DNA of 64,000 bases from Eggerthella sp. YY7918 (lineage in GTDB: Bacteria; Actinomycetota; Coriobacteriia; Coriobacteriales; Eggerthellaceae). The notes beneath the pieces are model-generated. The model had not been told where the DNA came from and did not search any database. It worked only from the letters and a program-made list of their open reading frames with translations. Location: assembly GCF_000270285.1 (NCBI RefSeq), contig NC_015738.1, positions 868,001 through 932,000 of the forward strand, in the 5' to 3' direction. Within the stretch, counting starts at the first letter, position 1; the number at the start of each line of letters is the position of its first letter. Below, one piece after another: positions 1-64,000 of this stretch. Both the position numbers and the translations under genes were made by a program.

Positions 1-618
1 TGGTTTACGCCTGCTGGCTATGTGTTTGCCATCTGGTCGCTTGTCTATGTGGCGCTCATCTTTTGGCTGGTGGCCTTTACGCGTCAGGCCCCGATGCGCT
101 CCAAGCGGTTGAGTACGACTGCGATTCTGTTCATAGCGAGTAGCGTGCTCAATGTTCTGTGGCTCGCGCTCTGGCACTTTGAGCTCGTGGCGCTGTCGTT
201 TATCGTCATTTTGGCGGAGTGGGCAGTTCTGGCCGCGCTGTACTTCAATGTGCGACAGACAGCAAAGACGGCATCGGGCTGGGTTCCCATTTCTATCTAC
301 ACCGCGTGGGTGACAGTGGCAACTCTTGCAAACATGGCTATTCTCATTACGCGTCTTCTTGACGGCGGCGTAGCATTCTTCAATGGGCTCTCCGTCATTG
401 CTCTGACGGCGGGCGTGCTCGTTTTGGGCTATGTGATGAAGCGTAGTTACAACGATGCTGTGTTCCCTCTCGTGTTTTTATGGGCGCTTATCGGCGTAGG
501 CATTCACGTGGCCGAGGTATCGTGGTTCGTCGCGACCATCGTCTTTTTGCTGTGCATCGCGGGTGCAGTGGTGACTTTTGTCCCGCTGGCCAAGGTGCGT
601 GCAGCACTGCGAAGCTAA
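1..618 (+). CDS. TspO/MBR-like tryptophan-rich membrane protein (5' partial)
   Basis: The frame is open from base 1, so the true start lies upstream; an internal GTG at 22 is not a convincing start. The visible part is almost entirely hydrophobic, with about six membrane segments and many Trp residues. The opening segment (PAGYVFAIWSLVYV) resembles the PxGxxFxxxW motif of tryptophan-rich sensory (TspO/MBR-like) proteins. TspO proteins bind tetrapyrroles and other hydrophobic ligands in the membrane. The role here is unknown and the assignment rests on that motif and the topology. The gene ends in TAA and is followed by a 115-bp gap before the next gene. Confidence 0.6.
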   Translation, partial: WFTPAGYVFAIWSLVYVALIFWLVAFTRQAPMRSKRLSTTAILFIASSVLNVLWLALWHFELVALSFIVILAEWAVLAALYFNVRQTAKTASGWVPISIYTAWVTVATLANMAILITRLLDGGVAFFNGLSVIALTAGVLVLGYVMKRSYNDAVFPLVFLWALIGVGIHVAEVSWFVATIVFLLCIAGAVVTFVPLAKVRAALRS

Positions 619-733
619 GGCAAAAGGAGGCTGGCACTCTCATTGGCTAAGGATTCTGCTTTTTCCCATACCACCCGCCATGACTTCTTGCTATGATAAG
701 CGTCAAGAGAAACCCGGATGAAAGGGGTCGTTT

Positions 734-1033
734 ATGGGAACGAAAGCTGCTGAGGCGCTCGAAATATCTTTCGACGAGCTGCCAACCTACTTGCATGCGA
801 AGCACTCCGTGTACATGGAAGTTGACGGCGCAACGTATTACCTTACCGATGTGAACGATCGGTACTGGCGAGCCCAGGATACGACCCAGTTCAACGACAA
901 GGGCCACTATGTGGATGCGAGCGAACTCGTGCCGACGGTGAGTGAGTTTTTGACGCTTCCCTTTGTGGACGGAAAGTCGGTTACCGACGTGTTTGACCAG
1001 GCGACGTTCTACGCTTCGGAGAAAAAAGAATAA
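734..1033 (+). CDS. Small acidic hypothetical protein, 99 aa
   Basis: The ATG is preceded by a purine-rich ribosome site (GAAAGGGG, about 8 nt upstream). The product is soluble and acidic, with many aromatic residues and a charged C-terminus (ASEKKE). It has no signal peptide, membrane segment or recognised motif. A strong intrinsic terminator follows directly, so this is a monocistronic unit. I do not recognise the family; coding status is supported by the ribosome site, the terminator position and normal codon use. Confidence 0.6.
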   Translation: MGTKAAEALEISFDELPTYLHAKHSVYMEVDGATYYLTDVNDRYWRAQDTTQFNDKGHYVDASELVPTVSEFLTLPFVDGKSVTDVFDQATFYASEKKE

Positions 1034-1041
1034 GACAGACG

Positions 1042-1072
1042 GCGGCCGCGTCACGCGGCCGCTGCTTTTTTA
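1042..1072 (+). terminator. Intrinsic terminator after the 99-aa gene
   Basis: A perfect 9-bp GC stem (GCGGCCGCG / CGCGGCCGC, 3-nt loop) is followed by TGCTTTTTT, nine bases after the stop codon. Confidence 0.85.
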
Positions 1073-1218
1073 TCTGCTCGGTGTGCCGATGACTGCGCGA
1101 TCTCGTGAAGTTGTTTTGCGCGAGTCCTCTGTGCTCACATTTGGAATTCCTCGTTGCTGCGACATGGTCAGGTGTGGCCACTTTCCGCACGATGGGTGAG
1201 AATTGAGAAAATGAGGGG

Positions 1219-1246
1219 TTGACCACAGAGCAGCTTCCGGTATACT
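1219..1246 (+). promoter_or_regulatory. Sigma-70 type promoter of tRNA-Ala
   Basis: TTGACC (1219-1224) and TATACT (1241-1246) are separated by 16 bp. Transcription would start a few bases before the tRNA at 1264. Confidence 0.7.
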
Positions 1247-1263
1247 GAATCTCGCACTTTTTC

Positions 1264-1339
1264 GGGGCCTTAGCTCAGCTGGGAGAGCGCATGGCTGGCA
1301 GCCATGAGGTCAGGGGTTCGATCCCCCTAGGCTCCACCA
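1264..1339 (+). tRNA. tRNA-Ala, anticodon GGC
   Basis: A complete cloverleaf can be folded. The 7-bp acceptor stem GGGGCCT/AGGCTCC contains a G-U at the third pair, the alanine identity element. The D arm is GCTC/GAGC. The anticodon stem CATGG/CCATG encloses loop CTGGCAG, giving anticodon GGC. The T arm AGGGG/CCCCT carries TTCGATC. The CCA end is encoded (1337-1339). It reads Ala codon GCC. Confidence 0.97.
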
Positions 1340-1348
1340 TCAAGTACG

Positions 1349-1374
1349 GGCGGATCACTCGATCCGCCTTTTTT
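1349..1374 (+). terminator. Intrinsic terminator after tRNA-Ala
   Basis: GGCGGATC / GATCCGCC with a 4-nt loop is followed by six T residues. Confidence 0.85.
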
Positions 1375-1423
1375 ATTCGAAGCACCCAAGCGCCGCTCGT
1401 GTGAAGGTGTACGGGGAGATGTT

Positions 1424-1891
1424 ATGACGCGCGCAAAGCAGGTGGAGCGACTCGGCGATGATGGGGTAGTCATGACCGCATGGCAGATATGGCTGCGCCG
1501 ATTATGCTTGCTTGTTGTGGTGTGGGCTCTGGCTGAGTTCGCCTTAGGGGCGCTGCTATGGGCGGCGTATCTGCTCAACATTCCCTTACTGGGCGATATA
1601 GGCCGCGACCTTGTGTCTCCCGAACTCAGCGTTATGGCATTTCTCGGGGCGTTGCTGAATCTGGTTATTGGCGCTCTTGGAATACGTGGGGCAAAAGACC
1701 CGCGCAGGATCACGCTCTTCTTTTGGATAACGTTCATCGACGCCATGCTTACCGCATGGGCTTTGGCCAGCAGTGTGTCGTATGGAAGCTGCGACGTGAC
1801 GTCGCTCGTAAGCGGTCTGTTCGTGATCGCTCTTGCGGTGTGTGCCTGGCAGGTGCGCGGCCAAACGGGATACTTCGACATACATCCCTAG
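1424..1891 (+). CDS. Small polytopic membrane protein, 155 aa
   Basis: A short cytoplasmic N-terminus (about 20 residues) is followed by four hydrophobic segments and a short polar tail (GQTGYFDIHP). A ribosome-site-like GGGGAGATGTT precedes the ATG. No domain is recognised; general topology resembles small hypothetical membrane proteins seen in Coriobacteriia. It stands alone between the tRNA terminator and the convergent mrp gene, so context says little about function. Confidence 0.6.
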   Translation: MTRAKQVERLGDDGVVMTAWQIWLRRLCLLVVVWALAEFALGALLWAAYLLNIPLLGDIGRDLVSPELSVMAFLGALLNLVIGALGIRGAKDPRRITLFFWITFIDAMLTAWALASSVSYGSCDVTSLVSGLFVIALAVCAWQVRGQTGYFDIHP

Positions 1892-1910
1892 GCGTCCCGA
1901 CAGTCAAAGC

Positions 1911-1944
1911 AAAAAGAGAGCCGTTCCGCGAAGGGAACGGCTCT
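1911..1944 (-). terminator. Intrinsic terminator of mrp
   Basis: An 11-bp perfect stem (AGAGCCGTTCC / GGAACGGCTCT) is followed on the minus strand by CTTTTTG. It lies between the convergent 155-aa membrane gene and mrp; the T run is only on the mrp side. Confidence 0.8.
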
Positions 1945-1969
1945 AAGCCAATCAGGTATGCGTTTTCGG

Positions 1970-2809
1970 CTAGTTCTCTACTGCTTCCAGCTGTGCGACG
2001 ATTGTATCAAGGGCGCCCGCCACGTCGTAGTCCTCTACATGGCCCGCGTCGCACAAGCGCGCGAAGGCGGGGTCGATGGGCAAGGTCGCATAGGCGGGAA
2101 TGTTGTAGCGCTCAGCCACGGCGGCACCTTGAGGTTCACCGAAGATGTAGTGTTTCTTGTCGCACTCGTCGCACACAAAGTACGCCATGTTTTCCACAAG
2201 GCCCAAAAGGGCAACATCCATATCGTGTGCGAGGTTTACCGCTTTGCCCACAATCATGGCAACAAGCTCTTGCGGTGCCGACACGGTAACGATGCCGTCA
2301 ATCGGCAGCGATTGGAATACCGTAAGCAGCACGTCGGAGGTTCCCGGAGGCATGTCGACGAATAGGTAGTCGATGTCGCCCCAGCTTGCTTCACTGTAAA
2401 ACTGCTTGATGGCGTTGGATACAACCGGACCGCGCCATGCGACAGGAATGTCGTCTTTCGGCAGCATAAGGTTTGTGGATACCACTTTGATACCGCTTTG
2501 CGTCTGTGCAGGCAGGATACCATCGGCATCGGCCGTCAACGGGTTCGTGATGCCGAAAGTTTTCGGGATGGAGGGACCCGTCACGTCGGCATCAAGGATG
2601 CCGACTGCATAGCCGCGTTTTTTCATTTCGCTGGCAAGCAGGCTGGTCACCAGCGATTTGCCGACACCGCCCTTGCCCGACACCACGCCGATGACATGCT
2701 TGATATTTGAGCGAACGTTGGTGTCGATGGTCGTGGGTCCCTGCTGGGTGCGATCGCCACAACCCGACACACCACAGCTTCCGCAGTCGTGCGAACATTC
2801 TTCTGCCAT
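1970..2809 (-). CDS. mrp: Mrp/NBP35-family P-loop ATPase, Fe-S cluster carrier
   Basis: The 279-aa product belongs to the Mrp/ApbC/NBP35 group of deviant Walker A (SIMIBI) ATPases that hold and deliver [4Fe-4S] clusters to apoproteins in the cytoplasm. The N-terminus is Cys-rich (about residues 5-17, CSHDCGSCGVSGC). The P-loop GKGGVGKS is at about 45-52. A CxxC motif (CDEC, about 213-216) is the expected bridging-cluster ligand. The frame extends 16 codons upstream, but the ATG at 2809 is chosen because AGAAGGA lies at the right distance before it. The gene is divergent from the amidohydrolase gene. The many Fe-S enzymes in this window are plausible clients. Confidence 0.9.
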   Translation of the reverse strand: MAEECSHDCGSCGVSGCGDRTQQGPTTIDTNVRSNIKHVIGVVSGKGGVGKSLVTSLLASEMKKRGYAVGILDADVTGPSIPKTFGITNPLTADADGILPAQTQSGIKVVSTNLMLPKDDIPVAWRGPVVSNAIKQFYSEASWGDIDYLFVDMPPGTSDVLLTVFQSLPIDGIVTVSAPQELVAMIVGKAVNLAHDMDVALLGLVENMAYFVCDECDKKHYIFGEPQGAAVAERYNIPAYATLPIDPAFARLCDAGHVEDYDVAGALDTIVAQLEAVEN

Positions 2810-3011
2810 GATTCCTTCTTTCTGGGTTTTCAGCGTCCGCTTGCGGTGGACGCGCATCTCGTCATATCGCGCATGATAGCATAAGGCTTATACTTGGTTA
2901 AGGAGAATCGACCCCGTGCGAGAGCGTTTGAGCGCTTCGAGCGGGGATGCGTTATTTGAGTGCGCGATGACGGGCCGTGCCCGTGAACGTGCAGTAGGAA
3001 GGGAAGCGTAC

Positions 3012-4313
3012 ATGCTGTTCGCAAATATAGATTTGCTCGACGAGAACCTGGATTATCGCGCCCATCAGTGGGTTGGTGTGAAGGACGGCCGTATTGCCTA
3101 CAGAGGCGATACGGAGCCTTCGGCAGAAGAGGCGGCGACGTATGGCGAAGTGTACGACGGGCACGGCAAGGTGCTCATGCCCGCCTTTTACAATGCGCAT
3201 GCCCACGCGCCCATGACGCTTTTGCGCGGCTATGCCGAAAATCTTCCTTTGCAGGCGTGGCTCAACGACAAAGTGTTTCCCTTCGAGGCAAAAATCACTC
3301 CCGAGGACTGCTATTGGGGAACGCTGCTTGCGTGCGCCGAGATGGCACGCTACGGCGTCGTGTCCTTCTCGGACATGTACTACCACATGCAGGAAGGCGC
3401 CCGCGCCGCAATCGATGCAGGCCTCAAAATGAATGTGAGCGATACGCTTATCGCCTTCGGCGACGTGGGGCTTGATGATCTGCCGCTGCGTGCGCAGGAT
3501 GATCGTCTGATTCACGACCTACACAAAGCGGCCGATGGCCGCATCGTGGTGGACTGCAATATCCATGCCGAGTACACGTCGAATCCGCGTGCAGTGGCCG
3601 ATATGGCCGCCTATGCGAAGGAGCGCGGACTGCGCATTCAGCTGCATGCGTCCGAAACGAAGCTTGAGCACGAGGAATGTCAGCAGCGCCACAATGGCCT
3701 GACGCCCGTGCGCTACTTCAAAAGCCTCGGGGTGCTCGATGTGCCGGTGACGATGGCACACTGCGTATGGGTGGATGATGAGGATATCGACATCCTCGCC
3801 GCACGGGGTGTATTTGTGGCGGCCAACCCTGCTTCCAATATGAAGCTTGGCAGTGGGTTTGCGCCCATTCCGCGCATGCTTGAGCGCGGCGTGAAGGTGT
3901 GCTTGGGTACCGACGGCATGGCTTCGAACAACAATCATGACATGATGCAGGACCTCTATCTGCTGGCGCTTGTGTACAAGGGTTCAACGGGGGACCCCAC
4001 GGTGGTTTCGCCGAAGCAGGCCCTTGGTGCTGCTACGCGCATGGGCGCGCTTTCACAGGGACGTGAGGATTGCGGTTTGGTGAAGGAGGGGATGAAGGCC
4101 GACCTATGCGTGCTTGATGTGACAGGCCCGTCGTGGGCGCCGATGACCGATCCTCTTGGAAACCTGGTGTATGCAGGCCACGGATCTGATGTGTGTCTGA
4201 CTATGTGTGATGGTCAAGTGGTGTATCGCGACGGCATGTGGCCCTTGGTGGATGTCGAACGGGCGAAGGCCGAAGTGGCTGCGCGTACGAAACGGATCAT
4301 GGATGAACTGTAG
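3012..4313 (+). CDS. mtaD: Amidohydrolase, MTA/SAH deaminase-like
   Basis: The 433-aa product is a metal-dependent amidohydrolase (TIM barrel) of the 5'-methylthioadenosine/S-adenosylhomocysteine deaminase group, which deaminates adenosine-like purines. Visible metal ligands are HxH (HAHAP, about 63-65), a His in HASET (about 210), a His in AHCVW (about 250) and the Asp of GTDGMASNNNHD (about 300). The open frame starts further upstream, but the ATG at 3012 has AGGAAGGGAAG before it and begins the usual family N-terminus. The next gene starts one base after its stop, so the two form an operon with the folate gene. Exact substrate is not certain; guanine or chlorohydrolase-type activity is the alternative. 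Confidence 0.85.
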   Translation: MLFANIDLLDENLDYRAHQWVGVKDGRIAYRGDTEPSAEEAATYGEVYDGHGKVLMPAFYNAHAHAPMTLLRGYAENLPLQAWLNDKVFPFEAKITPEDCYWGTLLACAEMARYGVVSFSDMYYHMQEGARAAIDAGLKMNVSDTLIAFGDVGLDDLPLRAQDDRLIHDLHKAADGRIVVDCNIHAEYTSNPRAVADMAAYAKERGLRIQLHASETKLEHEECQQRHNGLTPVRYFKSLGVLDVPVTMAHCVWVDDEDIDILAARGVFVAANPASNMKLGSGFAPIPRMLERGVKVCLGTDGMASNNNHDMMQDLYLLALVYKGSTGDPTVVSPKQALGAATRMGALSQGREDCGLVKEGMKADLCVLDVTGPSWAPMTDPLGNLVYAGHGSDVCLTMCDGQVVYRDGMWPLVDVERAKAEVAARTKRIMDEL

Positions 4314-4314
4314 G

Positions 4315-4941
4315 ATGGCTCACAGCGATCTTCCTCAAGAGAAAGCTCGCTTGCGCAAGCTCGTTTTGGCGCGGCGCGATGGTATTCCTGCCGAAGAGCG
4401 CGACCGCCGAAGTCGGGTGCTGTGTGAGCGTCTCTCCGCCAGCTGTCAACCGGCAGTGCGACCTCACGCCGTTATTGCCGCCTATCATGCGTTCGGCAGC
4501 GAGCCCGATATGCGTCATTTTCTGCATGAGGCCTACGACCGGGGATGTCGCGTGTGTCTTCCGTGTATGGTGCGCGAGAACGTGGACCAGTTGGGAAAAC
4601 CGTGTTCGCGCATGGTTTTTCTAGAGGTCGATCGAGAATCGTTCGAAGCGTGCGAACTTCCGTTTCTCGCTCAACCCACAAAGGCGCTGGAGAGGGACGA
4701 TCCTATTCTTGCTCAGTTTTCGGTCGTGGAACCAACCGATATCGATGTGGTCGTTGTGCCGCTGGTTGCCTGCGATGCGGCCAACAATCGCATGGGATAT
4801 GGCGGGGGACATTACGACCGTTTTTTGAGCGAGGTACGCAGCGATGTGCTCGTGGTGGGCGTGGGGTTTGCCGAGCAGATGATTGAGGCGGTGCCGCTTG
4901 AAGCTCACGACAAGGCGCTTCATCGCGTCGTGACTGCGTAA
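4315..4941 (+). CDS. fthC: 5-formyltetrahydrofolate cyclo-ligase
   Basis: The 208-aa product matches the 5-formyl-THF cyclo-ligase family, which converts 5-formyl-THF to 5,10-methenyl-THF with ATP. The hallmark phosphate/substrate loop MGYGGGHYDRF is at about 160-170, and a basic N-terminal helix (KARLRKLVLARRDG) carries the usual conserved Lys/Arg. The ATG at 4315 is chosen because it lies one base after the preceding stop (translational coupling) and gives normal family length. The cyclo-ligase probably recycles folate; its link to the upstream deaminase is through one-carbon and methylation metabolism, by inference. Confidence 0.92.
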   Translation: MAHSDLPQEKARLRKLVLARRDGIPAEERDRRSRVLCERLSASCQPAVRPHAVIAAYHAFGSEPDMRHFLHEAYDRGCRVCLPCMVRENVDQLGKPCSRMVFLEVDRESFEACELPFLAQPTKALERDDPILAQFSVVEPTDIDVVVVPLVACDAANNRMGYGGGHYDRFLSEVRSDVLVVGVGFAEQMIEAVPLEAHDKALHRVVTA

Positions 4942-5001
4942 AGGAATGTCTTCGGACTTACGGGGGAGAGGGCTATCGCTTTATGCGACAGCGGCCGTAT
5001 T

Positions 5002-5346
5002 CTATTTGCCAACAAGCTTTTTGATGCCGCCAGCTGCAATTACGGCACCGCCGCCGATGGCGAGCAGTCCCGGTCCCGGCAGAATGAGCATGGGCACTCC
5101 GACGAGCATAACAGCTCCACCGACGGCTGTTTGAACGGCGCCAGCTAACCGTCGCGGCTTCTTTGTCGTTTTATTGTCGATAACGGCAGCATGGGCTACG
5201 TCGCTTGCGACGGTCTTGGCTGCTTTCGCGGCATTCCCATAAGAAGGTCCCTGAAACGTGGTGGCCGTTTTTTTGGCGGCGTTCTTTGCTTTATCGCGTA
5301 CGGATTCGACGGGGTCGATATCGATGATGGGTTCGCGTTTGCTCAT
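5002..5346 (-). CDS. Small membrane-anchored protein with PGPG motif, 114 aa
   Basis: The N-terminal two thirds is charged and Lys/Ala-rich (possible amphipathic or DNA/cell-wall-associated region). The C-terminal third has one long hydrophobic stretch, VGGAVMLVGVPMLILPGPGLLAIGG in two pieces around PGPG, which recalls actinobacterial PGPGW membrane proteins. A GAGG ribosome site precedes the ATG. It is transcribed convergently to fthC and divergently from aspS. Function unknown. Confidence 0.6.
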   Translation of the reverse strand: MSKREPIIDIDPVESVRDKAKNAAKKTATTFQGPSYGNAAKAAKTVASDVAHAAVIDNKTTKKPRRLAGAVQTAVGGAVMLVGVPMLILPGPGLLAIGGGAVIAAGGIKKLVGK

Positions 5347-5540
5347 GGTTGCCTCATTTGCGGTCGGAGGGCGGGCTTCGCTGCTATCTCTTCGATTATA
5401 CGAGGGAGCCTAGGGGGTAGAGGGTGAAGAACGCTTCCGCTCAGATGATTCGTCATCATTCGGTAACGTTGCGTTCGCGAGTTCTTCAAACTTCTGCGCG
5501 AAACGTGCGAGCGCATTTTGCATGAAGGATGGCATGCTAT

Positions 5541-5570
5541 TTCAACTCGTGCGTCCACATGCAGTACAAT
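5541..5570 (+). promoter_or_regulatory. Probable aspS promoter in the 306-bp gap 5347-5652
   Basis: TTCAAC (5541-5546) and TACAAT (5565-5570) are spaced 18 bp and lie about 80 bp before the aspS start. I searched the gap for a T-box (the TGGNACCGCG element) and found none. The rest of the gap shows nothing I can name. Confidence 0.45.
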
Positions 5571-5652
5571 AAACAAGTTTGAGTATCGCATTGCCGCGTT
5601 CGAACGTCGGCGAATGCCCGAAAGCAGTACCAAGGAGCAAGGAACTAACGAT

Positions 5653-7431
5653 ATGACGGACTTCATGAACGAGTATTGCATGCACACCGCCACGTGTGGC
5701 GAGCTACGCCGCGAAGATGTGGGGCGCGAGGTCGTGCTCACAGGTTGGGCGTGGCACAACCGCGACCACGGCGGCCTTATCTTTATCGACCTGCGCGACC
5801 GTGCGGGTTACACGCAGGTGGTCGTCGACCCCGATTGCGTAAGCGCCGAAGACTTCGCGAAGGCTGAGCATCTCGGTCGCGAGTATGTGCTTAAAGTGAC
5901 CGGCAAGGTGCGCGAGCGTGGTGCTGATGCCGTGAATCCGAATATGGCCACCGGGGAGATTGAGGTGTTGGCCACCTCCGTTGAGGTGCTGAACACGAGC
6001 GTAACCCCGCCGTTTTCCATCGAAGATGGCATTGAAACCGATGAAACCACGCGTATGAAGTGGCGTTACTTGGATATTCGCCGCCCTGAGATGTACGAAG
6101 CTCTGCACTTGCGCCACACGGTGGCCCAAGCTATGCGTTCAGCGCTCAACGAGCGTGGCTTTTTGGAGGTGGAGACGCCCATCCTTGCGAATTCTACGCC
6201 TGAAGGTGCGCGTGACTACATTGTGCCGAGCCGTCCGAATCCCGGCAAGTTTTATGCGCTGCCGCAGAGCCCCCAGCAGTTCAAGCAGATGCTCATGTGC
6301 GCCGGCATCGAACGCTACTACCAAATTGCACGCTGCTTCCGTGATGAGGACCTGCGTGCCGACCGTCAGCCTGAGTTCACGCAGGTTGACATCGAAATGA
6401 GCTTCGTCGAAGAAGACGACGTATTGCGTCTGATGGAGGACGTGATGGCCGAGGTGCTGGCCGCCGTGGGCGTAGAGCACGAATTCCCGCTGCCGCGCAT
6501 GCCTTATGCTGAGGCCATGGAGCGTTTCGGCAACGATCGCCCCGACACACGCTTCGGCATGGAGCTTCAGGATATTACCGACATTGTGAAGGACACGGGC
6601 TTTAAGGTGTTCTCGAGTGTCGCTCAATCCGGCGGCGTGGTGAAGGCTATCAACGCGAAGGGTGCGGGCGACTGGAGTCGCGGCGAGGTGGAGAAGCTTG
6701 CCGACATCGCCGCTGCCAATGGCGCGAAGGGCATGGCCTGGATCGCGTTCACCACCGACGGTGCCGAGAAGAGCCCCATCATCAAGTTCTTCAGCGACGA
6801 GGAGTTCGCTGCGCTCAAGGAAGCCATGGATGTGGAACCGGGCGACCTGCTGCTGTTCGCGGCCGACAAGCCCGAAGTGGCCAACGCTGTTCTTTCCGCA
6901 TTGCGCTTGCATATGGCCGATGCGCTTGACATTCCACGCGAGGGGCACAACCTGCTGTGGGTTGTGAACTTCCCTATGTTCAAGTATGACGAGGACGAGA
7001 AGAAGTACGCTGCCGAGCACCATCCGTTCACGCAGATTCGCGTGGAGGATTTGGACAAGATTGAAGATGCGCCGCTTGAATGCGGAAGCTATTCGTACGA
7101 CCTGGTTATGGATGGGTTTGAGGCTGGTGGCGGCACCATTCGTATCCATGAGGCCGAGCTGCAGCGTCGCGTGCTGCGCCGCTTGGGTCTTACTGACGAA
7201 GAGATCGACGAGAAGTTCGGCCACCTCATCCATGCGCTTGAGCTGGGTGCTCCGCCGCACGGCGGTATCGCGCTTGGCCTCGACCGCCTGGTCATGTTGT
7301 TGGCTGGCAAGTCGTCCATTCGCGACGTCATCGCCTTCCCGAAAACCAGCAGCGCAAGCGACCCGATGACCGGTGCTCCGAGTGCTGTGACGGGCCGCCA
7401 ACTGAAAGAAGTTGCACTCCGCACGCTGTAA
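5653..7431 (+). CDS. aspS: Aspartyl-tRNA synthetase (bacterial type with GAD insert)
   Basis: The 592-aa length is normal for a bacterial AspRS. An N-terminal OB fold (about 15-115) binds the anticodon. The class II catalytic core shows motif 1 around [16 protein letters not shown], motif 2 [16 protein letters not shown] (about 228) and motif 3 GLDRLVM (about 540). The intervening GAD domain sits at about 290-420. The ATG at 5653 fits an AAGGAGCAAGGA ribosome site and the family N-terminus; the longer open frame is ignored. Whether it is discriminating or also charges tRNA-Asn cannot be judged here. Confidence 0.97.
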
Positions 7432-7432
7432 A

Positions 7433-7462
7433 AGATTCGGCGGTCTAGCGACCGCCGAATCT
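7433..7462 (+). terminator. Strong hairpin directly after aspS
   Basis: A 13-bp perfect stem AGATTCGGCGGTC / GACCGCCGAATCT with a 4-nt loop begins one base after the stop. It lacks a T run, so it may act as a 3'-end stabiliser or Rho-assisted terminator. Confidence 0.6.
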
Positions 7463-7494
7463 ACTCGACGCTGCAAATCGCCCTCAACACTATA

Positions 7495-7625
7495 GAGCCA
7501 AAGAACTCCTCGCAGACGCCCCGCTTTGCTGCTCGGGGTTCTTCAGAACCCCTCGTGCGCTTCGCTCTTCCCCTTAGAAGGAGAGAAATTAGTGTCCAGA
7601 GGGTCTGCAAGGAGCTCTTTGGCTC
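7495..7625. repeat. Long imperfect intergenic palindrome (131 bp), diverged member
   Basis: The outer arms are about 25 bp (beginning GAGCCAAAGA and ending TCTTTGGCTC, with three mismatches). They enclose an inner hairpin GGGGTTC/GAACCCC and segments CCCCGCTTTGC and CTCGTGCG that also occur in the palindromes at 38960, 39797 and 55551. It occupies the convergent gap between aspS and the radical SAM gene. Confidence 0.6.
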
Positions 7626-7644
7626 TTTCTCGATAGTCAGTCTG

Positions 7645-7667
7645 CCGGCGGTCATTAAGACCGCCGG
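7645..7667 (-). terminator. Hairpin after the radical SAM gene
   Basis: CCGGCGGTC / GACCGCCGG with a 5-nt loop lies 13 bp beyond the minus-strand stop. There is no T run. Confidence 0.5.
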
Positions 7668-7679
7668 AATTCGTTCCTT

Positions 7680-9140
7680 CTAGGCGGCTGATTCGCCTGC
7701 GTCTTGCGTCGCGTTGCGTACCGGGCGCTCTCGTCCGATACGTTCGAACTTGTGCTTGTCGGTTTCGGCCATGCCTTGTCCGGGGTCTTGGCGCAGGCGG
7801 TGCTGAGGATCGTCGGGGTCGTTCCAGATGCGCTCTGCCACCGGTGTCCACTGCTCGATAGAGCGCGTGCATTTGTCGCACAGTTCGCGGGCGCTTTCCT
7901 GTTTCTGCAAGTCGGTCGAATGCGCTCCTGTGGCTTCCACCATATCGGCCAGGACACCCTGGTTCTCCAAGAACGGACAGGGACGCAGCAGGTTGTCATT
8001 GAACGGCTGACCCTCATAGTAGGCCATGAAAAGCGGTGAGCGCAGCGCATCAAGCAGCGATACCTCGCGGATGTTCGCGTTCGCGTAATGGGCGAACACG
8101 CACGGCTCCACGTCGCCGGCGGCATTGATGTGCAGGTAGCGTCGTCCGCCAGCAATGCAGCCGCCCACAAACTCGCCGTCATTTTGGAAGTCGAGGGTGA
8201 ACAGCGGTTTCTTCATGCGCATCTCACGCACGAAGCGATAGAGGTGTTCGCGCTGCTCCGGGCGCACCATAAGCTCGACGGGTGCGTCCACGCCGACAGG
8301 CATGTAGGTGAATATCCACGCAAACAGTGCTCCCTGGTCGATCATCCAGTCAAAGAACTCCTCCGAAGCGATGGACTCGGCGTTGGCGCTGGTGTAGCAG
8401 CAGGACACGCCGAAGGGCAGCCCGTGCTGTTTGAGCAGCTGCATGGCCTGGCCTACCTTCGCGTACGTACCTTCGCCGCGGCGGCCGTCGGTAGCCTCTT
8501 CAAACCCTTCCACGCTGATAGCGGGAATGAAGTTCTTCACGCGCAGCAGGTCTTGGCAGAACTCCTCGTCGATGAGCGTGGCGTTTGTGAACGAAAGGAA
8601 GGCGCAATCGGGGTGTTGTTCGCACAGCGTCATGAGGTCGCGCTTGCGCACAAGCGGTTCGCCGCCGGTATAGATGTAGACGTGCGTGCCCAGCTCCTTT
8701 CCCTGTTTAATGATGCTGTCCAGCTCGTCGAGTGTGAGGTTCAGTTTGTGACCGTACTCGGCGGCCCAGCAGCCGGTACAGTGTAAGTTGCAGGCGCTCG
8801 TCGGGTCCATAAGGATGGCCCAGGGAATGTTGCACTGATACTTGTCACGCATCTGTTCTTGCTTGGGCCAAGCCATCATGTTCGCGTCAACCACGAACGT
8901 CTTGAGCAGATCGTCGCGAACGGCGGGGTTGAGGTCGAGTGCGCGCATGATGAGCTGGTACCAGTTGTTCTTTTGATCGATGGCGGTTCGAAACGCTGCG
9001 CGTTGGCTGGGAAAGAGGTTGGCCGGAGCAATCTTGTCAAGCATGTCCATGATCTTTGTGAGGTGTGGCCCGGGATCCTCCAGCAGATAGTCCATAGTTT
9101 TGTTGAGCGCAGCGCGTTTCACCTGATCGGTTGCTTTCAT
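7680..9140 (-). CDS. Radical SAM protein with C-terminal SPASM-like cysteines
   Basis: The 486-aa product has a helical N-terminal domain (1-105) and then a radical SAM barrel with the cluster motif CNLHCTGC (C117, C121, C124) and a GGEP SAM-binding motif (about 158). C-terminal Cys residues (the Cys of GGCIAGG, DVEPC, RPCPF and CDKCTR) fit auxiliary [4Fe-4S] cluster binding as in SPASM/Twitch proteins. No precursor peptide is visible next to it, so peptide maturation is possible but unsupported. It is divergent from a TetR regulator across an AT-rich 82-bp gap, which suggests local regulation. The last 60 residues are charged and look disordered. Confidence 0.85.
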   Translation of the reverse strand: MKATDQVKRAALNKTMDYLLEDPGPHLTKIMDMLDKIAPANLFPSQRAAFRTAIDQKNNWYQLIMRALDLNPAVRDDLLKTFVVDANMMAWPKQEQMRDKYQCNIPWAILMDPTSACNLHCTGCWAAEYGHKLNLTLDELDSIIKQGKELGTHVYIYTGGEPLVRKRDLMTLCEQHPDCAFLSFTNATLIDEEFCQDLLRVKNFIPAISVEGFEEATDGRRGEGTYAKVGQAMQLLKQHGLPFGVSCCYTSANAESIASEEFFDWMIDQGALFAWIFTYMPVGVDAPVELMVRPEQREHLYRFVREMRMKKPLFTLDFQNDGEFVGGCIAGGRRYLHINAAGDVEPCVFAHYANANIREVSLLDALRSPLFMAYYEGQPFNDNLLRPCPFLENQGVLADMVEATGAHSTDLQKQESARELCDKCTRSIEQWTPVAERIWNDPDDPQHRLRQDPGQGMAETDKHKFERIGRERPVRNATQDAGESAA

Positions 9141-9162
9141 GTTGACTTCCTTTATCTAAATA

Positions 9163-9199
9163 ATAATCATTTGTTGAATAATTCTCTTTTGTTGATTAT
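9163..9199. promoter_or_regulatory. AT-rich divergent promoter with inverted repeat
   Basis: ATAATCA (9163-9169) and TGATTAT (9193-9199) form an inverted repeat, overlapping a direct repeat of TTGTTGA (9171 and 9189). The position between the radical SAM and TetR genes makes it a candidate TetR operator. Confidence 0.4.
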
Positions 9200-9222
9200 A
9201 GTGAGCAGATACGAGGTAGCAA

Positions 9223-9969
9223 TTGCCAGTATGGTGTCAAATGTGGCGTATGCCGCAGAACACGGAAGTTTGGGGCGCATTGGACAACACCTGCAAAAAG
9301 AGCGAGGGGTCGACGCGTACGAAAGCTACCGCTCCTGTGCGCGACAAAACGCGCGATAGACGTTTTGTTCGCACGGAACAGGCTATTCGCGAGGCGTTCC
9401 TTCGCCTGATTGAGGAGCAGGACTTCCATAAGATCACGGTAACAGCCATTGCGCGCGAGGCCGATATCGACCGTAAAACGTTTTATCTTCATTACGAAAC
9501 GGTAGATGCTGTGGCAGATGCCCTAATACGCGAGGAAGCCGAGAGCTTTGTGCGCATGTTGCGCGAAGGGTCGTTCTTCGACGGGGATACGGTGGATGTG
9601 ACGGAGTTGTTCCTGGACCTGAGTGCCCGTCTTGCGCCGGATCTTTTGCGGACGAAGAAGATACACGAACACGTTACAGCAGAAGAGCTGCTCGGGAAGA
9701 TTGAAGCGCCGCTCACCGAGGCGCTCATAGAAGAGGATCGGTTCGATCTGGCGGAGTCGGGACCCTACGTGAGCTATTGCGTATCGTTTTTTATCGCTGG
9801 GCTGTTGGCGGTATATCGGCGTTGGCTTCTCAGCGACTCCGAGATTCCCCTTGAGGATATTTCGGCTGTCGCGAATCTTGCCGCATCTTCCGGTATCAAC
9901 GGACTACGTCAAAGTATCGGCCTTGTCGCCGGTGCCACAACGCAACATCCCGCTACCGAAGGCGAATAA
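9223..9969 (+). CDS. TetR/AcrR-family transcriptional regulator
   Basis: An N-terminal extension of about 45 residues precedes a classical TetR DNA-binding domain: RTEQAIREAFLRLIEEQDFHK in two pieces, then the helix-turn-helix ITVTAIAREADIDRKTFYLHY and the start of the ligand-binding helices. The C-terminal domain is helical and of ordinary length. The start is uncertain. TTG 9223 has an AGG site 6 nt upstream; ATG 9241 or 9250 are alternatives. It is divergent from the radical SAM gene, its likely target. Its stop is 5 bp upstream of the left 48-bp repeat of the adjacent cassette. Confidence 0.88.
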   Translation: MPVWCQMWRMPQNTEVWGALDNTCKKSEGSTRTKATAPVRDKTRDRRFVRTEQAIREAFLRLIEEQDFHKITVTAIAREADIDRKTFYLHYETVDAVADALIREEAESFVRMLREGSFFDGDTVDVTELFLDLSARLAPDLLRTKKIHEHVTAEELLGKIEAPLTEALIEEDRFDLAESGPYVSYCVSFFIAGLLAVYRRWLLSDSEIPLEDISAVANLAASSGINGLRQSIGLVAGATTQHPATEGE

Positions 9970-9974
9970 TAGGC

Positions 9975-10022
9975 TTCTCGGTTGTTCAGCAAAAAGAGCA
10001 AAAGACGATGGCAAAACAAGAG
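9975..10022. repeat. Left 48-bp direct repeat bounding a 4.3-kb cassette
   Basis: This 48-bp segment recurs at 14278-14325 with a single mismatch (g/a at 9989). The sequences just outside both copies are unrelated. It lies 5 bp after the TetR stop codon. Confidence 0.85.
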
Positions 10023-10213
10023 CATCGGAAGCAGGCTGCGAGATTAAAGCTAGTTGGTTACAAGAGTCTGTTGAAATATGCGTCGTTGAGCGTCCTACTC
10101 CAAAGATACTTCACGGTCTAATCCATTGAGACTAGCAGCATGAATAGTTAATCCTATATTGTTAAAAGAGTATTGAGCTATCTCAGCTACAAGTTCACTG
10201 CACCCTCGTATTC

Positions 10214-10243
10214 TTGCACACGGTGCACTTCCAGATCTTTATA
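10214..10243 (+). promoter_or_regulatory. Probable promoter/operator in the 330-bp gap 9970-10299
   Basis: TTGCAC (10214-10219) and TTTATA (10238-10243), 18 bp apart, precede the LuxR gene. A palindrome TGCACACGGTGCA overlaps the -35 element and could be an operator. The rest of the gap is AT-rich and, apart from the 48-bp repeat, shows no gene. Confidence 0.4.
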
Positions 10244-10299
10244 TGTGGCATCGCGAGAGAACAATCATTGTAATCATTAATCAAGGGGGGATTGATCTT

Positions 10300-11781
10300 A
10301 TGGTTGCGAATGAAGTAAAAGGCGATAAGGGAAAAGAAAAACTAGAAGGGCGTAAAGCGATACGCCTTGGCTCTAGAAAAATGCTGCTTGTTACCGTTGG
10401 TCTTGGTTTCTATTTGGCGTGGCTCATGATTAGTATTACTCCCACAATTTACGATGGATTGGTGGGTCAAACTCTCAATATTTTAAACAATACTGAATTT
10501 ATTGGACGTATATTGAGCATAGTGCCACTTGTGTTTCTAGCTGCTTTTAATTTTAAGCAAACATTCTCCGTCAATGTGTTTATGGTCGTTCTTGGCGTTG
10601 TGATCAGCGTCTGTACTCTGACTCTCTATGTCATGGGTGTTCTTGCAATCAAGCAAAATGAACCAATTACGGAGTGTATTGCCGCAATGGGCATGGGATT
10701 CTCAATATGTATTGCAGTGGTGTGGGGAAAATCCTTTTGCCAGCTAGATGAAGTAGCGGCCTTGCGTTGTGTGGCTGGAGCGCATCTTCTTGCCTTCGCT
10801 TTGACCTTGTTTGGTAGCGTCTTGCCAGGAGTCTTTTCGGCTCTGCTCCACATTATTGTTATTCTCGGGTCAGCTGTTGTGTATGTCGTTCAAAGCAGAA
10901 TCGAAGTCGAACAAGATTCTGTAAAGCCTACTAAAACAGGTGCCTTGCCCAAATTCTATAAAGTGAAAATAATGTTTGGCATTTCAGCGTTTGCTCTTAT
11001 CATGCAATATCTTTTTAGTATGTCTGAAGGAAAAAGTAACTCGCCCAATGAAGTTCTTTGGATTATAGCGGGTGTAATTGTTTGCCTGATCTTTCTTCTA
11101 TTTTCATGTTTGCTTGGCAAAGAGATTAGAACCATGAATCTCTCAAAATTTGTTCTTCCCTTGTTCGTGCTCGGAGAGTTCTTCATATTCTCTTTTGATT
11201 TCGAACAAAGCCCCATTGAGGTTTTTGCAATGGGCTGCGCTTGGGTTTACTTCAGAATTTTCTATTTCATGGCATGGCGGGCTGTTGCAATAAAAGGGGG
11301 ACGATCGGCTATACGAGTATTTGCTTTAGGGGAAGCATTGATCGTGATTGCCGGTATGCTCAGTACTGCATATGCCTTCGTTGCCGAGAGGTGGCTCAAT
11401 GAGTTCACTACTATGTTTGCCATATGCCTATTTGCGATCATTGCATCGCAAATCTGTTTTGCCAACGAAAGTGGGTTGAAGGGTCAACGACTTGTAGTGC
11501 TTGATGGAACCAATGATGCTCTCTATGAGGCGTGTGCTGAGTCGGTCGCGCAAGAATATGGTTTGTCGCGCCAAGAACGCATTATTGCGACTATGCTCAT
11601 AAAAGGATATGAGAACGAGGATATTCAAAACGAATTGGTTATTGCCTACAACACGCTCCGTACCCATCTGCGCAATATGTATAGAAAAACAGGAGTTCAT
11701 AGCCGTCAAGAGTTGGTCGTCTTACTTAAATCACCCCTGATGGCGGATGATAATCTAAGTAATCCAAACATACTGCACTAG
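10300..11781 (+). CDS. Membrane LuxR-type transcriptional regulator
   Basis: The 493-aa product has about twelve hydrophobic segments (residues 25-410), followed by a C-terminal LuxR/FixJ helix-turn-helix at about 425-485 (LSRQERIIATMLIKGYENE, then NTLRTHLRNMYRKTGVHSR). This architecture, a transporter-like sensor joined to LuxR HTH, is common in Eggerthellaceae next to catabolic or respiratory genes. The ATG at 10300 follows AAGGGGGG; an upstream in-frame ATG at 10243 lacks such a site. It lies inside the repeat-bounded cassette, 111 bp before the flavin reductase gene it probably controls. Ligand unknown. Confidence 0.88.
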   Translation: MVANEVKGDKGKEKLEGRKAIRLGSRKMLLVTVGLGFYLAWLMISITPTIYDGLVGQTLNILNNTEFIGRILSIVPLVFLAAFNFKQTFSVNVFMVVLGVVISVCTLTLYVMGVLAIKQNEPITECIAAMGMGFSICIAVVWGKSFCQLDEVAALRCVAGAHLLAFALTLFGSVLPGVFSALLHIIVILGSAVVYVVQSRIEVEQDSVKPTKTGALPKFYKVKIMFGISAFALIMQYLFSMSEGKSNSPNEVLWIIAGVIVCLIFLLFSCLLGKEIRTMNLSKFVLPLFVLGEFFIFSFDFEQSPIEVFAMGCAWVYFRIFYFMAWRAVAIKGGRSAIRVFALGEALIVIAGMLSTAYAFVAERWLNEFTTMFAICLFAIIASQICFANESGLKGQRLVVLDGTNDALYEACAESVAQEYGLSRQERIIATMLIKGYENEDIQNELVIAYNTLRTHLRNMYRKTGVHSRQELVVLLKSPLMADDNLSNPNILH

Positions 11782-11892
11782 TACTTCATTCTTACACTGA
11801 GACATAGCTTTTGCCCAGTTCTTTCGACGCTAAAGTAAATTGCAGCAGCGTTCAGCTGTCATGCATGTTCCTATGATGACGAAAGAGAGGGA

Positions 11893-13368
11893 ATGATGGG
11901 AAAGAACATTGAACGGCGTCAGTTTCTTCGCATAGCAGCAGGGGCCGCTATCGCCACTGGCGCGAGTGCAGCTTTGGTGGGGTGTGGAACAGGTGGCGGA
12001 AAGGGTGGATCGAGCGGATCAGATTCCGAGCAAGTTCTTGGATGGACCGAGATAAACTTTGAGCATGATGTCGATGTTTGTGTTGTAGGCGCTGGCGGAT
12101 CAGGTCTTCCTGCGGCCTACAATGCCGCTACAGCGGGATGTAATACGCTTTGTATCGAAAAGCAATCAACGTATGGTGGAGATGCGGCTAATTCGGCCAA
12201 TACTTGGTGGGTGCCGTATGCATCTGTTACTGCGGATTTACGTCCAGGGGAAGAGTCCCCTTTGCAGGACCAAATCGATAGCGTTGACAAATCCTATGAG
12301 CCCGGTACAGAACTCAATGCATTAAACAAAAAGTGGTATGAGTACGTCGATAAATGGATGAGTATCTTAACTTACGACATGAACGCTCAATGGCAAGAGT
12401 CGGTTCCTTGCGTCTATAAAGGGTGCTATTGGCCTGAGGGCGGAATTGGACAAGGTCAAAAGTTTTGGGCGAACGTTCAGCAGCATGTGGAAAGTGCTGG
12501 AGTTAAATTCGTTTACAACATGAAAGCGGATACTTTTATTGTAAACGCAGAAGGAAACGTTGTCGGTTTACGTTGCTATGACACCGCAAATGAACGCTGG
12601 GTCGATATTAAATCAAAAGCTTTTATACTCGCTACCGGGGGTTTTGCTGCAAATCAAGATATGGTTGCCGAGTACTATCCCGAACTTGTTACCGTTGGCT
12701 GTGTTACCACCGAGGCGATGGGTGAAGGTATTCAGCTTGGTCAGTCAGTGGGAGGTAGTTTGCTTGGAATGAGTGGCGAGGTTAATTGCAATCCTCATCT
12801 TGAGTGCATCCATGTGTCTCAGTCGATCGGCCGCTCTATAAGCATTTTGCCAAATGGGCATCGTTTCCATAATGAGTCTCGCGTTCATATGGGGCCCACT
12901 AATTGTATAGCCGCCGGATTTTGGGAATGGTGGGTCATTTTTGATGATGACATCCTTAATGGCCCCAGTGCGCTCAATGTGGAAAAGACCGAGCAATATA
13001 GGGTAACCGGCAATACGGTTGAAGAGCTGGCTGCGGCCATGAATATGCCGGCTTCGGTTGTGCAAATAGGGTTTGATGAGTACAACGCGGTTTGTGATGC
13101 TGGTGTTGACGAAGCTTTTGGTCGTACATTTAAACTGGAAAAGCTTGAACCGCCTTACTACGCAATGAAGCTCAGTCCGCGTCGCTATAAGACCGCAGGT
13201 GGTCTTCGCGTTGACGTGTCTGGACAGGTGCTCAATGAAAGCGGAGACCCTGTAGCGGGGATTTTTGCATGCGGCTGCACGGGGGGAACAACCGACATTC
13301 CTCCTGCGGGAGCTTCGGGTCTAATCGCAGGTGAAGGTGCTGCAGCCTATGTGAAATCGTTGTCCTGA
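11893..13368 (+). CDS. Tat-exported FAD-dependent reductase (fumarate/urocanate reductase-like)
   Basis: The 491-aa product starts with a Tat signal (ERRQFLR, 7-13) and a lipobox-like LVGC (28-31), so it is probably exported folded and lipid-anchored. A FAD-binding Rossmann motif VVGAGGSGLPAAYNAA follows at about 66-80. The C-terminal FAD contact (TAGGLRVD ... GIFACGCTGG ... PPAGASGLIAGEGAA) is typical of the FccA/UrdA/FrdA flavoprotein family. There is no haem or FMN domain in the chain; electrons must come from the cytochrome encoded 37 bp downstream. The acceptor (fumarate, urocanate, a cinnamate-like enoate or other) cannot be told. ATG at 11893 or 11896; a GAGAGGGA site precedes both. 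Confidence 0.88.
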   Translation: MMGKNIERRQFLRIAAGAAIATGASAALVGCGTGGGKGGSSGSDSEQVLGWTEINFEHDVDVCVVGAGGSGLPAAYNAATAGCNTLCIEKQSTYGGDAANSANTWWVPYASVTADLRPGEESPLQDQIDSVDKSYEPGTELNALNKKWYEYVDKWMSILTYDMNAQWQESVPCVYKGCYWPEGGIGQGQKFWANVQQHVESAGVKFVYNMKADTFIVNAEGNVVGLRCYDTANERWVDIKSKAFILATGGFAANQDMVAEYYPELVTVGCVTTEAMGEGIQLGQSVGGSLLGMSGEVNCNPHLECIHVSQSIGRSISILPNGHRFHNESRVHMGPTNCIAAGFWEWWVIFDDDILNGPSALNVEKTEQYRVTGNTVEELAAAMNMPASVVQIGFDEYNAVCDAGVDEAFGRTFKLEKLEPPYYAMKLSPRRYKTAGGLRVDVSGQVLNESGDPVAGIFACGCTGGTTDIPPAGASGLIAGEGAAAYVKSLS

Positions 13369-13405
13369 GTAAGCGGAATTAGCTTTTAGCGAAAGGAGGC
13401 GAATT

Positions 13406-14029
13406 GTGACTGTAGAAAAACCATACTCTGATATCCCAAATGAAGGCGAACAAGAGCCTCTTTTGAAGAAAGACAAAAAGTCTCAGAAAAAAGATTTAAA
13501 GCACTCGCATAAAAAATTATTTGCTGGTGTAGGAGTTTTGGCTGTAATTCTTGCGGTGGCGGGAGCAGGTTTTTGGGTCTGGCACGAACAGCCCAGTTTC
13601 TGTGACGCATTATGTCATTATCCGATGAATACCTATGTTGATAACTATTCAGAGGGCGATGGTATGGCGAGGATACATGCTGAAGCGGGAGTTACTTGTC
13701 TTGAGTGCCATCCTGCGTCTATCTCTCAACAGGTCAGCGAAGCATTTACATGGGTGACGGGCGATTTTAAAAATGAGTTGGATATGATCGAATACGACAA
13801 TGCAACTTGTTTGACATGTCATATTTCGATGGAGTTTCAAGCATCGAAAACCGATATGCTTGAAAAGAACCCTCACGCTGATGCTCACCAGGTACTTCAA
13901 TGTACCGATTGTCACCGATCGCACCGCGATCAAAACGACTACTGCGCACAGTGCCATGATAATGGGGATATGCGGATGCTAACATTTCCTCCCGAAGGGC
14001 ATGAGTTGATAGACGAGCCGAAAGAATAA
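13406..14029 (+). CDS. NapC/NirT-like membrane-anchored pentahaem cytochrome c
   Basis: The 207-aa product has a basic N-terminus, one membrane anchor (about 38-60) and five haem motifs: CDALCH (66-71, a CX3CH type), CLECH (98-102), CLTCH (135-139), CTDCH (166-170) and CAQCH (180-184). It would take electrons from menaquinol and pass them to the exported flavin reductase encoded upstream. A perfect AAAGGAGG site selects the GTG at 13406 as start. The first haem motif with three intervening residues is unusual. The gene ends the cassette operon and is followed by a hairpin. Confidence 0.9.
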   Translation: MTVEKPYSDIPNEGEQEPLLKKDKKSQKKDLKHSHKKLFAGVGVLAVILAVAGAGFWVWHEQPSFCDALCHYPMNTYVDNYSEGDGMARIHAEAGVTCLECHPASISQQVSEAFTWVTGDFKNELDMIEYDNATCLTCHISMEFQASKTDMLEKNPHADAHQVLQCTDCHRSHRDQNDYCAQCHDNGDMRMLTFPPEGHELIDEPKE

Positions 14030-14054
14030 TATTTTCTTACGTCCCCCTCCCTTA

Positions 14055-14088
14055 ATACGAGGGGCTGTCTGAAGACGGTCCCTCGTAT
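14055..14088 (+). terminator. Hairpin after the cytochrome gene
   Basis: ATACGAGGG / CCCTCGTAT with an inner GTCT/AGAC pairing. Only a weak T-rich tail follows. The remaining bases to 14277 show no convincing gene. Confidence 0.6.
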
Positions 14089-14277
14089 CTATGAATATCT
14101 ATTCCATTGAAGATGAGCAATACGAGTGAGTCGAACTACTAGTGCTTTTAGTGCTACGGCGGAATACCAACTGAAAATAGTTGCTCTATGCGTACTGTTC
14201 ACAGCTGGAATCTCAAGAATGGATTATGCCGGTACTCTTTCCGGCGCTGAATGGCAAGATTGGGGTTTCATGATGCG

Positions 14278-14325
14278 TTCTCGGTTGTTCAACAAAAAGA
14301 GCAAAAGACGATGGCAAAACAAGAG
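14278..14325. repeat. Right 48-bp direct repeat bounding the cassette
   Basis: This copy matches 9975-10022 at 47 of 48 positions in the same orientation. It ends 13 bp before the putative promoter of the riboswitch transcript. Confidence 0.85.
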
Positions 14326-14338
14326 TGTGAGAAGAGGG

Positions 14339-14366
14339 TTGTTTTCTCGTGTGATATGAGTATGAT
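14339..14366 (+). promoter_or_regulatory. Promoter of the riboswitch/surface protein transcript
   Basis: TTGTTT (14339-14344) and TATGAT (14361-14366) are 16 bp apart. Initiation would fall at the 5' edge of the aptamer, so the exact start needs confirmation. Confidence 0.5.
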
Positions 14367-14369
14367 ATC

Positions 14370-14514
14370 GGCTACGGGCAAACCCGTCGAAAGACGGTGA
14401 CGCAAAGCTAAAGGGCCTTCGCCGCGTGCGGCATGGCAGCCAGTTGCAAAGAACGAGTGAGGGACTGTACTCAGTTCCGGCTGTTTTGCGCGCTGGCCGG
14501 CAAGGGAGTACGGT
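14370..14514 (+). promoter_or_regulatory. Cyclic-di-GMP-I (GEMM-I) riboswitch with SD-sequestering platform
   Basis: The aptamer shows the conserved GEMM-I parts in order: GGGCAAACC, P2 stem CCGTC-GAAA-GACGG with its GAAA tetraloop, the joining segment GACGCAAAGC, and a P3 arm ending near GGCAGCC (to about 14447). Downstream, ACTGTACTC (14464-14472) can pair over 9 bp with GAGTACGGT (14506-14514), with an inner CCGGC/GCCGG stem (14477-14481 / 14496-14500). That hairpin would cover the Shine-Dalgarno AAGGGAG and abut the ATG at 14515, which suggests translational control of the surface protein by c-di-GMP. Whether binding turns the gene on or off cannot be read from sequence. Confidence 0.88.
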
Positions 14515-17325
14515 ATGAACGCGAAACGATCATTCTTAGTCGGCACGTTTGCAGTCCTTCTTGTCTGTGCTCTGTTGAGCGTTCCGATTTTTTCCTACGC
14601 AACTGACGAGGTGGCTCTTACGTCTCCTGCCGTAAGCGAGGAGGAGCTACTGACTCCTTCCATTGAAGAGCCGACGCTCAGCGAAAACGGTGATGCCTCC
14701 AATAGTATTGACAAGTCGACTGAATCTGCAGGTGATTCGACCGATCTCGGAGCTGATTTGTCGCCCGACTCATATGCCGATTCTGCAACCCCCCCCCTCG
14801 CTTCTGAGCCTTCTTCTAAAAATGCTCCATCCATGAGGAGCGCTTCTGCTTCCTCTGACGAATCAGCCAAGACAACCGCGGAATCTCCCATCACGCTGGA
14901 GGGTTCGACCCTGTATGCGAACGGCACTTCTATTGTCATCAAGAAAGACACCGATGGTAAGGCGTATGTGTTCGATGCCGCTGGCACGACGAAGCTTGAT
15001 GAGAGTCCGCTTGGCTCAAGCCTTGTTGTGTATGGCGGCGGCAAAAAGACCGCGGTTGAAGGCAATACGAGCATCACTATTGATGGTGTGTACGTCATGC
15101 GCGTGTACGGCGGTGGGTATAACGCACCGGTTTCTGGAAGTACGCAGGTAACCATTAAGAACGTGAACACGGGCACGGTATATGGCGGCGGTTATTCTGA
15201 CGGTACCGGAAATGCCGACGTGGCCGGCAATGCAACGGTAACATTGGGCGGTTCGGGAACAAAAACCGCAGTTCATGGTGGAGGATATGCTGAAAGCTCA
15301 AAGGGAAATGCTTCGGCAAATGTTGTAGGTTCTGTCGTAGTGCAGTGCGAGGATTTTTACCATCAGAGAGGCAGCTCGGTCTACGGCGGTGGGTCCGCAA
15401 CGTCTTCGAATGAGTTCAATGCAAGTGCGACAGTGGGTTCGGTGAGCGTGAGCGGCTCTGGCCCGACGTATTCCATACGTGGCGGCGGCTATGCGACGGC
15501 AACGAATGCCGGTTCTGCCTGTGCCGATGTGCTTGGTCCTATCACTTTGCAGATGAGCGACGCCGACATTCGCGAGGTGTACAGTGGCGGGTATGCGAGC
15601 GGCGCAAACGCTTCTGCTACGGCAGCCTCGGTGAATACGACTCTCACCAAGACCGAGGTAATGATACTTTACGGCGGCGGCACGGCAAGCGGCGGCGTGG
15701 CTGATGTGTCTGGGCAAGTGAATGTTGTCATCGATTCGAGTCCCAACCTTTATGGTTATACCTATGGCGGCGGGGAAGCTTCATCGGGTGGTAGCGCCGA
15801 TGTGGCGGCTACGGCGATAACCATTCGCAATTCCAATGCACCTATCGAAGAGCAAAAAGGTTCGGCGGTTGCCCAAGCGATATACCTTGGCGGTGATACG
15901 TCGGGGGCGGGATCTCATGCCAATATTAGTGATGCAGCTACGCTTACCATCGAGGGCGGCACTATGGCGGGCAATATTTACGGCGGTGGATCGGTTTCTG
16001 GCGGCGCGTCCGGAACGGTTGGTTCAAGCAGTATTAGTATCAACGGAACAGCCGGTTCGGACTACAGCGGCGACAAAGGCTATCTGAGTGTTTTTGCGGC
16101 GGGCGAAACCGACGGAGCAAACCCTGCGCTTGCCCAGAGTTCTGCTTCGGTTGCGCTCAACAACACAACGGTTGAGCATGTGTGGGGTGCCGTGACGGCA
16201 AATGGTTCCCCGACGGCCCCTGATGCCTTCGTTTCCGTGTGCATGGATAACGCTACGGCATCGACTATTGCCTGCGTGGATGAGATCGACACCAACGCAA
16301 CTGTCGAATTGCAAGCGTTTTTGTGGAAGGCCGACGAAACGCCTACGATGGTGACGACGCGCGGTCTCAAGGCGGGCGATGCGGCTATTGCGTGTGCCGA
16401 TACCGATTCGGCGGCAAACTGGTTTGCTCTTCGCAACGGGGCGTTTGACTACATTCAAGACGAGAACGGCAAGTCTGTTTGGAAAATTGCCGAGCGTCAT
16501 GCTTCTGCTGGTGTGGAGAATGTTGGTGGCGGCGAAAGCGCACCGACTGTTTCGGTTCCGGAAGAAGCCGATCTTGCCGACAGCGTCATGACTGAGGGCG
16601 ATAAGCAGGCGCTCCAAGCGGGAAGCACGGTTAAGATTATTCTGCAGGTTGCCCCCAAGGCTCCTGAGGAGCTTGACGAGCAAACGCAAAGCGCCGTGAC
16701 GGAGATAGAGGAAAAAAGCAATATTACGGTTGCCACCTATCTTGATATTGAACTTTTGAAGGTGATCGACGGCACACAAGAAACCATCACTGACACGCCA
16801 AAACCTGTGCGACTGACCTTTGCCATTCCTGCGGAGTATCTTGTCGACGGGGTCGATCGTACGTTTTCCGTGGTGCGAACACATCAAAATCCTGATGGCT
16901 CCCTTACGTCCGAGGTTCTGCCGGATTTGGACGACGATCCTGCAACGGTAACCATCGAAACTGATAAGTTCTCGGTGTATGCGCTTGCCTATGCCGATTC
17001 CTCTGCCATCATTCCTCCCACTCATCCAACCGATCCTGGGAATAGCGGCAATCCCTCTGGCGGATCGAACGGATCGGGAAATGGTAATATTCCTGTAGCG
17101 AACGATCCGGGCAGTAACAACCCAACGAAACTTCCAGGGGTTAATGACCCTGCGCAGAACACCAAGGCTCCTTCGACACTTTCGCGTGGCATGTTGTATT
17201 CCAAGACCGGAGACAACGGAGCCGCCCTCGCTCATCTTTACGGCGGCATTGCGTTAGCTGCTGGAATTACCGCGTGTGCTGCGCTCCTGCGTCTGCATGC
17301 CCGTCGTACGCGACAGCGCTCGTAA
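14515..17325 (+). CDS. Large secreted repeat-rich surface protein (putative adhesin)
   Basis: The 936-aa product has a Sec signal peptide (1-31, ending SYA), then an acidic Ser/Thr-rich stretch to about 120. A Gly-rich repeat region (about 150-500) repeats the pattern VYGGGY/IYGGGS with intervening Ala/Asp/Val strands, consistent with a beta-helix. A non-repetitive domain at about 680-820 (ADLADSVMTEGDKQALQAG onward) resembles a domain common in Gram-positive wall proteins. A Pro/Gly/Asn-rich spacer follows, then SKTGD, a hydrophobic segment and a basic tail (RLHARRTRQRS). This is the layout of a sortase signal, though the usual LPxTG is not seen. It is preceded by a c-di-GMP riboswitch, so a role in attachment or biofilm is inferred. 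A C9 tract lies early in the ORF. Confidence 0.85.
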   Translation: MNAKRSFLVGTFAVLLVCALLSVPIFSYATDEVALTSPAVSEEELLTPSIEEPTLSENGDASNSIDKSTESAGDSTDLGADLSPDSYADSATPPLASEPSSKNAPSMRSASASSDESAKTTAESPITLEGSTLYANGTSIVIKKDTDGKAYVFDAAGTTKLDESPLGSSLVVYGGGKKTAVEGNTSITIDGVYVMRVYGGGYNAPVSGSTQVTIKNVNTGTVYGGGYSDGTGNADVAGNATVTLGGSGTKTAVHGGGYAESSKGNASANVVGSVVVQCEDFYHQRGSSVYGGGSATSSNEFNASATVGSVSVSGSGPTYSIRGGGYATATNAGSACADVLGPITLQMSDADIREVYSGGYASGANASATAASVNTTLTKTEVMILYGGGTASGGVADVSGQVNVVIDSSPNLYGYTYGGGEASSGGSADVAATAITIRNSNAPIEEQKGSAVAQAIYLGGDTSGAGSHANISDAATLTIEGGTMAGNIYGGGSVSGGASGTVGSSSISINGTAGSDYSGDKGYLSVFAAGETDGANPALAQSSASVALNNTTVEHVWGAVTANGSPTAPDAFVSVCMDNATASTIACVDEIDTNATVELQAFLWKADETPTMVTTRGLKAGDAAIACADTDSAANWFALRNGAFDYIQDENGKSVWKIAERHASAGVENVGGGESAPTVSVPEEADLADSVMTEGDKQALQAGSTVKIILQVAPKAPEELDEQTQSAVTEIEEKSNITVATYLDIELLKVIDGTQETITDTPKPVRLTFAIPAEYLVDGVDRTFSVVRTHQNPDGSLTSEVLPDLDDDPATVTIETDKFSVYALAYADSSAIIPPTHPTDPGNSGNPSGGSNGSGNGNIPVANDPGSNNPTKLPGVNDPAQNTKAPSTLSRGMLYSKTGDNGAALAHLYGGIALAAGITACAALLRLHARRTRQRS
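14789..14797 (+). repeat. C9 homopolymer tract inside the surface protein gene
   Basis: Nine consecutive C residues encode Thr-Pro-Pro-Leu at about codons 92-95. Loss or gain of one C would shift the frame and truncate the product before its repeat domain. In this assembly the frame is intact. Confidence 0.9.
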
Positions 17326-17347
17326 CGCGCACGGGAGTCTTCACCGG

Positions 17348-17394
17348 AAAGCACACAGGCGTATACGCTTCATCGGCTTGCCTGTGTGCTTTTG
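17348..17394 (+). terminator. Intrinsic terminator after the surface protein
   Basis: AAAGCACACAGGC / GCCTGTGTGCTTT, 13 bp, with a 19-nt loop and a following TTTTGG. Confidence 0.8.
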
Positions 17395-17413
17395 GTTGCT
17401 TCGGTGGGGTGGT

Positions 17414-17444
17414 TTGCGCGGGATTTCGCGGTATCGTTTATACT
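17414..17444 (+). promoter_or_regulatory. Promoter of SRP RNA
   Basis: TTGCGC (17414-17419) and TATACT (17439-17444), with a 19-bp spacer, precede the RNA by about 30 bp. The -10 is good; the -35 is approximate. Confidence 0.5.
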
Positions 17445-17475
17445 AACGTTTCGCATGCCAAGCATGCAAAAACGA

Positions 17476-17580
17476 GTATCTCGGATGGGCTGGGGCGGCG
17501 CCATGTTCCGAACCTGGTCAGGTCCGGAAGGAAGCAGCCATAAGGGACCGCTGACGAGCGCCCCTGCCTATCCGGGATAC
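17476..17580 (+). ncRNA. ffs: Signal recognition particle RNA (4.5S, small bacterial type)
   Basis: The diagnostic domain IV is present: GGTCAGGTCCGGAAGGAAGCAGCC in two pieces, including the GGAA tetraloop and the AGCAGCC internal loop. Flanking strands pair into one long hairpin (GTATCTCGGAT with ATCCGGGATAC; GGGGCG with CGCCCC). It is the RNA core of the SRP, working with Ffh in membrane protein targeting. The ends are set from the outermost pairs and may be off by a few bases. Confidence 0.95.
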
Positions 17581-17611
17581 TTTTGTATTGCAGGTCGAAT
17601 TCAAGGACACC

Positions 17612-18307
17612 ATGGATATCATCAACTTCTTCGTCAATCTGCTCAGCGATCCGCGCGGTGCCATTGCGGGGTGGATTATTGCGCTCGGCCCGCTGTGGGT
17701 GTATTCGCCGCTGTTCCTTATCGTGTTTGTGGAAACGGGCCTCGTGTTCTTCCCGTTTTTGCCGGGCGACTCGCTGCTGTTTGCGGCAGGTGTGTTTTCG
17801 GCTGATGGCGGCGGACTCAATGTGTTCGCAACGCTCATCGTGTTCTATGTAGCAGCTATTCTGGGCAACACGTCGAACTATTGGATTGCGCGGTTCTTTG
17901 GTGCGCGCATCATCGATTCGGGTAAAGTGAAGGCGCTCACGCCCGAACGCATGGCCAAGCTCGATGAGTTTTTCGCAAAGTACGGCGGGTTGACCATCGT
18001 CATCACACGCTTCATGCCGTTTTTCCGCACGTTCGCTCCGTTTATTGCGGGCACGGGCCACATGAATTTCGGCAAGTTCACGCTGTTCAACGTTATTGGC
18101 GGCGTATCGTGGGTAAGTCTGTTCGTCTTGGTGGGCTACTTCTTCGGCGGCATTCCGCTCGTTCAAGACCACTTCGAGGTCATCGTACTGGGCATTGTGG
18201 CCGTTTCGGTGGCTCCTGCTATCATTGGTGCGGTGAAGGCTGGCATGAGTTCGCGCAAAGCAAAAGCGAAGGCATCGGCCGATAAGGAACCGAAGCACGC
18301 AAAGTAG
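17612..18307 (+). CDS. DedA/SNARE-associated family membrane protein
   Basis: The 231-aa product has the DedA layout. An N-terminal re-entrant region holds ETGLVFFPFLPGDSLLFAAG; then NYWIARFFG and the conserved motif RFMPFFRTFAPFIAGTGHM, followed by C-terminal membrane helices and a Lys-rich cytoplasmic tail. DedA proteins act as phospholipid/undecaprenyl-phosphate flippases. The ATG at 17612 has AAGGA 5-9 nt upstream; an earlier TTG would overlap the SRP RNA leader. It lies between ffs and dnaX with no clear operon partner. Confidence 0.92.
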   Translation: MDIINFFVNLLSDPRGAIAGWIIALGPLWVYSPLFLIVFVETGLVFFPFLPGDSLLFAAGVFSADGGGLNVFATLIVFYVAAILGNTSNYWIARFFGARIIDSGKVKALTPERMAKLDEFFAKYGGLTIVITRFMPFFRTFAPFIAGTGHMNFGKFTLFNVIGGVSWVSLFVLVGYFFGGIPLVQDHFEVIVLGIVAVSVAPAIIGAVKAGMSSRKAKAKASADKEPKHAK

Positions 18308-18364
18308 CGTACACGTAAGCGGGTAGAGGCACAAATTCGGAGGGTGAGAGAGCGAGCGCATACG

Positions 18365-20641
18365 ATGTCAGAGGCACTCTACAGGAAATATCGGCCGCAG
18401 ATTTTTGAAGATGTCGTCGGCCAAGAACATATTGAACGCACCATTAAAAACGCTATTGAACAGGACAAGGTAAGCCACGCATACCTTTTTACGGGTCCGC
18501 GCGGTACGGGCAAAACCACCACGGCACGTCTGTTGGCGAAAGCGCTTCTGTGCGAGCACGGCCCCACGCCCGAGCCTGATGGTACGTGCGACGACTGCGT
18601 GATGATAGCCAATGGCGAACATCCCGACGTGTATGAGCTGGACGCTGCGAGTCGTACCGGCGTGGAAAACGTACGCGAGGAGATTATCGGGCGCGTACAG
18701 TTCGCTCCGACGCGCGGGCGCTACAAGATATATATCATCGACGAGGTGCATATGCTCTCGACGGCGGCGTTTAACGCGCTGCTGAAAACGCTTGAAGAGC
18801 CGCCCAGTCATGTGGTGTTCATTCTGGCTACCACCGATCCGCAGAAGGTACCCGAAACTATCCATTCTCGCTGCCAGCGCTTCGATTTCCGTCGCCTGTC
18901 GGCCGAAGCTATGGTGTCGCGTCTCGGCGCCATTTGCGTATCCGAAGACGTGGAATTCGAAGGTGAAGCCCTTGACTTGATCGCGCACCGCGCCGAAGGT
19001 GGCATGCGCAATGCGCTCACTTCGCTTGAGCAGCTTATCGCGTTTGGCGAGGGGAAGGTCACGCTGGAAGTGGCCGAGCGCTTGTTGGGCGGCGTGGATA
19101 CGAACGACTTGGCCGAAATTGTACGCGCCATCGGCGCGCGCGATATCGCAGGCTGTTTCCGCTGGACGGCTGAGTATGTTGAGACGGGCGCCGACCTGGC
19201 GCAGTTCACCCGAGACTTGGCCGAACATGTGCGCAACATGTATGTGATGTCGCTTGTCGATACCGATGTGGCGCTTGAGGTGGGCGAGGCCGAACGACGT
19301 GAATTGGCCCAAGAGCTGCCGCTGTTTGGGCCCGATCGCCTGGCGCGTCTGCTCGGAGTGCTGGGAGATTTGTCGGCAGAACTTAAGACTTCCACCAATC
19401 CGCGCCTGTCGTTTGAAATCGCGCTTACGCGTATGGTGCGTCCCGATTCCGACCTTACGCTCGCCGGACTCGCCGAGCGCATTGAGGCTTTGGAGGCGGG
19501 TCATTCCGCTGTGGCGCATGTGACAAGCACGGCAGCCCCACGCGCAACAGCGCAAAACGCTGCTCAGGTTGTACCTACGGGATCGTCCGCTTCTGCCGTT
19601 CCAATGTCGGCGGAACCCCCGGTAGCAACACCCGCCGTGCCGACGCAACCGCTTCAAACCTCGCAGGTTGCTCCGTCGGCGCAAGCGACAAGCGTCCCTG
19701 AGCCGGTTCCTGCTTCTGCTGCTCAGGCTCCTGTCGTTGACCGCGCAGAAGCGCCGTCCGTCGCGCCGACGCAATCGCCAACAGTCTCGCAGGTAACGCC
19801 GGCTGTGCACGAGAGCGGAAGCACTTCCGCTCCTGTTTCTGCCGCATCTTCGCAGCTTGCCGCGAGCTTGCAAAACCCGGCAGCCCTGCAGCGCATCTGG
19901 CAGGCGGCGCTCGCGACACTCAAGAAGAATAAAGCTGCCCATGGTGTGCTGTTCCTCAATACGAAAGCTATCTACGATGAGGCGCGCTCGCTGTTCATGA
20001 TTGAGTTCCCCGCAGAAAATACTTTTGCTTTCAAGACCGTTCAGAAACCTGACGTGCGCGCTGCTGTGGCGGAAGCGCTCGCCCATGCGTGCGGCGAGTC
20101 TTTGGAATTCGCCTACACGCAGGCGGGGTCGATACCGAGTGCGGCCGGGTCGAGCGCTCCCGCAGCCGCTGCAGCGGCTGCGGCCCAACCCGCGGTCGTA
20201 CCTGCACCCTCTGCGTCGGCGCCTGTCGCGGCTGTCGCACCTGTTGCGCCTGTGATTCCGACTGCCGCACCTGCGTCGCCCGCACCTGTACCCACCACGG
20301 CACCTGCGCCTGTCGCACCGCCGCCGGCATCCGTGCCGCCAGCGGCAGATGATATGCCGCCCTATGACGACATACCGCCTTATGATGACGAGGTGGTTCC
20401 TTACGACGATCCCGCTCCGGCTGTGTCTGCGCCCGCCGCAGTTCCCGCAGCGCCTCGTGTGACGTCTGCATCCGCACCGCCCACTTCGAACACTACCCCC
20501 GCTCCGGCAGTTTCAGCTTCCACCCACGCGCCATCGACGCAAAGCTCAGCGGGGAAGGCGCTGGGTTCGCCGGACGATTTGCGAGCCATTTTGGAAGCGG
20601 GCTTTGGTGGCGGAGTTCAAATCGAAGAGGTAAACGAATAG
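18365..20641 (+). CDS. dnaX: DNA polymerase III subunit gamma/tau
   Basis: The 758-aa product is the clamp-loader subunit. The AAA+ core shows YRKYRPQIFEDVVGQEHI, Walker A GPRGTGKTT (about 45-53), a zinc-binding group (C...CDDC), Walker B IIDEVHML (about 127) and sensor 1 LATTDPQK. Domain III extends to about 370. A very long Ala/Pro/Thr-rich linker (about 385-500 and 590-730) surrounds a tau-like segment (LQRIWQAALATLKKNKAAHG). The acidic repeat PPYDDIPPYDDEVVPYDD is noteworthy. I saw no A-rich slippery site for gamma production. ATG 18365 is the family start. Operon with ybaB and recR. Confidence 0.95.
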   Translation: MSEALYRKYRPQIFEDVVGQEHIERTIKNAIEQDKVSHAYLFTGPRGTGKTTTARLLAKALLCEHGPTPEPDGTCDDCVMIANGEHPDVYELDAASRTGVENVREEIIGRVQFAPTRGRYKIYIIDEVHMLSTAAFNALLKTLEEPPSHVVFILATTDPQKVPETIHSRCQRFDFRRLSAEAMVSRLGAICVSEDVEFEGEALDLIAHRAEGGMRNALTSLEQLIAFGEGKVTLEVAERLLGGVDTNDLAEIVRAIGARDIAGCFRWTAEYVETGADLAQFTRDLAEHVRNMYVMSLVDTDVALEVGEAERRELAQELPLFGPDRLARLLGVLGDLSAELKTSTNPRLSFEIALTRMVRPDSDLTLAGLAERIEALEAGHSAVAHVTSTAAPRATAQNAAQVVPTGSSASAVPMSAEPPVATPAVPTQPLQTSQVAPSAQATSVPEPVPASAAQAPVVDRAEAPSVAPTQSPTVSQVTPAVHESGSTSAPVSAASSQLAASLQNPAALQRIWQAALATLKKNKAAHGVLFLNTKAIYDEARSLFMIEFPAENTFAFKTVQKPDVRAAVAEALAHACGESLEFAYTQAGSIPSAAGSSAPAAAAAAAAQPAVVPAPSASAPVAAVAPVAPVIPTAAPASPAPVPTTAPAPVAPPPASVPPAADDMPPYDDIPPYDDEVVPYDDPAPAVSAPAAVPAAPRVTSASAPPTSNTTPAPAVSASTHAPSTQSSAGKALGSPDDLRAILEAGFGGGVQIEEVNE

Positions 20642-20701
20642 GTAAAAACGTGCTGTCTCATCCGTACGGCGGCACGAGAATAAATCGAAAGGGATACCAC
20701 T

Positions 20702-21010
20702 ATGGATATGAAAAAGATGATGAAGCAGGCGCAGCGCATGCAGGCTGAGCTGGCGAAAGCTCAGGAAGAGATCAAAGACCTGAGCTTTGAAGCCACCGCA
20801 GGCGGCGGTATGGTGAAGGCGGTAGCCACAGGCGACATGGCTATCCAAAGCATTACGATCGATCCCGAGGCGGTCGACCCCGAAGATGTTGAAATGCTGC
20901 AGGACATGGTGGCGGCGGCGGTCAACGAAGCGCTGCGCGGCGTATCCGAGCTCAGCTCGCAGCGTCTCAATGCCGCTACGGGTGGTATGAATATTCCGGG
21001 CCTTATGTAG
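20702..21010 (+). CDS. YbaB/EbfC nucleoid-associated protein
   Basis: The 102-aa product matches the YbaB/EbfC family: an N-terminal Met-rich helix (MDMKKMMKQAQRMQAEL), a central beta sheet (SFEATAGGGMVKAVATG) and a C-terminal helix that dimerises. These proteins bind DNA as tweezers-shaped dimers. The dnaX-ybaB-recR order is conserved across many bacteria. AAAGGGA precedes the ATG. Confidence 0.95.
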   Translation: MDMKKMMKQAQRMQAELAKAQEEIKDLSFEATAGGGMVKAVATGDMAIQSITIDPEAVDPEDVEMLQDMVAAAVNEALRGVSELSSQRLNAATGGMNIPGLM

Positions 21011-21028
21011 CCTGCGAGGGGAATTGGC

Positions 21029-21625
21029 ATGTACGCAGCGCCGTCCATTCAAAAACTGCTTGACGAGCTTGAACGCCTTCCGGGCGTTGGGCCGAAGTCT
21101 GCCCAGCGGATAGCCTATTGGATACTTAATACCGACAAGGCTACGGCGTTGCGTCTGTCCGAAGCTATCGCCGAAGTTAAAGACCAGGTGCATTTCTGCA
21201 GTCGCTGCTTTAACTACGCCGAAGACGATTTGTGCGATATATGCCGTTCGTCCAAGCGTGATACGAGCATTATCTGCGTGGTCAGCGAGCCGCGCGATAT
21301 TCCGCCCATCGAACGCACGGCGGTCTATTCGGGTGTCTACCATGTTCTGGGTGGCGCACTGTCGCCGATGGAGGGTATCGGCCCCGACAATTTGCACATT
21401 GCGGAGCTCATGAAGCGCCTGGCTTCCGAAGAAGTGACCGAGGTGGTGCTGGCCACGAATCCCAATGTGGAAGGGGAAACGACGGCCGCTTACCTCGCGC
21501 GTCTCATCAAGCCGCTGGGTATTTCTGTCACGCGCCCCGCGAGCGGCCTGCCCGTAGGCGGCGATTTGGAATTTGCCGACGAAGTCACGCTCGGACGCGC
21601 CATCGAAGCCCGCCGCGAGCTTTAG
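21029..21625 (+). CDS. recR: Recombination mediator RecR
   Basis: The 198-aa product has the RecR layout. An N-terminal helix-hairpin-helix LPGVGPKSAQRIAYWIL (about 17-33) precedes a zinc finger of four Cys (CSRC ... CDIC, about 57-73), a Toprim domain (ICVVSEPRDI ... VLATNPNVEGETTA) and the C-terminal RPASGLPVGGDLEF motif. It works with RecF/RecO to load RecA on gapped DNA. Its gene is 18 bp after ybaB. It is the last intact gene before the parS site and the pseudogene region. Confidence 0.96.
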   Translation: MYAAPSIQKLLDELERLPGVGPKSAQRIAYWILNTDKATALRLSEAIAEVKDQVHFCSRCFNYAEDDLCDICRSSKRDTSIICVVSEPRDIPPIERTAVYSGVYHVLGGALSPMEGIGPDNLHIAELMKRLASEEVTEVVLATNPNVEGETTAAYLARLIKPLGISVTRPASGLPVGGDLEFADEVTLGRAIEARREL

Positions 21626-21691
21626 CCGTCGGGACATCTGAGCGGTTCTATCCCAAGGGGCTGCGAATCGCGATGCATTTTGTCTCACGAT

Positions 21692-21707
21692 TGTTTCACG
21701 TGAAACA
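21692..21707. other. parS centromere site (ParB binding)
   Basis: TGTTTCACGTGAAACA is a perfect 16-bp palindrome identical to the chromosomal parS consensus recognised by ParB/Spo0J. The usual location of such sites is the origin-proximal part of the chromosome, in keeping with the neighbouring dnaX-recR. No second copy was noticed in this window. Confidence 0.85.
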
Positions 21708-21716
21708 TTGGGGATA

Positions 21717-21736
21717 AGTCTCAAAAAGTGTGTCCG
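21717..21736. repeat. 20-bp repeat, probable IS end (copy 1)
   Basis: AGTCTCAAAAAGTGTGTCCG occurs here and again at 21806-21825 in the same orientation, both upstream of a transposase fragment. They look like terminal sequences of one IS type left by partial deletion. Confidence 0.55.
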
Positions 21737-21805
21737 AAAATGTTCGTATCCCCAGTTCAGAATGCGCGAAACCATGCAATAAGTTGATCCGTCCCAACTT
21801 TTCAC

Positions 21806-21825
21806 AGTCTCAAAAAGTGTGTCCG
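21806..21825. repeat. 20-bp repeat, probable IS end (copy 2)
   Basis: Identical to 21717-21736; lies 63 bp before the truncated transposase, the position expected for its left end. Confidence 0.55.
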
Positions 21826-21888
21826 GTCTGCTCTTGACATGCCTGTTCAGAGATTCTTTTCAAGGAAAAAGTTGGCTCTGGGCGGGAG

Positions 21889-22010
21889 ATGGGTGTGGAT
21901 AATCCAAAGTGCGAAGCCTGCGGTAGCGCGATGAAGAGAAACGGCAGGACCTCAGCGGGTGCGCAGAGATGGAGATGCAAGGCGTGTGGGGCAAGTTCAA
22001 CTCACAGGGT
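21889..22010 (+). pseudogene. Truncated transposase, zinc-ribbon N-terminus only (IS1249/IS256-like)
   Basis: About 40 codons encode CEACGSAMKRNGRTSAGAQR and WRCKACGASSTHR, the Cys4 zinc-ribbon head of IS1249-type transposases (the C/C..C/C pairs bracket NGRTSAG). The similarity stops at about 22010, and the reading frame continues into unrelated sequence with no catalytic domain. It is therefore a 5' remnant. Confidence 0.65.
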
Positions 22011-22076
22011 CGGATTGGTTCGGTTGATGTGTACATTGACGGCATTTAATTCGCACGTTAGGCGGCCGAGCATTTC

Positions 22077-22287
22077 ATGGGAGCAAAACGACATGAGCGG
22101 ACGCGTGCCCGACGAGCCGCGATCCAAGTGCTGTACATGGGCGAAATCAGGGAATTGTCGCCTTTGACCATAGCTGAATCTGATGACAGCCACCTTATCG
22201 AAGGTGGCCCGATTCCTGTGTATGCGCTTGAATTGGTGCGCGGTGTGTGCGAACATCCGAATGAAGTTGACGAACACCTGACGGCTC
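22077..22287 (+). pseudogene. nusB fragment (5' part)
   Basis: The first 70 codons match the NusB N-terminus (KRHERTRARRAAIQVLYMGE, then YALELVRGVCEHPNEVDEHL). At about 22287 the similarity ends and the frame runs into dxs-like sequence. NusB (antitermination and rRNA processing) is normally about 150 residues, so this copy cannot be functional; an intact gene is presumably elsewhere. Confidence 0.65.
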
Positions 22288-22319
22288 CTCTGAAAACTGG
22301 TCGTTGGGACACATTGCAA

Positions 22320-22560
22320 AACGCCTGGATGGCGCGACATGGCCGAAGGGGTCGCTGCCTGAGAAGCCTGAGGTATTTCCCGAGGGCAAAGCGCATGTTG
22401 TGCGCGAAGGGGATGGCGTGGCTATTCTGGCGTTTGGGCGCATGGCGCCGCGCGTTAGGCGCAGCAGAGTTGCTGGAAGCGCAAGGGGTCGATGCGCGTG
22501 TGGTTGATATGCGTTGGGTAAAACCGCTTGATGCTGAAGAGATGCCGAGGGTATTGCTGC
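22320..22560 (+). pseudogene. dxs fragment with frameshift
   Basis: One frame reads PKGSLPEKPEVFPEGKAHVV and GDGVAILAFGRMAPR, and about 22455 shifts to the frame reading AAELLEAQGVDARVVDMRWV and KPLDAEE. Together these match the C-terminal transketolase domain of 1-deoxyxylulose-5-phosphate synthase. The copy lacks its N-terminal two thirds, has a frameshift, and is fused out of frame to the nusB fragment. Confidence 0.65.
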
Positions 22561-22610
22561 GTCGATTCGAGAGCACTGGGAGTCGTTACAAATTTTGGGG
22601 GCGGTAGTTT

Positions 22611-25238
22611 ATGGCCGTGATACAAATTAAGAAGTCTATTGTTGAACAAAAGATTGTCATTCCAGATTATGCTCGTACCTTTTTGTCGCGACCGCGTCTA
22701 TTCGAAATGCTGCAAGAAATTGAGAAAAAGCCCCTTGCTGTAGTGCGGGCTCCACTTGGATTTGGTAAGACTACGCTTATTGCATCATGGGCTCGGCGAA
22801 CTCGCATGCCTGTTGCATGGCTCACTATCGATGAAGGGGATAACGACCCTTCACGCTTATGTCGTTACTTGATAGCTTCCTTCGATACTCTTGATGATTA
22901 TAAAGGTAATTTTAGTGATGCAATGGCTTCCTCGTATCAAAGCATCACCGATTTTGTTGATGATGCTCTCATTTGTTTTCAAAATGCAAGTGATGATGTG
23001 GTGCTTGTAATTGACAACTGTCATTTTCTTGCACAGGAGGGTGAAGCGTGGAGTATTCTAGCAAAGATAATCAATTTTGCCCCTCCTTGTTTGCATGTTA
23101 TTCTTAGTACACAGACAGAACTGAAAATGGATTTGTCGACCTATCGTTCTCAAGACAAGCTTGTCGAAATTGACGAACGCCATCTTCGGATTACGGAAGG
23201 TGAGGCTCGGTCCTTTTTTCGGCAGATGTCATGCGTGTCTTATGAATGGGTGCAAGAAGCAAATAGGTATCTTGAAGGTTGGCCTATAGCATTAGCTTTA
23301 CTGCGTCGGACTTTGCTACAGGATGATCAGGAACATCTCCCTCCGAAAGAGGGCGTTGCGTTGACAGAATGCGTTTCTCTCAAGTCTCCATCTGATGTTG
23401 TATATATGTGCACTCACTGGTGTGATGAGGTTGTTAATCGGTTGTTTCTATCACTTAGTGAAGAATTGCAAAGCCAGGTGCGGGTGATCGCGTGTCTCGG
23501 AACTTGTTCTGAAGGACTTGCTGCTCACGTTATGCAAATGCCGTCGAATGAAGTACCTTCAATCGTGGCTAGATTGGTCAGTGAAGGAATTTTGAGACGC
23601 TGGAATGATCCTCATGGACAAGCATGGTTTGGTGTATCAAACTTTATTCGGGATGTTTGTAGGCGAGAGGCATCTGAATCAGATCAAGAGACTTGGTATA
23701 TTCGTGCAGCTCAATGGTATAAGGATCATGGGATGTTTAACCAAGCAATTGAATATGCCACGCTTGCAAAAGAATATGACCTCGTTGAAAAAATCGTCTG
23801 GAATCGCTTTATGACGATGTTTAAGGGTTCTGAGTTTCGAACAATAGATGAATGGATATCAGTGCTTCCAGAAGCAAGCCTTCAAAAGCCAAGGATTCAT
23901 CTGATGCGCAGTTTGCCTATGGCACAAGGAAGAAGATTTGATGCGATGGATGAGTCTATTGCATCGGTAATGCACGCCCTTGATGAAAGCCGAAAAGATA
24001 GATTTTATTGCTTAGCAAAAATCTGCACAGCGTGTGCAAAAGCCACGAGTGCGCATCGTCTTGAAGCTCGAGCTTTTGCTCAAGAGGCTCTTTCTTTGTT
24101 AGGCGAAGAAGATGTATATTTGCGTGGCATAGCTCACCAAATTGTCGCAGAGTCTTATATGGAAAGCGACATAATCGAAATGTTGAAACGTTTAACGTCG
24201 TTGTACGAAAAGGGAGAATGGAGACTCGATTCGTACTACGGGCATTCTCTGCTTTCGACTATAACCATGGTAAATAGCATGTTGGGATGCTTTCGTGATC
24301 AGGATGTCCTCGATAAGACGCTATCACGCTATGCTTCATCATCTGAAAATGATCCCTCGTTTATAAGAATGCGACTTGGGGAAGCTGGCAGAAACTGTCA
24401 TGAGGCCAATACTCATGACTCACATTTGATTGCAAAAGAAATTGAGGACGAGGTGCTCGCTAATGGTATTGAAATTGATATTGCGTATTTGTACGGAATT
24501 GAATCGATCAATGCGTTTTGTGTAGGGGATATAGAAGATTCAAAACGTTTGTTTAGTTTAGGGTTGAAAGAGTCACCGCTCTTTTTGTCGTATGCGCATC
24601 CAAGTATTTCGCAGATTAAAGCCATGTTTCCATTAGGGAAAGAAATACCGCAAGTTCTCTCTGAACTATGCATCGACAAAGATCAGCCAGCACTCTCTAG
24701 GATCAAAGCGCTTTCTATATATGCATCGACAGGATTTATACCAGTTCGCAATGTGCCAAACTATGTTGTAGGCATACCAAAAGAGCGTCCCATGGAACGC
24801 TTCTTGTGGTTGCTCATGCTTGTGTATTTTAACGAGATAAGCGGCAAAGCAATGGTTGCTGATAAATACATGTTAGAAGCGCTTGCTATTGCTGAAAAAG
24901 AGGGTTATCAGCAAGTGTTCTTCAATGAGGCTTCATGGATCTTTTCCATTTTGAAGCGAACTGTCAATAAAGAGTCACTTTTCCAAACTTCTCTGTTGAA
25001 AAGTATGCCACAAGGCTGCAGGAATGTTGCAGCGGTAAAAAGTCTTACACCTCGAGAAAGAGAAATTGCTAGTTTCTTTGATTCGGATCTTTCGTATAAA
25101 GAGATTGCTGAAAGGCTTTTTATTGCTGAAGAGACTGTTCGCAAGCATACAAAACGAGTGTTCGCAAAGCTTGGAGTTCATTCGCGCGTTCAGGCAGTTT
25201 ATGTTCTCCATAATCAGGTTGAAAAATCTACCAACTGA
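22611..25238 (+). CDS. MalT-like large ATP-binding LuxR regulator
   Basis: The 875-aa product is a LAL/STAND-type activator. The N-terminus has the MalT signature (VIPDYARTFLSRPRLFEML) and Walker A APLGFGKTT (47-55), followed by VAWLTIDEGDNDPSRLCRYL and a Walker B-like VVLVIDN. A long helical TPR-like region occupies about 380-790. The C-terminal LuxR HTH is at about 810-870 (LTPREREIASFFDSDLSYKE, then EETVRKHTKRVFAKLGVHSR). Codon use is AT-rich compared with housekeeping neighbours. The ATG at 22611 follows GGGGGCGG, just downstream of the pseudogenes. It probably activates the Mo-reductase operon that begins 138 bp after it. Confidence 0.9.
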   Translation: MAVIQIKKSIVEQKIVIPDYARTFLSRPRLFEMLQEIEKKPLAVVRAPLGFGKTTLIASWARRTRMPVAWLTIDEGDNDPSRLCRYLIASFDTLDDYKGNFSDAMASSYQSITDFVDDALICFQNASDDVVLVIDNCHFLAQEGEAWSILAKIINFAPPCLHVILSTQTELKMDLSTYRSQDKLVEIDERHLRITEGEARSFFRQMSCVSYEWVQEANRYLEGWPIALALLRRTLLQDDQEHLPPKEGVALTECVSLKSPSDVVYMCTHWCDEVVNRLFLSLSEELQSQVRVIACLGTCSEGLAAHVMQMPSNEVPSIVARLVSEGILRRWNDPHGQAWFGVSNFIRDVCRREASESDQETWYIRAAQWYKDHGMFNQAIEYATLAKEYDLVEKIVWNRFMTMFKGSEFRTIDEWISVLPEASLQKPRIHLMRSLPMAQGRRFDAMDESIASVMHALDESRKDRFYCLAKICTACAKATSAHRLEARAFAQEALSLLGEEDVYLRGIAHQIVAESYMESDIIEMLKRLTSLYEKGEWRLDSYYGHSLLSTITMVNSMLGCFRDQDVLDKTLSRYASSSENDPSFIRMRLGEAGRNCHEANTHDSHLIAKEIEDEVLANGIEIDIAYLYGIESINAFCVGDIEDSKRLFSLGLKESPLFLSYAHPSISQIKAMFPLGKEIPQVLSELCIDKDQPALSRIKALSIYASTGFIPVRNVPNYVVGIPKERPMERFLWLLMLVYFNEISGKAMVADKYMLEALAIAEKEGYQQVFFNEASWIFSILKRTVNKESLFQTSLLKSMPQGCRNVAAVKSLTPREREIASFFDSDLSYKEIAERLFIAEETVRKHTKRVFAKLGVHSRVQAVYVLHNQVEKSTN

Positions 25239-25375
25239 ACCTGAACTGCGTTTAAGTGTTTTTCTACCCCTTGTACCCTTTTTAATATACCCCAAATGGG
25301 GCTATATGCTTTCTTTTTAGAGGTTTACCTTTCTTTAAAGCGGGAGAGCCGCTCAAGTAAAGAAGGGGGATAGAA

Positions 25376-28069
25376 ATGGCTGAAAATGTCGGTATGTCAC
25401 GCAGGGGGTTTATTGCGGGAGTATCAGCGCTCGCTTTAGGCCTTTCAGCAACAGGATGCTCAACAAGTACTGGCAGCAAAGCAAAAGAGGGAAGCGAAGC
25501 GAAAGAGGAGAAGTGGATACCTACCACCTGTAACGGTTGCTTTAATCGTTGCGGCATACTTGCTCACGTCGTGGATGGTGTTGCTATGGAGCTAAAAGGC
25601 AATCCCGCAAGCCCTGTGGGCGGAGGGCATATATGCGCTCGTGGTGCAGCGGGCCTCATGCAATTATATGATCCAAATCGATTGACAAAACCGCTCAAAA
25701 GGACCAATCCCGAAAAGGGCTTTGACAAAGATCCTGGTTGGGAAGAAATAACGTGGGATGAGGCATATTCGCTATTAGAAGAAAACCTCCAAGCTGCTCT
25801 CGAGAAAAATCCTCAGGGAGTTGCAAAAAATGGCATGGTTGCTAATTTAGCGGGCACAATGATATCTTCGTTTGCGCTTGGGGCTGTATATGGCTGTGGC
25901 ACCTCGGCTCTTGCTGCAGACCTTTGTGGAACGGGCGATCATACGTGCTATAACATTTTTACAGGCGACGGTAATGCGTGCCCGGATTATCCGAACAATA
26001 AATATCTTGTTCAGTTTGGATCACAAGCAGCTATTGCCACGAGGCATGGTTTTAATATGAGTTGTTCGGTATATGCTGAAAGCCGCGCCAATGGCGCTAA
26101 GCTCGTTAACATTGATCCACATATGAGTGCGGCCGGTGCAAAGGCTGATCAATGGATTCCTATTCGTCCTGGTACTGACGCTGCTGTTGCTTTGGCTATT
26201 GCGAATACGATTGTTAATGAATTGGGAGTATATGACGCAGAATTCTTGAAAACGCGTACCAATATCCCATCATTGGTGGACCCGACAACAAATCGCATTG
26301 TACGAGAAGCTGGGACAAATAAAGCCTTGTATTGGGATGTGTCGGATAATAGTGCAAAACCTTATGATGCTTGCGCTGATCCTGCTCTTGAAGGTACGTA
26401 TATCGTGAATGATATCGAATGCGTTGTGGCATTCGACCTATACAAAGAACATATTGCAAGTTATACGCCAGAATACCAGGAGCCGATTACGACTGTTCCT
26501 GCTGACATTATTCGCAAGCTTGCAAAAGAAGTTGTAGAAGCTGCATGTATAGGAGAAACGACAACTATTGGTGAATTTACCATTCCGTATCGTCCGGTTG
26601 CATTCGACTGTTTCTCAGGTACAACACGACATAAACATGCATTGCTGACAAACTATGCAATCATGAGTTTAAATGCCTTGGTAGGATCCATATATGCAGT
26701 GGGCGGCTTTATTGGTTTTGCTGGTGCTTGTCATGGCTGGACTGATGATGATCGGCATGTTTCTTGGTACCCCGGAATCTGGGAAGAAGATGGTCTTATT
26801 GAAGCAGTCGGTATGATTACGGCATTGCCTGAATCGTATTATCGTGATTTGCGAGAGCGCGATTATACGCCCATCAATGAGACTATGACCAGTTTGACTC
26901 CACTTAATGTGGATGGACACTTCTCTCACATTGCGCAGGCAAACCCTGATCATTGGAAAACCACACCGGCAACATTTCTTTGGTATCAAGGCAATAACTG
27001 CATGAAGTTCTATGGCAATTATGAGGAGCAAGAGAAAGTTTATTCTGAGTTTGATTATGTGGTTGGTTGGGACATCTACCTTAACGATACATCATATTAT
27101 GCCGACTTAATGCTTCCTGAAGCGAGTTACCTAGAGCGCTATGACCCTCTGCCTAGTAATTTCAACAACCATACGACACCAGGTGGCGTTAATGTTCCGT
27201 GGGCGGTAACCATCAATCAGCCAGTTGTACCCGCTCGCGATGATGCCCCATGCGTTTTGCAAGTTTGGTCTGACTTAGCGGATCGTGCCGGTGCGACGGC
27301 AAATCTTGTTGGCTCGCTTAATGTTGAGTTCAAAGTTAAAGAGGAACTCTCCGTTCCATTTGATAAAAAACTAGATATCTATGAGTACATGGATTCGATT
27401 TATAAGTCAGTAGTTGACGAGGAACATGATTTGGCTTGGTTCCAGGAAAACGGTGTGTACACCCATGATCGTGATGTTGATGAAGTATATATCTGGGCTC
27501 AGGGAGATCCAGGACGAGTGCCTTTGTATTGGGATTTTGCCTACGAGATCAAAGAAAAGGTCGATGCAAAAACTGCGGAACTCGGAATTCCGTGGGAGAC
27601 TGATGATTATCAGGCTTTTCCTGAATGGAAACCTTGTTGCGATCATGAAATAACCGATCCCGATTATGATACGTATCCTATTTACTACACTGATGCAGTT
27701 AACACAGATACCTGGCAAGTTGAGAACCCGTGGATTAACGAGCTAAACGAAAGAAACCCATTCGGTTACGCTATTGAAATGAATGCAGGCTCGGCTCGAG
27801 AAAAGGGTCTCGAAACTGGTTCTGCAGTTCGCTTGGTTAATAAGGATGGCGTGTCTGTTGAGGGTGTCATTGTAACTTCTGAATGCATACATCCCGAATG
27901 CGTGTCAGTTATTGGTGGACATTGGGGATCGAAGTCAGAGTTCTTACCATGCGCGAAAGATAAAGGGGTTCCTATTGCAACCTTAGTAAGTGGCTGGGAT
28001 CCTGAGCGCATGGATTATACATGCGCTGCGTTTGATCAGTGCATTCGTGTAAAAGTCGAGAAAATGTAG
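25376..28069 (+). CDS. Tat-exported molybdopterin oxidoreductase, catalytic subunit (DMSO reductase family)
   Basis: The 897-aa product begins with a Tat signal (MSRRGFIAG) and an ATGC lipobox-like site. A [4Fe-4S] motif CNGCFNRC...C follows (C52, C55, C59, C87), then the Mo-bisPGD domains and a C-terminal dinucleotide-binding domain (NPFGYAIEMNAGSAREKGL onward). It would reduce an external acceptor with electrons from the ferredoxin subunit encoded next. The substrate is not evident: DMSO/TMAO-like, thiosulfate/polysulfide, or the catechol dehydroxylase group known in Eggerthella are all possible. No membrane anchor subunit (DmsC/NrfD) is present nearby. GAAGGGGG precedes the ATG. AT-rich codon use. 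Confidence 0.9.
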   Translation: MAENVGMSRRGFIAGVSALALGLSATGCSTSTGSKAKEGSEAKEEKWIPTTCNGCFNRCGILAHVVDGVAMELKGNPASPVGGGHICARGAAGLMQLYDPNRLTKPLKRTNPEKGFDKDPGWEEITWDEAYSLLEENLQAALEKNPQGVAKNGMVANLAGTMISSFALGAVYGCGTSALAADLCGTGDHTCYNIFTGDGNACPDYPNNKYLVQFGSQAAIATRHGFNMSCSVYAESRANGAKLVNIDPHMSAAGAKADQWIPIRPGTDAAVALAIANTIVNELGVYDAEFLKTRTNIPSLVDPTTNRIVREAGTNKALYWDVSDNSAKPYDACADPALEGTYIVNDIECVVAFDLYKEHIASYTPEYQEPITTVPADIIRKLAKEVVEAACIGETTTIGEFTIPYRPVAFDCFSGTTRHKHALLTNYAIMSLNALVGSIYAVGGFIGFAGACHGWTDDDRHVSWYPGIWEEDGLIEAVGMITALPESYYRDLRERDYTPINETMTSLTPLNVDGHFSHIAQANPDHWKTTPATFLWYQGNNCMKFYGNYEEQEKVYSEFDYVVGWDIYLNDTSYYADLMLPEASYLERYDPLPSNFNNHTTPGGVNVPWAVTINQPVVPARDDAPCVLQVWSDLADRAGATANLVGSLNVEFKVKEELSVPFDKKLDIYEYMDSIYKSVVDEEHDLAWFQENGVYTHDRDVDEVYIWAQGDPGRVPLYWDFAYEIKEKVDAKTAELGIPWETDDYQAFPEWKPCCDHEITDPDYDTYPIYYTDAVNTDTWQVENPWINELNERNPFGYAIEMNAGSAREKGLETGSAVRLVNKDGVSVEGVIVTSECIHPECVSVIGGHWGSKSEFLPCAKDKGVPIATLVSGWDPERMDYTCAAFDQCIRVKVEKM

Positions 28070-28082
28070 CGAGGAGTGCATC

Positions 28083-28688
28083 ATGGCGTACGGTATGCTT
28101 ATTGATCTAAAAAAATGCGTGGGGTGTCATGCTTGCTCTACTAGTTGCAAAGGCGCAAACGCAACCCCTCCTGGAGTTCTACGCGCTTGGGTCGATAGAG
28201 AGGAAAGTGGTTCCTATCCTAGTGCAACGGTTACATTTGTTCCGAAACTTTGCAACCAATGTGATAAACCTCTCTGTGTAGTTGCCTGCCCTAACGGAGC
28301 TACTGAAAAGCGCGAGGATGGGGTCGTGGTTATTAACAAAGAAAAGTGTGTTGGGTGTAAGACTTGTATGGAGGCATGTCCATATGATGCTCGCTATCTT
28401 GTTGCTGATGCAAAAGGATATTTTGGCGAGGACTTAACTGAGTATGAGGCACGAGGTTATACAGCCTATCCTGCTATGACGGTAGACAAATGCGATTTCT
28501 GCATGAGTCGTACTGCAGAAGGGGAGACCCCCGAGCCCGCTTGCGTGGCGGCATGTCCAGCTGGAGCGCGCCTTTTTGGCGACGCGGATGAACTTCGGGA
28601 AAAGGCACTTGCAGGAAATGGAATGGTACTCAATGAGGATGCGGGCACTGATCCAAACGTATTCTATCTTCCAGACGTGAAGTATTAG
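28083..28688 (+). CDS. Four-cluster ferredoxin subunit (DmsB/NrfC-like)
   Basis: The 201-aa product carries four [4Fe-4S] motifs: CVGCHACSTSC near the N-terminus, CNQCDKPLCVVAC, CVGCKTCMEAC, and CDFCMSR with CVAACPAGAR. This is the electron-transfer subunit of DMSO-reductase-type enzymes. It starts 13 bp after the catalytic subunit gene with a GAGGAG site. It lacks its own Tat signal, so it is probably exported with the catalytic partner. A perfect hairpin lies between it and the chaperone gene. Confidence 0.93.
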   Translation: MAYGMLIDLKKCVGCHACSTSCKGANATPPGVLRAWVDREESGSYPSATVTFVPKLCNQCDKPLCVVACPNGATEKREDGVVVINKEKCVGCKTCMEACPYDARYLVADAKGYFGEDLTEYEARGYTAYPAMTVDKCDFCMSRTAEGETPEPACVAACPAGARLFGDADELREKALAGNGMVLNEDAGTDPNVFYLPDVKY

Positions 28689-28699
28689 AACCTTCTTAA

Positions 28700-28738
28700 G
28701 GGATCGGGAAGTTTGTGCGTCAAGGACTTCCCGATCCC
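28700..28738 (+). terminator. Intra-operon hairpin between ferredoxin and chaperone genes
   Basis: A 13-bp perfect stem GGGATCGGGAAGT / ACTTCCCGATCCC without a T run. It may damp expression of the downstream chaperone relative to the structural subunits. Confidence 0.55.
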
Positions 28739-28759
28739 TGATTAGTAAAGAGAAAATAG

Positions 28760-29383
28760 GTGGTTTTTTTGGATAAGACGAAACGCGAAGAGCGACTGCA
28801 TTCTTATGCAGTATTCAGTACGCTGTTTTTTGATTTGCCAGACGAGACGTTTGTCGACATGCTTAAAAGTATTTCTATGGACGATTTGAAGGGTTCTGAA
28901 GGATCCGCTTTACTTGTCCATTATGTCGATTCGATTAAAGAACAAAATACAGCAAGCGTGCTTCAAGATCTACGTGTTGACAGAACACATCTTTTGCTTG
29001 GCGCGGTGGGCAATTATATGCCAGCGCCTTTTGAGTCAGCATATTTAAATCTTCCTGTACAGCAGGTGCTTATGGAATTGCATGCATTGTATCGGCAAGA
29101 AGGTTATGGCTTTGCACGCACAAAAAGCGAGCAAGCTGATCATATAGCCAAAGAATTAGGATATATGCAAATGTTCTGCGAGCGTGAGATAGAAGAAGAT
29201 GACGAAGACACTCTTGTGTGTATGCGCGAAAAAGAGAAGTGCTTTTTTCAGGATCATCTGGGTCGGTGGGCCTATCTTTTTGCTCGCGACCTTCTAGGGC
29301 ATGCACAAACAGATTTTTACCGCTCTGTCGCACTTATGTTGCAGGAGTTTCTAGATTCAGAAATGGAGTTGCTTAATCAGTAA
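28760..29383 (+). CDS. TorD/DmsD-family redox enzyme maturation chaperone
   Basis: The 207-aa all-helical product matches the TorD family, which guards Tat-exported Mo enzymes until cofactor insertion is complete. Supporting features are the central APFESAY motif (PxPFES type), the segment DHIAKELGYMQ and the later FFQDHLGRW motif. The start is uncertain: GTG 28760, or TTG 28769 which is better spaced from AGGTGG. It is the last gene of the Mo-reductase operon. Confidence 0.88.
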   Translation: MVFLDKTKREERLHSYAVFSTLFFDLPDETFVDMLKSISMDDLKGSEGSALLVHYVDSIKEQNTASVLQDLRVDRTHLLLGAVGNYMPAPFESAYLNLPVQQVLMELHALYRQEGYGFARTKSEQADHIAKELGYMQMFCEREIEEDDEDTLVCMREKEKCFFQDHLGRWAYLFARDLLGHAQTDFYRSVALMLQEFLDSEMELLNQ

Positions 29384-29430
29384 ATAGGACAATAGCTGGC
29401 TCGGCAACATATCTTCAATTTGGCACAAAA

Positions 29431-29500
29431 AGAGGGACGGTGTCGTCCCTAAAGGAAGAAGAAGGGTTCTGCCCCCTCCAAAAACAGAACCCTTTTCTTT
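29431..29500 (+). terminator. Double terminator ending the Mo-reductase operon
   Basis: GGGACG/CGTCCC is followed by AAGGGTTCTG (29462-29471) / CAGAACCCTT (29485-29494) with a TTCTTT tail. It marks the right edge of the AT-rich block. Confidence 0.8.
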
Positions 29501-29617
29501 ACCGAAGCATCAAGCCTCTGTAAAACAGTGCTTAGTATACCATCCTTCTCCACGAAATCACAACATCTTTTTTCGGTGAGGCGATTGTCCCAGTTCACGA
29601 GCGTGTAAAAAAGTAGT

Positions 29618-31102
29618 TTACTCTGCGTCCCGGTCCTTTGTCATGCGCAGCACGTCTTCACGGGAAGATACTTCTAGCTTGCGATAGATGTTATGGATGT
29701 GGGTGCGCACCGTATTGGGGGAGATGAACAGCACATCCGATATGTAGGCGCCGCTGTGTCCTTCGGCCAGATAGAGCAGAATCTCCTGTTCGCGAGCGGT
29801 GAGGCTGTACGCTTCGGCCAGAACTTCACACCGTTGCGCGAGTCCTTCGCGCCGCTGTGCCGCATTTTGTTGACGGCTCTGGGCCGAGGAGATGCCGGTA
29901 TCGGACGATATCAGCTGATCGGCGCTGGGGTCGTTCGATTCGAAATCTCGCGACACCACCATCAGGAAGGCGTAAAGCGTCGTTACGACGGTTACCACCA
30001 CATTCGCCATGACTGGCGAGAGTACTTCCGATGTTGCCAGACCCGCAAGCGAAGCGAGCGCAAACAGGGCGAGCGCCGTTGCAAAAATGAATTCGGACGA
30101 GAACTCGGAAGCGTTGGCGATGGCGCAGAGGGTTGAAAGCGTAAGGAACGCCGCAAAGGTATATAAGAGCAACGTGAAAAACATGGAAACGATCGACTCG
30201 CCGAATAGCGCGGTGGCAATGGTGGGAACGGCAAGTGTGGTAATAGCTAAAAGCGGAATGAGGTCGCGATATAAAAGCCTTGTCAGGGGGCGTTTTAGGC
30301 GCATAAAGGCACAGGCGGCGAGGGCTGCTGCTGCGATCACGGATGTAGTCAGGTATGTGTCGAATATATTGACAAAGGTGTAGCAGGTCAGTCCCATCAC
30401 AAAGGCAAACACCAACAGCCCGAGTGCCGGCCTCGTAATAACATCGGCGAAGGATGCCAGGGCACGCAGCGTTGTGGGCGCGTCTACGTTGGCGGGAAGC
30501 TTGTTCGCGGTATCCGCACGGCTGCTGTCGCGTGTGAGAAGCGGCACGATGACGGCAACCGTCGCGCACGTCATAAAGAGACCCATGCCGATCAGGGGAG
30601 GCAGACGAGTGATGGCGGCATAGACCGCCGATGCCGCCAGACAGGCAAGCGCCACATTAAGCAAGGCGCTTCGAAGTGTGAAGCGACCAAACAGTTTTCC
30701 CCAGACAAGGCAGAGCAGACAGTCTCCAACACCGCATGCCACCGAGCCGAAGTAAAGGGGGAGCGGTTCGTCTGTACCGGTAAGGGCCAGATAGCAAAAG
30801 CATGCCGCCGACAGCACGTAAAGTACGCTTCCTATCCCCATGATGGGGGCAGGATGCAAAGGTGTGCCTTTAATCATTATCAGAATAAGCACAGCAGAGG
30901 TGATAAACAGCGCGGTAAGCGAGACGTGAGCAAAGGTGCTGACAAAGGCAGTGATGCCTTCGTAGCGCAAAAAGGGCGTCACCGTACCCGCATATATGAG
31001 CAGCGAAGCAAAGAAAGCGCCCAACCCCAATGAGAGCACACTGAAGCGAGGCGCGCTCTGTGCGCCGTCGAGCTGGCGCGAGCCCGGTGGCTTGATCCCC
31101 AT
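29618..31102 (-). CDS. Membrane LuxR-type transcriptional regulator
   Basis: The 494-aa product has about twelve hydrophobic segments (25-400) and a C-terminal LuxR HTH (LTAREQEILLYLAEGHSGAY, then NTVRTHIHNIYRKLEVSSRE). The open frame runs 83 codons further upstream; the ATG at 31102 is chosen for its GGAAGGGG site and because the upstream part is not hydrophobic. It is divergent from the Tat flavoprotein gene at 31376, its probable target, across a 273-bp gap (31103-31375) in which I see no other gene. Confidence 0.87.
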   Translation of the reverse strand: MGIKPPGSRQLDGAQSAPRFSVLSLGLGAFFASLLIYAGTVTPFLRYEGITAFVSTFAHVSLTALFITSAVLILIMIKGTPLHPAPIMGIGSVLYVLSAACFCYLALTGTDEPLPLYFGSVACGVGDCLLCLVWGKLFGRFTLRSALLNVALACLAASAVYAAITRLPPLIGMGLFMTCATVAVIVPLLTRDSSRADTANKLPANVDAPTTLRALASFADVITRPALGLLVFAFVMGLTCYTFVNIFDTYLTTSVIAAAALAACAFMRLKRPLTRLLYRDLIPLLAITTLAVPTIATALFGESIVSMFFTLLLYTFAAFLTLSTLCAIANASEFSSEFIFATALALFALASLAGLATSEVLSPVMANVVVTVVTTLYAFLMVVSRDFESNDPSADQLISSDTGISSAQSRQQNAAQRREGLAQRCEVLAEAYSLTAREQEILLYLAEGHSGAYISDVLFISPNTVRTHIHNIYRKLEVSSREDVLRMTKDRDAE

Positions 31103-31375
31103 GGTTCCCCTTCCAAAACGGATAAGGTGATTATAGCATCGCGGATAAGAAGGAGCGTCATGGTTGCGTGTCCCTCTTCGCTTTGTCTTGCAAAAGAGCT
31201 GGTCATTGCATATACGTAAAAACGTTGAGATGCCATTTTCGGCATACTGATCAAAATCAACGCTTTGCCGTATGGTGCTTTTGGACGACGCGTTCAACAA
31301 TGCAAGCAGGCGGCAGGGGAGTCGCCAAAAGCACGGGTGCATTCGCACCAACTAGAAGCAAGAAAGGTGAGGGAT

Positions 31376-33244
31376 ATGCAACTTTCACGCAGAAGCTTTC
31401 TCAAAGGAGCGGCAAGTGTTGGCATCGTCGGCGCCGCAGCGGGTTTGGCAGGATGTGCGCCCAGTTCGTCGGGCGGTGACGCAAAGGCCGGCGGCGATGC
31501 AGGTGCTGCCCCCGCGGCATCTCAGCGCGTGCCGGGTTATATCTGTGACGAAAACTGGCTGGGCGAAGCTCCCGCAATTGCGGATGGCGACATCGCCGAG
31601 ACGAAGACCTTCGACGTTGTGGTTGTCGGCGGCGGACATGCCGGTACACAAGCTGCCCTCGCTGCAGCTCAGCAGGGTGCGACGGTAGCCGTTATCGAAA
31701 AGCATAAGGACGGCGAGATCGTCTATCGTGGCGACGACATTTGCTCGTACAATTCCAAGCTGCTCGAAAGCTGGGGATTTGGCCCGTATGATCTGGAAGA
31801 GATCGTCAACGAATACGTCCGCCGTGCGGCCGGACGATGCAATACCGCCGTCATTCGCTCGTTTGTGTACAACTCGGGCGAGATGATGGACAACCTCGTC
31901 TCAATCACGCCTGAAACGTCGACGCTGTTCGATTATGAAGGTCGTCAGTGCACCGTACAGGTGGCCTTCGATAAGCCGGACGGATCGCAGTACCCCATCG
32001 AGAAGGCGGGCTACAAGCAGTGGGCATCCACCGTGCAGACCTTGAGCACGATGAACGAAGCTCCTGTGGGCAAGCAGGGACTGACCGGCGTTACGCGTTT
32101 GGCCGAGATTGAAATCTACAGCCGCGAGGCTGCCGAGGATTTAGGTGCCGAATGGTTCTGCGAGCAGACCGCCCTTGAGTGCAAGCAGGCCGAAGACGGC
32201 ACGGTGACGGGCGTTATCGCCGAAAACGCCGATGGTAAGTACGTGCTTTACGAGGCTACCAAGGGTGTCATCCTGTCCACCGGCGACTTCGGTGCCAACT
32301 ACGAGATGGTGTGGGAGCTGTGCAGCGAGTGCGGCGAGAACGCCGAGCGTCACGGCGTGCCGAAGGAATCGCTCATGGGTATGACCGACTGTGACGGCTC
32401 GGGCCATAAGATTGGCTGCTGGGCGGGCGGCGCTATCGAGAGCCATCCGCGCCCCGTGGCGGGCAGCGCTCCGGTTATCGGTTTTGGCCCCATCGGCTCG
32501 TCTCCGTGCCTGTGGATCAACAGCTTGGGCAACCGCTTCATGAACGAGGAAATGAGCAGCAGCTTGCTTCCGCAGTCCATTCGCCAGCCTGTCTCTGAAG
32601 ACGGTTCGGTGGGCAATATGGCCATCATGGACAAGAATTACATGAGCTATATCGAGCGCGCGGGTATCGACCACGGCTCTCCGAACTGGGGCTTTCCTGA
32701 GGGTTTCGACCGCTTCAAGGCGGCTATGGAGTCTGATCCGACCGACGGCGTCGTGAACGTTCCTTCGCTTGTTATCGCAAGCGTGAGTGACGAGATGGTG
32801 AACATGCTGACTACGCCGGTGTTTAAGGCCGACACGCTTGAGGAAGCGCTCACCACCGCCGGTCTTTCCGGTGACGCGCTCAAGAAGGCGCTGGCTACGG
32901 TTGAGCATTATAACGAGCTGTGCGCACAGGGCTCCGACCCCGAGTTTGGCAAGAGCGCCGAGACGCTGCTGCCTATCCAAGAGGCGCCGTTCTATGTATT
33001 CCCGCAGGCTACGACGGCGCTGTATGGCCCTGGCCTGAATACGCTCGCCGGCTTGTGTGTGGATGGCGACTACCATGTACTCAATATGGCCAAGACGGCG
33101 GTCATTCCCCATCTGTATGCGGTGGGCAACGTCATGGGCGAGCGCTATGGCAACTCGTACAACTGCCCGTCGGCAGGCAACAACATGGGTAACGCCCTGA
33201 CGAGCGGTCGTGTTGCGGGCAAGAACGCTGCGGCTGGTAAGTAG
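31376..33244 (+). CDS. Tat-exported FAD-binding flavoprotein (respiratory reductase-like)
   Basis: The 622-aa product begins with SRRSFLKG (Tat) and a LAGC lipobox, then a low-complexity Gly/Ala linker. A Rossmann motif VVVVGGGHAGTQAALAAAQQ is at about 80-100. The C-terminal FAD-binding end reads LYAVGNVMGERYGNSYNCPS and AGNNMGNALTSGRVAGK. It belongs to the FAD-binding 2 (FrdA/flavocytochrome) superfamily but differs from the 11893 protein in length and insertions. There is no FMN-binding domain, haem motif or adjacent cytochrome, so the electron donor is not local. GAGGGA precedes ATG 31376. Confidence 0.87.
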   Translation: MQLSRRSFLKGAASVGIVGAAAGLAGCAPSSSGGDAKAGGDAGAAPAASQRVPGYICDENWLGEAPAIADGDIAETKTFDVVVVGGGHAGTQAALAAAQQGATVAVIEKHKDGEIVYRGDDICSYNSKLLESWGFGPYDLEEIVNEYVRRAAGRCNTAVIRSFVYNSGEMMDNLVSITPETSTLFDYEGRQCTVQVAFDKPDGSQYPIEKAGYKQWASTVQTLSTMNEAPVGKQGLTGVTRLAEIEIYSREAAEDLGAEWFCEQTALECKQAEDGTVTGVIAENADGKYVLYEATKGVILSTGDFGANYEMVWELCSECGENAERHGVPKESLMGMTDCDGSGHKIGCWAGGAIESHPRPVAGSAPVIGFGPIGSSPCLWINSLGNRFMNEEMSSSLLPQSIRQPVSEDGSVGNMAIMDKNYMSYIERAGIDHGSPNWGFPEGFDRFKAAMESDPTDGVVNVPSLVIASVSDEMVNMLTTPVFKADTLEEALTTAGLSGDALKKALATVEHYNELCAQGSDPEFGKSAETLLPIQEAPFYVFPQATTALYGPGLNTLAGLCVDGDYHVLNMAKTAVIPHLYAVGNVMGERYGNSYNCPSAGNNMGNALTSGRVAGKNAAAGK

Positions 33245-33253
33245 CACGCGATA

Positions 33254-33292
33254 GGGGCAGAGATGCAGGGTGTCTCTCATGCGCTCTGTCCC
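33254..33292 (+). terminator. Hairpin after the flavoprotein gene
   Basis: GGGGCAGAG / CTCTGTCCC (one G-U pair) starts 9 bp after the stop. A second hairpin CGCCCGG/CCGGGCG lies at 33363-33389. Neither has a T run. A TATACT -10-like element follows about 20 bp before the mobBA ribosome site. Confidence 0.4.
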
Positions 33293-33427
33293 TCATACAA
33301 AGTATCATTCGGCGATCCCTTCCGTCCCCCTTCCCTCCCCGAATGGGATCGCACGCATAAGTCGCCCGGTTGCAGCAAGCGGCCGGGCGGCTCGTGTTAT
33401 ACTGTGCGCCGAAAGGACGAGGTGCAC

Positions 33428-34705
33428 ATGGTTACTATTCCAAGCCCGGCTGTGGCGGTGGTTGGTCGGCACAATTCCGGCAAGACGACGCTTGTTGAAC
33501 AATTGATCTCTGATCTGGTGCAACGCGGCTTTGATGTGGGCAGCGTCAAGCATCATAGCCACGTGGGCTTTGAGATTGATCATCCGGGCAAAGATTCTTA
33601 TCGACACCGGGCTGCGGGGGCGCGCGAGACGGTCATTGCGGCGCCGGGTCAGATGGCCTGCATCAAGACCGTCGAAGGCGAGCTTGAATGCACCGATATC
33701 GTGCGCGGCATGCCCGGCCATGACGTGGTGATTGTCGAGGGGTATCGCAAAAGCGGGCTTCCCACCATTGAAATCATGCGCTCCGGGAATGCGGCCGATG
33801 CGCGCGTGGCTGCCGTGTTTGCCGAAGGCGCGCGTCAGGGCTGGCCTTTAGGGACCGACTTCACGCAGCGTGCACGTGCGCAGCGCGATGCGAACGCGCC
33901 GCTTGATCGGCAAGATCAATCAGACTACCAGGATATCTCTAACAAACTTCCCACGGCTACCACCGTTGCCGTAGTCACCGACATCGAAGAGGCGCACAAG
34001 GCGGCTGTAAGCTATGGCATACCGTCGTTTTCGCTCGACGACATCACGGGTCTTGCCGACTTTGTGCAAGAACGTTTCGTGCGTCCGCGTGTGACCGTAG
34101 TAGTGCAGGCGGGGGGCGAGAGCAGGCGCATGGGCCAGAGCAAGGCGTTGGTGTTGTTTGACGGTCGTCCGCTTATCTGCCGCCTGGTGGAGCGGCTTAG
34201 CCCCGTGGCTGATGAGTTCATCATCACGACGAACGAGCCGGAGCGCCTTGCCTTCTTGGACGAGGCGTATCCCGATGTGCACATTCGGCTTGTGCGCGAT
34301 GCGCTGAATGTGCGCGGCGCGCTGCCTGGTTTGCTGACCGCGCTCGAAGCGGCGACCAACCCTTACGTAGCCATCGTGGCGTGCGACATGGTGTTTGCCA
34401 GTGCGTCGCTCGTGGTGGCTGAAGCGCTGGAAATGAGTGCATCGGGCGCCGATGTGGTGGTGCCGGCGAACAAACATGGCTACGAGCCGTTTCACGCCAT
34501 CTATCGTCGTGAAGGCTGTTTGCCTGCTGTGCGGGCAGCGCTCGAAGACGGCGAGAAGCGCGCTCAAGCGTTCTTCGATGACGTGACCATACGTGAATTT
34601 CCACAGGAACGGGTTTTGGAAGTGGAGCCCATGGGCGGGTGCTTCGTTAATGCGAACACGCCCGAGGAGCTGCATTCCATCGAAGCTTCGCTGTTGGGGC
34701 AATAA
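33428..34705 (+). CDS. MobB-MobA fusion, molybdopterin guanine dinucleotide biosynthesis
   Basis: The 425-aa product joins two normally separate proteins. Residues 1-170 are a MobB GTPase (Walker A GRHNSGKTT at 13-21, then VGSVKHHSH and VIVEGYRKSGLP). From about 220 it is a MobA nucleotidyltransferase (VVQAGGESRRMGQSKA, then IVACDMVFAS, NKHGYEPFHAIYR and the C-terminal GGCFVNANTPEE). MobA adds GMP to molybdopterin; MobB assists. The cofactor serves bisPGD enzymes such as the one encoded at 25376. ATG 33428 is used because it starts the family motif and has GGACGAGG before it. The next gene is 15 bp downstream. Confidence 0.92.
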   Translation: MVTIPSPAVAVVGRHNSGKTTLVEQLISDLVQRGFDVGSVKHHSHVGFEIDHPGKDSYRHRAAGARETVIAAPGQMACIKTVEGELECTDIVRGMPGHDVVIVEGYRKSGLPTIEIMRSGNAADARVAAVFAEGARQGWPLGTDFTQRARAQRDANAPLDRQDQSDYQDISNKLPTATTVAVVTDIEEAHKAAVSYGIPSFSLDDITGLADFVQERFVRPRVTVVVQAGGESRRMGQSKALVLFDGRPLICRLVERLSPVADEFIITTNEPERLAFLDEAYPDVHIRLVRDALNVRGALPGLLTALEAATNPYVAIVACDMVFASASLVVAEALEMSASGADVVVPANKHGYEPFHAIYRREGCLPAVRAALEDGEKRAQAFFDDVTIREFPQERVLEVEPMGGCFVNANTPEELHSIEASLLGQ

Positions 34706-34720
34706 GGCGAGGGAGACGAG

Positions 34721-35869
34721 ATGCCGAATCTCATTGACATAGTGGAAGTGGCCGAGGCGCTTGAGAGCAAGGCGGTGTATCTGGCCGCCGACCGCTGTGT
34801 TGCGGTGCGCAATCGCCATTCTTCCTGTACAAAGTGCACCGATGCGTGTCCGACGGATGCCGTGCGAGCCGAAAAGAACACGCTTACTCTTGATGCCGAA
34901 CGCTGCGTGGCCTGCGGGGCATGCACGACGGCGTGCCCTGTGGAGGCGCTCATTCCGCTCTCTCCGCTCGACGAAGATCTTGCTGCGGCGATTGCTTCTG
35001 CGGTGGTGGCCGCCGAAGGGCAGGCGGTATTTGCCTGCGCACGCATTGCCTCAAAGCATGTGGGCGATCCTTCGAAGTACGCCGAGGTGCCCTGTCTTGC
35101 GCGCATGGAGGAAAGCGTGCTTTTAGGGTTGGCTGCCCGTGGCGTGCAGGATGTGATGCTGGTGGACGGCACGTGTGAGACGTGTCGATTCCGCGCGAAT
35201 GTGCCGGGTATCGATGCGGTGGTTGCGTCGGCAAACGATCTGATGGCAACTCAGGGTTCGGATGTTCGCATACGTCGCGCGTCGTCGTTTCCGGATGAGA
35301 TGTTGCTTGCGGATAAGCGCAGTCTGCTCGGCGAATCGCGCCGGGGTTTCTTCTCGCAGGCGCGTACCCGCGCCAAGGATGCGGCTGAAAAAACCGTTGA
35401 AGTGGTGGCGTTCAAAAACGAAAAGGATGGTGCGCCGACATTGCGCGATCGGCTGCGCGCGCAGGATTCGGGTACGCTCCCTCAGTTCAACCCGATGCGC
35501 CGTATGCATGTGCTTGATGCGATGGACCAGCTGGGTGCTCCGGTTGTTCCCGAAATCGACACGCGACTGTTTGGCACGGTGTCCATCGATCTTGACGTGT
35601 GCAATTCCTGTGGCATGTGTACGGTCTTTTGTCCTACCGGTGCGCTCAAGAAGGTCGATCCCGAGCTTACCGAAGGGGATACCATGGTGCTGGAGTTTTC
35701 GACTGCCGACTGTGTGCAGTGCAACCTGTGCGCCGATGCCTGCTTGAAACATTGCATGACGGTGAGCTCGGTGGTGTCCACCGAGGAGCTGTTCGACTTC
35801 GAGCCGCGCCTTATTCACCTGCCTGAACCGCCTGCGCGCCCCGCTATTCTTTCAAGCCTAAAGCGGTAG
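34721..35869 (+). CDS. Multi-cluster 4Fe-4S ferredoxin-type protein
   Basis: The 382-aa soluble protein has four ferredoxin-type motifs arranged in two pairs. The N-terminal pair is C36-TK-C39-TDA-C43-P and C62-VA-C65-GA-C68-TTA-C72-P. The C-terminal pair, at about 290-350, is CNSCGMCTVFCP and CVQCNLCADACLKHC. Between them is a region with CETCR resembling hydrogenase/heterodisulfide reductase-linked proteins. It is cotranscribed with mobBA, so a role in electron delivery to or assembly of Mo enzymes is inferred but not shown. No membrane segment. Confidence 0.8.
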   Translation: MPNLIDIVEVAEALESKAVYLAADRCVAVRNRHSSCTKCTDACPTDAVRAEKNTLTLDAERCVACGACTTACPVEALIPLSPLDEDLAAAIASAVVAAEGQAVFACARIASKHVGDPSKYAEVPCLARMEESVLLGLAARGVQDVMLVDGTCETCRFRANVPGIDAVVASANDLMATQGSDVRIRRASSFPDEMLLADKRSLLGESRRGFFSQARTRAKDAAEKTVEVVAFKNEKDGAPTLRDRLRAQDSGTLPQFNPMRRMHVLDAMDQLGAPVVPEIDTRLFGTVSIDLDVCNSCGMCTVFCPTGALKKVDPELTEGDTMVLEFSTADCVQCNLCADACLKHCMTVSSVVSTEELFDFEPRLIHLPEPPARPAILSSLKR

Positions 35870-36053
35870 GAAGTCATAAAGCAAGGTATCGCTGTCGGAA
35901 CTTGGCGAAGCATGCCTTGGGTCGCCCTGTTCGTGAATATCCTGTCAAGACATAAATGTTTCTGTACAAGTCACATAAAGTAATGTATAAGTTGTAGTTA
36001 CAGTTGCATGAACAGACGTTGGATCAAACGGCCGAGGCGACGGAGTAATTCCT

Positions 36054-36542
36054 ATGAACAGCGATTTCACAGTGGCGGTGCACGCGCTTGTGTACCTTAA
36101 CCACAAGCAGGATGTCGTGACGAGCGAAGCGCTCGCCGAGAATATTTGCACGAATGCGGCCCGTGTGCGCAAGGTACTGGCGCCGTTGAAACGGGCGGGA
36201 TTTGTCGATACGCGCGAGGGGTCGGTAGGGGGCTACCGATTTGCGGGCGATGCGCAAACGCTTAGTCTTCGCCAGATTGCCGACGCGCTTGACATCCGAT
36301 TCGTGCAGGCTTCATGGCGAAGCGGCGACACAGATATGGAATGCCTCGTTGCTTCGGGTATGGCCAACATTATGGACGATATTTTTGCTGATCTTGATGC
36401 GCGTTGCCGCGAGCGCCTCGGAGACATTACCATCGCCTCTATCGATGCGCGCATATTTGCGGGAGGGTCGATTGCCTCCGATGACATTTCGTCTGTCTGT
36501 TCTTCCGTCCCGATTGCCTCTCCTGTGGCGACAACCACGTAA
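36054..36542 (+). CDS. Rrf2-family transcriptional regulator
   Basis: The 162-aa product has the Rrf2 winged helix (FTVAVHALVYLNHKQDVVTS, then NAARVRKVLAPLKRAGFVDT and GGYRFAGDAQTLSLRQIADA). The three closely spaced Cys of IscR/NsrR are not seen; only scattered Cys (in ENICTN, MECLVA and a C-terminal VCSS) are present, so a cluster-sensing role is doubtful. It starts 21 bp before the CcdA-TlpA fusion gene, which it may regulate. Confidence 0.88.
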   Translation: MNSDFTVAVHALVYLNHKQDVVTSEALAENICTNAARVRKVLAPLKRAGFVDTREGSVGGYRFAGDAQTLSLRQIADALDIRFVQASWRSGDTDMECLVASGMANIMDDIFADLDARCRERLGDITIASIDARIFAGGSIASDDISSVCSSVPIASPVATTT

Positions 36543-36563
36543 ACCATCCGATAGGAGCCCGAC

Positions 36564-37892
36564 ATGGGATTTTCCCTTGAAACAAGCATTCCTGCTCTCA
36601 CGGTTTTCGTGCAGGGTCTTTTGAGTTTCTTCTCGCCGTGCGTACTGCCGCTCATTCCTTTGTATGTGGGCTACTTGGCCGGCGGTGCTGCAAAGACCAA
36701 TGAAGACGGCACGATCGAATATCCGCGCAAAACGGTGTTTGTGAACACGATCTTCTTCGTGATAGGCGTCAGTTTCGCCTTCTTTTTGCTGGGCTTCGGG
36801 TTTACTGCGCTCGGACAGTTTTTCACCGGCAATCAGCGGGTGTTTTCTGTCATTGCGGGCGCCATCATGGCGGTGTTCGGCCTGTATATGCTTGGCTTTT
36901 TCGGCAAAACGCGCGCTATCGAGACTGAGCATCGTCTCCCACTTAATCTGGGGCGCTTCGCCATGAATCCCTTCGTGGCCTTGGTGTTGGGTTTCACCTT
37001 TAGCTTCGCTTGGACACCGTGCGTAGGTCCGGTGCTGGCGAGCGTTCTTCTGATGGCATCGTCTGCGGGTACGGCCGCGGCAGGCTATGCGCTTGTGGGT
37101 GTTTACACGCTCGGATTCGTGCTGCCATTTTTGGCGGTGGGTCTGTTCACGGGCGAAGTGCTGCGGTTTTTCCGTACACACGGCAACGTGGTGAAGTATA
37201 CGGTGAAAATCGGCGGCGCGTTGCTTATCGTCATGGGTCTTATGACTATCACGGGTTGGATGAACGGCGTGACCAGCTACCTCTCGTCGTTCGGCGCGGC
37301 GCCTGCCGCCCAGGAGCAGCCTGCCGATAATGATGCAAGCAAGAGCGATGCGAACGCTTCGCAGGGTGGGGCATCGAACTCCTCGTCAAGCGAAGACTCT
37401 GCTGACGGTTCCAACGAAGAGCCTAAGGCCATACCCGCGCCGCTTGCCGATGTTGCGCTGGTTGATCAAAACGGTGTCGAGCACAAGCTGTCTGACTACA
37501 AGGGCAAAACGATATTTCTCAATTTCTGGGCGACGTGGTGCGGACCGTGCCAGCGCGAGATTCCCGATATCGAGATGCTCTATAAAGAGCGTGGTGAAAA
37601 CACAGGCGATTTGATCGTGCTGGGCGTGGCGAACCCTAAGACCAATGAGCGGCCCCAGAACAGCGACGTTTCCGAAGCCGAGGTGAAGTCGTTCATCGAC
37701 GAGCATGGCATTACGTATCCGGTGCTTATGGATACGAGCGGAGAGCTGTTTAGGGCCTACAGCATCATGTCGTTTCCCACGACATTTATGATTGACAAGG
37801 ACGGCAATGTGTTCGGCTACATGTCAGGCATGCTTACCGCCAGCGTGATGAACAACATCGTAGAACAAACCATGACCGGCGAGCGAAAGTGA
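36564..37892 (+). CDS. CcdA-TlpA fusion: membrane thiol transporter with thioredoxin domain
   Basis: The 442-aa product joins a CcdA/DsbD-like membrane part (1-240, six segments, reactive Cys in FFSPCVLPLIP and AWTPCVGPVLA) to an acidic Ser-rich linker (250-290). A TlpA/ResA-type extracytoplasmic thioredoxin domain follows, with active site WCGPC (about 325-329) and the cis-Pro motif SFPTTFMID. It would carry reducing power out of the cell to keep cytochrome c haem-site thiols or other exported thiols reduced. This fits the CxxCH cytochrome in the window. Probably cotranscribed with the Rrf2 gene. Confidence 0.92.
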   Translation: MGFSLETSIPALTVFVQGLLSFFSPCVLPLIPLYVGYLAGGAAKTNEDGTIEYPRKTVFVNTIFFVIGVSFAFFLLGFGFTALGQFFTGNQRVFSVIAGAIMAVFGLYMLGFFGKTRAIETEHRLPLNLGRFAMNPFVALVLGFTFSFAWTPCVGPVLASVLLMASSAGTAAAGYALVGVYTLGFVLPFLAVGLFTGEVLRFFRTHGNVVKYTVKIGGALLIVMGLMTITGWMNGVTSYLSSFGAAPAAQEQPADNDASKSDANASQGGASNSSSSEDSADGSNEEPKAIPAPLADVALVDQNGVEHKLSDYKGKTIFLNFWATWCGPCQREIPDIEMLYKERGENTGDLIVLGVANPKTNERPQNSDVSEAEVKSFIDEHGITYPVLMDTSGELFRAYSIMSFPTTFMIDKDGNVFGYMSGMLTASVMNNIVEQTMTGERK

Positions 37893-38092
37893 ACGCGCTT
37901 TCAGCTTATAGAGGTAGAGTGGCCTGTTGGGATAAGTACCGTCCGACCGTCTGACGATGGGTTGGCGCGGGGTGCTTTTTCTTTGTGTGGGCTGTGGTAT
38001 ACTTGCTCCTGCACTTTACTGTGATAAAGTAAAACGGGCGATGCGGGACGCCGAACGTGGCGTGCTGCGGTCGCGGAAGGATGGGAGTATTC

Positions 38093-38923
38093 ATGAAGAA
38101 AAAGCTTTTGGCGCTCGTGGCGGCCTGCACGGTCCTCGCGCTTTCGGCGGTGCTGCTGGCTGGTTGTTCGGACGGCGACGACAAAGTCGCGAATAGCAAC
38201 GAGGGCGGCACGGATGCATTTACGCTGATCGTCGGTTTCGATCAGGGATATCCGCCCTATGGGTACGTGGGCGACGACGGCGAGTTCACGGGTTTTGACT
38301 TGGAATTGGCGAAGGCGGTTTGCGAAAAGAATGGCTGGACGCTGCAACTTGAGCCTATCGACTGGGATGCCAAGGATGCGCTCATCGGCAGCGGCACCAT
38401 CAACTGCATCTGGAATGGCTTCACCATGGAAAACCGTGAGGACGACTACACGTTCTCCGAGCCCTACATGTACAACGAGCAGGTGGTCATCGTGAAGAAG
38501 GATAGCGATGCCAAGGCGCTTGAGGATTTGGCGGGTAAGACCGTACTGACGCAGGTTGATTCGGCGGCGCTTCACGTGCTTGAAGATCCCAAGGGGCAGG
38601 GCGAACTTGCTTCTACCTTCAAAGAGCTGCAGACCATCGGCGACTACAACAATGCATTCATGCAGCTTGAGTCCGGCATGGTGGATGCCGTGGCATGCGA
38701 TTTGTCCATCGCGAGCTATCAAATGGCCGCCAAGCCTGATGCTTACGTGAAGCTGGGCGTACTGGCTCCCGAGAACTATGCCGTGGGCTTCAAGAAGGGC
38801 GACACCGAGCTGGCCAAGCAGGTGACCGAAACCCTCAAGGCTCTCGATGAGGACGGCACGGTAAAGCAGCTCTGCGAAAAGTACGCTGATCAGGGCATCA
38901 CGTACGATAACTGGGTACTGTAA
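38093..38923 (+). CDS. Polar amino acid ABC transporter, substrate-binding lipoprotein
   Basis: The 276-aa product has a lipoprotein signal (KKKLLALVAA...LLAGC) and a family 3 solute-binding fold (LIVGFDQGYPPYGYVGDDGE, then GFDLELAKAVCEKNGW and DAVACDLSIASYQMA). It binds a polar amino acid outside the cell and delivers it to the permease. ATG 38093 is preceded by GGAAGGATGGGAG. The 200-bp upstream gap holds a GC-rich hairpin with a T-rich tail and a TATACT -10 element near 37998. Next to a catabolic agmatine/carbamoyl system, arginine or a similar amino acid is an attractive substrate, but unproven. Confidence 0.92.
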   Translation: MKKKLLALVAACTVLALSAVLLAGCSDGDDKVANSNEGGTDAFTLIVGFDQGYPPYGYVGDDGEFTGFDLELAKAVCEKNGWTLQLEPIDWDAKDALIGSGTINCIWNGFTMENREDDYTFSEPYMYNEQVVIVKKDSDAKALEDLAGKTVLTQVDSAALHVLEDPKGQGELASTFKELQTIGDYNNAFMQLESGMVDAVACDLSIASYQMAAKPDAYVKLGVLAPENYAVGFKKGDTELAKQVTETLKALDEDGTVKQLCEKYADQGITYDNWVL

Positions 38924-38925
38924 GA

Positions 38926-39073
38926 TTTCGACGGCCTTGCGCCGTCGAAACTGTTCGATGCAGCGAAGCGCTGGTGCACCCCGCTTTGCCCCTTTTTCGC
39001 TTTCCCGCTCGTGCGAAACACGCGCGGCCGCACAACAGGGGCAACTCGAGGCACTCCAGCGCTTCTCGCTGAC
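38926..39073. repeat. Hairpin plus 114-bp intergenic palindrome, copy A
   Basis: Directly after the stop there is a hairpin TTTCGACGGC/GCCGTCGAAA (38926-38950). Then a 114-bp imperfect palindrome (38960-39073) has arms GCGAAGCGCTGG / CCAGCGCTTCTCGC, an inner TTGCCCCT/AGGGGCAA and a central CGTG-CGAAA-CACG hairpin, ending in TCGCTGAC. Related copies lie at 39797 and 55551. Confidence 0.8.
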
Positions 39074-39105
39074 TTTATTGGACCAGTAAGTTGTAAGGAG
39101 TGGCT

Positions 39106-39759
39106 GTGGAATTCGGAACCATGATGGGTATTCTTGGATCGGGACTGGTATTCACCGTCCAGATCTTCGTGGTCACGCTCATCGGTGCGTTGCCGCTCGG
39201 CGTGGTGGTGGCGCTGTGCCGTATGAGTAGGTTCAAGCCGCTTGCGCTTATCACGCGCTTCTACATATCCGTCATGCGTGGAACGCCGCTTATGCTGCAG
39301 CTTATGGCGCTCATGTTCGGTCCGTACTATCTTTTTGGCTTGCAAATGGGCAACGACTGGAAGTACTGGGCCTGCTCCATCGGCTTCATCATCAATTACG
39401 CCGCCTATTTCGGCGAAATTTACCGTGGCGGTATCCAGTCCATTCCGCGCGGACAGTACGAGGCGGCCACAGTATTGGGATATTCGCGCGCTCAGACGTT
39501 CATGAAGATTGTGCTGCCGCAGGTGGTCAAGCGCATCCTTCCCGCCATGAGCAACGAGATCATCACGCTGGTAAAAGACACCTCGCTTGCGTTCGTTCTC
39601 GGCATCATGGAGATGTTTAGCCAGGCGAAGGCCTTGGCAGCTTCCCAGGTGAGTATGATTCCCTATGTGGTGGCGGGTGCGATTTACTGGGTGTTCAACT
39701 TCGTGGTCGAAATCATTCTCACCCGCGTTGAAAAACGTTTAAATTATTATCATGACTGA
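39106..39759 (+). CDS. Polar amino acid ABC transporter, permease
   Basis: The 217-aa product has about five membrane helices and the HisM/GlnP-type permease motifs: FYISVMRGTPLMLQLMAL and the cytoplasmic EAA loop QYEAATVLGYSRAQTFMKIV in which the ATPase docks. GTG 39106 is chosen because AAGGAG ends 5 nt before it; GTG 39100 overlaps that site and ATG 39121 is a third option. It sits between two palindromic repeats, in the order binding protein, permease, ATPase. Confidence 0.93.
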   Translation: MEFGTMMGILGSGLVFTVQIFVVTLIGALPLGVVVALCRMSRFKPLALITRFYISVMRGTPLMLQLMALMFGPYYLFGLQMGNDWKYWACSIGFIINYAAYFGEIYRGGIQSIPRGQYEAATVLGYSRAQTFMKIVLPQVVKRILPAMSNEIITLVKDTSLAFVLGIMEMFSQAKALAASQVSMIPYVVAGAIYWVFNFVVEIILTRVEKRLNYYHD

Positions 39760-39761
39760 GT

Positions 39762-39910
39762 GTTCCGTCGTTCTGCCGAACGACGGAACGAGCCGCCGCT
39801 GCGGGTTTTCGCATTGCCCCGCCTTGGCGTTTTTTCGCTTACCCTCACGTGCAAAGCACGCTCGGCCGCAAAACACACCAATTCGAGGCAATGCGAAAAC
39901 CCTCGCTGAC
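39762..39910. repeat. Hairpin plus 114-bp intergenic palindrome, copy B
   Basis: GTTCCGTCGTTC/GAACGACGGAAC (39762-39789) is followed by a 114-bp palindrome (39797-39910) with arms GGGTTTTCGCATTGCC / GGCAATGCGAAAACCC and a central GTGC-AAA-GCAC hairpin, again ending in TCGCTGAC. The outer arms differ from copy A but are self-complementary. Confidence 0.8.
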
Positions 39911-39939
39911 CTTACCAAACCTGCGACAAGGAGTAAAAC

Positions 39940-40713
39940 ATGAACAACCAGCCGCTTGTGGTGTTGGAGCACGCGAAGAAGAGCTTTGGGGATACGCCGG
40001 TACTAAAGGATATCTCGCTTTCGGTGCGCAAAGGCGAGGTTGTGGCCGTTATCGGGCCGTCGGGTGGCGGCAAGTCGACGCTTCTGCGCTGCATGACACT
40101 GCTTGAGACGCTTGACTCCGGCCGTTTGGCGTACGGCGATTTGGTGGTGGCCGAAAACGACACCGCGGGGCGTGCGGTTTACGCCTCTGCCGCCGTTCAG
40201 AAGCAGGCCAAGATGCGCTTTGGCCTGGTGTTTCAGAACTTCAACCTGTTTCCGCACTACACGGTTCTCAAAAACGTATCGGATGCTCCTATTCATGTGC
40301 AGAAACGTCCGAAGGCCGAAGCGATTGAGCACGCTCGTGCGTTGCTGGCAAAGATGGGACTTTCCGGTAAGGAAGATATGGTTCCCTGCGAGCTTTCCGG
40401 TGGGCAACAGCAGCGTGTCGCCATCGCGCGTGCGCTCGCGCTCGATCCTGACGTACTGTTTTTCGACGAGCCCACCAGCGCGCTCGACCCCGAACTCACG
40501 CAAGACGTTCTGAAGGTCATTCGCGATTTGGCAGCTGAGCATATGACGATGGTCATCGTCACGCACGAGATGAACTTCGCGCGCGACGTAGCCGATCACA
40601 TCGTATTCATGGACGGCGGCGTTATCGTGGAGGAGGGCCTCGCCTCTGAGCTTATCAACAATCCTCAGCACGACCGTACGCGCGCGTTCTTGTCGAAGTA
40701 TGCCGAAGGCTAG
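39940..40713 (+). CDS. Polar amino acid ABC transporter, ATPase (GlnQ-like)
   Basis: The 257-aa product has Walker A GPSGGGKST (39-47), a Q-loop FQNFNLFPHYT, the signature LSGGQQQRVAIARALA (about 147), Walker B VLFFDEPTSALD and the switch His in VTHEM. It matches the polar amino acid ATPase class (GlnQ/HisP). An AAGGAG site precedes ATG. It completes the three-gene transporter. Confidence 0.96.
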   Translation: MNNQPLVVLEHAKKSFGDTPVLKDISLSVRKGEVVAVIGPSGGGKSTLLRCMTLLETLDSGRLAYGDLVVAENDTAGRAVYASAAVQKQAKMRFGLVFQNFNLFPHYTVLKNVSDAPIHVQKRPKAEAIEHARALLAKMGLSGKEDMVPCELSGGQQQRVAIARALALDPDVLFFDEPTSALDPELTQDVLKVIRDLAAEHMTMVIVTHEMNFARDVADHIVFMDGGVIVEEGLASELINNPQHDRTRAFLSKYAEG

Positions 40714-40771
40714 ACGCCTCGAAGAAACCCGATTGCTATAATGGACGCATCACAAAAGGAAGTGAGGCGGC

Positions 40772-41251
40772 ATGGCGATCGAAACGGTACGGGCGCACTT
40801 TCGCGCCATAGGTATGGAGGATCGTATTCTTGAGTTTGATACCTCCAGTGCGACGGTGGAGTTAGCGGCGGCCGCTGTGGGGTGCGAGCCGGCACGCATT
40901 GCAAAAACGCTGTCGTTCCATGTTGCTGAGCGCGTGGCGCTTGTGGTGGCTGCGGGAGATGCGCGCATCGACAATCCCAAATTCAAGGCTCAGTTCGGCT
41001 GTAAAGCAAAAATGCTTAAAGCCGAAGAGGCGGAGCCTCTGATCGGTCATGGGGTCGGCGGCGTTTGCCCGTTTGCGGTTAACGACGGGGTTGACGTGTA
41101 TCTTGATGAATCGCTGCGTCGTTTCGATACGGTGTATCCGGCGGCCGGCAGTGCGGCAAGCGCGGTGCGTCTGACGCCTGACGAGCTTGCTTCGTGCGCC
41201 GCGCCCTGCACTTGGATAGACGTGTGCAAGCTGCCGGAGGTGAGTGGGTGA
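40772..41251 (+). CDS. YbaK/EbsC-family aminoacyl-tRNA deacylase-like protein
   Basis: The 159-aa product matches the YbaK/EbsC/ProX editing fold. Key parts are the catalytic-site Lys in RIAKTLSF and ALVVAAGDARIDNPKFKAQF, and the GVGGVCPFAV loop. Family members hydrolyse mischarged tRNA-Pro or tRNA-Cys species. AAGGAAGTGAGG precedes the ATG. Its stop overlaps the GTG start of the phosphatase gene, so the two are translationally coupled. Confidence 0.92.
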   Translation: MAIETVRAHFRAIGMEDRILEFDTSSATVELAAAAVGCEPARIAKTLSFHVAERVALVVAAGDARIDNPKFKAQFGCKAKMLKAEEAEPLIGHGVGGVCPFAVNDGVDVYLDESLRRFDTVYPAAGSAASAVRLTPDELASCAAPCTWIDVCKLPEVSG

Positions 41252-42063
41252 GCGACGCATGCCGTAACACTTCCGGCGAGGCTCTTGAGCAGCAGGCGCT
41301 TGATGCGCTCAAAGACGCTGCGCCAAAACTCGCTCCGGTGAAATTCTATGTGGTGCGCCACGGTCAAACCCTGTTCAACGTCATGGGAAGGGTGCAAGGC
41401 TGGTGCGATACACCGCTTACAGCCGAGGGTGTGCAAGGTGCTGAAGCGCTCGGCCGCGGACTGGCACGGGTGGACTTCAAAGCCGCCTTCTCAAGCGATA
41501 GCGGGCGGGCCATGCAAACGCTTGATGCTGTTCTTGCCGCGCGTGCGGCGTGTCGGGGCGAGAAGGTTGCGAAGCCGCACAATCCGTTCAGCCTTCCGGT
41601 AGCAGCCGGAGCGCCGGCGGTGCCATTTCCTGTCGTGCACGATGCTCGTTTGCGCGAATGGTGCTATGGCGATTTGGAGGGTGAACCGGGCGAGTTGCTC
41701 CATCAAAGGTTTACGGAAGGTTTCGGGCGCGAGGTGCCCTTTGAGGAGCTCAATCGTCGCCTATCCGAGGTGGCAAACATTATCGCCTCAAGCGACCGAT
41801 CCGGGCGAGCGGAAGATTTTGCCACTATCGAGCGGCGTTTAAGAGCATTTTTCGAAGATATGGGGCGCGCGGCACAACAGGCGGGCGGCGGAAATGTGCT
41901 CGTCGTGACGCACGCCTTCGTCGTGCGTACGCTTGTGTATCTGCTTGATCCTGCGCGCGTGAATGATCCGCTTAAGATTCTCAATGCGAGCGTCACGGAA
42001 CTCATCTACGACAACGGTACATTTTCGCTCGGTGCTATCGGTTCAACTGACTGGCAGGCCTAG
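41248..42063 (+). CDS. Histidine phosphatase (phosphoglycerate mutase-like) family protein
   Basis: The 271-aa product has the catalytic RHG motif (VVRHGQTLFN, about 35-44) and the second catalytic His in VVTHAFVVRTL, with the acid in REWCYGDLEG. It hydrolyses a phosphate ester of unknown identity in the cytoplasm. The GTG start at 41248 overlaps the previous stop codon (GTGA) and follows GGAGG; the longer ORF is ignored. A C-terminal region replaces the fixed PGM elements, so true mutase activity is unlikely. Confidence 0.9.
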   Translation: MSDACRNTSGEALEQQALDALKDAAPKLAPVKFYVVRHGQTLFNVMGRVQGWCDTPLTAEGVQGAEALGRGLARVDFKAAFSSDSGRAMQTLDAVLAARAACRGEKVAKPHNPFSLPVAAGAPAVPFPVVHDARLREWCYGDLEGEPGELLHQRFTEGFGREVPFEELNRRLSEVANIIASSDRSGRAEDFATIERRLRAFFEDMGRAAQQAGGGNVLVVTHAFVVRTLVYLLDPARVNDPLKILNASVTELIYDNGTFSLGAIGSTDWQA

Positions 42064-42074
42064 CCCGCTACAGC

Positions 42075-42112
42075 AATGCCGCCTGCCCAATAGGTGAACA
42101 GACGGCATTTCT
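42075..42112 (+). terminator. Weak terminator after the phosphatase gene
   Basis: AATGCCG / CGGCATT followed by TCT; it lies between convergent genes. Confidence 0.45.
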
Positions 42113-42160
42113 ATCTGGGACGGCAGCGAACCGGTTTCGTCCTGAAAAGGTCAACGAATT

Positions 42161-43225
42161 CTACCAGGGATTCCAGGTGAGGTTGCACTTTGGGCTCGTT
42201 GCCTGCCCGCCGCGAAACGCATGTGCGTCGCCCGTAAGATGTGTATTGGGCTGTGCTGTAGCGCGAGCGTCGTCGTGAGACTGCGCGGTTTTGCCGGAAG
42301 TGGCTTTCTCGGTTTGGGACGTCTTATGAGACTGCGGCATCTCGTGCTTGCCGGATGACTCGCCCTTGTCCGGGGTGTCACCCTTGCTGCGTGCGTCATC
42401 CTTCGACGGCTGGTCGGTGCCTTCGGCCGTTCCCTCGTGATTGAGCGGATGCATGCGGGTTCCGATAAGCCAGGTACCAGCCATAATCTGCATGCCGATG
42501 GGCATAAGGCGGGTGGAGAGTGCGCCCACCTTGTTGTACCAGCCGGTCACTGCGCACCGCTCGCCGCGCATGAGCGCGCGATAGGCGCGGATAGCCGTTT
42601 CGTCGGCATCCATCGAGAAATACTTCCAAGCCGGAGCATTTTCAATGCCCGCATTCTTCGGGAAATTCGTGCGCGTCGCTCCAGGGCAAATGGTGGTCGC
42701 AGTGACGCCGGTGCCTTTGAGTTCAGCCCACAGTGCCAATGTGAACGACAGGACGAACTTTTTCGCTGCGCCATAAAGGGCGTTGTTGGGGCAGGGTGTA
42801 AGCGCCATCATGGAGCTCATATTGAGAATGCGACCGTGGCCGCGCTCAAGCATGGGATGCATGAATACGCTGGTAAGTTCGGCCAAGTTCACGACGGACA
42901 GCTGAAGCATCGAGCGAATTTCGGGAACGCTCAGCTCCGCGAAACGGCCGGCGGTGCTGTAGCCGGCATCGTTGACGAGTACATCGATATCCAGGTTGTG
43001 CGAGCGCACCGCCTCGAACAGTTCACGTGCCGATCCTTCGCGGGAAAGATCGCAGGGGATGGGAGTTACCTCAACCCCGAGACGGCGCAGTTCCACGGCC
43101 TGTTTTTCGAGCGATTCCTTATCGCGTGCGACCGTGACCAAGTTAAAGCCGTCGCTGGCAAACAGCAGGCAGAGAGATTCGCCGATGCCGCTTGTCGCGC
43201 CGGTGACGAGTGCAGTTTCAGCCAT
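42161..43225 (-). CDS. Short-chain dehydrogenase/reductase with long hydrophilic C-terminal tail
   Basis: Residues 1-260 form a classical SDR. There is the NAD(P) site TGATSGIGES (8-17), the NAG-like NDAGYST (about 88), the catalytic Ser in LNMSSMMAL and YGAAK as YxxxK (about 151-155). From about 262 to 354 the chain is very polar, rich in Ser, Asp, Lys, Gln and His, with no predicted structure. A normal family member ends near 260, so the tail is an addition or the result of a lost stop codon. Substrate unknown. The gene lies downstream of the MFS gene on the same strand, 171 bp away. Confidence 0.85.
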   Translation of the reverse strand: MAETALVTGATSGIGESLCLLFASDGFNLVTVARDKESLEKQAVELRRLGVEVTPIPCDLSREGSARELFEAVRSHNLDIDVLVNDAGYSTAGRFAELSVPEIRSMLQLSVVNLAELTSVFMHPMLERGHGRILNMSSMMALTPCPNNALYGAAKKFVLSFTLALWAELKGTGVTATTICPGATRTNFPKNAGIENAPAWKYFSMDADETAIRAYRALMRGERCAVTGWYNKVGALSTRLMPIGMQIMAGTWLIGTRMHPLNHEGTAEGTDQPSKDDARSKGDTPDKGESSGKHEMPQSHKTSQTEKATSGKTAQSHDDARATAQPNTHLTGDAHAFRGGQATSPKCNLTWNPW

Positions 43226-43396
43226 AGTGGCGCTCCTTTCGTGCGAGGGGCCGTGCGCACCGTTTTATGTTGGCGCGCAGCGGATCCGTTTTGTTTTCGC
43301 ATCATAGGAGCGTCGTGCAGGTTGGTACCGATCAGGTTGTCGGCTGTAGGAAAGGCGGGAACAGAACGCCACCGCGCTGCCAACATGATCTCAGCA

Positions 43397-44704
43397 CTAC
43401 GTCAAAGGATCGACAGCTACACGCGTCTCTTTGGTTGTCGTCTCACAGGCTTGGTCAATAGCGCGCATGCTTTTTGTGCGCAGTGCCCATACTGCCACGA
43501 TCAACCAACAGGCGATGAGCGCAAGCGAGGCGATCTGCGTGCTGGCAGCCGACACCACAACTGAGGTGGCGAACATGGCAATAGGTGCGGCGATCAGGAG
43601 AAGCGCGTTTTGCGTGCCGAGTGCACTGCCGCGTCGGGCGGCAGGTATGCGGTCGTAGGCGAAGAAGCCGAGGAGCGCGGATGCGGGACCAGCTGAAAGA
43701 CCCAGCAGTGCGGCGCCTACCAGGAGAAGGGGATAGGTGGGTAGTGCGCCCATCACGCCGACGCCAGCCGCCATGCCGGTAAGCGAGATAAGGTACCAGG
43801 TGCGTTTGCGCGCCCGCGGGGCGAGGGCAGCGTAACCAAGAGATCCCACCAAAAGTCCCACTGACATGGCCGAGAGCACATAGCCCAGCAGCTCAGGATG
43901 TCCCGTTTCGGTAAAGTGAACCGGCAATATCAGCCCTTGAAAACTGCCCATCACCATCACAATGCCGAATGTGAGCAGGGTGGAGGTGCGCAGGATCGCA
44001 TCGTTTTTGAAGAGCACGCGCACGCCGTCGACCAGTGAGGTTTTGGTTGCGCGAACAAGGTCGGCCACCGGCGAGGCGGACGGCGTGCCGTCCAAACGCG
44101 CGTCGGTTGTGTTCTCGTCCGTTGAGATAGCGCCCACGCTGCGGGGGATAGTAAGCGTTACCAGCGCGGCCGAACACGACAGCGCCGCAGTGACCCAGAG
44201 CGCTTCGACCTCACCGCCAAAACCGATGAGTACGGCAGCAAGAGCGGGGCCTATGATGGTGACAAGTGAATCGAGCGACTGCGTCAGGCCCATGAACTGC
44301 TGCAAATCCACGTTATCGCGTTTCGTGACGGCAGGCAGCAGGGTGTCGCGTGCCGTCATGCCAGGAATATCGCCAACGGCGCCCAGCAGGCCTAGTGCAA
44401 CAAACCAACCGAAGTTCAGGCCCCACACCATATCCACCACAGGTATGAGCGCAACGCTTATTGCCGAAATGAAGTCCGAAATGATGGATATATTTCGGCG
44501 ATTGAAGCGGTCGAGCAAGGCGCCTCCTAAAAGCCCCGCGAGCATCTGAGGTACGGCGCAGATGAGGGCAAGACCGCCTGCTGCAAGCGCATCACCCGTG
44601 CGGGCGAGCAGCACCAAGGGCAGCACGATGCCTGCAACGGAATTGCCCAAAAGCGAAAGCGCACTTGAGGATAAAAAGCGCACAACGGTAGTTTTTCGAG
44701 CCAT
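43397..44704 (-). CDS. MFS transporter, DHA3/MefA-like
   Basis: The 435-aa product has twelve hydrophobic segments and the MFS loop motif (GGALLDRFNRRNISIISD, between helices 2 and 3). It resembles the DHA3 drug-exporter group. A polar loop at about 195-220 links the two halves. GGAAGGA precedes the ATG. The promoter upstream is a MerR-type 19-bp-spacer promoter and the upstream gene is a MerR regulator, so inducible drug or toxin export is inferred. Confidence 0.9.
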   Translation of the reverse strand: MARKTTVVRFLSSSALSLLGNSVAGIVLPLVLLARTGDALAAGGLALICAVPQMLAGLLGGALLDRFNRRNISIISDFISAISVALIPVVDMVWGLNFGWFVALGLLGAVGDIPGMTARDTLLPAVTKRDNVDLQQFMGLTQSLDSLVTIIGPALAAVLIGFGGEVEALWVTAALSCSAALVTLTIPRSVGAISTDENTTDARLDGTPSASPVADLVRATKTSLVDGVRVLFKNDAILRTSTLLTFGIVMVMGSFQGLILPVHFTETGHPELLGYVLSAMSVGLLVGSLGYAALAPRARKRTWYLISLTGMAAGVGVMGALPTYPLLLVGAALLGLSAGPASALLGFFAYDRIPAARRGSALGTQNALLLIAAPIAMFATSVVVSAASTQIASLALIACWLIVAVWALRTKSMRAIDQACETTTKETRVAVDPLT

Positions 44705-44742
44705 GAGAGTCGTTCCTTCCCGGTCAAATTGGTACAGGAACG

Positions 44743-44773
44743 ATTGAAAACTACGACGTTACGTCGGGGTCAA
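44743..44773 (-). promoter_or_regulatory. MerR-type promoter/operator of the MFS gene
   Basis: On the minus strand TTGACC (44773-44768) and TTCAAT (44748-44743) are separated by exactly 19 bp. The spacer contains the perfect palindrome CGACGTTACGTCG (44754-44766). The long spacer with a centred palindrome is the hallmark of promoters activated by MerR-family twisting. Confidence 0.75.
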
Positions 44774-44814
44774 GCGGCATGTGTAAGAATGGTGGAAGAG
44801 GTTCGGCAGGAGCT

Positions 44815-45618
44815 TTAATCCTTGGGCTTCTTCGCAAGAATATACGCGGTAAGCTCTTGAATGATGCGTTTGTTTACCCGGGCTTGTGGTTCGTTGAGAC
44901 CCTCTTGCAAAACTTCCATCATAAGAAGTTCGGGCTGAGAGTATTCTTCCTCTTCCCAGTTTTCGGGTTCGAAGTAGTCGATCAAAGGGATCATGATTTT
45001 CATCGTTTCCGCGACGATGGCTTCCTGTTCGTCCTGCGATGCATCGGGCGTGAGCTCATCGACGCGTTTCTGCAGGTCGCGCAGCGATTCTGTGAGGCCA
45101 CGCTCTTTGATGACTGTCATGAGGCGTTCCAGTTCGGCCATTTCTTCTTCACTGTAGGCGTGGCCGGCTATAAGCATGGCCGCATGATCAGACGCGACAA
45201 TGGGCGAAGGTGATCGCTCGGCATCCATGAGCGGCTTGATGGCGCGGGCAAAGCGGACGGGCATATCGGGGCCCAATTGTTCCTGTTTTAGCAGCGCGAT
45301 GGTGCGCCGCTGTTCCTGTAAGCGTTCGATCTGAAGCGCCAGCTCGCGATCGAGTTCGTCAAGAGCGGTATCGGCATGCGCGGCGGCGGCGTTGGTCAGG
45401 TTCGCATCCATCTCGTTGAGCACGTCCCCTATGCGCGCAAGTGAGAATCCCAGCGATGAGAGCTGCTTGATGCGCAAAAGCCGTGCCAAATCATTTGCGC
45501 CATAGTCGCGGTAGCCGTTTTCGCTGCGAGGCGGTTCGGGCATAAGGCCAATGGTGTGGTAGTGGCGCAGTGTTCGTACCGTCACGCCTGCAAGATTTGC
45601 CAACTCGTTGCTGCGCAT
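44815..45618 (-). CDS. MerR-family transcriptional regulator
   Basis: The 267-aa product begins with a MerR winged helix (SNELANLAGVTVRTLRHYHT, then GLMPEPPRSENGYRDYGAND), followed by the dimer coiled coil (about 75-120) and a helical effector domain to the C-terminus. It matches the longer MerR activators of multidrug type (TipA-like layout). It lies just upstream of the MerR-type promoter of the MFS gene and starts 8 bp after the acetyltransferase gene. Confidence 0.93.
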   Translation of the reverse strand: MRSNELANLAGVTVRTLRHYHTIGLMPEPPRSENGYRDYGANDLARLLRIKQLSSLGFSLARIGDVLNEMDANLTNAAAAHADTALDELDRELALQIERLQEQRRTIALLKQEQLGPDMPVRFARAIKPLMDAERSPSPIVASDHAAMLIAGHAYSEEEMAELERLMTVIKERGLTESLRDLQKRVDELTPDASQDEQEAIVAETMKIMIPLIDYFEPENWEEEEYSQPELLMMEVLQEGLNEPQARVNKRIIQELTAYILAKKPKD

Positions 45619-45626
45619 GGCTTCTC

Positions 45627-46289
45627 CTATGCAATCTGCGGGCGGCGCACCATACAGCGCTCAACCAGTTCGAAGCCGGGTGCTTCCTTGCGTTCTACCG
45701 TTTCAAAACCGAAATGCGTATACAGCTGCTCCAGGTGATCGGTATAGCAATCAAGGTAGCAGCTCAGTTTGTGCGCGTCAGCATATTCCAAAAACGGTGT
45801 GAACAGACGGCGAAATGCGCCCGATCCGCGACGGGTGGAATCAACCCCGATCGAGATAACGTAGATAAAGTCGTCATCATCTTGTGCGTAGCTGATCGGC
45901 CAGTTTGTGTCAGAAAGCGGCTCCATCGCCTCGGCGCGGGGGATGAGCACGTCCAGCTCTGCGGGCGTAAAGAGGGCTTCTGTTGTCTGTGTCGCCCGTT
46001 CTTCCAACTCTGGCCAGCTTATCGCGCCTAGTTCGCTGCGTAAATACACATTCGCCGCTCCTGCATGATCGTCCAACGTGTACACGCAGCCATAGGGGGC
46101 CGTTGTCATAAAATCCGCGCGTATGAGGGCTTGTGTTATCTCAAGCTTGCGCTCCTCGCTCGCATCAAGCGCATCGAGCCAGGTAACGTACCACATCTCT
46201 TCACGAAAGCACGTTCCTACCATGGTGGCAAGCTCGTCTATGAGGTCGGTTTGATCGGGTCGCACCGAAATAAGGTCGGGAAGGTTCAT
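45627..46289 (-). CDS. GNAT-family N-acetyltransferase
   Basis: The 220-aa product has a GNAT core in its C-terminal half. It includes the acetyl-CoA pyrophosphate loop region YVISIGVDSTRRGSGAFRRL (Q/RxxGxG/A type) and the late beta strand LDCYTDHLEQLYTHFGF. The N-terminal half is helical. The acceptor is unknown. It is the first gene of a minus-strand group with the MerR regulator, so it may contribute to resistance. Confidence 0.85.
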   Translation of the reverse strand: MNLPDLISVRPDQTDLIDELATMVGTCFREEMWYVTWLDALDASEERKLEITQALIRADFMTTAPYGCVYTLDDHAGAANVYLRSELGAISWPELEERATQTTEALFTPAELDVLIPRAEAMEPLSDTNWPISYAQDDDDFIYVISIGVDSTRRGSGAFRRLFTPFLEYADAHKLSCYLDCYTDHLEQLYTHFGFETVERKEAPGFELVERCMVRRPQIA

Positions 46290-46435
46290 GGGCTCTCTTT
46301 CGCTTGCGGAACATATTGCCGCCGCTGTGGCACATCTTGTTGTTCGCAGTTCGGTTTCGATTTGCTTTCGATTCTCGCACGGCTCATCGTTCTTGTCGAG
46401 TGCACGATAGGTCCGCGGCCATACTGCTTATAAGG

Positions 46436-46461
46436 CGCGGCCGTACTGCAATCCGGCCGCG
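46436..46461. promoter_or_regulatory. Hairpin in the leader of agmatine operon 1
   Basis: CGCGGCCG / CGGCCGCG with a 10-nt loop lies about 90 bp before ptcA copy 1, in the 262-bp gap 46290-46551. The rest of the gap shows no gene. Confidence 0.4.
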
Positions 46462-46551
46462 TCCGCTGTGTTCTCAGACGACGCGCTGCCTTTGCGCTGC
46501 TCGCCGCCTGAAAGCACCGCGTCCGTCCATCCGACCTCAAGGAGGCCCAGC

Positions 46552-47571
46552 ATGACCGTCAAGGATTACCTCGACACCAATGATTTTTCGAAGGATGAGC
46601 TGCTTGCTATGATTGATCTGTCGCGTGCGCTCAAAAGCTGCGTAAAGGCGGGCTACTTTCCGCCGCTGCTTAAGAACAAAACGCTCGGCATGATCTTCCA
46701 GCAGGTGTCTACCCGTACGCGCATTTCATTTGAGGGCGCCATGGCCGACTTGGGCGGCACCGCGCAGTTTTACGCTCCCGGCACTATTCAGCTGGGCGGG
46801 CACGAGACTATTGAGGACTCCGCGCGCGTGATGGGGCGCCTTCTCGACATCATTATGGCACGCGTCGATCGTCATACCGACCTCGCGGAATTTGCAAAGT
46901 ATGCCCAAGTCCCCGTGCTTAACGGCATGTCTGACTACAATCATCCCACCCAAGAGCTGGGCGACCTGCTGACGATGATTGAGCACAAGCCTGAGGGCAA
47001 GCGCATCGAAGACTGCAAGATGGTGTTTGTGGGCGATGCCACGCAGGTGTGCGTATCCGAGATGTTCATCTGTTCCAAAATGGGTATGAACTTCGTGCAC
47101 TACGGCCCTGAAGGGCATCAGATTCCCGACAATCTGCTTGAGGTCGGTCGCAAAAACTGTCAGATTTCCGGCGGTTCGGTAGCCGTGACCGACGATCGTG
47201 CAGCCTTGGAAGGCGCCGACTTCGTCTACACCGACGTATGGTACGGACTCTATGACGCAGAGTTGTCCCAGGAAGAGCGCATGGCTATCTTCTACCCGAC
47301 GTATCAGGTAACCCCTGAACTCATGGAGGTTGCCGGCCCGAATGCGAAGTTCATGCACTGCCTGCCCGCTTCACGTGGCGAAGAAGTGGTGGACGAAGTT
47401 ATCGACGGCCCGAATTCTATCTGCTGGGACGAAGCTGAGAACCGCAAGCATTCCATCCGCGGCCTACTCGCGTACTTCTGCCCGTTCGCACATGAAGAAC
47501 CCGGTGCCGCCGAAGCTCGTGAACTGTTGAGCGACGTGCTCACCCGCCTGGGCAAGCAGCCGACCGCATAA
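46552..47571 (+). CDS. ptcA: Putrescine carbamoyltransferase, copy 1
   Basis: The 339-aa product belongs to the OTCase superfamily and closely follows the known putrescine carbamoyltransferase of lactic acid bacteria. The carbamoyl-phosphate motif STRTR is at 53-57, [13 protein letters not shown] at about 128-140, then [21 protein letters not shown] and [16 protein letters not shown] (about 265-280). It phosphorolyses N-carbamoylputrescine to putrescine and carbamoyl phosphate. AAGGAGG at 46539-46545 fixes the ATG at 46552; the longer frame is ignored. It is first in an operon with the antiporter and agmatine deiminase genes. Confidence 0.93.
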
Positions 47572-47582
47572 GGGGGTGCAGT

Positions 47583-49082
47583 ATGGCAACTAAGAAATTT
47601 CGCCTGATCGACGCCATCCTGTCGGTCATTACCGTCGTGTTTGTGGCCGAGGCCGCCGCGCCGGCTGCAGCCATCGGCAACTCGCAGTTCTTCTGGTGGA
47701 TCTTTTTGATTATCGCATTCCTTCTGCCGTATGGCCTGGTGGTAAGCGAACTCGGTACCACCTACGATGACGAGGGCGGTCTGTATGACTGGGTGCGCCG
47801 CGCGTTTGGCGACAAATGGGGCAGCCGTGTGAGCTGGTATTACTGGATCAACTTCCCCTTGTGGATGGCCTCGCTCGCGTTTTTGTTCCCCGAAACCATC
47901 ATGTTTATCACGGGTGTTGAGCTGGATCTGTTGCCGCAGCTTGTCATCGAGCTTGCGTTCATTTGGATTGTCGTGTTCTTGAGCTTCTCGAAGGTTTCGG
48001 ACTCGGCGTGGATTCTCAATCTGGCCGCCGTGCTTAAAGTGGGCATTGCGCTTGTGGTGGGCTGCTTGGGCATTTGGTACGCCGTGAACTTCGGCTTTGC
48101 GAACGATATGGCGCCGGAGACCTTCCTTCCCACGCTCGATTCGAACAGTCTCACCTACCTGTCCATTATCTTGTTCAACTTCATGGGCTTTGAGGTCATT
48201 ACCACTTACGTTGGCTCCATGGAAAACCCCACACGGCAAATTCCGCGTGCCATCATTGCGGGCGGCATTGCCATCGCTGCGCTCTACCTGTTCAGCTCGT
48301 TTGGTATTGGCGCAGCTATTCCGGCGATGGACATTTCGCTTGACTCCGGCATCATGGATGCCGTGGGTATCATGGCTGGGTTTGGCAGCGTACTGTTCAT
48401 CGTGGTGGGCATTGTGTTTCTCATCACGCTGTTCGGCAATATGGTCAGCTGGTCGTTCGGCGTAAACTTTGTGGCCGAACACGCGGCGCGCAAGAAGAAT
48501 ATGCCGAAGCCGTTTGCGCATGAAAGCGCGAAAAACCAGATGCCTACGGGCGCCGCCATTATCAACGGCATTGTGGCAAGCATACTCGTGCTGCTGTCGC
48601 CTTTGATGGAATTGGCGGGGCTTGACGGCTTCTTCTGGATTTTCTTCTCAATGAACATCGTGTTCTTGCTCATCAGCTACATTCCCATGTTCCCCGCATT
48701 TTTGAAGCTGCGCTCGGTCGACCCGACGGCAAAGCGCGTATTCAAGGTGCCCGGCGGTCGCGGCGTGCAGCTGGTGGTCGCGTGGCTTCCCGTGGTCTTG
48801 CTGGTACTGGCCATTATTGCCACCATCGTGCCGCTCAACGGCTCCGAGGAGGAGATGAGCAAGATTCCTATGCTCATAGGCGTGATCTGCTTCGTCATCC
48901 TCGGCGAGATTGTGCGCGTGCTGTCGGCGCGCGGACGTTCGGACGACTACCGCGGCATGGGGGAGAGCGGCGACCCGCTCGCCTTCGATGTTGCCCACGG
49001 CTATGAGGAAATGCCGCCGTCGGAAGAGGTCGCCATCGAAGAGGACGTGCTTATTGGGCGCGAGCCGCGCGACCTTATGTAG
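47583..49082 (+). CDS. aguD: Agmatine/putrescine antiporter (APC family), copy 1
   Basis: The 499-aa product has twelve membrane segments and the APC-type N-terminus (AEAAAPAAAIGNSQFFWWIF, then ELGTTYDDEGGLYDWVRRAF). Its position between ptcA and aguA matches the AguD antiporter, which imports agmatine in exchange for putrescine. The C-terminal 70 residues are cytoplasmic and acidic. It starts 11 bp after ptcA with GGGGG before ATG. About 500 residues is the usual length for this transporter group. Confidence 0.88.
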   Translation: MATKKFRLIDAILSVITVVFVAEAAAPAAAIGNSQFFWWIFLIIAFLLPYGLVVSELGTTYDDEGGLYDWVRRAFGDKWGSRVSWYYWINFPLWMASLAFLFPETIMFITGVELDLLPQLVIELAFIWIVVFLSFSKVSDSAWILNLAAVLKVGIALVVGCLGIWYAVNFGFANDMAPETFLPTLDSNSLTYLSIILFNFMGFEVITTYVGSMENPTRQIPRAIIAGGIAIAALYLFSSFGIGAAIPAMDISLDSGIMDAVGIMAGFGSVLFIVVGIVFLITLFGNMVSWSFGVNFVAEHAARKKNMPKPFAHESAKNQMPTGAAIINGIVASILVLLSPLMELAGLDGFFWIFFSMNIVFLLISYIPMFPAFLKLRSVDPTAKRVFKVPGGRGVQLVVAWLPVVLLVLAIIATIVPLNGSEEEMSKIPMLIGVICFVILGEIVRVLSARGRSDDYRGMGESGDPLAFDVAHGYEEMPPSEEVAIEEDVLIGREPRDLM

Positions 49083-49134
49083 CGCCATCGAATGTACGTC
49101 GATAGAATATCATTGCAACGAAAGGAACGAGTTT

Positions 49135-50244
49135 ATGCAAACCATATATGAAGATCAGTCCACGCCGCGTAAAGACGGCTACCGTATGCCGGGCGAGTTT
49201 GAGCCCCAAAAAGGTATCTGGATGCTGTGGCCGCATCGTCCCGACAACTGGCGCGACGGCGCAAAGCCCGCACAGCGTGCGTATGCAGAGGTGGCTCGGG
49301 CTATCGCGCGATTTGAACCGGTGACCATCGGTGCGAATCCGGAAGACTATGAGGCGGCACGCTTTGAGTTTGAGGCCGACGATGACATTCTTGTTGTTGA
49401 GATGACCTCGAACGATGCGTGGATCCGTGACTGTGGCCCCACGTTTGTACGCAACGACGAAGGCGATGTGCGCGCGGTACACTGGCACTTCAATGCATGG
49501 GGCGGTCTGGTGGATGGCCTCTATTTCCCCTGGGATCAGGACGCGCTTGTGGGCGTGAAGGTGGCCGACCTTGAAGGCGCCGTGCGCTATCGTCCCGATA
49601 CCTTCGTGCTTGAAGGTGGCTCCATTCACGTGGACGGCGAAGGCACGGTCATCACTACCGAAATGTGCCTTCTGTCCGAAGGTCGCAACCCGGAGATGAC
49701 GCGTGAGGATATTGAAGGCTATCTGCGCGAATATCTGAACGTGGACAAGGTCATCTGGATTGAGGACGGTATCGACCCCGAGGAGACGAACGGTCATATC
49801 GACGACGTGGCGTGCTTCGTGCGTCCTGGCGAAGTGGCTTGCATCTGGACGGATGACGAAGATAATCCGTTTTACGAGGCGGCGCATGCAGCCTACGAGA
49901 CGCTGTCGAATGCAACCGATGCAAAGGGTCGTCAGCTGAAAGTGCACAAGCTGACCATGCCGAAAGAACCCACCTATATGACAGAAGAGGAAGTGGCCTC
50001 GATCGACGTGGTGGAGGGTACGCTGCCCCGTACGGTGGAGGATTACGCCATTGCTTCGTACATGAACTTCCTTATTGTGAACGGCGCCATCATCTTGCCG
50101 CAGTATGACGACGAGTATGATGAACTGGCTGTTCAACAGGTGCAAGAGATGTTCCCCGATCACGAGGTCGTGGGCGTGTCCACTCGCGAGGTGGCCTACG
50201 GCGGCGGCAACATCCACTGCATCACCCAGCAGGTTCCGGCTTAG
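49135..50244 (+). CDS. aguA: Agmatine deiminase, copy 1
   Basis: The 369-aa product is a pentein-fold guanidine hydrolase that converts agmatine to N-carbamoylputrescine and ammonia. Family hallmarks are GYRMPGEFEPQKGIWMLWPH near the N-terminus, NDAWIRDCGPTF (about 88), HWHFNAWGG, LEGGSIHVDGEGT, ETNGHIDDVACF and the nucleophile Cys362 in GGGNIHCITQQ. ATG 49135 has AAAGGAAC upstream and is the family start; the long upstream frame overlaps aguD. It closes operon 1, with a terminator at 50297. Confidence 0.96.
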   Translation: MQTIYEDQSTPRKDGYRMPGEFEPQKGIWMLWPHRPDNWRDGAKPAQRAYAEVARAIARFEPVTIGANPEDYEAARFEFEADDDILVVEMTSNDAWIRDCGPTFVRNDEGDVRAVHWHFNAWGGLVDGLYFPWDQDALVGVKVADLEGAVRYRPDTFVLEGGSIHVDGEGTVITTEMCLLSEGRNPEMTREDIEGYLREYLNVDKVIWIEDGIDPEETNGHIDDVACFVRPGEVACIWTDDEDNPFYEAAHAAYETLSNATDAKGRQLKVHKLTMPKEPTYMTEEEVASIDVVEGTLPRTVEDYAIASYMNFLIVNGAIILPQYDDEYDELAVQQVQEMFPDHEVVGVSTREVAYGGGNIHCITQQVPA

Positions 50245-50296
50245 GGCTTTCGCCGAGGGTTCGTCGGCTAATCCCTTTTTGAGCAGGTTAGCGTTG

Positions 50297-50324
50297 CAAG
50301 GGGTCGAGATGTCTCGGCCCCTTG
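50297..50324. terminator. Bidirectional terminator between operon 1 and the LuxR gene
   Basis: CAAGGGG-t-CGAGA / CTCGG-CCCCTTG with a 3-nt loop, placed between convergent aguA and luxR stops. Confidence 0.65.
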
Positions 50325-50327
50325 TGC

Positions 50328-51293
50328 TTATTCCCGCCAGAAATCCTGGATGAGTTCTTGACGGCTTGCGTGATCGGTCTTTTTAAGGATGTTGTGCACG
50401 TGCGCTTTTACCGTGCCCAGCGCAAGCTGCAGCTCGCTTGCAATGTTCTGGTTATCCTTGCCCATCAGAATGAGTTCAAGAATATCGCGCTCGCGCGTCG
50501 TCAAGCGGTGGCGCATACAGAATCCTGGCAACAAGTCGCCAATGCGTTGCTGCACAACAGGATTTTCAGACGTCGGCGGTTCCTTGAAGCGCATGCGCAG
50601 CGTGGCCGCCGCCTCACGCAGGCTGAAAAAGGCAAATGCCATCATAAGGAAGTTCTCAGAGAAGTTGCGCTCTGACATATAGAGGGGGAGCATTGAGGAG
50701 TCCGAAGGGTCAGGCACCCATATAAGCATCATGAAAATGTCTTCGACGATGATGCAAATCGTCAATATGAGCGTTATCAAAAAGAGTGGCTTCTGACGGC
50801 GCAGGCGCGTTTTTTCAACGACGCTTTGTGTTCGGAGGTAATGGAAGAACGCATATCCGAGACACCACAGCAGAAATACTTGGCGCATGGTATAGAACAG
50901 CCACTGTTTGTAGGGTCCTTCCGGCATAGCTATGACAATAAGGGCACTTACTGCGACAAACACTACTGCTGGCCCTACCAACAGGGCGGGGCGTCGTTCA
51001 TCCAGATAATCGCACACAATAAGCCATAACGCTTCAAACGTACCCAATGCGAAAAAGACGCGTAGGGCAGGTTCGTCTACCGTATAGAACACATCAAGCG
51101 GGAACTCGGTATTCTGCCCTAAGTACTCGTTTTGGAAAATGAGTGCCAAGTCTAAGAAGTAGAACAAAAAGAACGCCACCATAAACAGGTGGCTGCGTCT
51201 GCGAGAGACAAAATAGGCAGAAAGAGAGATGGTGCCCGCGGCTATGCAGACGAGCATGATGAGGATCGTATAAAAGTAAAACCCTATCTCCAA
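50328..51293 (-). CDS. Membrane LuxR-type regulator of the agmatine locus
   Basis: The 321-aa product has about seven hydrophobic segments (1-200) followed by a C-terminal LuxR HTH (LTTRERDILELILMGKDNQN, then LGTVKAHVHNILKKTDHASR). It is shorter than the twelve-segment regulators at 10300 and 29618. It lies between the two agmatine operons, convergent with the first and divergent from the second across a 285-bp gap. It is the obvious candidate to sense agmatine or putrescine and control both. That role is inferred from position only. Confidence 0.87.
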   Translation of the reverse strand: MEIGFYFYTILIMLVCIAAGTISLSAYFVSRRRSHLFMVAFFLFYFLDLALIFQNEYLGQNTEFPLDVFYTVDEPALRVFFALGTFEALWLIVCDYLDERRPALLVGPAVVFVAVSALIVIAMPEGPYKQWLFYTMRQVFLLWCLGYAFFHYLRTQSVVEKTRLRRQKPLFLITLILTICIIVEDIFMMLIWVPDPSDSSMLPLYMSERNFSENFLMMAFAFFSLREAAATLRMRFKEPPTSENPVVQQRIGDLLPGFCMRHRLTTRERDILELILMGKDNQNIASELQLALGTVKAHVHNILKKTDHASRQELIQDFWRE

Positions 51294-51436
51294 GGTTTAT
51301 TCCCCCGCTTTCCCGTCATCGGGTCGGCAATTCCTCGCGCCGATATTCTATATCTAAGGTTTAGACGCGCCTACCGGGGAGCATGTTGAATTATATCAGG
51401 CTTAAGAAATGCCTGATCAATGACGTAAACGCAAAG

Positions 51437-51475
51437 GATTATTTTGGATATAGACGATTTTTCTGAAAAATAATC
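51437..51475. promoter_or_regulatory. Inverted repeat in the divergent luxR/ptcA-2 promoter region
   Basis: GATTATTTT (51437-51445) and AAAATAATC (51467-51475) form perfect 9-bp arms in an AT-rich patch of the 285-bp gap 51294-51578. A second hairpin ATCAGGC/GCCTGAT lies just before it. It is a candidate operator for the LuxR protein or a catabolite regulator. Confidence 0.45.
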
Positions 51476-51578
51476 TCCATTATTCCTTCACAGATATACG
51501 AGCAGGCAGCATGCTGTGCCCCAAGAAATGCGGCCGACATCAGGAGTTGGTCGCGGTCACGAACCTCAAGGAGGAACC

Positions 51579-52622
51579 ATGGCTGTGAAGGACTACATCG
51601 ATACCAACGACTTCACCAAGGAAGAGCTGCTCGACATGATCGAGTTGGCTCAATCCATGAAGACAATGATCAAGGAAGGCGGCCGTTACCCGCTCATCCT
51701 GAAGAACCAGACGCTTGGCATGATCTTCCAGCAGGTGTCCACCCGTACGCGTATCTCCTTCGAGACGGCTATGACCGACCTCGGTGGCCATGCGCAGTTC
51801 TTCGGCCCGGGCACTATCCAGCTCGGCGGCCACGAGACGCTCGAGGACACCGCGCGCGTCATGGGCTCGCTCGTTGACATTCTGATGGCTCGCGTAAACC
51901 GTCATCCCGACGTGGTGAACTTGGCCAAGTACAGCGCGGCTCCGGTTATCAACGGCATGTCCGACTACAACCATCCTACCCAAGAGCTCGGCGACCTCTT
52001 GACGATGATCGAGAACCTGCCCGAGGGCAAGAAGATCGAAGACTGCAAGCTCGCCTTCATCGGCGACGCCACGCAGGTGTGCGTCTCCCTCATGTTCATC
52101 GCTTCCAAGATGGGTATGGACTTCGTGCACTACGGCCCCAAGGGTCATCAGGTCACCGACGGCGGCCTTGTGGTTGACAAGACCGTGGACATCATGGCCA
52201 TCGCCGAGGAAAACTGCAAGATTTCCGGCGGCACCATCACTGTGTCCGACGACATCGAGTGCATCAAGGGTGCCGACTTCATCTACACCGACGTGTGGTA
52301 CGGCCTCTACGACGAGGAAGAGGGCGGCGAGTCCTACATGGACATCTTCTACCCCAAGTACCAGGTGACCATGGACATGATGAACTACGCTGGCCCGAAC
52401 TCCAAGTTCATGCACTGCCTGCCGGCCACCCGTGGCGAGGAGGTTGTCGACGAGGTTATGGACGATCCCGAGCGCAGCCTCTGCTGGGTCGAAGCCGAGA
52501 ACCGCAAGCACTCCATCCGCGCCATCCTAGCCTACCTTTGCCCCAAGGTGAAGGAGAACGTCGAGGTTGCCGACGAGGCCGAAGCCCGCATGAATGCCGT
52601 GCTTGCAAAGGCTGTGCAGTAA
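51579..52622 (+). CDS. ptcA: Putrescine carbamoyltransferase, copy 2
   Basis: The 347-aa product is a paralogue of copy 1 with the same motifs: STRTR (54-58), [34 protein letters not shown] and [16 protein letters not shown]. It phosphorolyses carbamoylputrescine to putrescine and carbamoyl phosphate. Third codon positions are strongly C-biased relative to copy 1, suggesting higher expression. AAGGAGG before ATG 51579. It leads operon 2, which also contains the carbamate kinase. Confidence 0.93.
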
Positions 52623-52635
52623 AGAACTGACAAGC

Positions 52636-52683
52636 GCCCCACCGGGCCGGGCCCGCGCTCAAGCTGACGCGACCCGGTGGGGC
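52636..52683 (+). terminator. Intra-operon hairpin between ptcA-2 and aguD-2
   Basis: GCCCCACCGGG / CCCGGTGGGGC, 11 bp perfect, no T run. Probably an mRNA processing or stability element rather than a full terminator. Confidence 0.55.
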
Positions 52684-52705
52684 TGACCCCTGAAAGGGGA
52701 GACCA

Positions 52706-54208
52706 ATGGGTGAAAAAGTTAAAAAGTTTTCGTTTATCAGCGTAATCCTCTCGGTCATCTGCGTGGTATTTGTGGCCGAAGCCGCGGCACCTGCTGCCGC
52801 TATCGGTAACCAGCAGTTCTTCTGGTGGATATTTCTGATCATCACCTTCCTTTTGCCGTACGGCATGGTGGTGGCCGAGCTGGGTACCACGTATGATTCC
52901 GACGGCGGTCTGTACGACTGGATTCGCGAGGCGTTCGGCGACCGATGGGGTAGCCGTGTGGCTTGGTATTACTGGATCAACTTCCCGCTGTGGATTGCCA
53001 GCTTGGCAACGCTGTTCCCGGATATCCTGGGCATGGTGTTTGGTGTGGAGTTCGATCTTATTGTTGTCTTGCTTATCGAGTTGGCATTTGTTTGGATTGT
53101 CGTGCTCATGAGCTTCTCGAAGGTGTCCGACTCTGCATGGATTTTGAATGGCGGTGCGGTGCTTAAGGTGCTCATCGCCGTGTCAGTGGGCGTGTTGGGT
53201 ATTTGGTTTGCCATGTCCAACGGTTTCGCCAGCAACATGGCACCAGAGACGTTCCTGCCCGACATCACCAACACGAACGCGCTTACCTACCTGTCCATCA
53301 TCCTGTTCAACTTCATGGGCTTCGAGGTTATCTGCACCTTCGCTGGCGCCATGAAGAACCCCTCGAAGGACATCCCGAAGGCTATCATCCTGGGCGGTCT
53401 TGCCATCGCGGCCATCTACCTGTTCTGCTCGTTTGGTATTGGCGCCGCCATCCCGGCTGACCAGATTGACCCCGACTTCGGCATGATCTTCGCCGTGGCC
53501 ACCATGGTGGGCGAGGCATCCCCCATCTTCATGATTATCTGCATCGTGTTCCTTGTCACGCTGTTTGCGAACATGGCTTCCTGGTCGTTCGGCGTGAACT
53601 TCGTGGCCGACTATGCTGCCAAGCACGGCAACATGCCCAAGGTGTTCTCGCACGAGAATGCGAAAACTGAAATGCCCACCGGCGCAGCTATCGTCAACGG
53701 TGTGGTGGCGTCGCTCGCCCTTATGTTGCAGCTCATCCCGATTCCGGCCATCTCCGAGGGTATCTTCTGGATGCTGTTCTCCATGAACGTCGTGTTCCTG
53801 CTGATCAGCTACATTCCGATGTTCTCGGCCTTCCTGAAGTTGCGCAAGGTTGACCCGGATCGCCCGCGTGTGTTTAAGTTCCCCTTCAAGGGCAAGCTTA
53901 TGTATGTGATGCTAGCCATCCCTGCCATCGAGCTTGTGCTGGCTATTATCGCCACCATCGTGCCTTTGAACGGTACGGAAGAAGAGCTGTCGAAGATCCC
54001 TATGCTCATCGGTGTCATCGTGTTCATCGTACTGGGTGAGATTATCCGTATCTACTCCGCACGTGGCCGCAAGGAAGAGTACAAGGGCCTCACGCCTGAG
54101 ATGGCTACTCAGCGCCTGGCTGAGGAAGCTGCCGAAGAGGCTGCGGAAGGCGAAGCTGCACCCGCCGTGGCCGCTGCCGATGAAGCTGAACCCCAGCCGG
54201 TTGCGTAA
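52706..54208 (+). CDS. aguD: Agmatine/putrescine antiporter (APC family), copy 2
   Basis: The 500-aa product is a paralogue of the 47583 transporter with the same opening (FVAEAAAPAAAIGNQQFFWW) and twelve segments. It differs most in the C-terminal tail, which here is Ala/Glu-rich (EEAAEEAAEGEAAPAVAAAD). Agmatine:putrescine exchange is inferred from operon position between ptcA and aguA. AAAGGGGAGA precedes the ATG. Codon use is strongly C-biased. Confidence 0.88.
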   Translation: MGEKVKKFSFISVILSVICVVFVAEAAAPAAAIGNQQFFWWIFLIITFLLPYGMVVAELGTTYDSDGGLYDWIREAFGDRWGSRVAWYYWINFPLWIASLATLFPDILGMVFGVEFDLIVVLLIELAFVWIVVLMSFSKVSDSAWILNGGAVLKVLIAVSVGVLGIWFAMSNGFASNMAPETFLPDITNTNALTYLSIILFNFMGFEVICTFAGAMKNPSKDIPKAIILGGLAIAAIYLFCSFGIGAAIPADQIDPDFGMIFAVATMVGEASPIFMIICIVFLVTLFANMASWSFGVNFVADYAAKHGNMPKVFSHENAKTEMPTGAAIVNGVVASLALMLQLIPIPAISEGIFWMLFSMNVVFLLISYIPMFSAFLKLRKVDPDRPRVFKFPFKGKLMYVMLAIPAIELVLAIIATIVPLNGTEEELSKIPMLIGVIVFIVLGEIIRIYSARGRKEEYKGLTPEMATQRLAEEAAEEAAEGEAAPAVAAADEAEPQPVA

Positions 54209-54306
54209 CCTGTGCCAGCTTGCACTGCCTGCACCGTTCGCGTTATCTGCACTACCTGCTCGATCAGTCCCGCTTCGCGCTGATGCACGGCGCGGGACGA
54301 ATCACC

Positions 54307-54332
54307 GGTCGCCCGCTTGAGGGCGGGCGACC
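54307..54332 (+). terminator. Intra-operon hairpin between aguD-2 and aguA-2
   Basis: GGTCGCCCGC / GCGGGCGACC, 10 bp, with a 6-nt loop and no T run. A second hairpin GTCCCGC/GCGGGAC lies just before it. Both sit in the 171-bp gap 54209-54379. Confidence 0.55.
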
Positions 54333-54379
54333 ACCTCACAACAAGTATGTAGTACAACCAAATCGAAAGGACCTGTGCT

Positions 54380-55540
54380 ATGAAAACGATTCACGAGAGC
54401 GCTTCCACCCCCAAGGCTGACGGCTATCGCATGCCGGGCGAATTCGAGCCGCAGACGCGCGTCTGGATGGCGTGGCCGCACCGTACCGACACCTGGGCCT
54501 GGGGCGCGAAGCCGGCTCAGAAGCAGTACGCCGAGGTTGCCCGCACCATCGCTCAGTTCGAACCCGTCACCATGTGCGTGAATCAGGTGGACTACGCCAA
54601 CGCTAAGGCCGTGTTCGAGGACGACGAGAACGTGACCGTCATCGAGATGACCACGGACGACGCATGGGTGCGCGACACCGGTGCCACCTGGGTGGTCAAC
54701 GACGAGGGCGACAAGCGCGCCGTGCATTGGCACTTCAACGCCTACGGCGGCTTTGAGAACGGCCTGTACTTCCCGTGGGATAAGGACGAGCAGATTGCGC
54801 TCAAGATGGCCGAGATGAGCGGTTGCCGCCGCTATCGCCCCGAGAGCCTCATTCTTGAGGGCGGCTCCATCCATGTGGACGGCGAGGGCACTGTGGTGAC
54901 CACCGACATGTGCCTGCTTGACCCCGGCCGCAACGCGTCCGTGACCGACTACGAGCCCTGGTCTGAGGAGCTGCGCGCCTATATGGACGAGGAGCTTAAA
55001 AAGTATCTGGGCGTTGAAAAGGTCATCTGGGTGAAGGACGGCATCGACCCCGAAGAGACCAACGGCCACATCGACGATGTGGCGTGTTTCGTGGCTCCTG
55101 GAAAGATGCTCTGCATCTGGTCGGACGACCCGGACTACCCGTTCTACAACGAGTGCCATGCCGCTTACGAGACGCTGTCCAACGCTGTTGACGCCAAGGG
55201 CCGCAAGATCGAAGTCACCAAGCTTTGCATGCCGGTGAAGCCGCTCTACATGGACCAGGCGTCCTGCGACTCCATCGACACCGAAGAGTACGCCGAGCCC
55301 CGCGTGGCCGACGAGCCGCTCATCGCGTCCTACATGAACTTCCTCATCGTGAACGGTGGCGTCATCGTGCCGCAGTATGGCGACGAAAATGACGCGCTGG
55401 CCGTGGAGCAGATTCAGGCTGCGTTTGACGAGGCCTGGGGCAAGGGTGTGTACAAGGCTGTTGGCGTGAAGACCGACCAGGTGGTCTACGGCGGCGGCAA
55501 CATCCACTGCATCACGCAGCAGGAGCCTGCCGGCAAGTAG
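54380..55540 (+). CDS. aguA: Agmatine deiminase, copy 2
   Basis: The 386-aa product is a paralogue of copy 1. Motifs are GYRMPGEFEPQTRVWMAWPH, TDDAWVRDTGATWV, HWHFNAYGG, LEGGSIHVDGEGT, ETNGHIDDVACF and nucleophile Cys377 in GGGNIHCITQQ. It is 17 residues longer, mainly by an insertion after DPGRNASVTD. It hydrolyses agmatine to carbamoylputrescine. AAAGGACC precedes the ATG. C-biased codons suggest it is the main expressed copy. Confidence 0.96.
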   Translation: MKTIHESASTPKADGYRMPGEFEPQTRVWMAWPHRTDTWAWGAKPAQKQYAEVARTIAQFEPVTMCVNQVDYANAKAVFEDDENVTVIEMTTDDAWVRDTGATWVVNDEGDKRAVHWHFNAYGGFENGLYFPWDKDEQIALKMAEMSGCRRYRPESLILEGGSIHVDGEGTVVTTDMCLLDPGRNASVTDYEPWSEELRAYMDEELKKYLGVEKVIWVKDGIDPEETNGHIDDVACFVAPGKMLCIWSDDPDYPFYNECHAAYETLSNAVDAKGRKIEVTKLCMPVKPLYMDQASCDSIDTEEYAEPRVADEPLIASYMNFLIVNGGVIVPQYGDENDALAVEQIQAAFDEAWGKGVYKAVGVKTDQVVYGGGNIHCITQQEPAGK

Positions 55541-55550
55541 CCTCGGCCGA

Positions 55551-55665
55551 CGCTGCGAGGGCACGAGGCACCCAATCTCGCCCCGCTGACGAAGGCTCAC
55601 GTACGAAAGTACGCCACGCCTTCGCCTTCGGGGCGATCTCGGGCACCTCGAGCCCTCTCGCTGAC
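55551..55665. repeat. 115-bp intergenic palindrome, copy C
   Basis: Nested pairing can be followed from GCGAGGGC / GCCCTCTCGC outside, through TCGCCCCG/CGGGGCGA and CGAAGG/CCTTCG, to a central GTAC-GAAA-GTAC hairpin. It ends in TCGCTGAC like copies A and B. It lies 10 bp after the aguA-2 stop. Confidence 0.8.
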
Positions 55666-55751
55666 GTTACGAACGACCTATGCATTTCACTTTGCCGGAC
55701 GAGATTTTCCGGCCTTGACAACCGGTTCTTTGATCCTGGCATTTTGCAGAT

Positions 55752-55848
55752 CGGTTACCGATGCGACCCCGCGAAAAGCCACTGCGCAGTGGTGGGGGAG
55801 AATGGTAACCGGAGGCGGCCCTATCGCCGGGGCCGCCTATCTTTTTTT
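55752..55848 (+). promoter_or_regulatory. Structured leader with terminator upstream of carbamate kinase (attenuator/riboswitch candidate)
   Basis: An outer stem CGGTTACC (55752-55759) / GGTAACCG (55804-55811) encloses CCCC/GGGG and the palindrome CCACTGCGCAGTGG, with asymmetric internal loops GATGCGA and GAGAAT. Two bases later an intrinsic terminator, AGGCGGCCC / GGGCCGCCT, ends in seven T residues (55842-55848), 26 bp before the arcC start. Aptamer-like fold plus terminator is a riboswitch or attenuator arrangement. A TTGACA at 55715 is a possible -35. I do not recognise the fold. Confidence 0.55.
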
Positions 55849-55874
55849 GTTAACACCGTTGAAAGGAGCACCTC

Positions 55875-56828
55875 ATGCCCTATCAAAAAGGAAGTGGCAA
55901 GTCTGTCGTCATTGCCCTTGGTGGCAATGCTTTGGGCAACACCCCGGCTGAACAGTTGGAGCTTGTGAAGAATACAGCCACGCATATCGTGGACATGGTG
56001 GGCGAGGGCACTAACGTCGTCGTCTCTCACGGCAACGGCCCTCAGGTTGGTATGATCAACAACGCCTTCGCCTATGCGTCAGCTCATGATGGCAAGACTC
56101 CGGAGATGCCGTTCCCCGAGGCTGGTGCCATGTCGCAAGGCTACATCGGCTATCAGCTTTCCCAAGCCATCCTGAACGAGCTCAAGAAGCGCGACATCAT
56201 GCGTTCTACAGCATGCGTCATCACGCAGACCGTCGTCGACCCAGACGATCCCGCCTTCCAAAATCCCACTAAGCCCGTTGGCGCCTTCCTTACCGAGGAG
56301 GAAGCCAAGGCCAAGGCCGCCGAGACTGGCTGGACCTTCAAGGAGGATGCCGGCCGCGGTTGGCGTCAGGTGGTAGCTTCGCCAAAGCCTGTGCGTATCG
56401 TTGAGTTCGATGCCGTTAAAGATCTCATGGACGACGGCTATGTGGTCGTGTCCACCGGAGGCGGTGGCGTGCCGGTATTCGAAAAGGACGGTCAGTACGA
56501 AGGCGTACCTGCGGTCATCGACAAAGATCGCTCAAGCGCCAAGCTCGCCGCCGACTTCGGTGCTGATATGCTTATCATCCTCACCGCGGTCGAGAAAGTG
56601 TGCATCAACTTCGGCAAACCCGACCAGCAAGAAATTTCCACGATGACAGTGGCTGAGGCGCGCGAATACATCGCTCAAGATCAGTTCGCTCCCGGTTCCA
56701 TGCTTCCTAAGGTGGAGGCATGTATCGAATACGTCGAAGCGTACCCCGAAGGCAAAGCGCTCATTACCTCGCTCGAGTGCGCAGCCGCCGGCCTTGAAGG
56801 AAAAACCGGCACCGTTATCACGGCATAA
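55875..56828 (+). CDS. arcC: Carbamate kinase
   Basis: The 317-aa product is a carbamate kinase of the amino acid kinase fold: VIALGGNALGNTPAEQ at the N-terminus, VVSHGNGPQVGMI (about 55), a long insertion lobe (150-200), VVSTGGGGVPVF and AVIDKDRSSAKLAADFGADM. It transfers phosphate from carbamoyl phosphate to ADP, yielding ATP, CO2 and ammonia, the energy-gaining last step of agmatine catabolism. GAAAGGAG precedes ATG. It is the only carbamate kinase gene in the window and probably serves both agmatine operons. It is preceded by a terminator-bearing leader. Confidence 0.96.
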   Translation: MPYQKGSGKSVVIALGGNALGNTPAEQLELVKNTATHIVDMVGEGTNVVVSHGNGPQVGMINNAFAYASAHDGKTPEMPFPEAGAMSQGYIGYQLSQAILNELKKRDIMRSTACVITQTVVDPDDPAFQNPTKPVGAFLTEEEAKAKAAETGWTFKEDAGRGWRQVVASPKPVRIVEFDAVKDLMDDGYVVVSTGGGGVPVFEKDGQYEGVPAVIDKDRSSAKLAADFGADMLIILTAVEKVCINFGKPDQQEISTMTVAEAREYIAQDQFAPGSMLPKVEACIEYVEAYPEGKALITSLECAAAGLEGKTGTVITA

Positions 56829-56847
56829 TTCCCAGCAGCTATTGCTC

Positions 56848-56876
56848 AAGAGCCCCAGCCTCGCGCCGGGGCTCTT
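56848..56876. terminator. Bidirectional terminator after arcC
   Basis: AAGAGCCCC / GGGGCTCTT with an 11-nt loop between the convergent arcC and DinD-like genes. Confidence 0.75.
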
Positions 56877-56911
56877 CAGTTGACATAGCGCGTTCGAATG
56901 TTACGAGAATC

Positions 56912-57838
56912 TCAGAAGGTTTCTTTACTCTCTTCGATGGCTTGTATCTCGATAACTTCGGTAAGGAGGCGTCCGAAATCGGGAGCAGTTTGTTGGGTAA
57001 TAACAGAATGCCCAAGTTTCTTTTCGGCGGCTTCACGCGCGACTCCGGCAACTTCACCGCCTGAGCGCGCAATGTCGCGATGTTCGGAAAAGCCTTCAGG
57101 ATCGACAGTTCGTTCAAGTTCGGCGGTTGTAGCCTCAGCAAGTGTAGTGAGGGCAAGTTCCATGTCGCTCATATTGTCTCGCAAGCTTTCTTTAGTGAGT
57201 CCTTTATGCGTTTTGTATTCGCGGGCGGTCATATCTGACCAAGCACAATAAATATCATTTGTGAGGATGGCATATTCCGAATTCGACTTGACACCGCGCT
57301 CGCGCCACTCAAACGTCAAATTCTTCCGCACCTTGATTGAGAAGAGTCGCTGACTGATCCAGTCTTCCATGTAGCCTTTTCGGCGATAGTATTCGATGGC
57401 CCGTTCGATGGCGAGTTCAGGATCGAATACTTCATCAATGCGCTCTTTGCCGACTTGTGCGAGCCAAAGTTTAAATGGCTCTGCTTTAGGAGAAGGGATG
57501 GACTGGATAAGACGTAGGATTTGCTCGGTTGTACCAGCGTCGGTGCGGTAATGTTTACCGTCTTTCGCCGACCGCATTTTCAGTTGGTTACAGAATGTAA
57601 CCAACTGACTACCTTCTTCTTTTAGGCGAGATTTAAGCACTTTCCAATAATTGTTCGGATTCTTGCTCTCGGTTAAAGCAGCAACCACATCTACAATAGA
57701 GAAGTACCATTCCTCTTCATCTTCAACCCATACTGATCGTATCTCATGCCCCTCAAACATCTGCAGTTTGTCTAAACGAGCGCTTTCATTCCGTGAAGCA
57801 GCTCCTCCTTTTTCGTTCATGTTGTCGGTTTCAGACAT
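56912..57838 (-). CDS. BRO-N/DinD-like DNA-damage-inducible protein
   Basis: The 308-aa product has an N-terminal BRO-type domain (EIRSVWVEDEEEWYFSIVDV, then NPNNYWKVLKSRL), as in phage antirepressors. A conserved middle (LRLIQSIPSPKAEPFKLWLA, then GKERIDEVFDPELAIERAIE and TAREYKTHKGLTKESLRDNM) is typical of DinD-like chromosomal proteins. E. coli DinD is SOS-induced and inhibits RecA filaments; the role here is inferred from similarity. No other phage genes are nearby. The promoter contains an SOS-type box. Note that several frames overlap; this one has the family motifs. Confidence 0.85.
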   Translation of the reverse strand: MSETDNMNEKGGAASRNESARLDKLQMFEGHEIRSVWVEDEEEWYFSIVDVVAALTESKNPNNYWKVLKSRLKEEGSQLVTFCNQLKMRSAKDGKHYRTDAGTTEQILRLIQSIPSPKAEPFKLWLAQVGKERIDEVFDPELAIERAIEYYRRKGYMEDWISQRLFSIKVRKNLTFEWRERGVKSNSEYAILTNDIYCAWSDMTAREYKTHKGLTKESLRDNMSDMELALTTLAEATTAELERTVDPEGFSEHRDIARSGGEVAGVAREAAEKKLGHSVITQQTAPDFGRLLTEVIEIQAIEESKETF

Positions 57839-57977
57839 AGCTCCGCCTTCCTTTCTTTCAAGGTTTTTCGAAATGTTTTTGAGGTATGCGGACGGGGAGG
57901 TATGCGTTAAAAACGAAAGAAGCGAGTATGCCGTCCGCTTCTATGCAAGCCTTCGGCCTCTCGCTTATGCTGTCACT

Positions 57978-58006
57978 ATTATAGCGAACATAAGTTCTAC
58001 TTTCAA
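57978..58006 (-). promoter_or_regulatory. SOS-type promoter of the DinD-like gene
   Basis: On the minus strand TTGAAA (58006-58001) and TATAAT (57983-57978) are spaced exactly 17 bp. The spacer contains AGAACTTATGTTCG (57998-57985), which matches the Gram-positive LexA box CGAACNNNNGTTCG at all but one position. It lies about 140 bp upstream of the start; the leader also has a GCGGACGG/CCGTCCGC hairpin. Confidence 0.8.
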
Positions 58007-58115
58007 GTATAAAGATACACATGTTCGTTATACTTGATTTGAGCGATGCTTATTTTCTAAAGCCATTTTGTTCTTGCGGAATTGGTAAATGAAACCTGTT
58101 CGCCATCATTCATGA

Positions 58116-58145
58116 AAACGCCCGCGATAGAGTTGCGGGCGTTTT
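58116..58145. terminator. Intrinsic terminator of the divergent carbamoyltransferase gene
   Basis: AAAACGCCCGC / GCGGGCGTTTT, 11 bp, with T/A runs on both sides. It lies in the 348-bp gap 57839-58186, which otherwise holds only the SOS promoter region. Confidence 0.8.
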
Positions 58146-58186
58146 CATATAGGGCAATGTGTTCGAAACACTTCTGGCCATCAATA

Positions 58187-59293
58187 CTATGAAATGCGAC
58201 GATCAAAAATTTCGCTAAGTAGTTCTTGGGTGCGTTCTTCGTAATATGCAATGTCGGCAGGGCTGGGCACGACGAAATGCGGACGTGAGTAATACACGAG
58301 TAGCGCCATCATTGCGGACAGACGATTCTCTGCTTCGTCCCAGGCGGCGTTTCGGTCGCTTTCCATAACCTCACGGGTAACTTCTTTCTCATCGGGCCAT
58401 AACTTGTTGCCCGCATTGGCTGGCAATACATGCATGAAGAGAGCATCCGGACCGGCCTTTTCCAAAAGCTCCATAGTCACCACATAAGTGGGCTTGAAGG
58501 CCGCATCGCGTTCGGCGATTTCTTCCTCGGTGCGACCCCAGCACCATTCTTCTGCCATGACAAAATCGGCTCCAACCACCTCGTCGATGTTGTCAGTCAT
58601 AACAAATGTGCCGCCCGATATCTTATTGTTCGCTTCGATTTTTTCAATGACATGCTCAGGTAATCCATAGCCTTCGGGGGCGATGATCTTGAAGGTGGCA
58701 CCCAGCTTTGAGAGCGCGTAGCCCAACGATACTTCAGGCGTGGATGCGTCGCCGACACATACCAGCGTGATGTCTTCCAGGCGCTTTCCGCTGGGGAGAT
58801 GCTCTGCCATGGTAAGCAGGTCAGCCAAGCATTGGGTGGGATGGTTGCCGCAATCGTCGCCATAGACATCGGTGCTCATGGCATTAATTACGGGAATGGA
58901 TGCGTACTCGGCAAATCTTTCGATGTCTTCATACTTGTCGGTTCTAATCATGATCACGTCGACCATGCGGGCAAGAACGCGCGCCGTATCTTCCACAGTT
59001 TCCTTTTTGCCCAAATGGATATCAGCTGCGCCCAGCATGAGTGCGTGACCACCCAAAAGTGTCGCAGCCGTTTCGAAAGACACGCGCGTACGGGTTGAGT
59101 TTTGCTGGAAGATCATACCGAGGGATTTCCCCTTGAAAAGCTGAGGAATGGCATTGCGGCTCCGAGCATCCTTCAGAAGTTTCATGAGATCAATCCACTG
59201 GAGGATCTCTTCTTTACTGAACTGGTTCATGTTCAGGAAATGGCGGAGATCTTTCTTGTGCAGGTTTGTTGCGCTGCTACTTTGAAAAGACAT
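58187..59293 (-). CDS. Divergent OTCase-superfamily carbamoyltransferase (HVLP variant)
   Basis: The 368-aa product has the carbamoyl-phosphate motifs of the superfamily, STRTR (66-70) and NHPTQCLADLLTM. The substrate-side motif, however, reads MHVLPANAGNK instead of HCLP. The other specificity loop is AEEWCWGRTEEE rather than YTDVWYGL or the SMG loop of ornithine enzymes. An extra segment STDVYGDDCG precedes HPTQ. Carbamoyl phosphate is likely bound, but the second substrate is unlikely to be ornithine or putrescine. AAGGAAGG precedes the ATG. It is divergent from a LuxR gene across 239 bp and follows the agmatine locus. Confidence 0.82.
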   Translation of the reverse strand: MSFQSSSATNLHKKDLRHFLNMNQFSKEEILQWIDLMKLLKDARSRNAIPQLFKGKSLGMIFQQNSTRTRVSFETAATLLGGHALMLGAADIHLGKKETVEDTARVLARMVDVIMIRTDKYEDIERFAEYASIPVINAMSTDVYGDDCGNHPTQCLADLLTMAEHLPSGKRLEDITLVCVGDASTPEVSLGYALSKLGATFKIIAPEGYGLPEHVIEKIEANNKISGGTFVMTDNIDEVVGADFVMAEEWCWGRTEEEIAERDAAFKPTYVVTMELLEKAGPDALFMHVLPANAGNKLWPDEKEVTREVMESDRNAAWDEAENRLSAMMALLVYYSRPHFVVPSPADIAYYEERTQELLSEIFDRRIS

Positions 59294-59532
59294 AGACGTA
59301 TACCTTCCTTGAGGATGCGCGCCATTCGCACGAAAGACGCGCCACGCGATTACTTGTCTTATGGGGGATCCCTCACCGTGTATACAATTTAGAGGAAAGT
59401 GATCTACGCACTCAATACCTCCTTGTGATAGTTTTCATACACTGCAACTATCGTAGTAAAAGAGTAGTAGTGGGGTTATACTTTGTCGTACCGCCGCTTG
59501 GCTGGGGTGGGGTGTGGGCGAAAGGCAACGCA

Positions 59533-60309
59533 ATGAAAACCTTTTCCGAACGTCAGCTGGTTCAGCTCAATAAGGTTCTCTTGGGAATTCATTCTGAATC
59601 TGGAGAAGACCTCCTGTTGAATGCATGCCGACGATTGCGAGAAGGAGAAAGTCTTATAGAGTGCACCTATTCGATGGCGTTGTTTTCGAGCAATCTTGGC
59701 CATAAGATTGAGACGTTTAACCACAAGAGCATCGATATGGACGAGCGTTCGGTTCGCGAATACGCTCAGTATTACGAAAAGCTCGATTTTTGTGTTTGGT
59801 ATAGTTCGCAACCTTCACGGGCGGTCTACCGTAGCTCGGATATCATTACCAAGCAGAAACTTGAGGAATCGAATCTCTATCGCGAATGGATGAGGCCTCT
59901 TGGCGTGTATTACTCGCTGTTTGCCTCGTGCTTTGCAGACGGCATTAAGTATGGTGAAGTCGCTTTTATGCGGAGTCATGAGTCTGGCGATTTTACCGAT
60001 GAGGAAGTGTTCGTGCTTTCTCTTGTTAACGACCATCTTTCCCAGAGGTTCTCACAACTCTATCCAACCGGCATCGAGCGTGCGTCTTTTAATTCGAATC
60101 TCAGCAGTTTCCAGGTTCGTTATCGTCTGACAAAACGCGAGCTTGAGATCGTGAACTATCTCAAGCAAGGTATGGAACGACAAAGTATTGCTTCTCGGCT
60201 TTGTATCACCAACAATACGCTCAAAAAGCACGTGTCGAATATCTACAAAAAGATGGGTGTTAACAGCGAAACGAAGTTCTTTGCGGTCCTGGGCGAATAT
60301 CTGGATTGA
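59533..60309 (+). CDS. LuxR-family regulator with soluble sensor domain
   Basis: The 258-aa product has no membrane segments. Residues 1-185 form an alpha/beta sensor of GAF or autoinducer-binding type (MALFSSNLGHKIETFNHKSI, then YGEVAFMRSHESGDFTDEEV). The C-terminal LuxR HTH is at about 195-250 (LTKRELEIVNYLKQGMERQS, then NTLKKHVSNIYKKMGVNSET). ATG 59533 has AAAGG upstream; the frame extends further but with no initiation signal. It is divergent from the HVLP carbamoyltransferase gene and probably regulates it. A terminator follows. Confidence 0.85.
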   Translation: MKTFSERQLVQLNKVLLGIHSESGEDLLLNACRRLREGESLIECTYSMALFSSNLGHKIETFNHKSIDMDERSVREYAQYYEKLDFCVWYSSQPSRAVYRSSDIITKQKLEESNLYREWMRPLGVYYSLFASCFADGIKYGEVAFMRSHESGDFTDEEVFVLSLVNDHLSQRFSQLYPTGIERASFNSNLSSFQVRYRLTKRELEIVNYLKQGMERQSIASRLCITNNTLKKHVSNIYKKMGVNSETKFFAVLGEYLD

Positions 60310-60377
60310 TGCTGTTGCGTCGCCCTTGTTTAAGGCGCGCATGCTAACGATCCTGAATGCGGCCGCTCTTCACGCAT

Positions 60378-60412
60378 GAAAGCGCCCGCAACGGTGGGCT
60401 GCGGGCGCTTTC
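60378..60412. terminator. Bidirectional terminator
   Basis: GAAAGCGCCCGCA / TGCGGGCGCTTTC, 13 bp, between the convergent LuxR and NTF2-like genes. Confidence 0.75.
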
Positions 60413-60439
60413 GCTGCAAGGGCAACACTGACAGAAGGT

Positions 60440-60787
60440 TTAGGCGGGGCGAATAACCAGTTCTTCGATTAGGCTATCGTCAAGACTGCAGGTACCGTCG
60501 GAGCAGTTCTCAATCTGGGCAAGAGCGTGAATGATGGTGCCGTTGTAGTCGGCATAAAAATTCACGGTACGTTCGTTCACTATGCGAGGGTCGCGCATGC
60601 CAAAGCCGCCGAACGTGAACTTGTTGTGAAAGAACATTTCGATAGCGTTACGCCCGTACAGAAACGAAATCTGTCGGCTTACAACGGAAGGGCAGTAGTC
60701 GAACAGGCGACACTCCTCGGTGAAGCATTCGGCCAGCGCGCGGTGATCCTTGTTCTGCATTGCAGCGACGAAATCGTTGATAACCAT
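60440..60787 (-). CDS. SnoaL/NTF2-like fold protein, 115 aa
   Basis: The product has the size and pattern of a cone-shaped NTF2/SnoaL domain: an N-terminal helix FVAAMQNKDHRALAECFTEE, then a strand DYCP, YGRNAIEMFF and a beta sheet. This fold includes ketosteroid isomerases and polyketide cyclases as well as non-enzymatic binding proteins. It starts 9 bp after the SDR stop on the minus strand, with TAGGAGG, so it is cotranscribed with it. A catalytic Asp is not assigned. Confidence 0.75.
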   Translation of the reverse strand: MVINDFVAAMQNKDHRALAECFTEECRLFDYCPSVVSRQISFLYGRNAIEMFFHNKFTFGGFGMRDPRIVNERTVNFYADYNGTIIHALAQIENCSDGTCSLDDSLIEELVIRPA

Positions 60788-60796
60788 GGTCGCCTC

Positions 60797-61576
60797 CTAG
60801 TAGACTTTCTCGGAATTGAGCAGGGCGTCCGTGCCGCCGTCTGCGAATAGAACCACGCCGTTAAGGCCGCTTGCCTCAGGGCTAGCGACAAACGCCATGA
60901 CGTTTGCAATCTCGACAGGGTCCATAAGCGGCTCTTCGCCGAAGTGAGTAGGTACGGGAATGGCTTCCATGGCGGCACGCTGCTCGGGCAGCATGTTCGA
61001 CGTCATTGCGGTGCGTACGTTGCCGGGTGCTATTGCGTTCAGGCGCACACCGCGCGAACCCCAATCCGGACTCATGCGGCGAACCCAACGGGCAAGCGCG
61101 TACTTTGTCGAGGCGTAGTACACGTGCCCAATGGCGGGATCGACATCCTTTACCAACTCAAGGATGCGGTCTTCGTCAGGGTGGTTATTGAGCATACCGG
61201 CTACATCCATGCGTGCAGCGCCCTGGGCAATGGAGTTCGACGAGGTGACCAGACAGCTACCGCCCTTCTTTTCCAACAGGTCGAACGCTCCGCGCGCCAT
61301 TTCGGTGGCACCGAAGTAGTTGAGCGAAATGATAAGGGAAATGGGTACCTTGCCGCCCGAAACGCCCGCGTTGCAGATCATCGCGTCGATGCCGTCAGGA
61401 TAACGCTCATGCAGCTCGGCAAGAGCGTTGGCACGGCCTTCTTTTGTGGCGAGGTTTGCATTGATGTCGCCGTCTTTAAGGTCGATATTGACTACCTCGT
61501 GGCCGCGTTCGCGTAGGATCTCGGCCGTCTTCGCGCCGATGCCGCTTGACGCGCCGGTAATAACATAAACTCCCAT
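60797..61576 (-). CDS. SDR oxidoreductase resembling 3alpha-hydroxysteroid dehydrogenase
   Basis: The 259-aa product has the NAD site [10 protein letters not shown] (7-16), a compact early region with [20 protein letters not shown], the CNAGVSG motif, [15 protein letters not shown], a catalytic Ser in VTSSNS, YASTK as YxxxK, and the C-terminus [16 protein letters not shown]. The order and wording of these segments follow the 3alpha-HSD/carbonyl reductase of Comamonas type rather than FabG. A steroid or bile-acid substrate is a reasonable but untested idea. It is the first gene of an operon with the NTF2-like gene. Confidence 0.88.
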
Positions 61577-61750
61577 GCGTCCTTCCTTTCGTGCGAAGCC
61601 TCCGGTTGGTTGGCCGCACCTTGCTTATCGATACGCGTTACTATTACTGGAAGAATCATAGCATGGGCGCGTTTCTCTTGATGGACGGTGTGGTCAGCGG
61701 TAGGGGAACCGTCACGCGCGGTGTGCATGCGTCGGCGGACGGCAGAGAGC

Positions 61751-62185
61751 TTACTTACGATTCTGCTCGCGATAGCGCTCGAGCGCTGCGTCGTAGCTGC
61801 CAGCCGTTTTCTTGAAGTGAACAGTGTAGCCGATGGTTATACCTGCGAGTATCACCAGATAGATGACCACGAAAGCAGCCCAAGCGCTCACAGCGACATC
61901 TGGGGGAATCCACTGCCCAAGCCATGCGCACAGTGCGATGACTGGCAGTCCGCATACGCCGAACCCAGCGACACGCGCGGGATAGGCAAGCCGCTTGAAC
62001 AGGGCGTTGGTGAACCAAAGGGCTTGCAGGGCTGCCAACCCAAGCGCGGCGGCTAGTAGGCTGGCTGTGAGGTTTAGGCCGTAACTCGGCCCCGCGAAGA
62101 GGTAGCCCATAGCCAAGAACCACCCCATGAGTACAGTGAACATGATGCAGAAGGCGTTGGCGGCTTGCAGGACAATGCGTTTCAT
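61751..62185 (-). CDS. DUF3021-like four-helix membrane protein
   Basis: The 144-aa product has four membrane segments and a basic C-terminal tail (AALERYREQNRK). Its pairing with a LytTR gene 12 bp upstream, in the same direction, is the standard context of DUF3021 proteins, which are thought to modulate the LytTR regulator. GGAAAC precedes the ATG. Confidence 0.8.
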   Translation of the reverse strand: MKRIVLQAANAFCIMFTVLMGWFLAMGYLFAGPSYGLNLTASLLAAALGLAALQALWFTNALFKRLAYPARVAGFGVCGLPVIALCAWLGQWIPPDVAVSAWAAFVVIYLVILAGITIGYTVHFKKTAGSYDAALERYREQNRK

Positions 62186-62197
62186 GGTGTTTCCTTT

Positions 62198-62635
62198 CTA
62201 CAGTCCCAGCTTGCGCTTGAGGACGGGGGCGTACTGGCGGGAGACGAGGGCGGCCTCGCCGTTGTCGAGCAGCAACTGCAGCCGTGCGTTGAGGTACGGA
62301 CGGATGCCGCGTACATGATCGAAGTTCACAAGCATCTGTTTTGACGCACGCACAAACTCGGTGCCGGCAAGCTTGTCCTCCAGCTCGGAAAGGCGCAGAG
62401 GTGTTTCTAACACAGCTTCAGCGGTGTAGAGAAACGTCGATCCGTCCACCGTTTCAGCATAGAGCACGTCATCGATGGGTACACGGTAGGTTGTGCCGTC
62501 GCGCAGGCCGACAAGCTGGCGGTCGAACGCGCTCAAGCTGGCGACAATGCGCTGCACGCGTTCGTCAATGCGCGGCGCGACGACGGCGATCTCAATGTCG
62601 TTACGCGTGGGGTCTTCGGTGATGGTCACGTGCAT
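62198..62635 (-). CDS. LytTR-family DNA-binding regulator
   Basis: The 145-aa product consists of a short N-terminal part (1-40) and a LytTR domain (about 45-145). Recognisable parts are YRVPIDDVLYAETVDGSTFL, LRLSELEDKLAGTEFVRASK and a C-terminal VSRQYAPVLKRKLGL. It lacks a response-regulator receiver domain, the usual form in LytTR-DUF3021 pairs, which are often autoregulatory and control membrane functions. Confidence 0.9.
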   Translation of the reverse strand: MHVTITEDPTRNDIEIAVVAPRIDERVQRIVASLSAFDRQLVGLRDGTTYRVPIDDVLYAETVDGSTFLYTAEAVLETPLRLSELEDKLAGTEFVRASKQMLVNFDHVRGIRPYLNARLQLLLDNGEAALVSRQYAPVLKRKLGL

Positions 62636-62801
62636 GGTGCCGCCTTCGTGGTTCGGGGTGGATGGTGATGTTGATCATGCGCCGACAGTATGGCGAACAT
62701 TCGAGCCTTTCTGCAACCCCGCAGATCCCCACTTGCACCGACGACCATCTGAGTTGCATGTTAAGGTCAACTCCGAGCACAGCCTTGGCTTCGATAACAA
62801 A

Positions 62802-62975
62802 GGAGCAGGTTGTTGTTCGTTGTGTTACCATGACGCTTGCGAAGATGAAAACACGGCCCGGTTGGTAGTCCGGGCGCGAAGGTGCAGGCGCGGGTGCGTG
62901 CGTCGGCGGCTTCGTCAGTAACCTGCCTCCTTGGTTGTCCGTTCTTCGTGGTACACCACACATAAAGGAGGACAA
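62802..62975 (+). promoter_or_regulatory. Candidate yjdF-type riboswitch with anti-SD platform
   Basis: The leader folds into a closed domain. TTAC-ca-TGACG (62825-62835) pairs with CGTCAGTAA (62913-62921), enclosing CCCGG/CCGGG and purine-rich joining segments (GAAGATGAAAAC, GCGAAGGTGCAG). Directly after it, CCTCCTT (62926-62932) is complementary to the Shine-Dalgarno AAGGAGG (62965-62971), and can alternatively pair with upstream GGAG (62802). The downstream gene is yjdF, whose leader in Firmicutes carries the azaaromatic-sensing yjdF RNA. The motif match itself was not verified. The gap 62636-62977 shows no other gene. Confidence 0.6.
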
Positions 62976-62977
62976 TC

Positions 62978-63415
62978 ATGCAGGTCATCACCTCGTCTAC
63001 GCTGACCGTGCTGCACGACGGCCAATTTTGGGTTGGCATCTGTGAGCATGTAGAGGCGGGGCGCTACGGGGCGTGTCGCGTCGTGTTCGGCGCGACCGAG
63101 CCCACCGACACTGAAATCCAGGAATTCGTGCTGCGCCGCTGGGCGAGCCTCGACTTCGCCTTTGTGTCTGAGGACACTGAAGCCGTGCACCCCACCGTGC
63201 TCGCACATGCGAACCCCAAGCGCCGCCAACGCGAGGCGCGCAAACAGATGGAACAAGCGGGCGTTGGAACGAAAGCCCAGCAAGCCATGAGCGCCGCTTA
63301 CGAGGCGCGCAAAGACGAACGCAAGGCAGCCGCCCGCGATGCGCGCCACGAAGAATCCGAGCGCCGCTTCGCCCTCAAACAACAAAAACGCAAGCAAAAA
63401 CACCGCGGCCGGTAG
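62978..63415 (+). CDS. YjdF-family (DUF2992) RNA-binding-like basic protein
   Basis: The 145-aa product matches the YjdF family. A compact N-terminal domain (STLTVLHDGQFWVGICEHVE, then GACRVVFGATEPTDTEIQEF) is followed by a long basic C-terminal helix rich in Arg, Lys and Ala (NPKRRQREARKQ to the end, QQKRKQKHRGR). Function is not known; in bacilli expression is linked to toxic azaaromatic compounds through its riboswitch. A perfect AAAGGAGG precedes the ATG. Confidence 0.9.
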   Translation: MQVITSSTLTVLHDGQFWVGICEHVEAGRYGACRVVFGATEPTDTEIQEFVLRRWASLDFAFVSEDTEAVHPTVLAHANPKRRQREARKQMEQAGVGTKAQQAMSAAYEARKDERKAAARDARHEESERRFALKQQKRKQKHRGR

Positions 63416-63486
63416 AGTTGGGTAACCCAGTTTGGCGATGAACTATGAGATAGTAACTGCTAAGGCAGTGCGGGAAAGGGGTTTCT

Positions 63487-63702
63487 ATGGCAGAGAAACG
63501 ATATGGTTCGGGATTCGACCGAAACGAGATTTCCTCTTCTGAGAAGAGGAATGAGGTGCTTGAGCGAGAGCTGCGAACCTATAAGGGGTTAATGCGGGGC
63601 CATCGGGATTATCTGAACGGTGATGTGATGGGCGCAGACAAAGCTGATAAAAAGATTCGACGGGCAAAGGGATGGGTGTCCGTAAATTGTAACGAGGATT
63701 AG
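63487..63702 (+). CDS. Small charged hypothetical protein, 71 aa
   Basis: The product is hydrophilic and helical (SSEKRNEVLERELRTYKGLM), with a basic centre and no Cys pair or membrane segment. GAAAGGGG precedes the ATG at a good distance. It overlaps by four bases the 3' end of the opposite-strand radical SAM gene. I do not recognise the family. Confidence 0.55.
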   Translation: MAEKRYGSGFDRNEISSSEKRNEVLERELRTYKGLMRGHRDYLNGDVMGADKADKKIRRAKGWVSVNCNED

Positions 63703-64000
63703 AACAAACTTGTCTGAGAACCCATTGGTTGGGTGGGTTTGTGGGCGGTGATGATGTCGGACATGCGCCAGAGAAGGTTGTGCTGTTTGCAGAGGGCGCG
63801 GAAGAGGGTGCGGTTTTCGGTGGCGCGGGGGGAGTTGCAGAAGTAACGGTCGCCGAAGGTTTCGCGGTAGCGGGCGGGCAGCGCGGGGTCCACGGCGGCT
63901 ATTCGCTCGAGGAAGTGGTCGCGCTGGCGGTCGCGCATGGTGACGCCGGTGGTGTGGTAGACGAAGCGCGCGCCGGAGGCTGCGGCGCCTTCTACGACGG
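63699..64000 (-). CDS. SPL-family radical SAM protein (partial, 5' end beyond window)
   Basis: About 100 C-terminal codons are visible and the frame stays open through base 64000. The segment reads GARFVYHTTGVTMRDRQRDH, then YRETFGDRYFCNSP and CKQHNLLWRMSDIITAHK, which matches the C-terminus of spore-photoproduct-lyase-like (SplB/Rv2578c-type) radical SAM proteins. The cluster motif lies outside the window, so activity cannot be judged. Confidence 0.75.
   Translation of the reverse strand, partial: VVEGAAASGARFVYHTTGVTMRDRQRDHFLERIAAVDPALPARYRETFGDRYFCNSPRATENRTLFRALCKQHNLLWRMSDIITAHKPTQPMGSQTSLF

Follow-up and report, generated by a model that had tools for sequence, protein, structure and literature searches.

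Direct repeats around a small respiratory gene insert behind tetR in Eggerthella sp. YY7918, a candidate integrase-less islet

Introduction

The reductases of gut Eggerthella determine the conversion of drugs, plant toxins and food compounds and vary among strains, according to passages of PMC5953540 and PMC9734109, and mobile elements have been identified in Eggerthella according to part of a 2026 preprint (PMC13060105). How such strain-variable reductases are gained is the question raised by a locus of Eggerthella sp. YY7918, in which a flavin reductase, a cytochrome and a regulator lie between two direct repeats behind a tetR gene. The locus is part of a window of 64,000 nucleotides, i.e. 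the whole stretch of DNA that was analysed, which a first-pass annotation had read as holding a self-contained module that inserted at, or can excise through, the repeat. The features in window coordinates are:

9223..9969, + strand: TetR-family regulator, the left neighbour in relatives also; translational start uncertain
9975..10022, + strand: left 48-bp repeat copy, starting five bases 3′ of the tetR stop codon
10023..14277, + strand: AT-rich insert of 4255 bp enclosed by the repeats (GC 0.454)
10300..11781 (start 10300 or 10243), + strand: membrane LuxR-type regulator (GerE Pfam domain, E 1.2e-12)
11893..13368 (start 11893 or 11896), + strand: Tat-type flavin reductase, flavocytochrome c family (FAD_binding_2)
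13406..14029, + strand: membrane-anchored multihaem cytochrome c, Cgr1-like (Cytochrom_c3_2)
14278..14325, + strand: right 48-bp repeat copy, ending 41 bases 5′ of the riboswitch
14367..14451, + strand: c-di-GMP-I riboswitch (Rfam RF01051, 65.9 bits)
14515..17325, + strand: large repetitive surface-protein-like gene, without Pfam or NCBIfam match
17483..17576, + strand: small SRP RNA (Rfam RF00169), right edge of the variable block

The repeat pair

The repeat copies are identical at 47 of 48 positions and in the same orientation, as the first-pass annotation had claimed, with a spacing of 4303 bp. When the comparison is extended to 64 nt the identity is 88%, with a sharp drop past 48 bp. About 7e-18 such pairs would be expected by chance in the window under an independent-base model. 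In the whole genome (3.12 Mb) the 48-mer is present in these two copies only and is not dispersed, which rules out the alternative of a conserved regulatory element placed before many genes. Repeat copies had also been expected beside other reductases; none were found there, and the other repeat pairs of the genome, described below, differ in sequence. Among 40 other genomes, eight returned a match to the repeat with E≤0.1, the best of them in G015 (32 of 64 nt at 88%, E 5e-4) and the others shorter. The 48-mer was also considered as the 3′-end of tetR and rejected, as the closest orthologue (G092) has its stop at the equivalent position and the reading of the repeat is absent from the 19 TetR ends that were compared.

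The insert and its genes

The insert is compositionally foreign, and its proposed AT-richness is supported by both GC (0.454, against 0.573 and 0.558 alongside) and GC3, which is 0.41–0.44 in its three genes, 0.54 in the surface-protein gene and 0.59–0.76 in tetR, rSAM, aspS, VTT and dnaX. Domain matches and motifs agree with the three gene functions proposed earlier. The LuxR protein has a hydrophobic N-terminal part of about 11 hydrophobic segments and a C-terminal GerE domain, the flavin reductase has RRQFLR and a lipobox-like start (by eye), and the cytochrome carries five haem motifs (four CXXCH and one CXXXCH) with one hydrophobic segment. Against the NCBIfam model cytcCgr1 the cytochrome scores 127.9 bits, below the cut-off of 340. 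No recombinase domain was identified by Pfam in the three ORFs, consistent with the earlier statement that none is encoded inside.

The same trio, in the order flavin reductase, cytochrome, luxR, occurs together again at 937.8–941.6 kb of the same genome and on contig C55 of G106, which supports its reading as a module. Comparable flanking repeats were not found around the sister trio of the same genome, and the repeat is thereby tied to the present insertion and not to the module. The genome further contains 69 matches to the LuxR regulator and 102 FAD_binding_2 matches, 72 of which were taken as reductase-like loci. Functionally, the LuxR protein may sense a compound and switch on the exported reductase, which would receive its electrons from the cytochrome and act as one inducible terminal reductase among about 70.

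The site in related genomes

Six relatives (G092, G093, G095, G072, G071 and G013) were fetched with long surroundings and compared at the tetR site. In all six, the SRP RNA located by blastn follows tetR within about 0.6 kb, and there is no cassette in the interval. The 48-mer was not recognised in these intervals, where the best alignments (20–23 of 48 positions) were no better than those of shuffled sequences, nor elsewhere in the fetched stretches (24–27 of 48). The riboswitch is missing from the site in the six relatives as well, and the surface-protein gene returned no tblastn match there; a homologue of the latter, 46% identical, is present at another place in G001. The extra block of YY7918 in relation to the six relatives accordingly reaches from position 9970 to about 17380. 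Thus, of the earlier insertion claim, the part that stands is the missing cassette, whereas the predicted empty site with one 48-mer joining tetR to the riboswitch was seen in none of the six. Such a strict empty site is not seen because the relatives are without the riboswitch and the surface-protein gene too, which means that the history at this site has at least one further step.

Other repeat-bounded inserts

A scan of 1.38 Mb of the same genome in 83 sources, filtered at 85% identity and for a spacing of 1.2–14 kb, resulted in two further pairs like the 48-bp one. These three were the strongest pairs (87–106 bits), when a first-order Markov null of 60 stretches gave three pairs, all of at most 30 bits; a fourth, weaker pair was 24 bp long. 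The reading as an insertion gains from the two additional cases. All three inserts are compact (3.0–4.3 kb), and no recombinase domain was found in their ORFs.

The second pair (58 bp, 54 identities) is located at the 3′-end of the gene following metA and encloses a LysR regulator and a flavin reductase. Both copies read as gene ends, ...FEDDPWN-stop and ...FEDGPWR-stop, three of the four differences are synonymous, and a hairpin follows the far copy (by eye). The C-terminus is kept in relatives: of 29 loci returned, 26 match this gene, and in 25 the match extends to its end. The third pair (58 bp, 57 identities) is the 3′-end of ychF and encloses a Mrr_cat/YARHG gene for a Mrr-like nuclease together with two others; one enclosed protein of 297 aa is without family, and no reductase is present. 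In G004, the gene that lies here beyond the far copy comes about 110 bp after ychF, representing an empty site in one of 29 relatives. In G001 this neighbour gene is 1 kb off, and the remaining 27 gave no sign of it within 1.5 kb. These two repeats overlap conserved gene ends, which the 48-mer does not.

The ends of the three inserts share no motif, as 2 of 30 comparisons exceeded the 95% shuffle level, which is about chance, and one borderline inverted match at the insert ends is likewise within chance for 30 comparisons. Enrichment of pairs around reductases was not shown with 13 control stretches. One pair (L058) was set aside, since it sits within two LuxR-type genes.

In G004 and other relatives (49 stretches, 40 of them of G004), no comparable gene-end pair was recognised among the 45 strongest of 111 entries. 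Inspection of these 45 by eye assigned L230 to a CRISPR-like array, L198, L208, L211 and L213 to palindromic or dispersed repeats, and L215 and L228 to duplicated stretches; L038, L202 and L228 were those inspected at ORF level. The L202 pair, 265 bp long, lies on one side close to an atpC-like gene; like L207, it was placed in none of these groups. In G095, 274 bp of the neighbouring radical-SAM gene are duplicated (96%) around an ABC-type module; as the far copy is an internal fragment, this is at most a possible relative of the islet pattern.

Class and origin of the insert

The genome contains six Phage_integrase matches, and the smallest distance between one of them and a repeat-bounded insert is about 170 kb. 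Between the 48-bp repeats, the three ORFs contain by Pfam neither an integrase, as an ICE, IME or prophage with its own integrase would, nor a transposase, as would be characteristic of an IS or composite transposon. An integron gene cassette is unlikely in view of three genes in 4.3 kb. Plasmid and phage origins were tried and rejected: the 48-mer had no plasmid match and the reductase no plasmid relative at E 1e-30, and the phage matches of the 48-mer were 23-nt and chance-like. In viral contigs the 48-mer was not found and the cytochrome had no confirmed relative, and a GTDB contig scan with the reductase returned three distant proteobacterial loci. A cis-mobilizable element (CIME) is resembled in the flanking direct repeats of attL/attR type, which are the only copies in the genome, and in the lack of integrase and transfer gene domains in the three ORFs; membership in this class is not filed as proven, because none of the six relatives shows an unoccupied site with one copy of the junction.

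Probably, the two 48-bp copies mark the junctions of a small integrase-less islet that inserted behind tetR with recombination provided in trans. The best reading of such islets is as cis-mobilizable-like, with site-specific or RecA recombination. Circular or otherwise recombining DNA carrying one junction copy would have recombined with a chromosomal copy, leaving the insert between two direct copies comparable to attL and attR. The activity in trans could have come from a site-specific recombinase encoded elsewhere or since lost, or from RecA acting on short homology. The same architecture at ychF and behind metA points to a recurring route. If a site-specific recombinase is invoked, the three distinct junction sequences imply three specificities.

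A possible, though less expected, course is a single RecA-type crossover, by which foreign DNA sharing a short stretch with the chromosome integrated through homologous or homology-facilitated recombination; no site-specific recombinase would ever have taken part, and the islet would not count as a mobile element. It agrees with the absence of recombinase domains from all three inserts (the 297-aa protein being without family), with unrelated junctions and ends, with the mostly synonymous differences behind metA, as if one copy came from the gene end of a relative, and with the longer fragment duplication in G095. Against it, the three junctions are of rather similar length (48, 58 and 58 bp), two of them lie on gene 3′-ends, which are common targets of site-specific recombinases, and for the RecA of many bacteria a match of 48 bp is short. 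It is rather unlikely that the insert is what is left of an ICE, IME or satellite after deletion of integrase and transfer genes, with the cargo remaining between attL and attR. The anatomy does match the CIME definition as given in part of PMC5704250, and islands without an integration module have a precedent in Dehalococcoides (see below), but neither integrase nor relaxase domains were found in the searched ORFs of the inserts, the three inserts are compact, and plasmids and viral contigs gave no 48-mer, with phages giving chance-like matches only.

Two further explanations are both very improbable. A remnant of regulatory or coding sequence that was duplicated independently of any insertion, e.g. 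an upstream region serving luxR and the riboswitch gene, would fit the position of each copy upstream of the promoter region of a gene and the readability of both as an open stretch, RLF(S/N)KKSKRRWQNKS; it is opposed by the sharp end of identity after 48 bp, the different composition on the two sides, the lack of a third genome copy, and the ychF and metA cases, which have this boundary pattern with a gene end as the repeat. Long target-site duplication by some transposition mechanism could account for repeats alike in length and different in sequence, as if the target were copied. However, neither a transposase domain nor convincing inverted ends were found, and the copies behind metA differ at four sites and in their stop codons, so that both seem to be former gene ends and not a fresh copy.

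With the islet as the preferred reading, repeat-bounded, integrase-less insertion at gene ends is a concrete candidate mechanism for reductase acquisition, and its recurrence hints at a way in which respiration genes are swapped although no mobile element is evident. The junction sequences can be searched for in strain collections. It is considerably more doubtful that the Eggerthellaceae have an undescribed route, probably a trans recombinase acting on 50–60 bp at the 3′-ends of diverse chromosomal genes, by which compact islets with their cargo (a reductase with a regulator, or nuclease gene sets) are inserted, and that this is a main means of exchanging their reductase repertoires, which are large and vary among strains.

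Comparison with known systems

In CIMEs of the ICESt1 type, cargo without integration or transfer genes lies between attL and attR (described in part of PMC5704250), as does the islet cargo between its direct repeats; the YY7918 genome differs in having three junction sequences and no related full element or integrase found, and mobility is only putative. The cgr cluster of E. lenta (Cgr1, Cgr2 and TM-LuxR) likewise combines a cytochrome, a flavin reductase and a LuxR regulator and is strain-variable, according to passages of PMC5953540 and PMC9734109, whereas the present cytochrome scores below the Cgr1 cut-off. Such islets are not described in the portions available of the literature that links reductases of Eggerthella to islands, integrases or transfer. 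The nearest precedent is the ssrA islands of Dehalococcoides (vcr-GI and module-less islands), for which sections of PMC3146451 describe 15 islands that hold reductase genes without an integration module. These use one target, ssrA, with a 20-bp repeat and the integrase DsiB in many neighbouring islands, in contrast to the varied targets, the 48–58 bp repeats and the absence of a recognised recombinase in YY7918, and they share with the present locus low GC, respiratory reductases and, with its counterparts at ychF and behind metA, a direct repeat derived from a gene 3′-end.

The cassette and its flanking repeats

The two copies of the 48-bp repeat (9975-10022 and 14278-14325) were in the same orientation, 4303 bp apart and identical at 47 of 48 positions, as the first-pass annotation had described, and the computed chance expectation does not account for such a pair. 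Three genes were identified between them.

Genes between the 48-bp repeats
+ strand, LuxR-type membrane regulator: about 11 hydrophobic segments, LuxR domain at the C-terminus
+ strand, predicted exported flavin reductase: kin to flavocytochrome c fumarate reductases
+ strand, membrane-anchored cytochrome: five haem motifs, one of them CXXXCH; match to the model of Cgr1 (the Eggerthella lenta cgr cytochrome) below cut-off

The insert had a GC percentage of 45.4, against 57.3 and 55.8 in the flanks, and third-position GC was 0.41-0.44 in the cassette genes versus 0.59-0.76 in tetR, rSAM, aspS, VTT and dnaX, with the surface-protein gene intermediate (0.54). The AT-richness first noticed by eye was thus borne out, and the interior indeed contained no recognisable recombinase domain. 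What the cassette may do we infer by analogy with the membrane LuxR regulators of relatives. When the reductase was aligned to 1qo8, the position that we take to be the catalytic arginine of fumarate reductase appeared not to be arginine, and fumarate is for this reason doubtful as its substrate.

The closest relatives of the cassette reductase, 50% identical, were located at 940.1-941.6 kb of the same genome and in a related genome, G106; apart from these and the query, nothing in 137 genomes matched at E 1e-110 (up to 11 first-look candidates scored in each). Both had neighbouring cytochrome (55% and 65%) and LuxR (29% and 24%) genes, in the order flav-cyt-luxR versus luxR-flav-cyt in the window. 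The trio is accordingly a module, and the earlier proposal of a self-contained electron-acceptor module holds in so far as the trio recurs, although comparable flanking repeats are absent from the sister copies. Since the direct repeats flanking these copies were at most 36 nt long and at most 82% alike, the 48-mer is a property of the particular insertion rather than of the module. Only two good copies of it, both in this genome, were found in a search that included 40 relatives; weaker matches (E≤0.1) occurred in 8 of the 40, the best (G015) covering 32 of 64 nt at 88%.

The site in related genomes

A family-wide search with the TetR protein matched 113 of 138 genomes with at least 20 loci listed, 19 of them from relatives, and long surroundings were compared for six of the 19 (G092, G093, G095, G072, G071 and G013). 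In all six, the SRP RNA sequence came no more than about 0.6 kb after tetR, with the VTT-protein gene next and dnaX farther on; rSAM preceded tetR in five and was unmatched in G013. In the tetR-SRP RNA gap of the six, the cassette was missing, as were the riboswitch and the surface-protein gene, and the 48-mer was not found (best 20-23 of 48, no better than shuffles). Therefore the region from 9970 to about 17380 is wholly extra in the window genome, its parts differing in composition, and the right 48-mer is an inner boundary of this block. Insertion at the site, as suggested initially, agrees with absence of the cassette from all six, whereas the strict empty site with one 48-mer copy was sought in them and not found.

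The G092 gap held a small unrelated ORF (by eye), and in G001, taken to belong to the same genus, the place of rSAM and tetR was occupied by a gene resembling old yellow enzyme (by eye). The tetR neighbourhood looks like a hotspot: partial LuxR and flavin reductase matches were present between VTT and dnaX in G072 and G071, and G095 carries an ABC-type module near the site.

Other features were recorded. In G095 (L038), a 274-bp rSAM gene fragment was duplicated (3163-3436 and 6406-6679, 96%), with an ABC-type module (by eye) between the duplicated fragment and the rSAM gene, adjoining the orthologue of the window site. Another mostly AT-rich block, unmatched in G092, follows recR in the window (21626-29452) and encodes, by eye, a large LuxR-type protein, a molybdopterin-type oxidoreductase, an Fe-S subunit and a possible chaperone. 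A second c-di-GMP-I riboswitch (L049 of the window genome, 5504-5587), like the one in the window, precedes a surface-protein-like reading frame (by eye).

Repeat-bounded inserts elsewhere in the genome

The genome was sampled as 53 LuxR-gene stretches with 9 controls, then 16 reductase stretches with 4 controls, in total 83 sources including the window and 1,383,171 bases (overlaps counted twice; control share 208,013), and direct repeats were filtered by identity (85%), length (20 nt) and spacing (1.2-14 kb). The 48-mer pair (87 bits) ranked third among the 83 sources, after a 58-bp pair at the ychF 3′-end (L114; 57/58, 106 bits) and another 58-bp pair, which lies on the 3′-end of the small gene that follows metA (L088; 54/58, 89 bits). 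Next was a 76-bit pair within the duplicated genes of the window (50.2/55.5 kb), where 46660-55530 is a tandem duplication of a multigene unit of about 5.1 kb with matching pieces 70-80% identical. A first-order Markov null of 60 stretches gave three pairs, all ≤30 bits; control stretches gave weaker pairs of ≤54.5 bits, some being palindromic TGTTTCACGTGAAACA-type repeats. As controls were few, no enrichment near reductases is claimed; one control (L110) contains weak FAD-binding matches.

Between the copies of the metA pair (L088, 12458-15556) lie genes for a LysR regulator and a Tat flavin reductase. The repeated sequence is the C-terminal end of the small gene after metA, a conserved gene with no Pfam family, matched at 26 of the 29 loci listed from relatives, in 25 up to the gene end. 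The copies run into unlike stop codons (...DDPWN-TAG and ...DGPWR-TAA); of their four differences three are synonymous, and the remaining one replaces a conserved D by G in the far copy. A hairpin after the far copy (by eye) looks like the former terminator of the gene.

At ychF (L114, 1388-4894), a 3.4-kb AT-rich insert separates the copies.

Genes of the ychF insert
Mrr_cat/YARHG membrane protein gene: weak PADLOC matches to Mrr-like nucleases
297-aa protein: no family
188-aa protein: weak PspB match

Among 29 relatives with ychF loci, the far-side gene of the window genome lay about 110 bp after ychF in G004 and about 1 kb after it in G001, and was not found within 1.5 kb in the other 27. 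At the metA and ychF loci alike, the copy attached to the gene supplies its end, and beyond the far copy comes the other neighbour, an arrangement with the topology of attL/attR sites or a single crossover.

A weaker candidate, the fourth, is L125 (6729-10427), where a 24-bp pair (23/24) flanks a flavin reductase and a luxR divided between two ORFs, with GC rising past the second copy; similar values to its 41 bits were reached in controls. The repeat-bounded insert pattern recurs in this genome. In relatives, no gene-end pair of this kind was recognised, mostly by eye, among the top 45 of the 111 repeat pairs from 40 stretches of G004 and 9 others, the G095 rSAM fragment being a looser exception, and this survey counts against generality of the pattern. 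A 265-bp direct repeat was also observed in G004 (L202, 13132-18244; 95%, 4.8 kb apart), its second copy near an atpC-like 3′-end (by eye).

Mechanism and known systems

Insertion of the cassette through the 48-mer is likely. DNA carrying the cargo and one junction copy would have recombined with the chromosomal junction copy, the enzyme being supplied from outside, since no recombinase domain was found inside the insert. A trans-acting recombinase is possible; six Phage_integrase matches were found in the genome, none closer than about 170 kb to the three repeat-bounded loci. A RecA-type crossover at short homology would do about as well, accounting for both the missing recombinases and the unrelated junction sequences.

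The anatomy of the cassette matches the cis-mobilizable element (CIME) as the definition given in PMC5704250 has it. The putative islet would work like a CIME; it is not classed as a proven member, because the single-copy empty site was not found. Its closest biological parallel is the Dehalococcoides ssrA islands, of which, in the account of them in PMC3146451, 15 are without an integration module, with 38 rdhA genes among them all.
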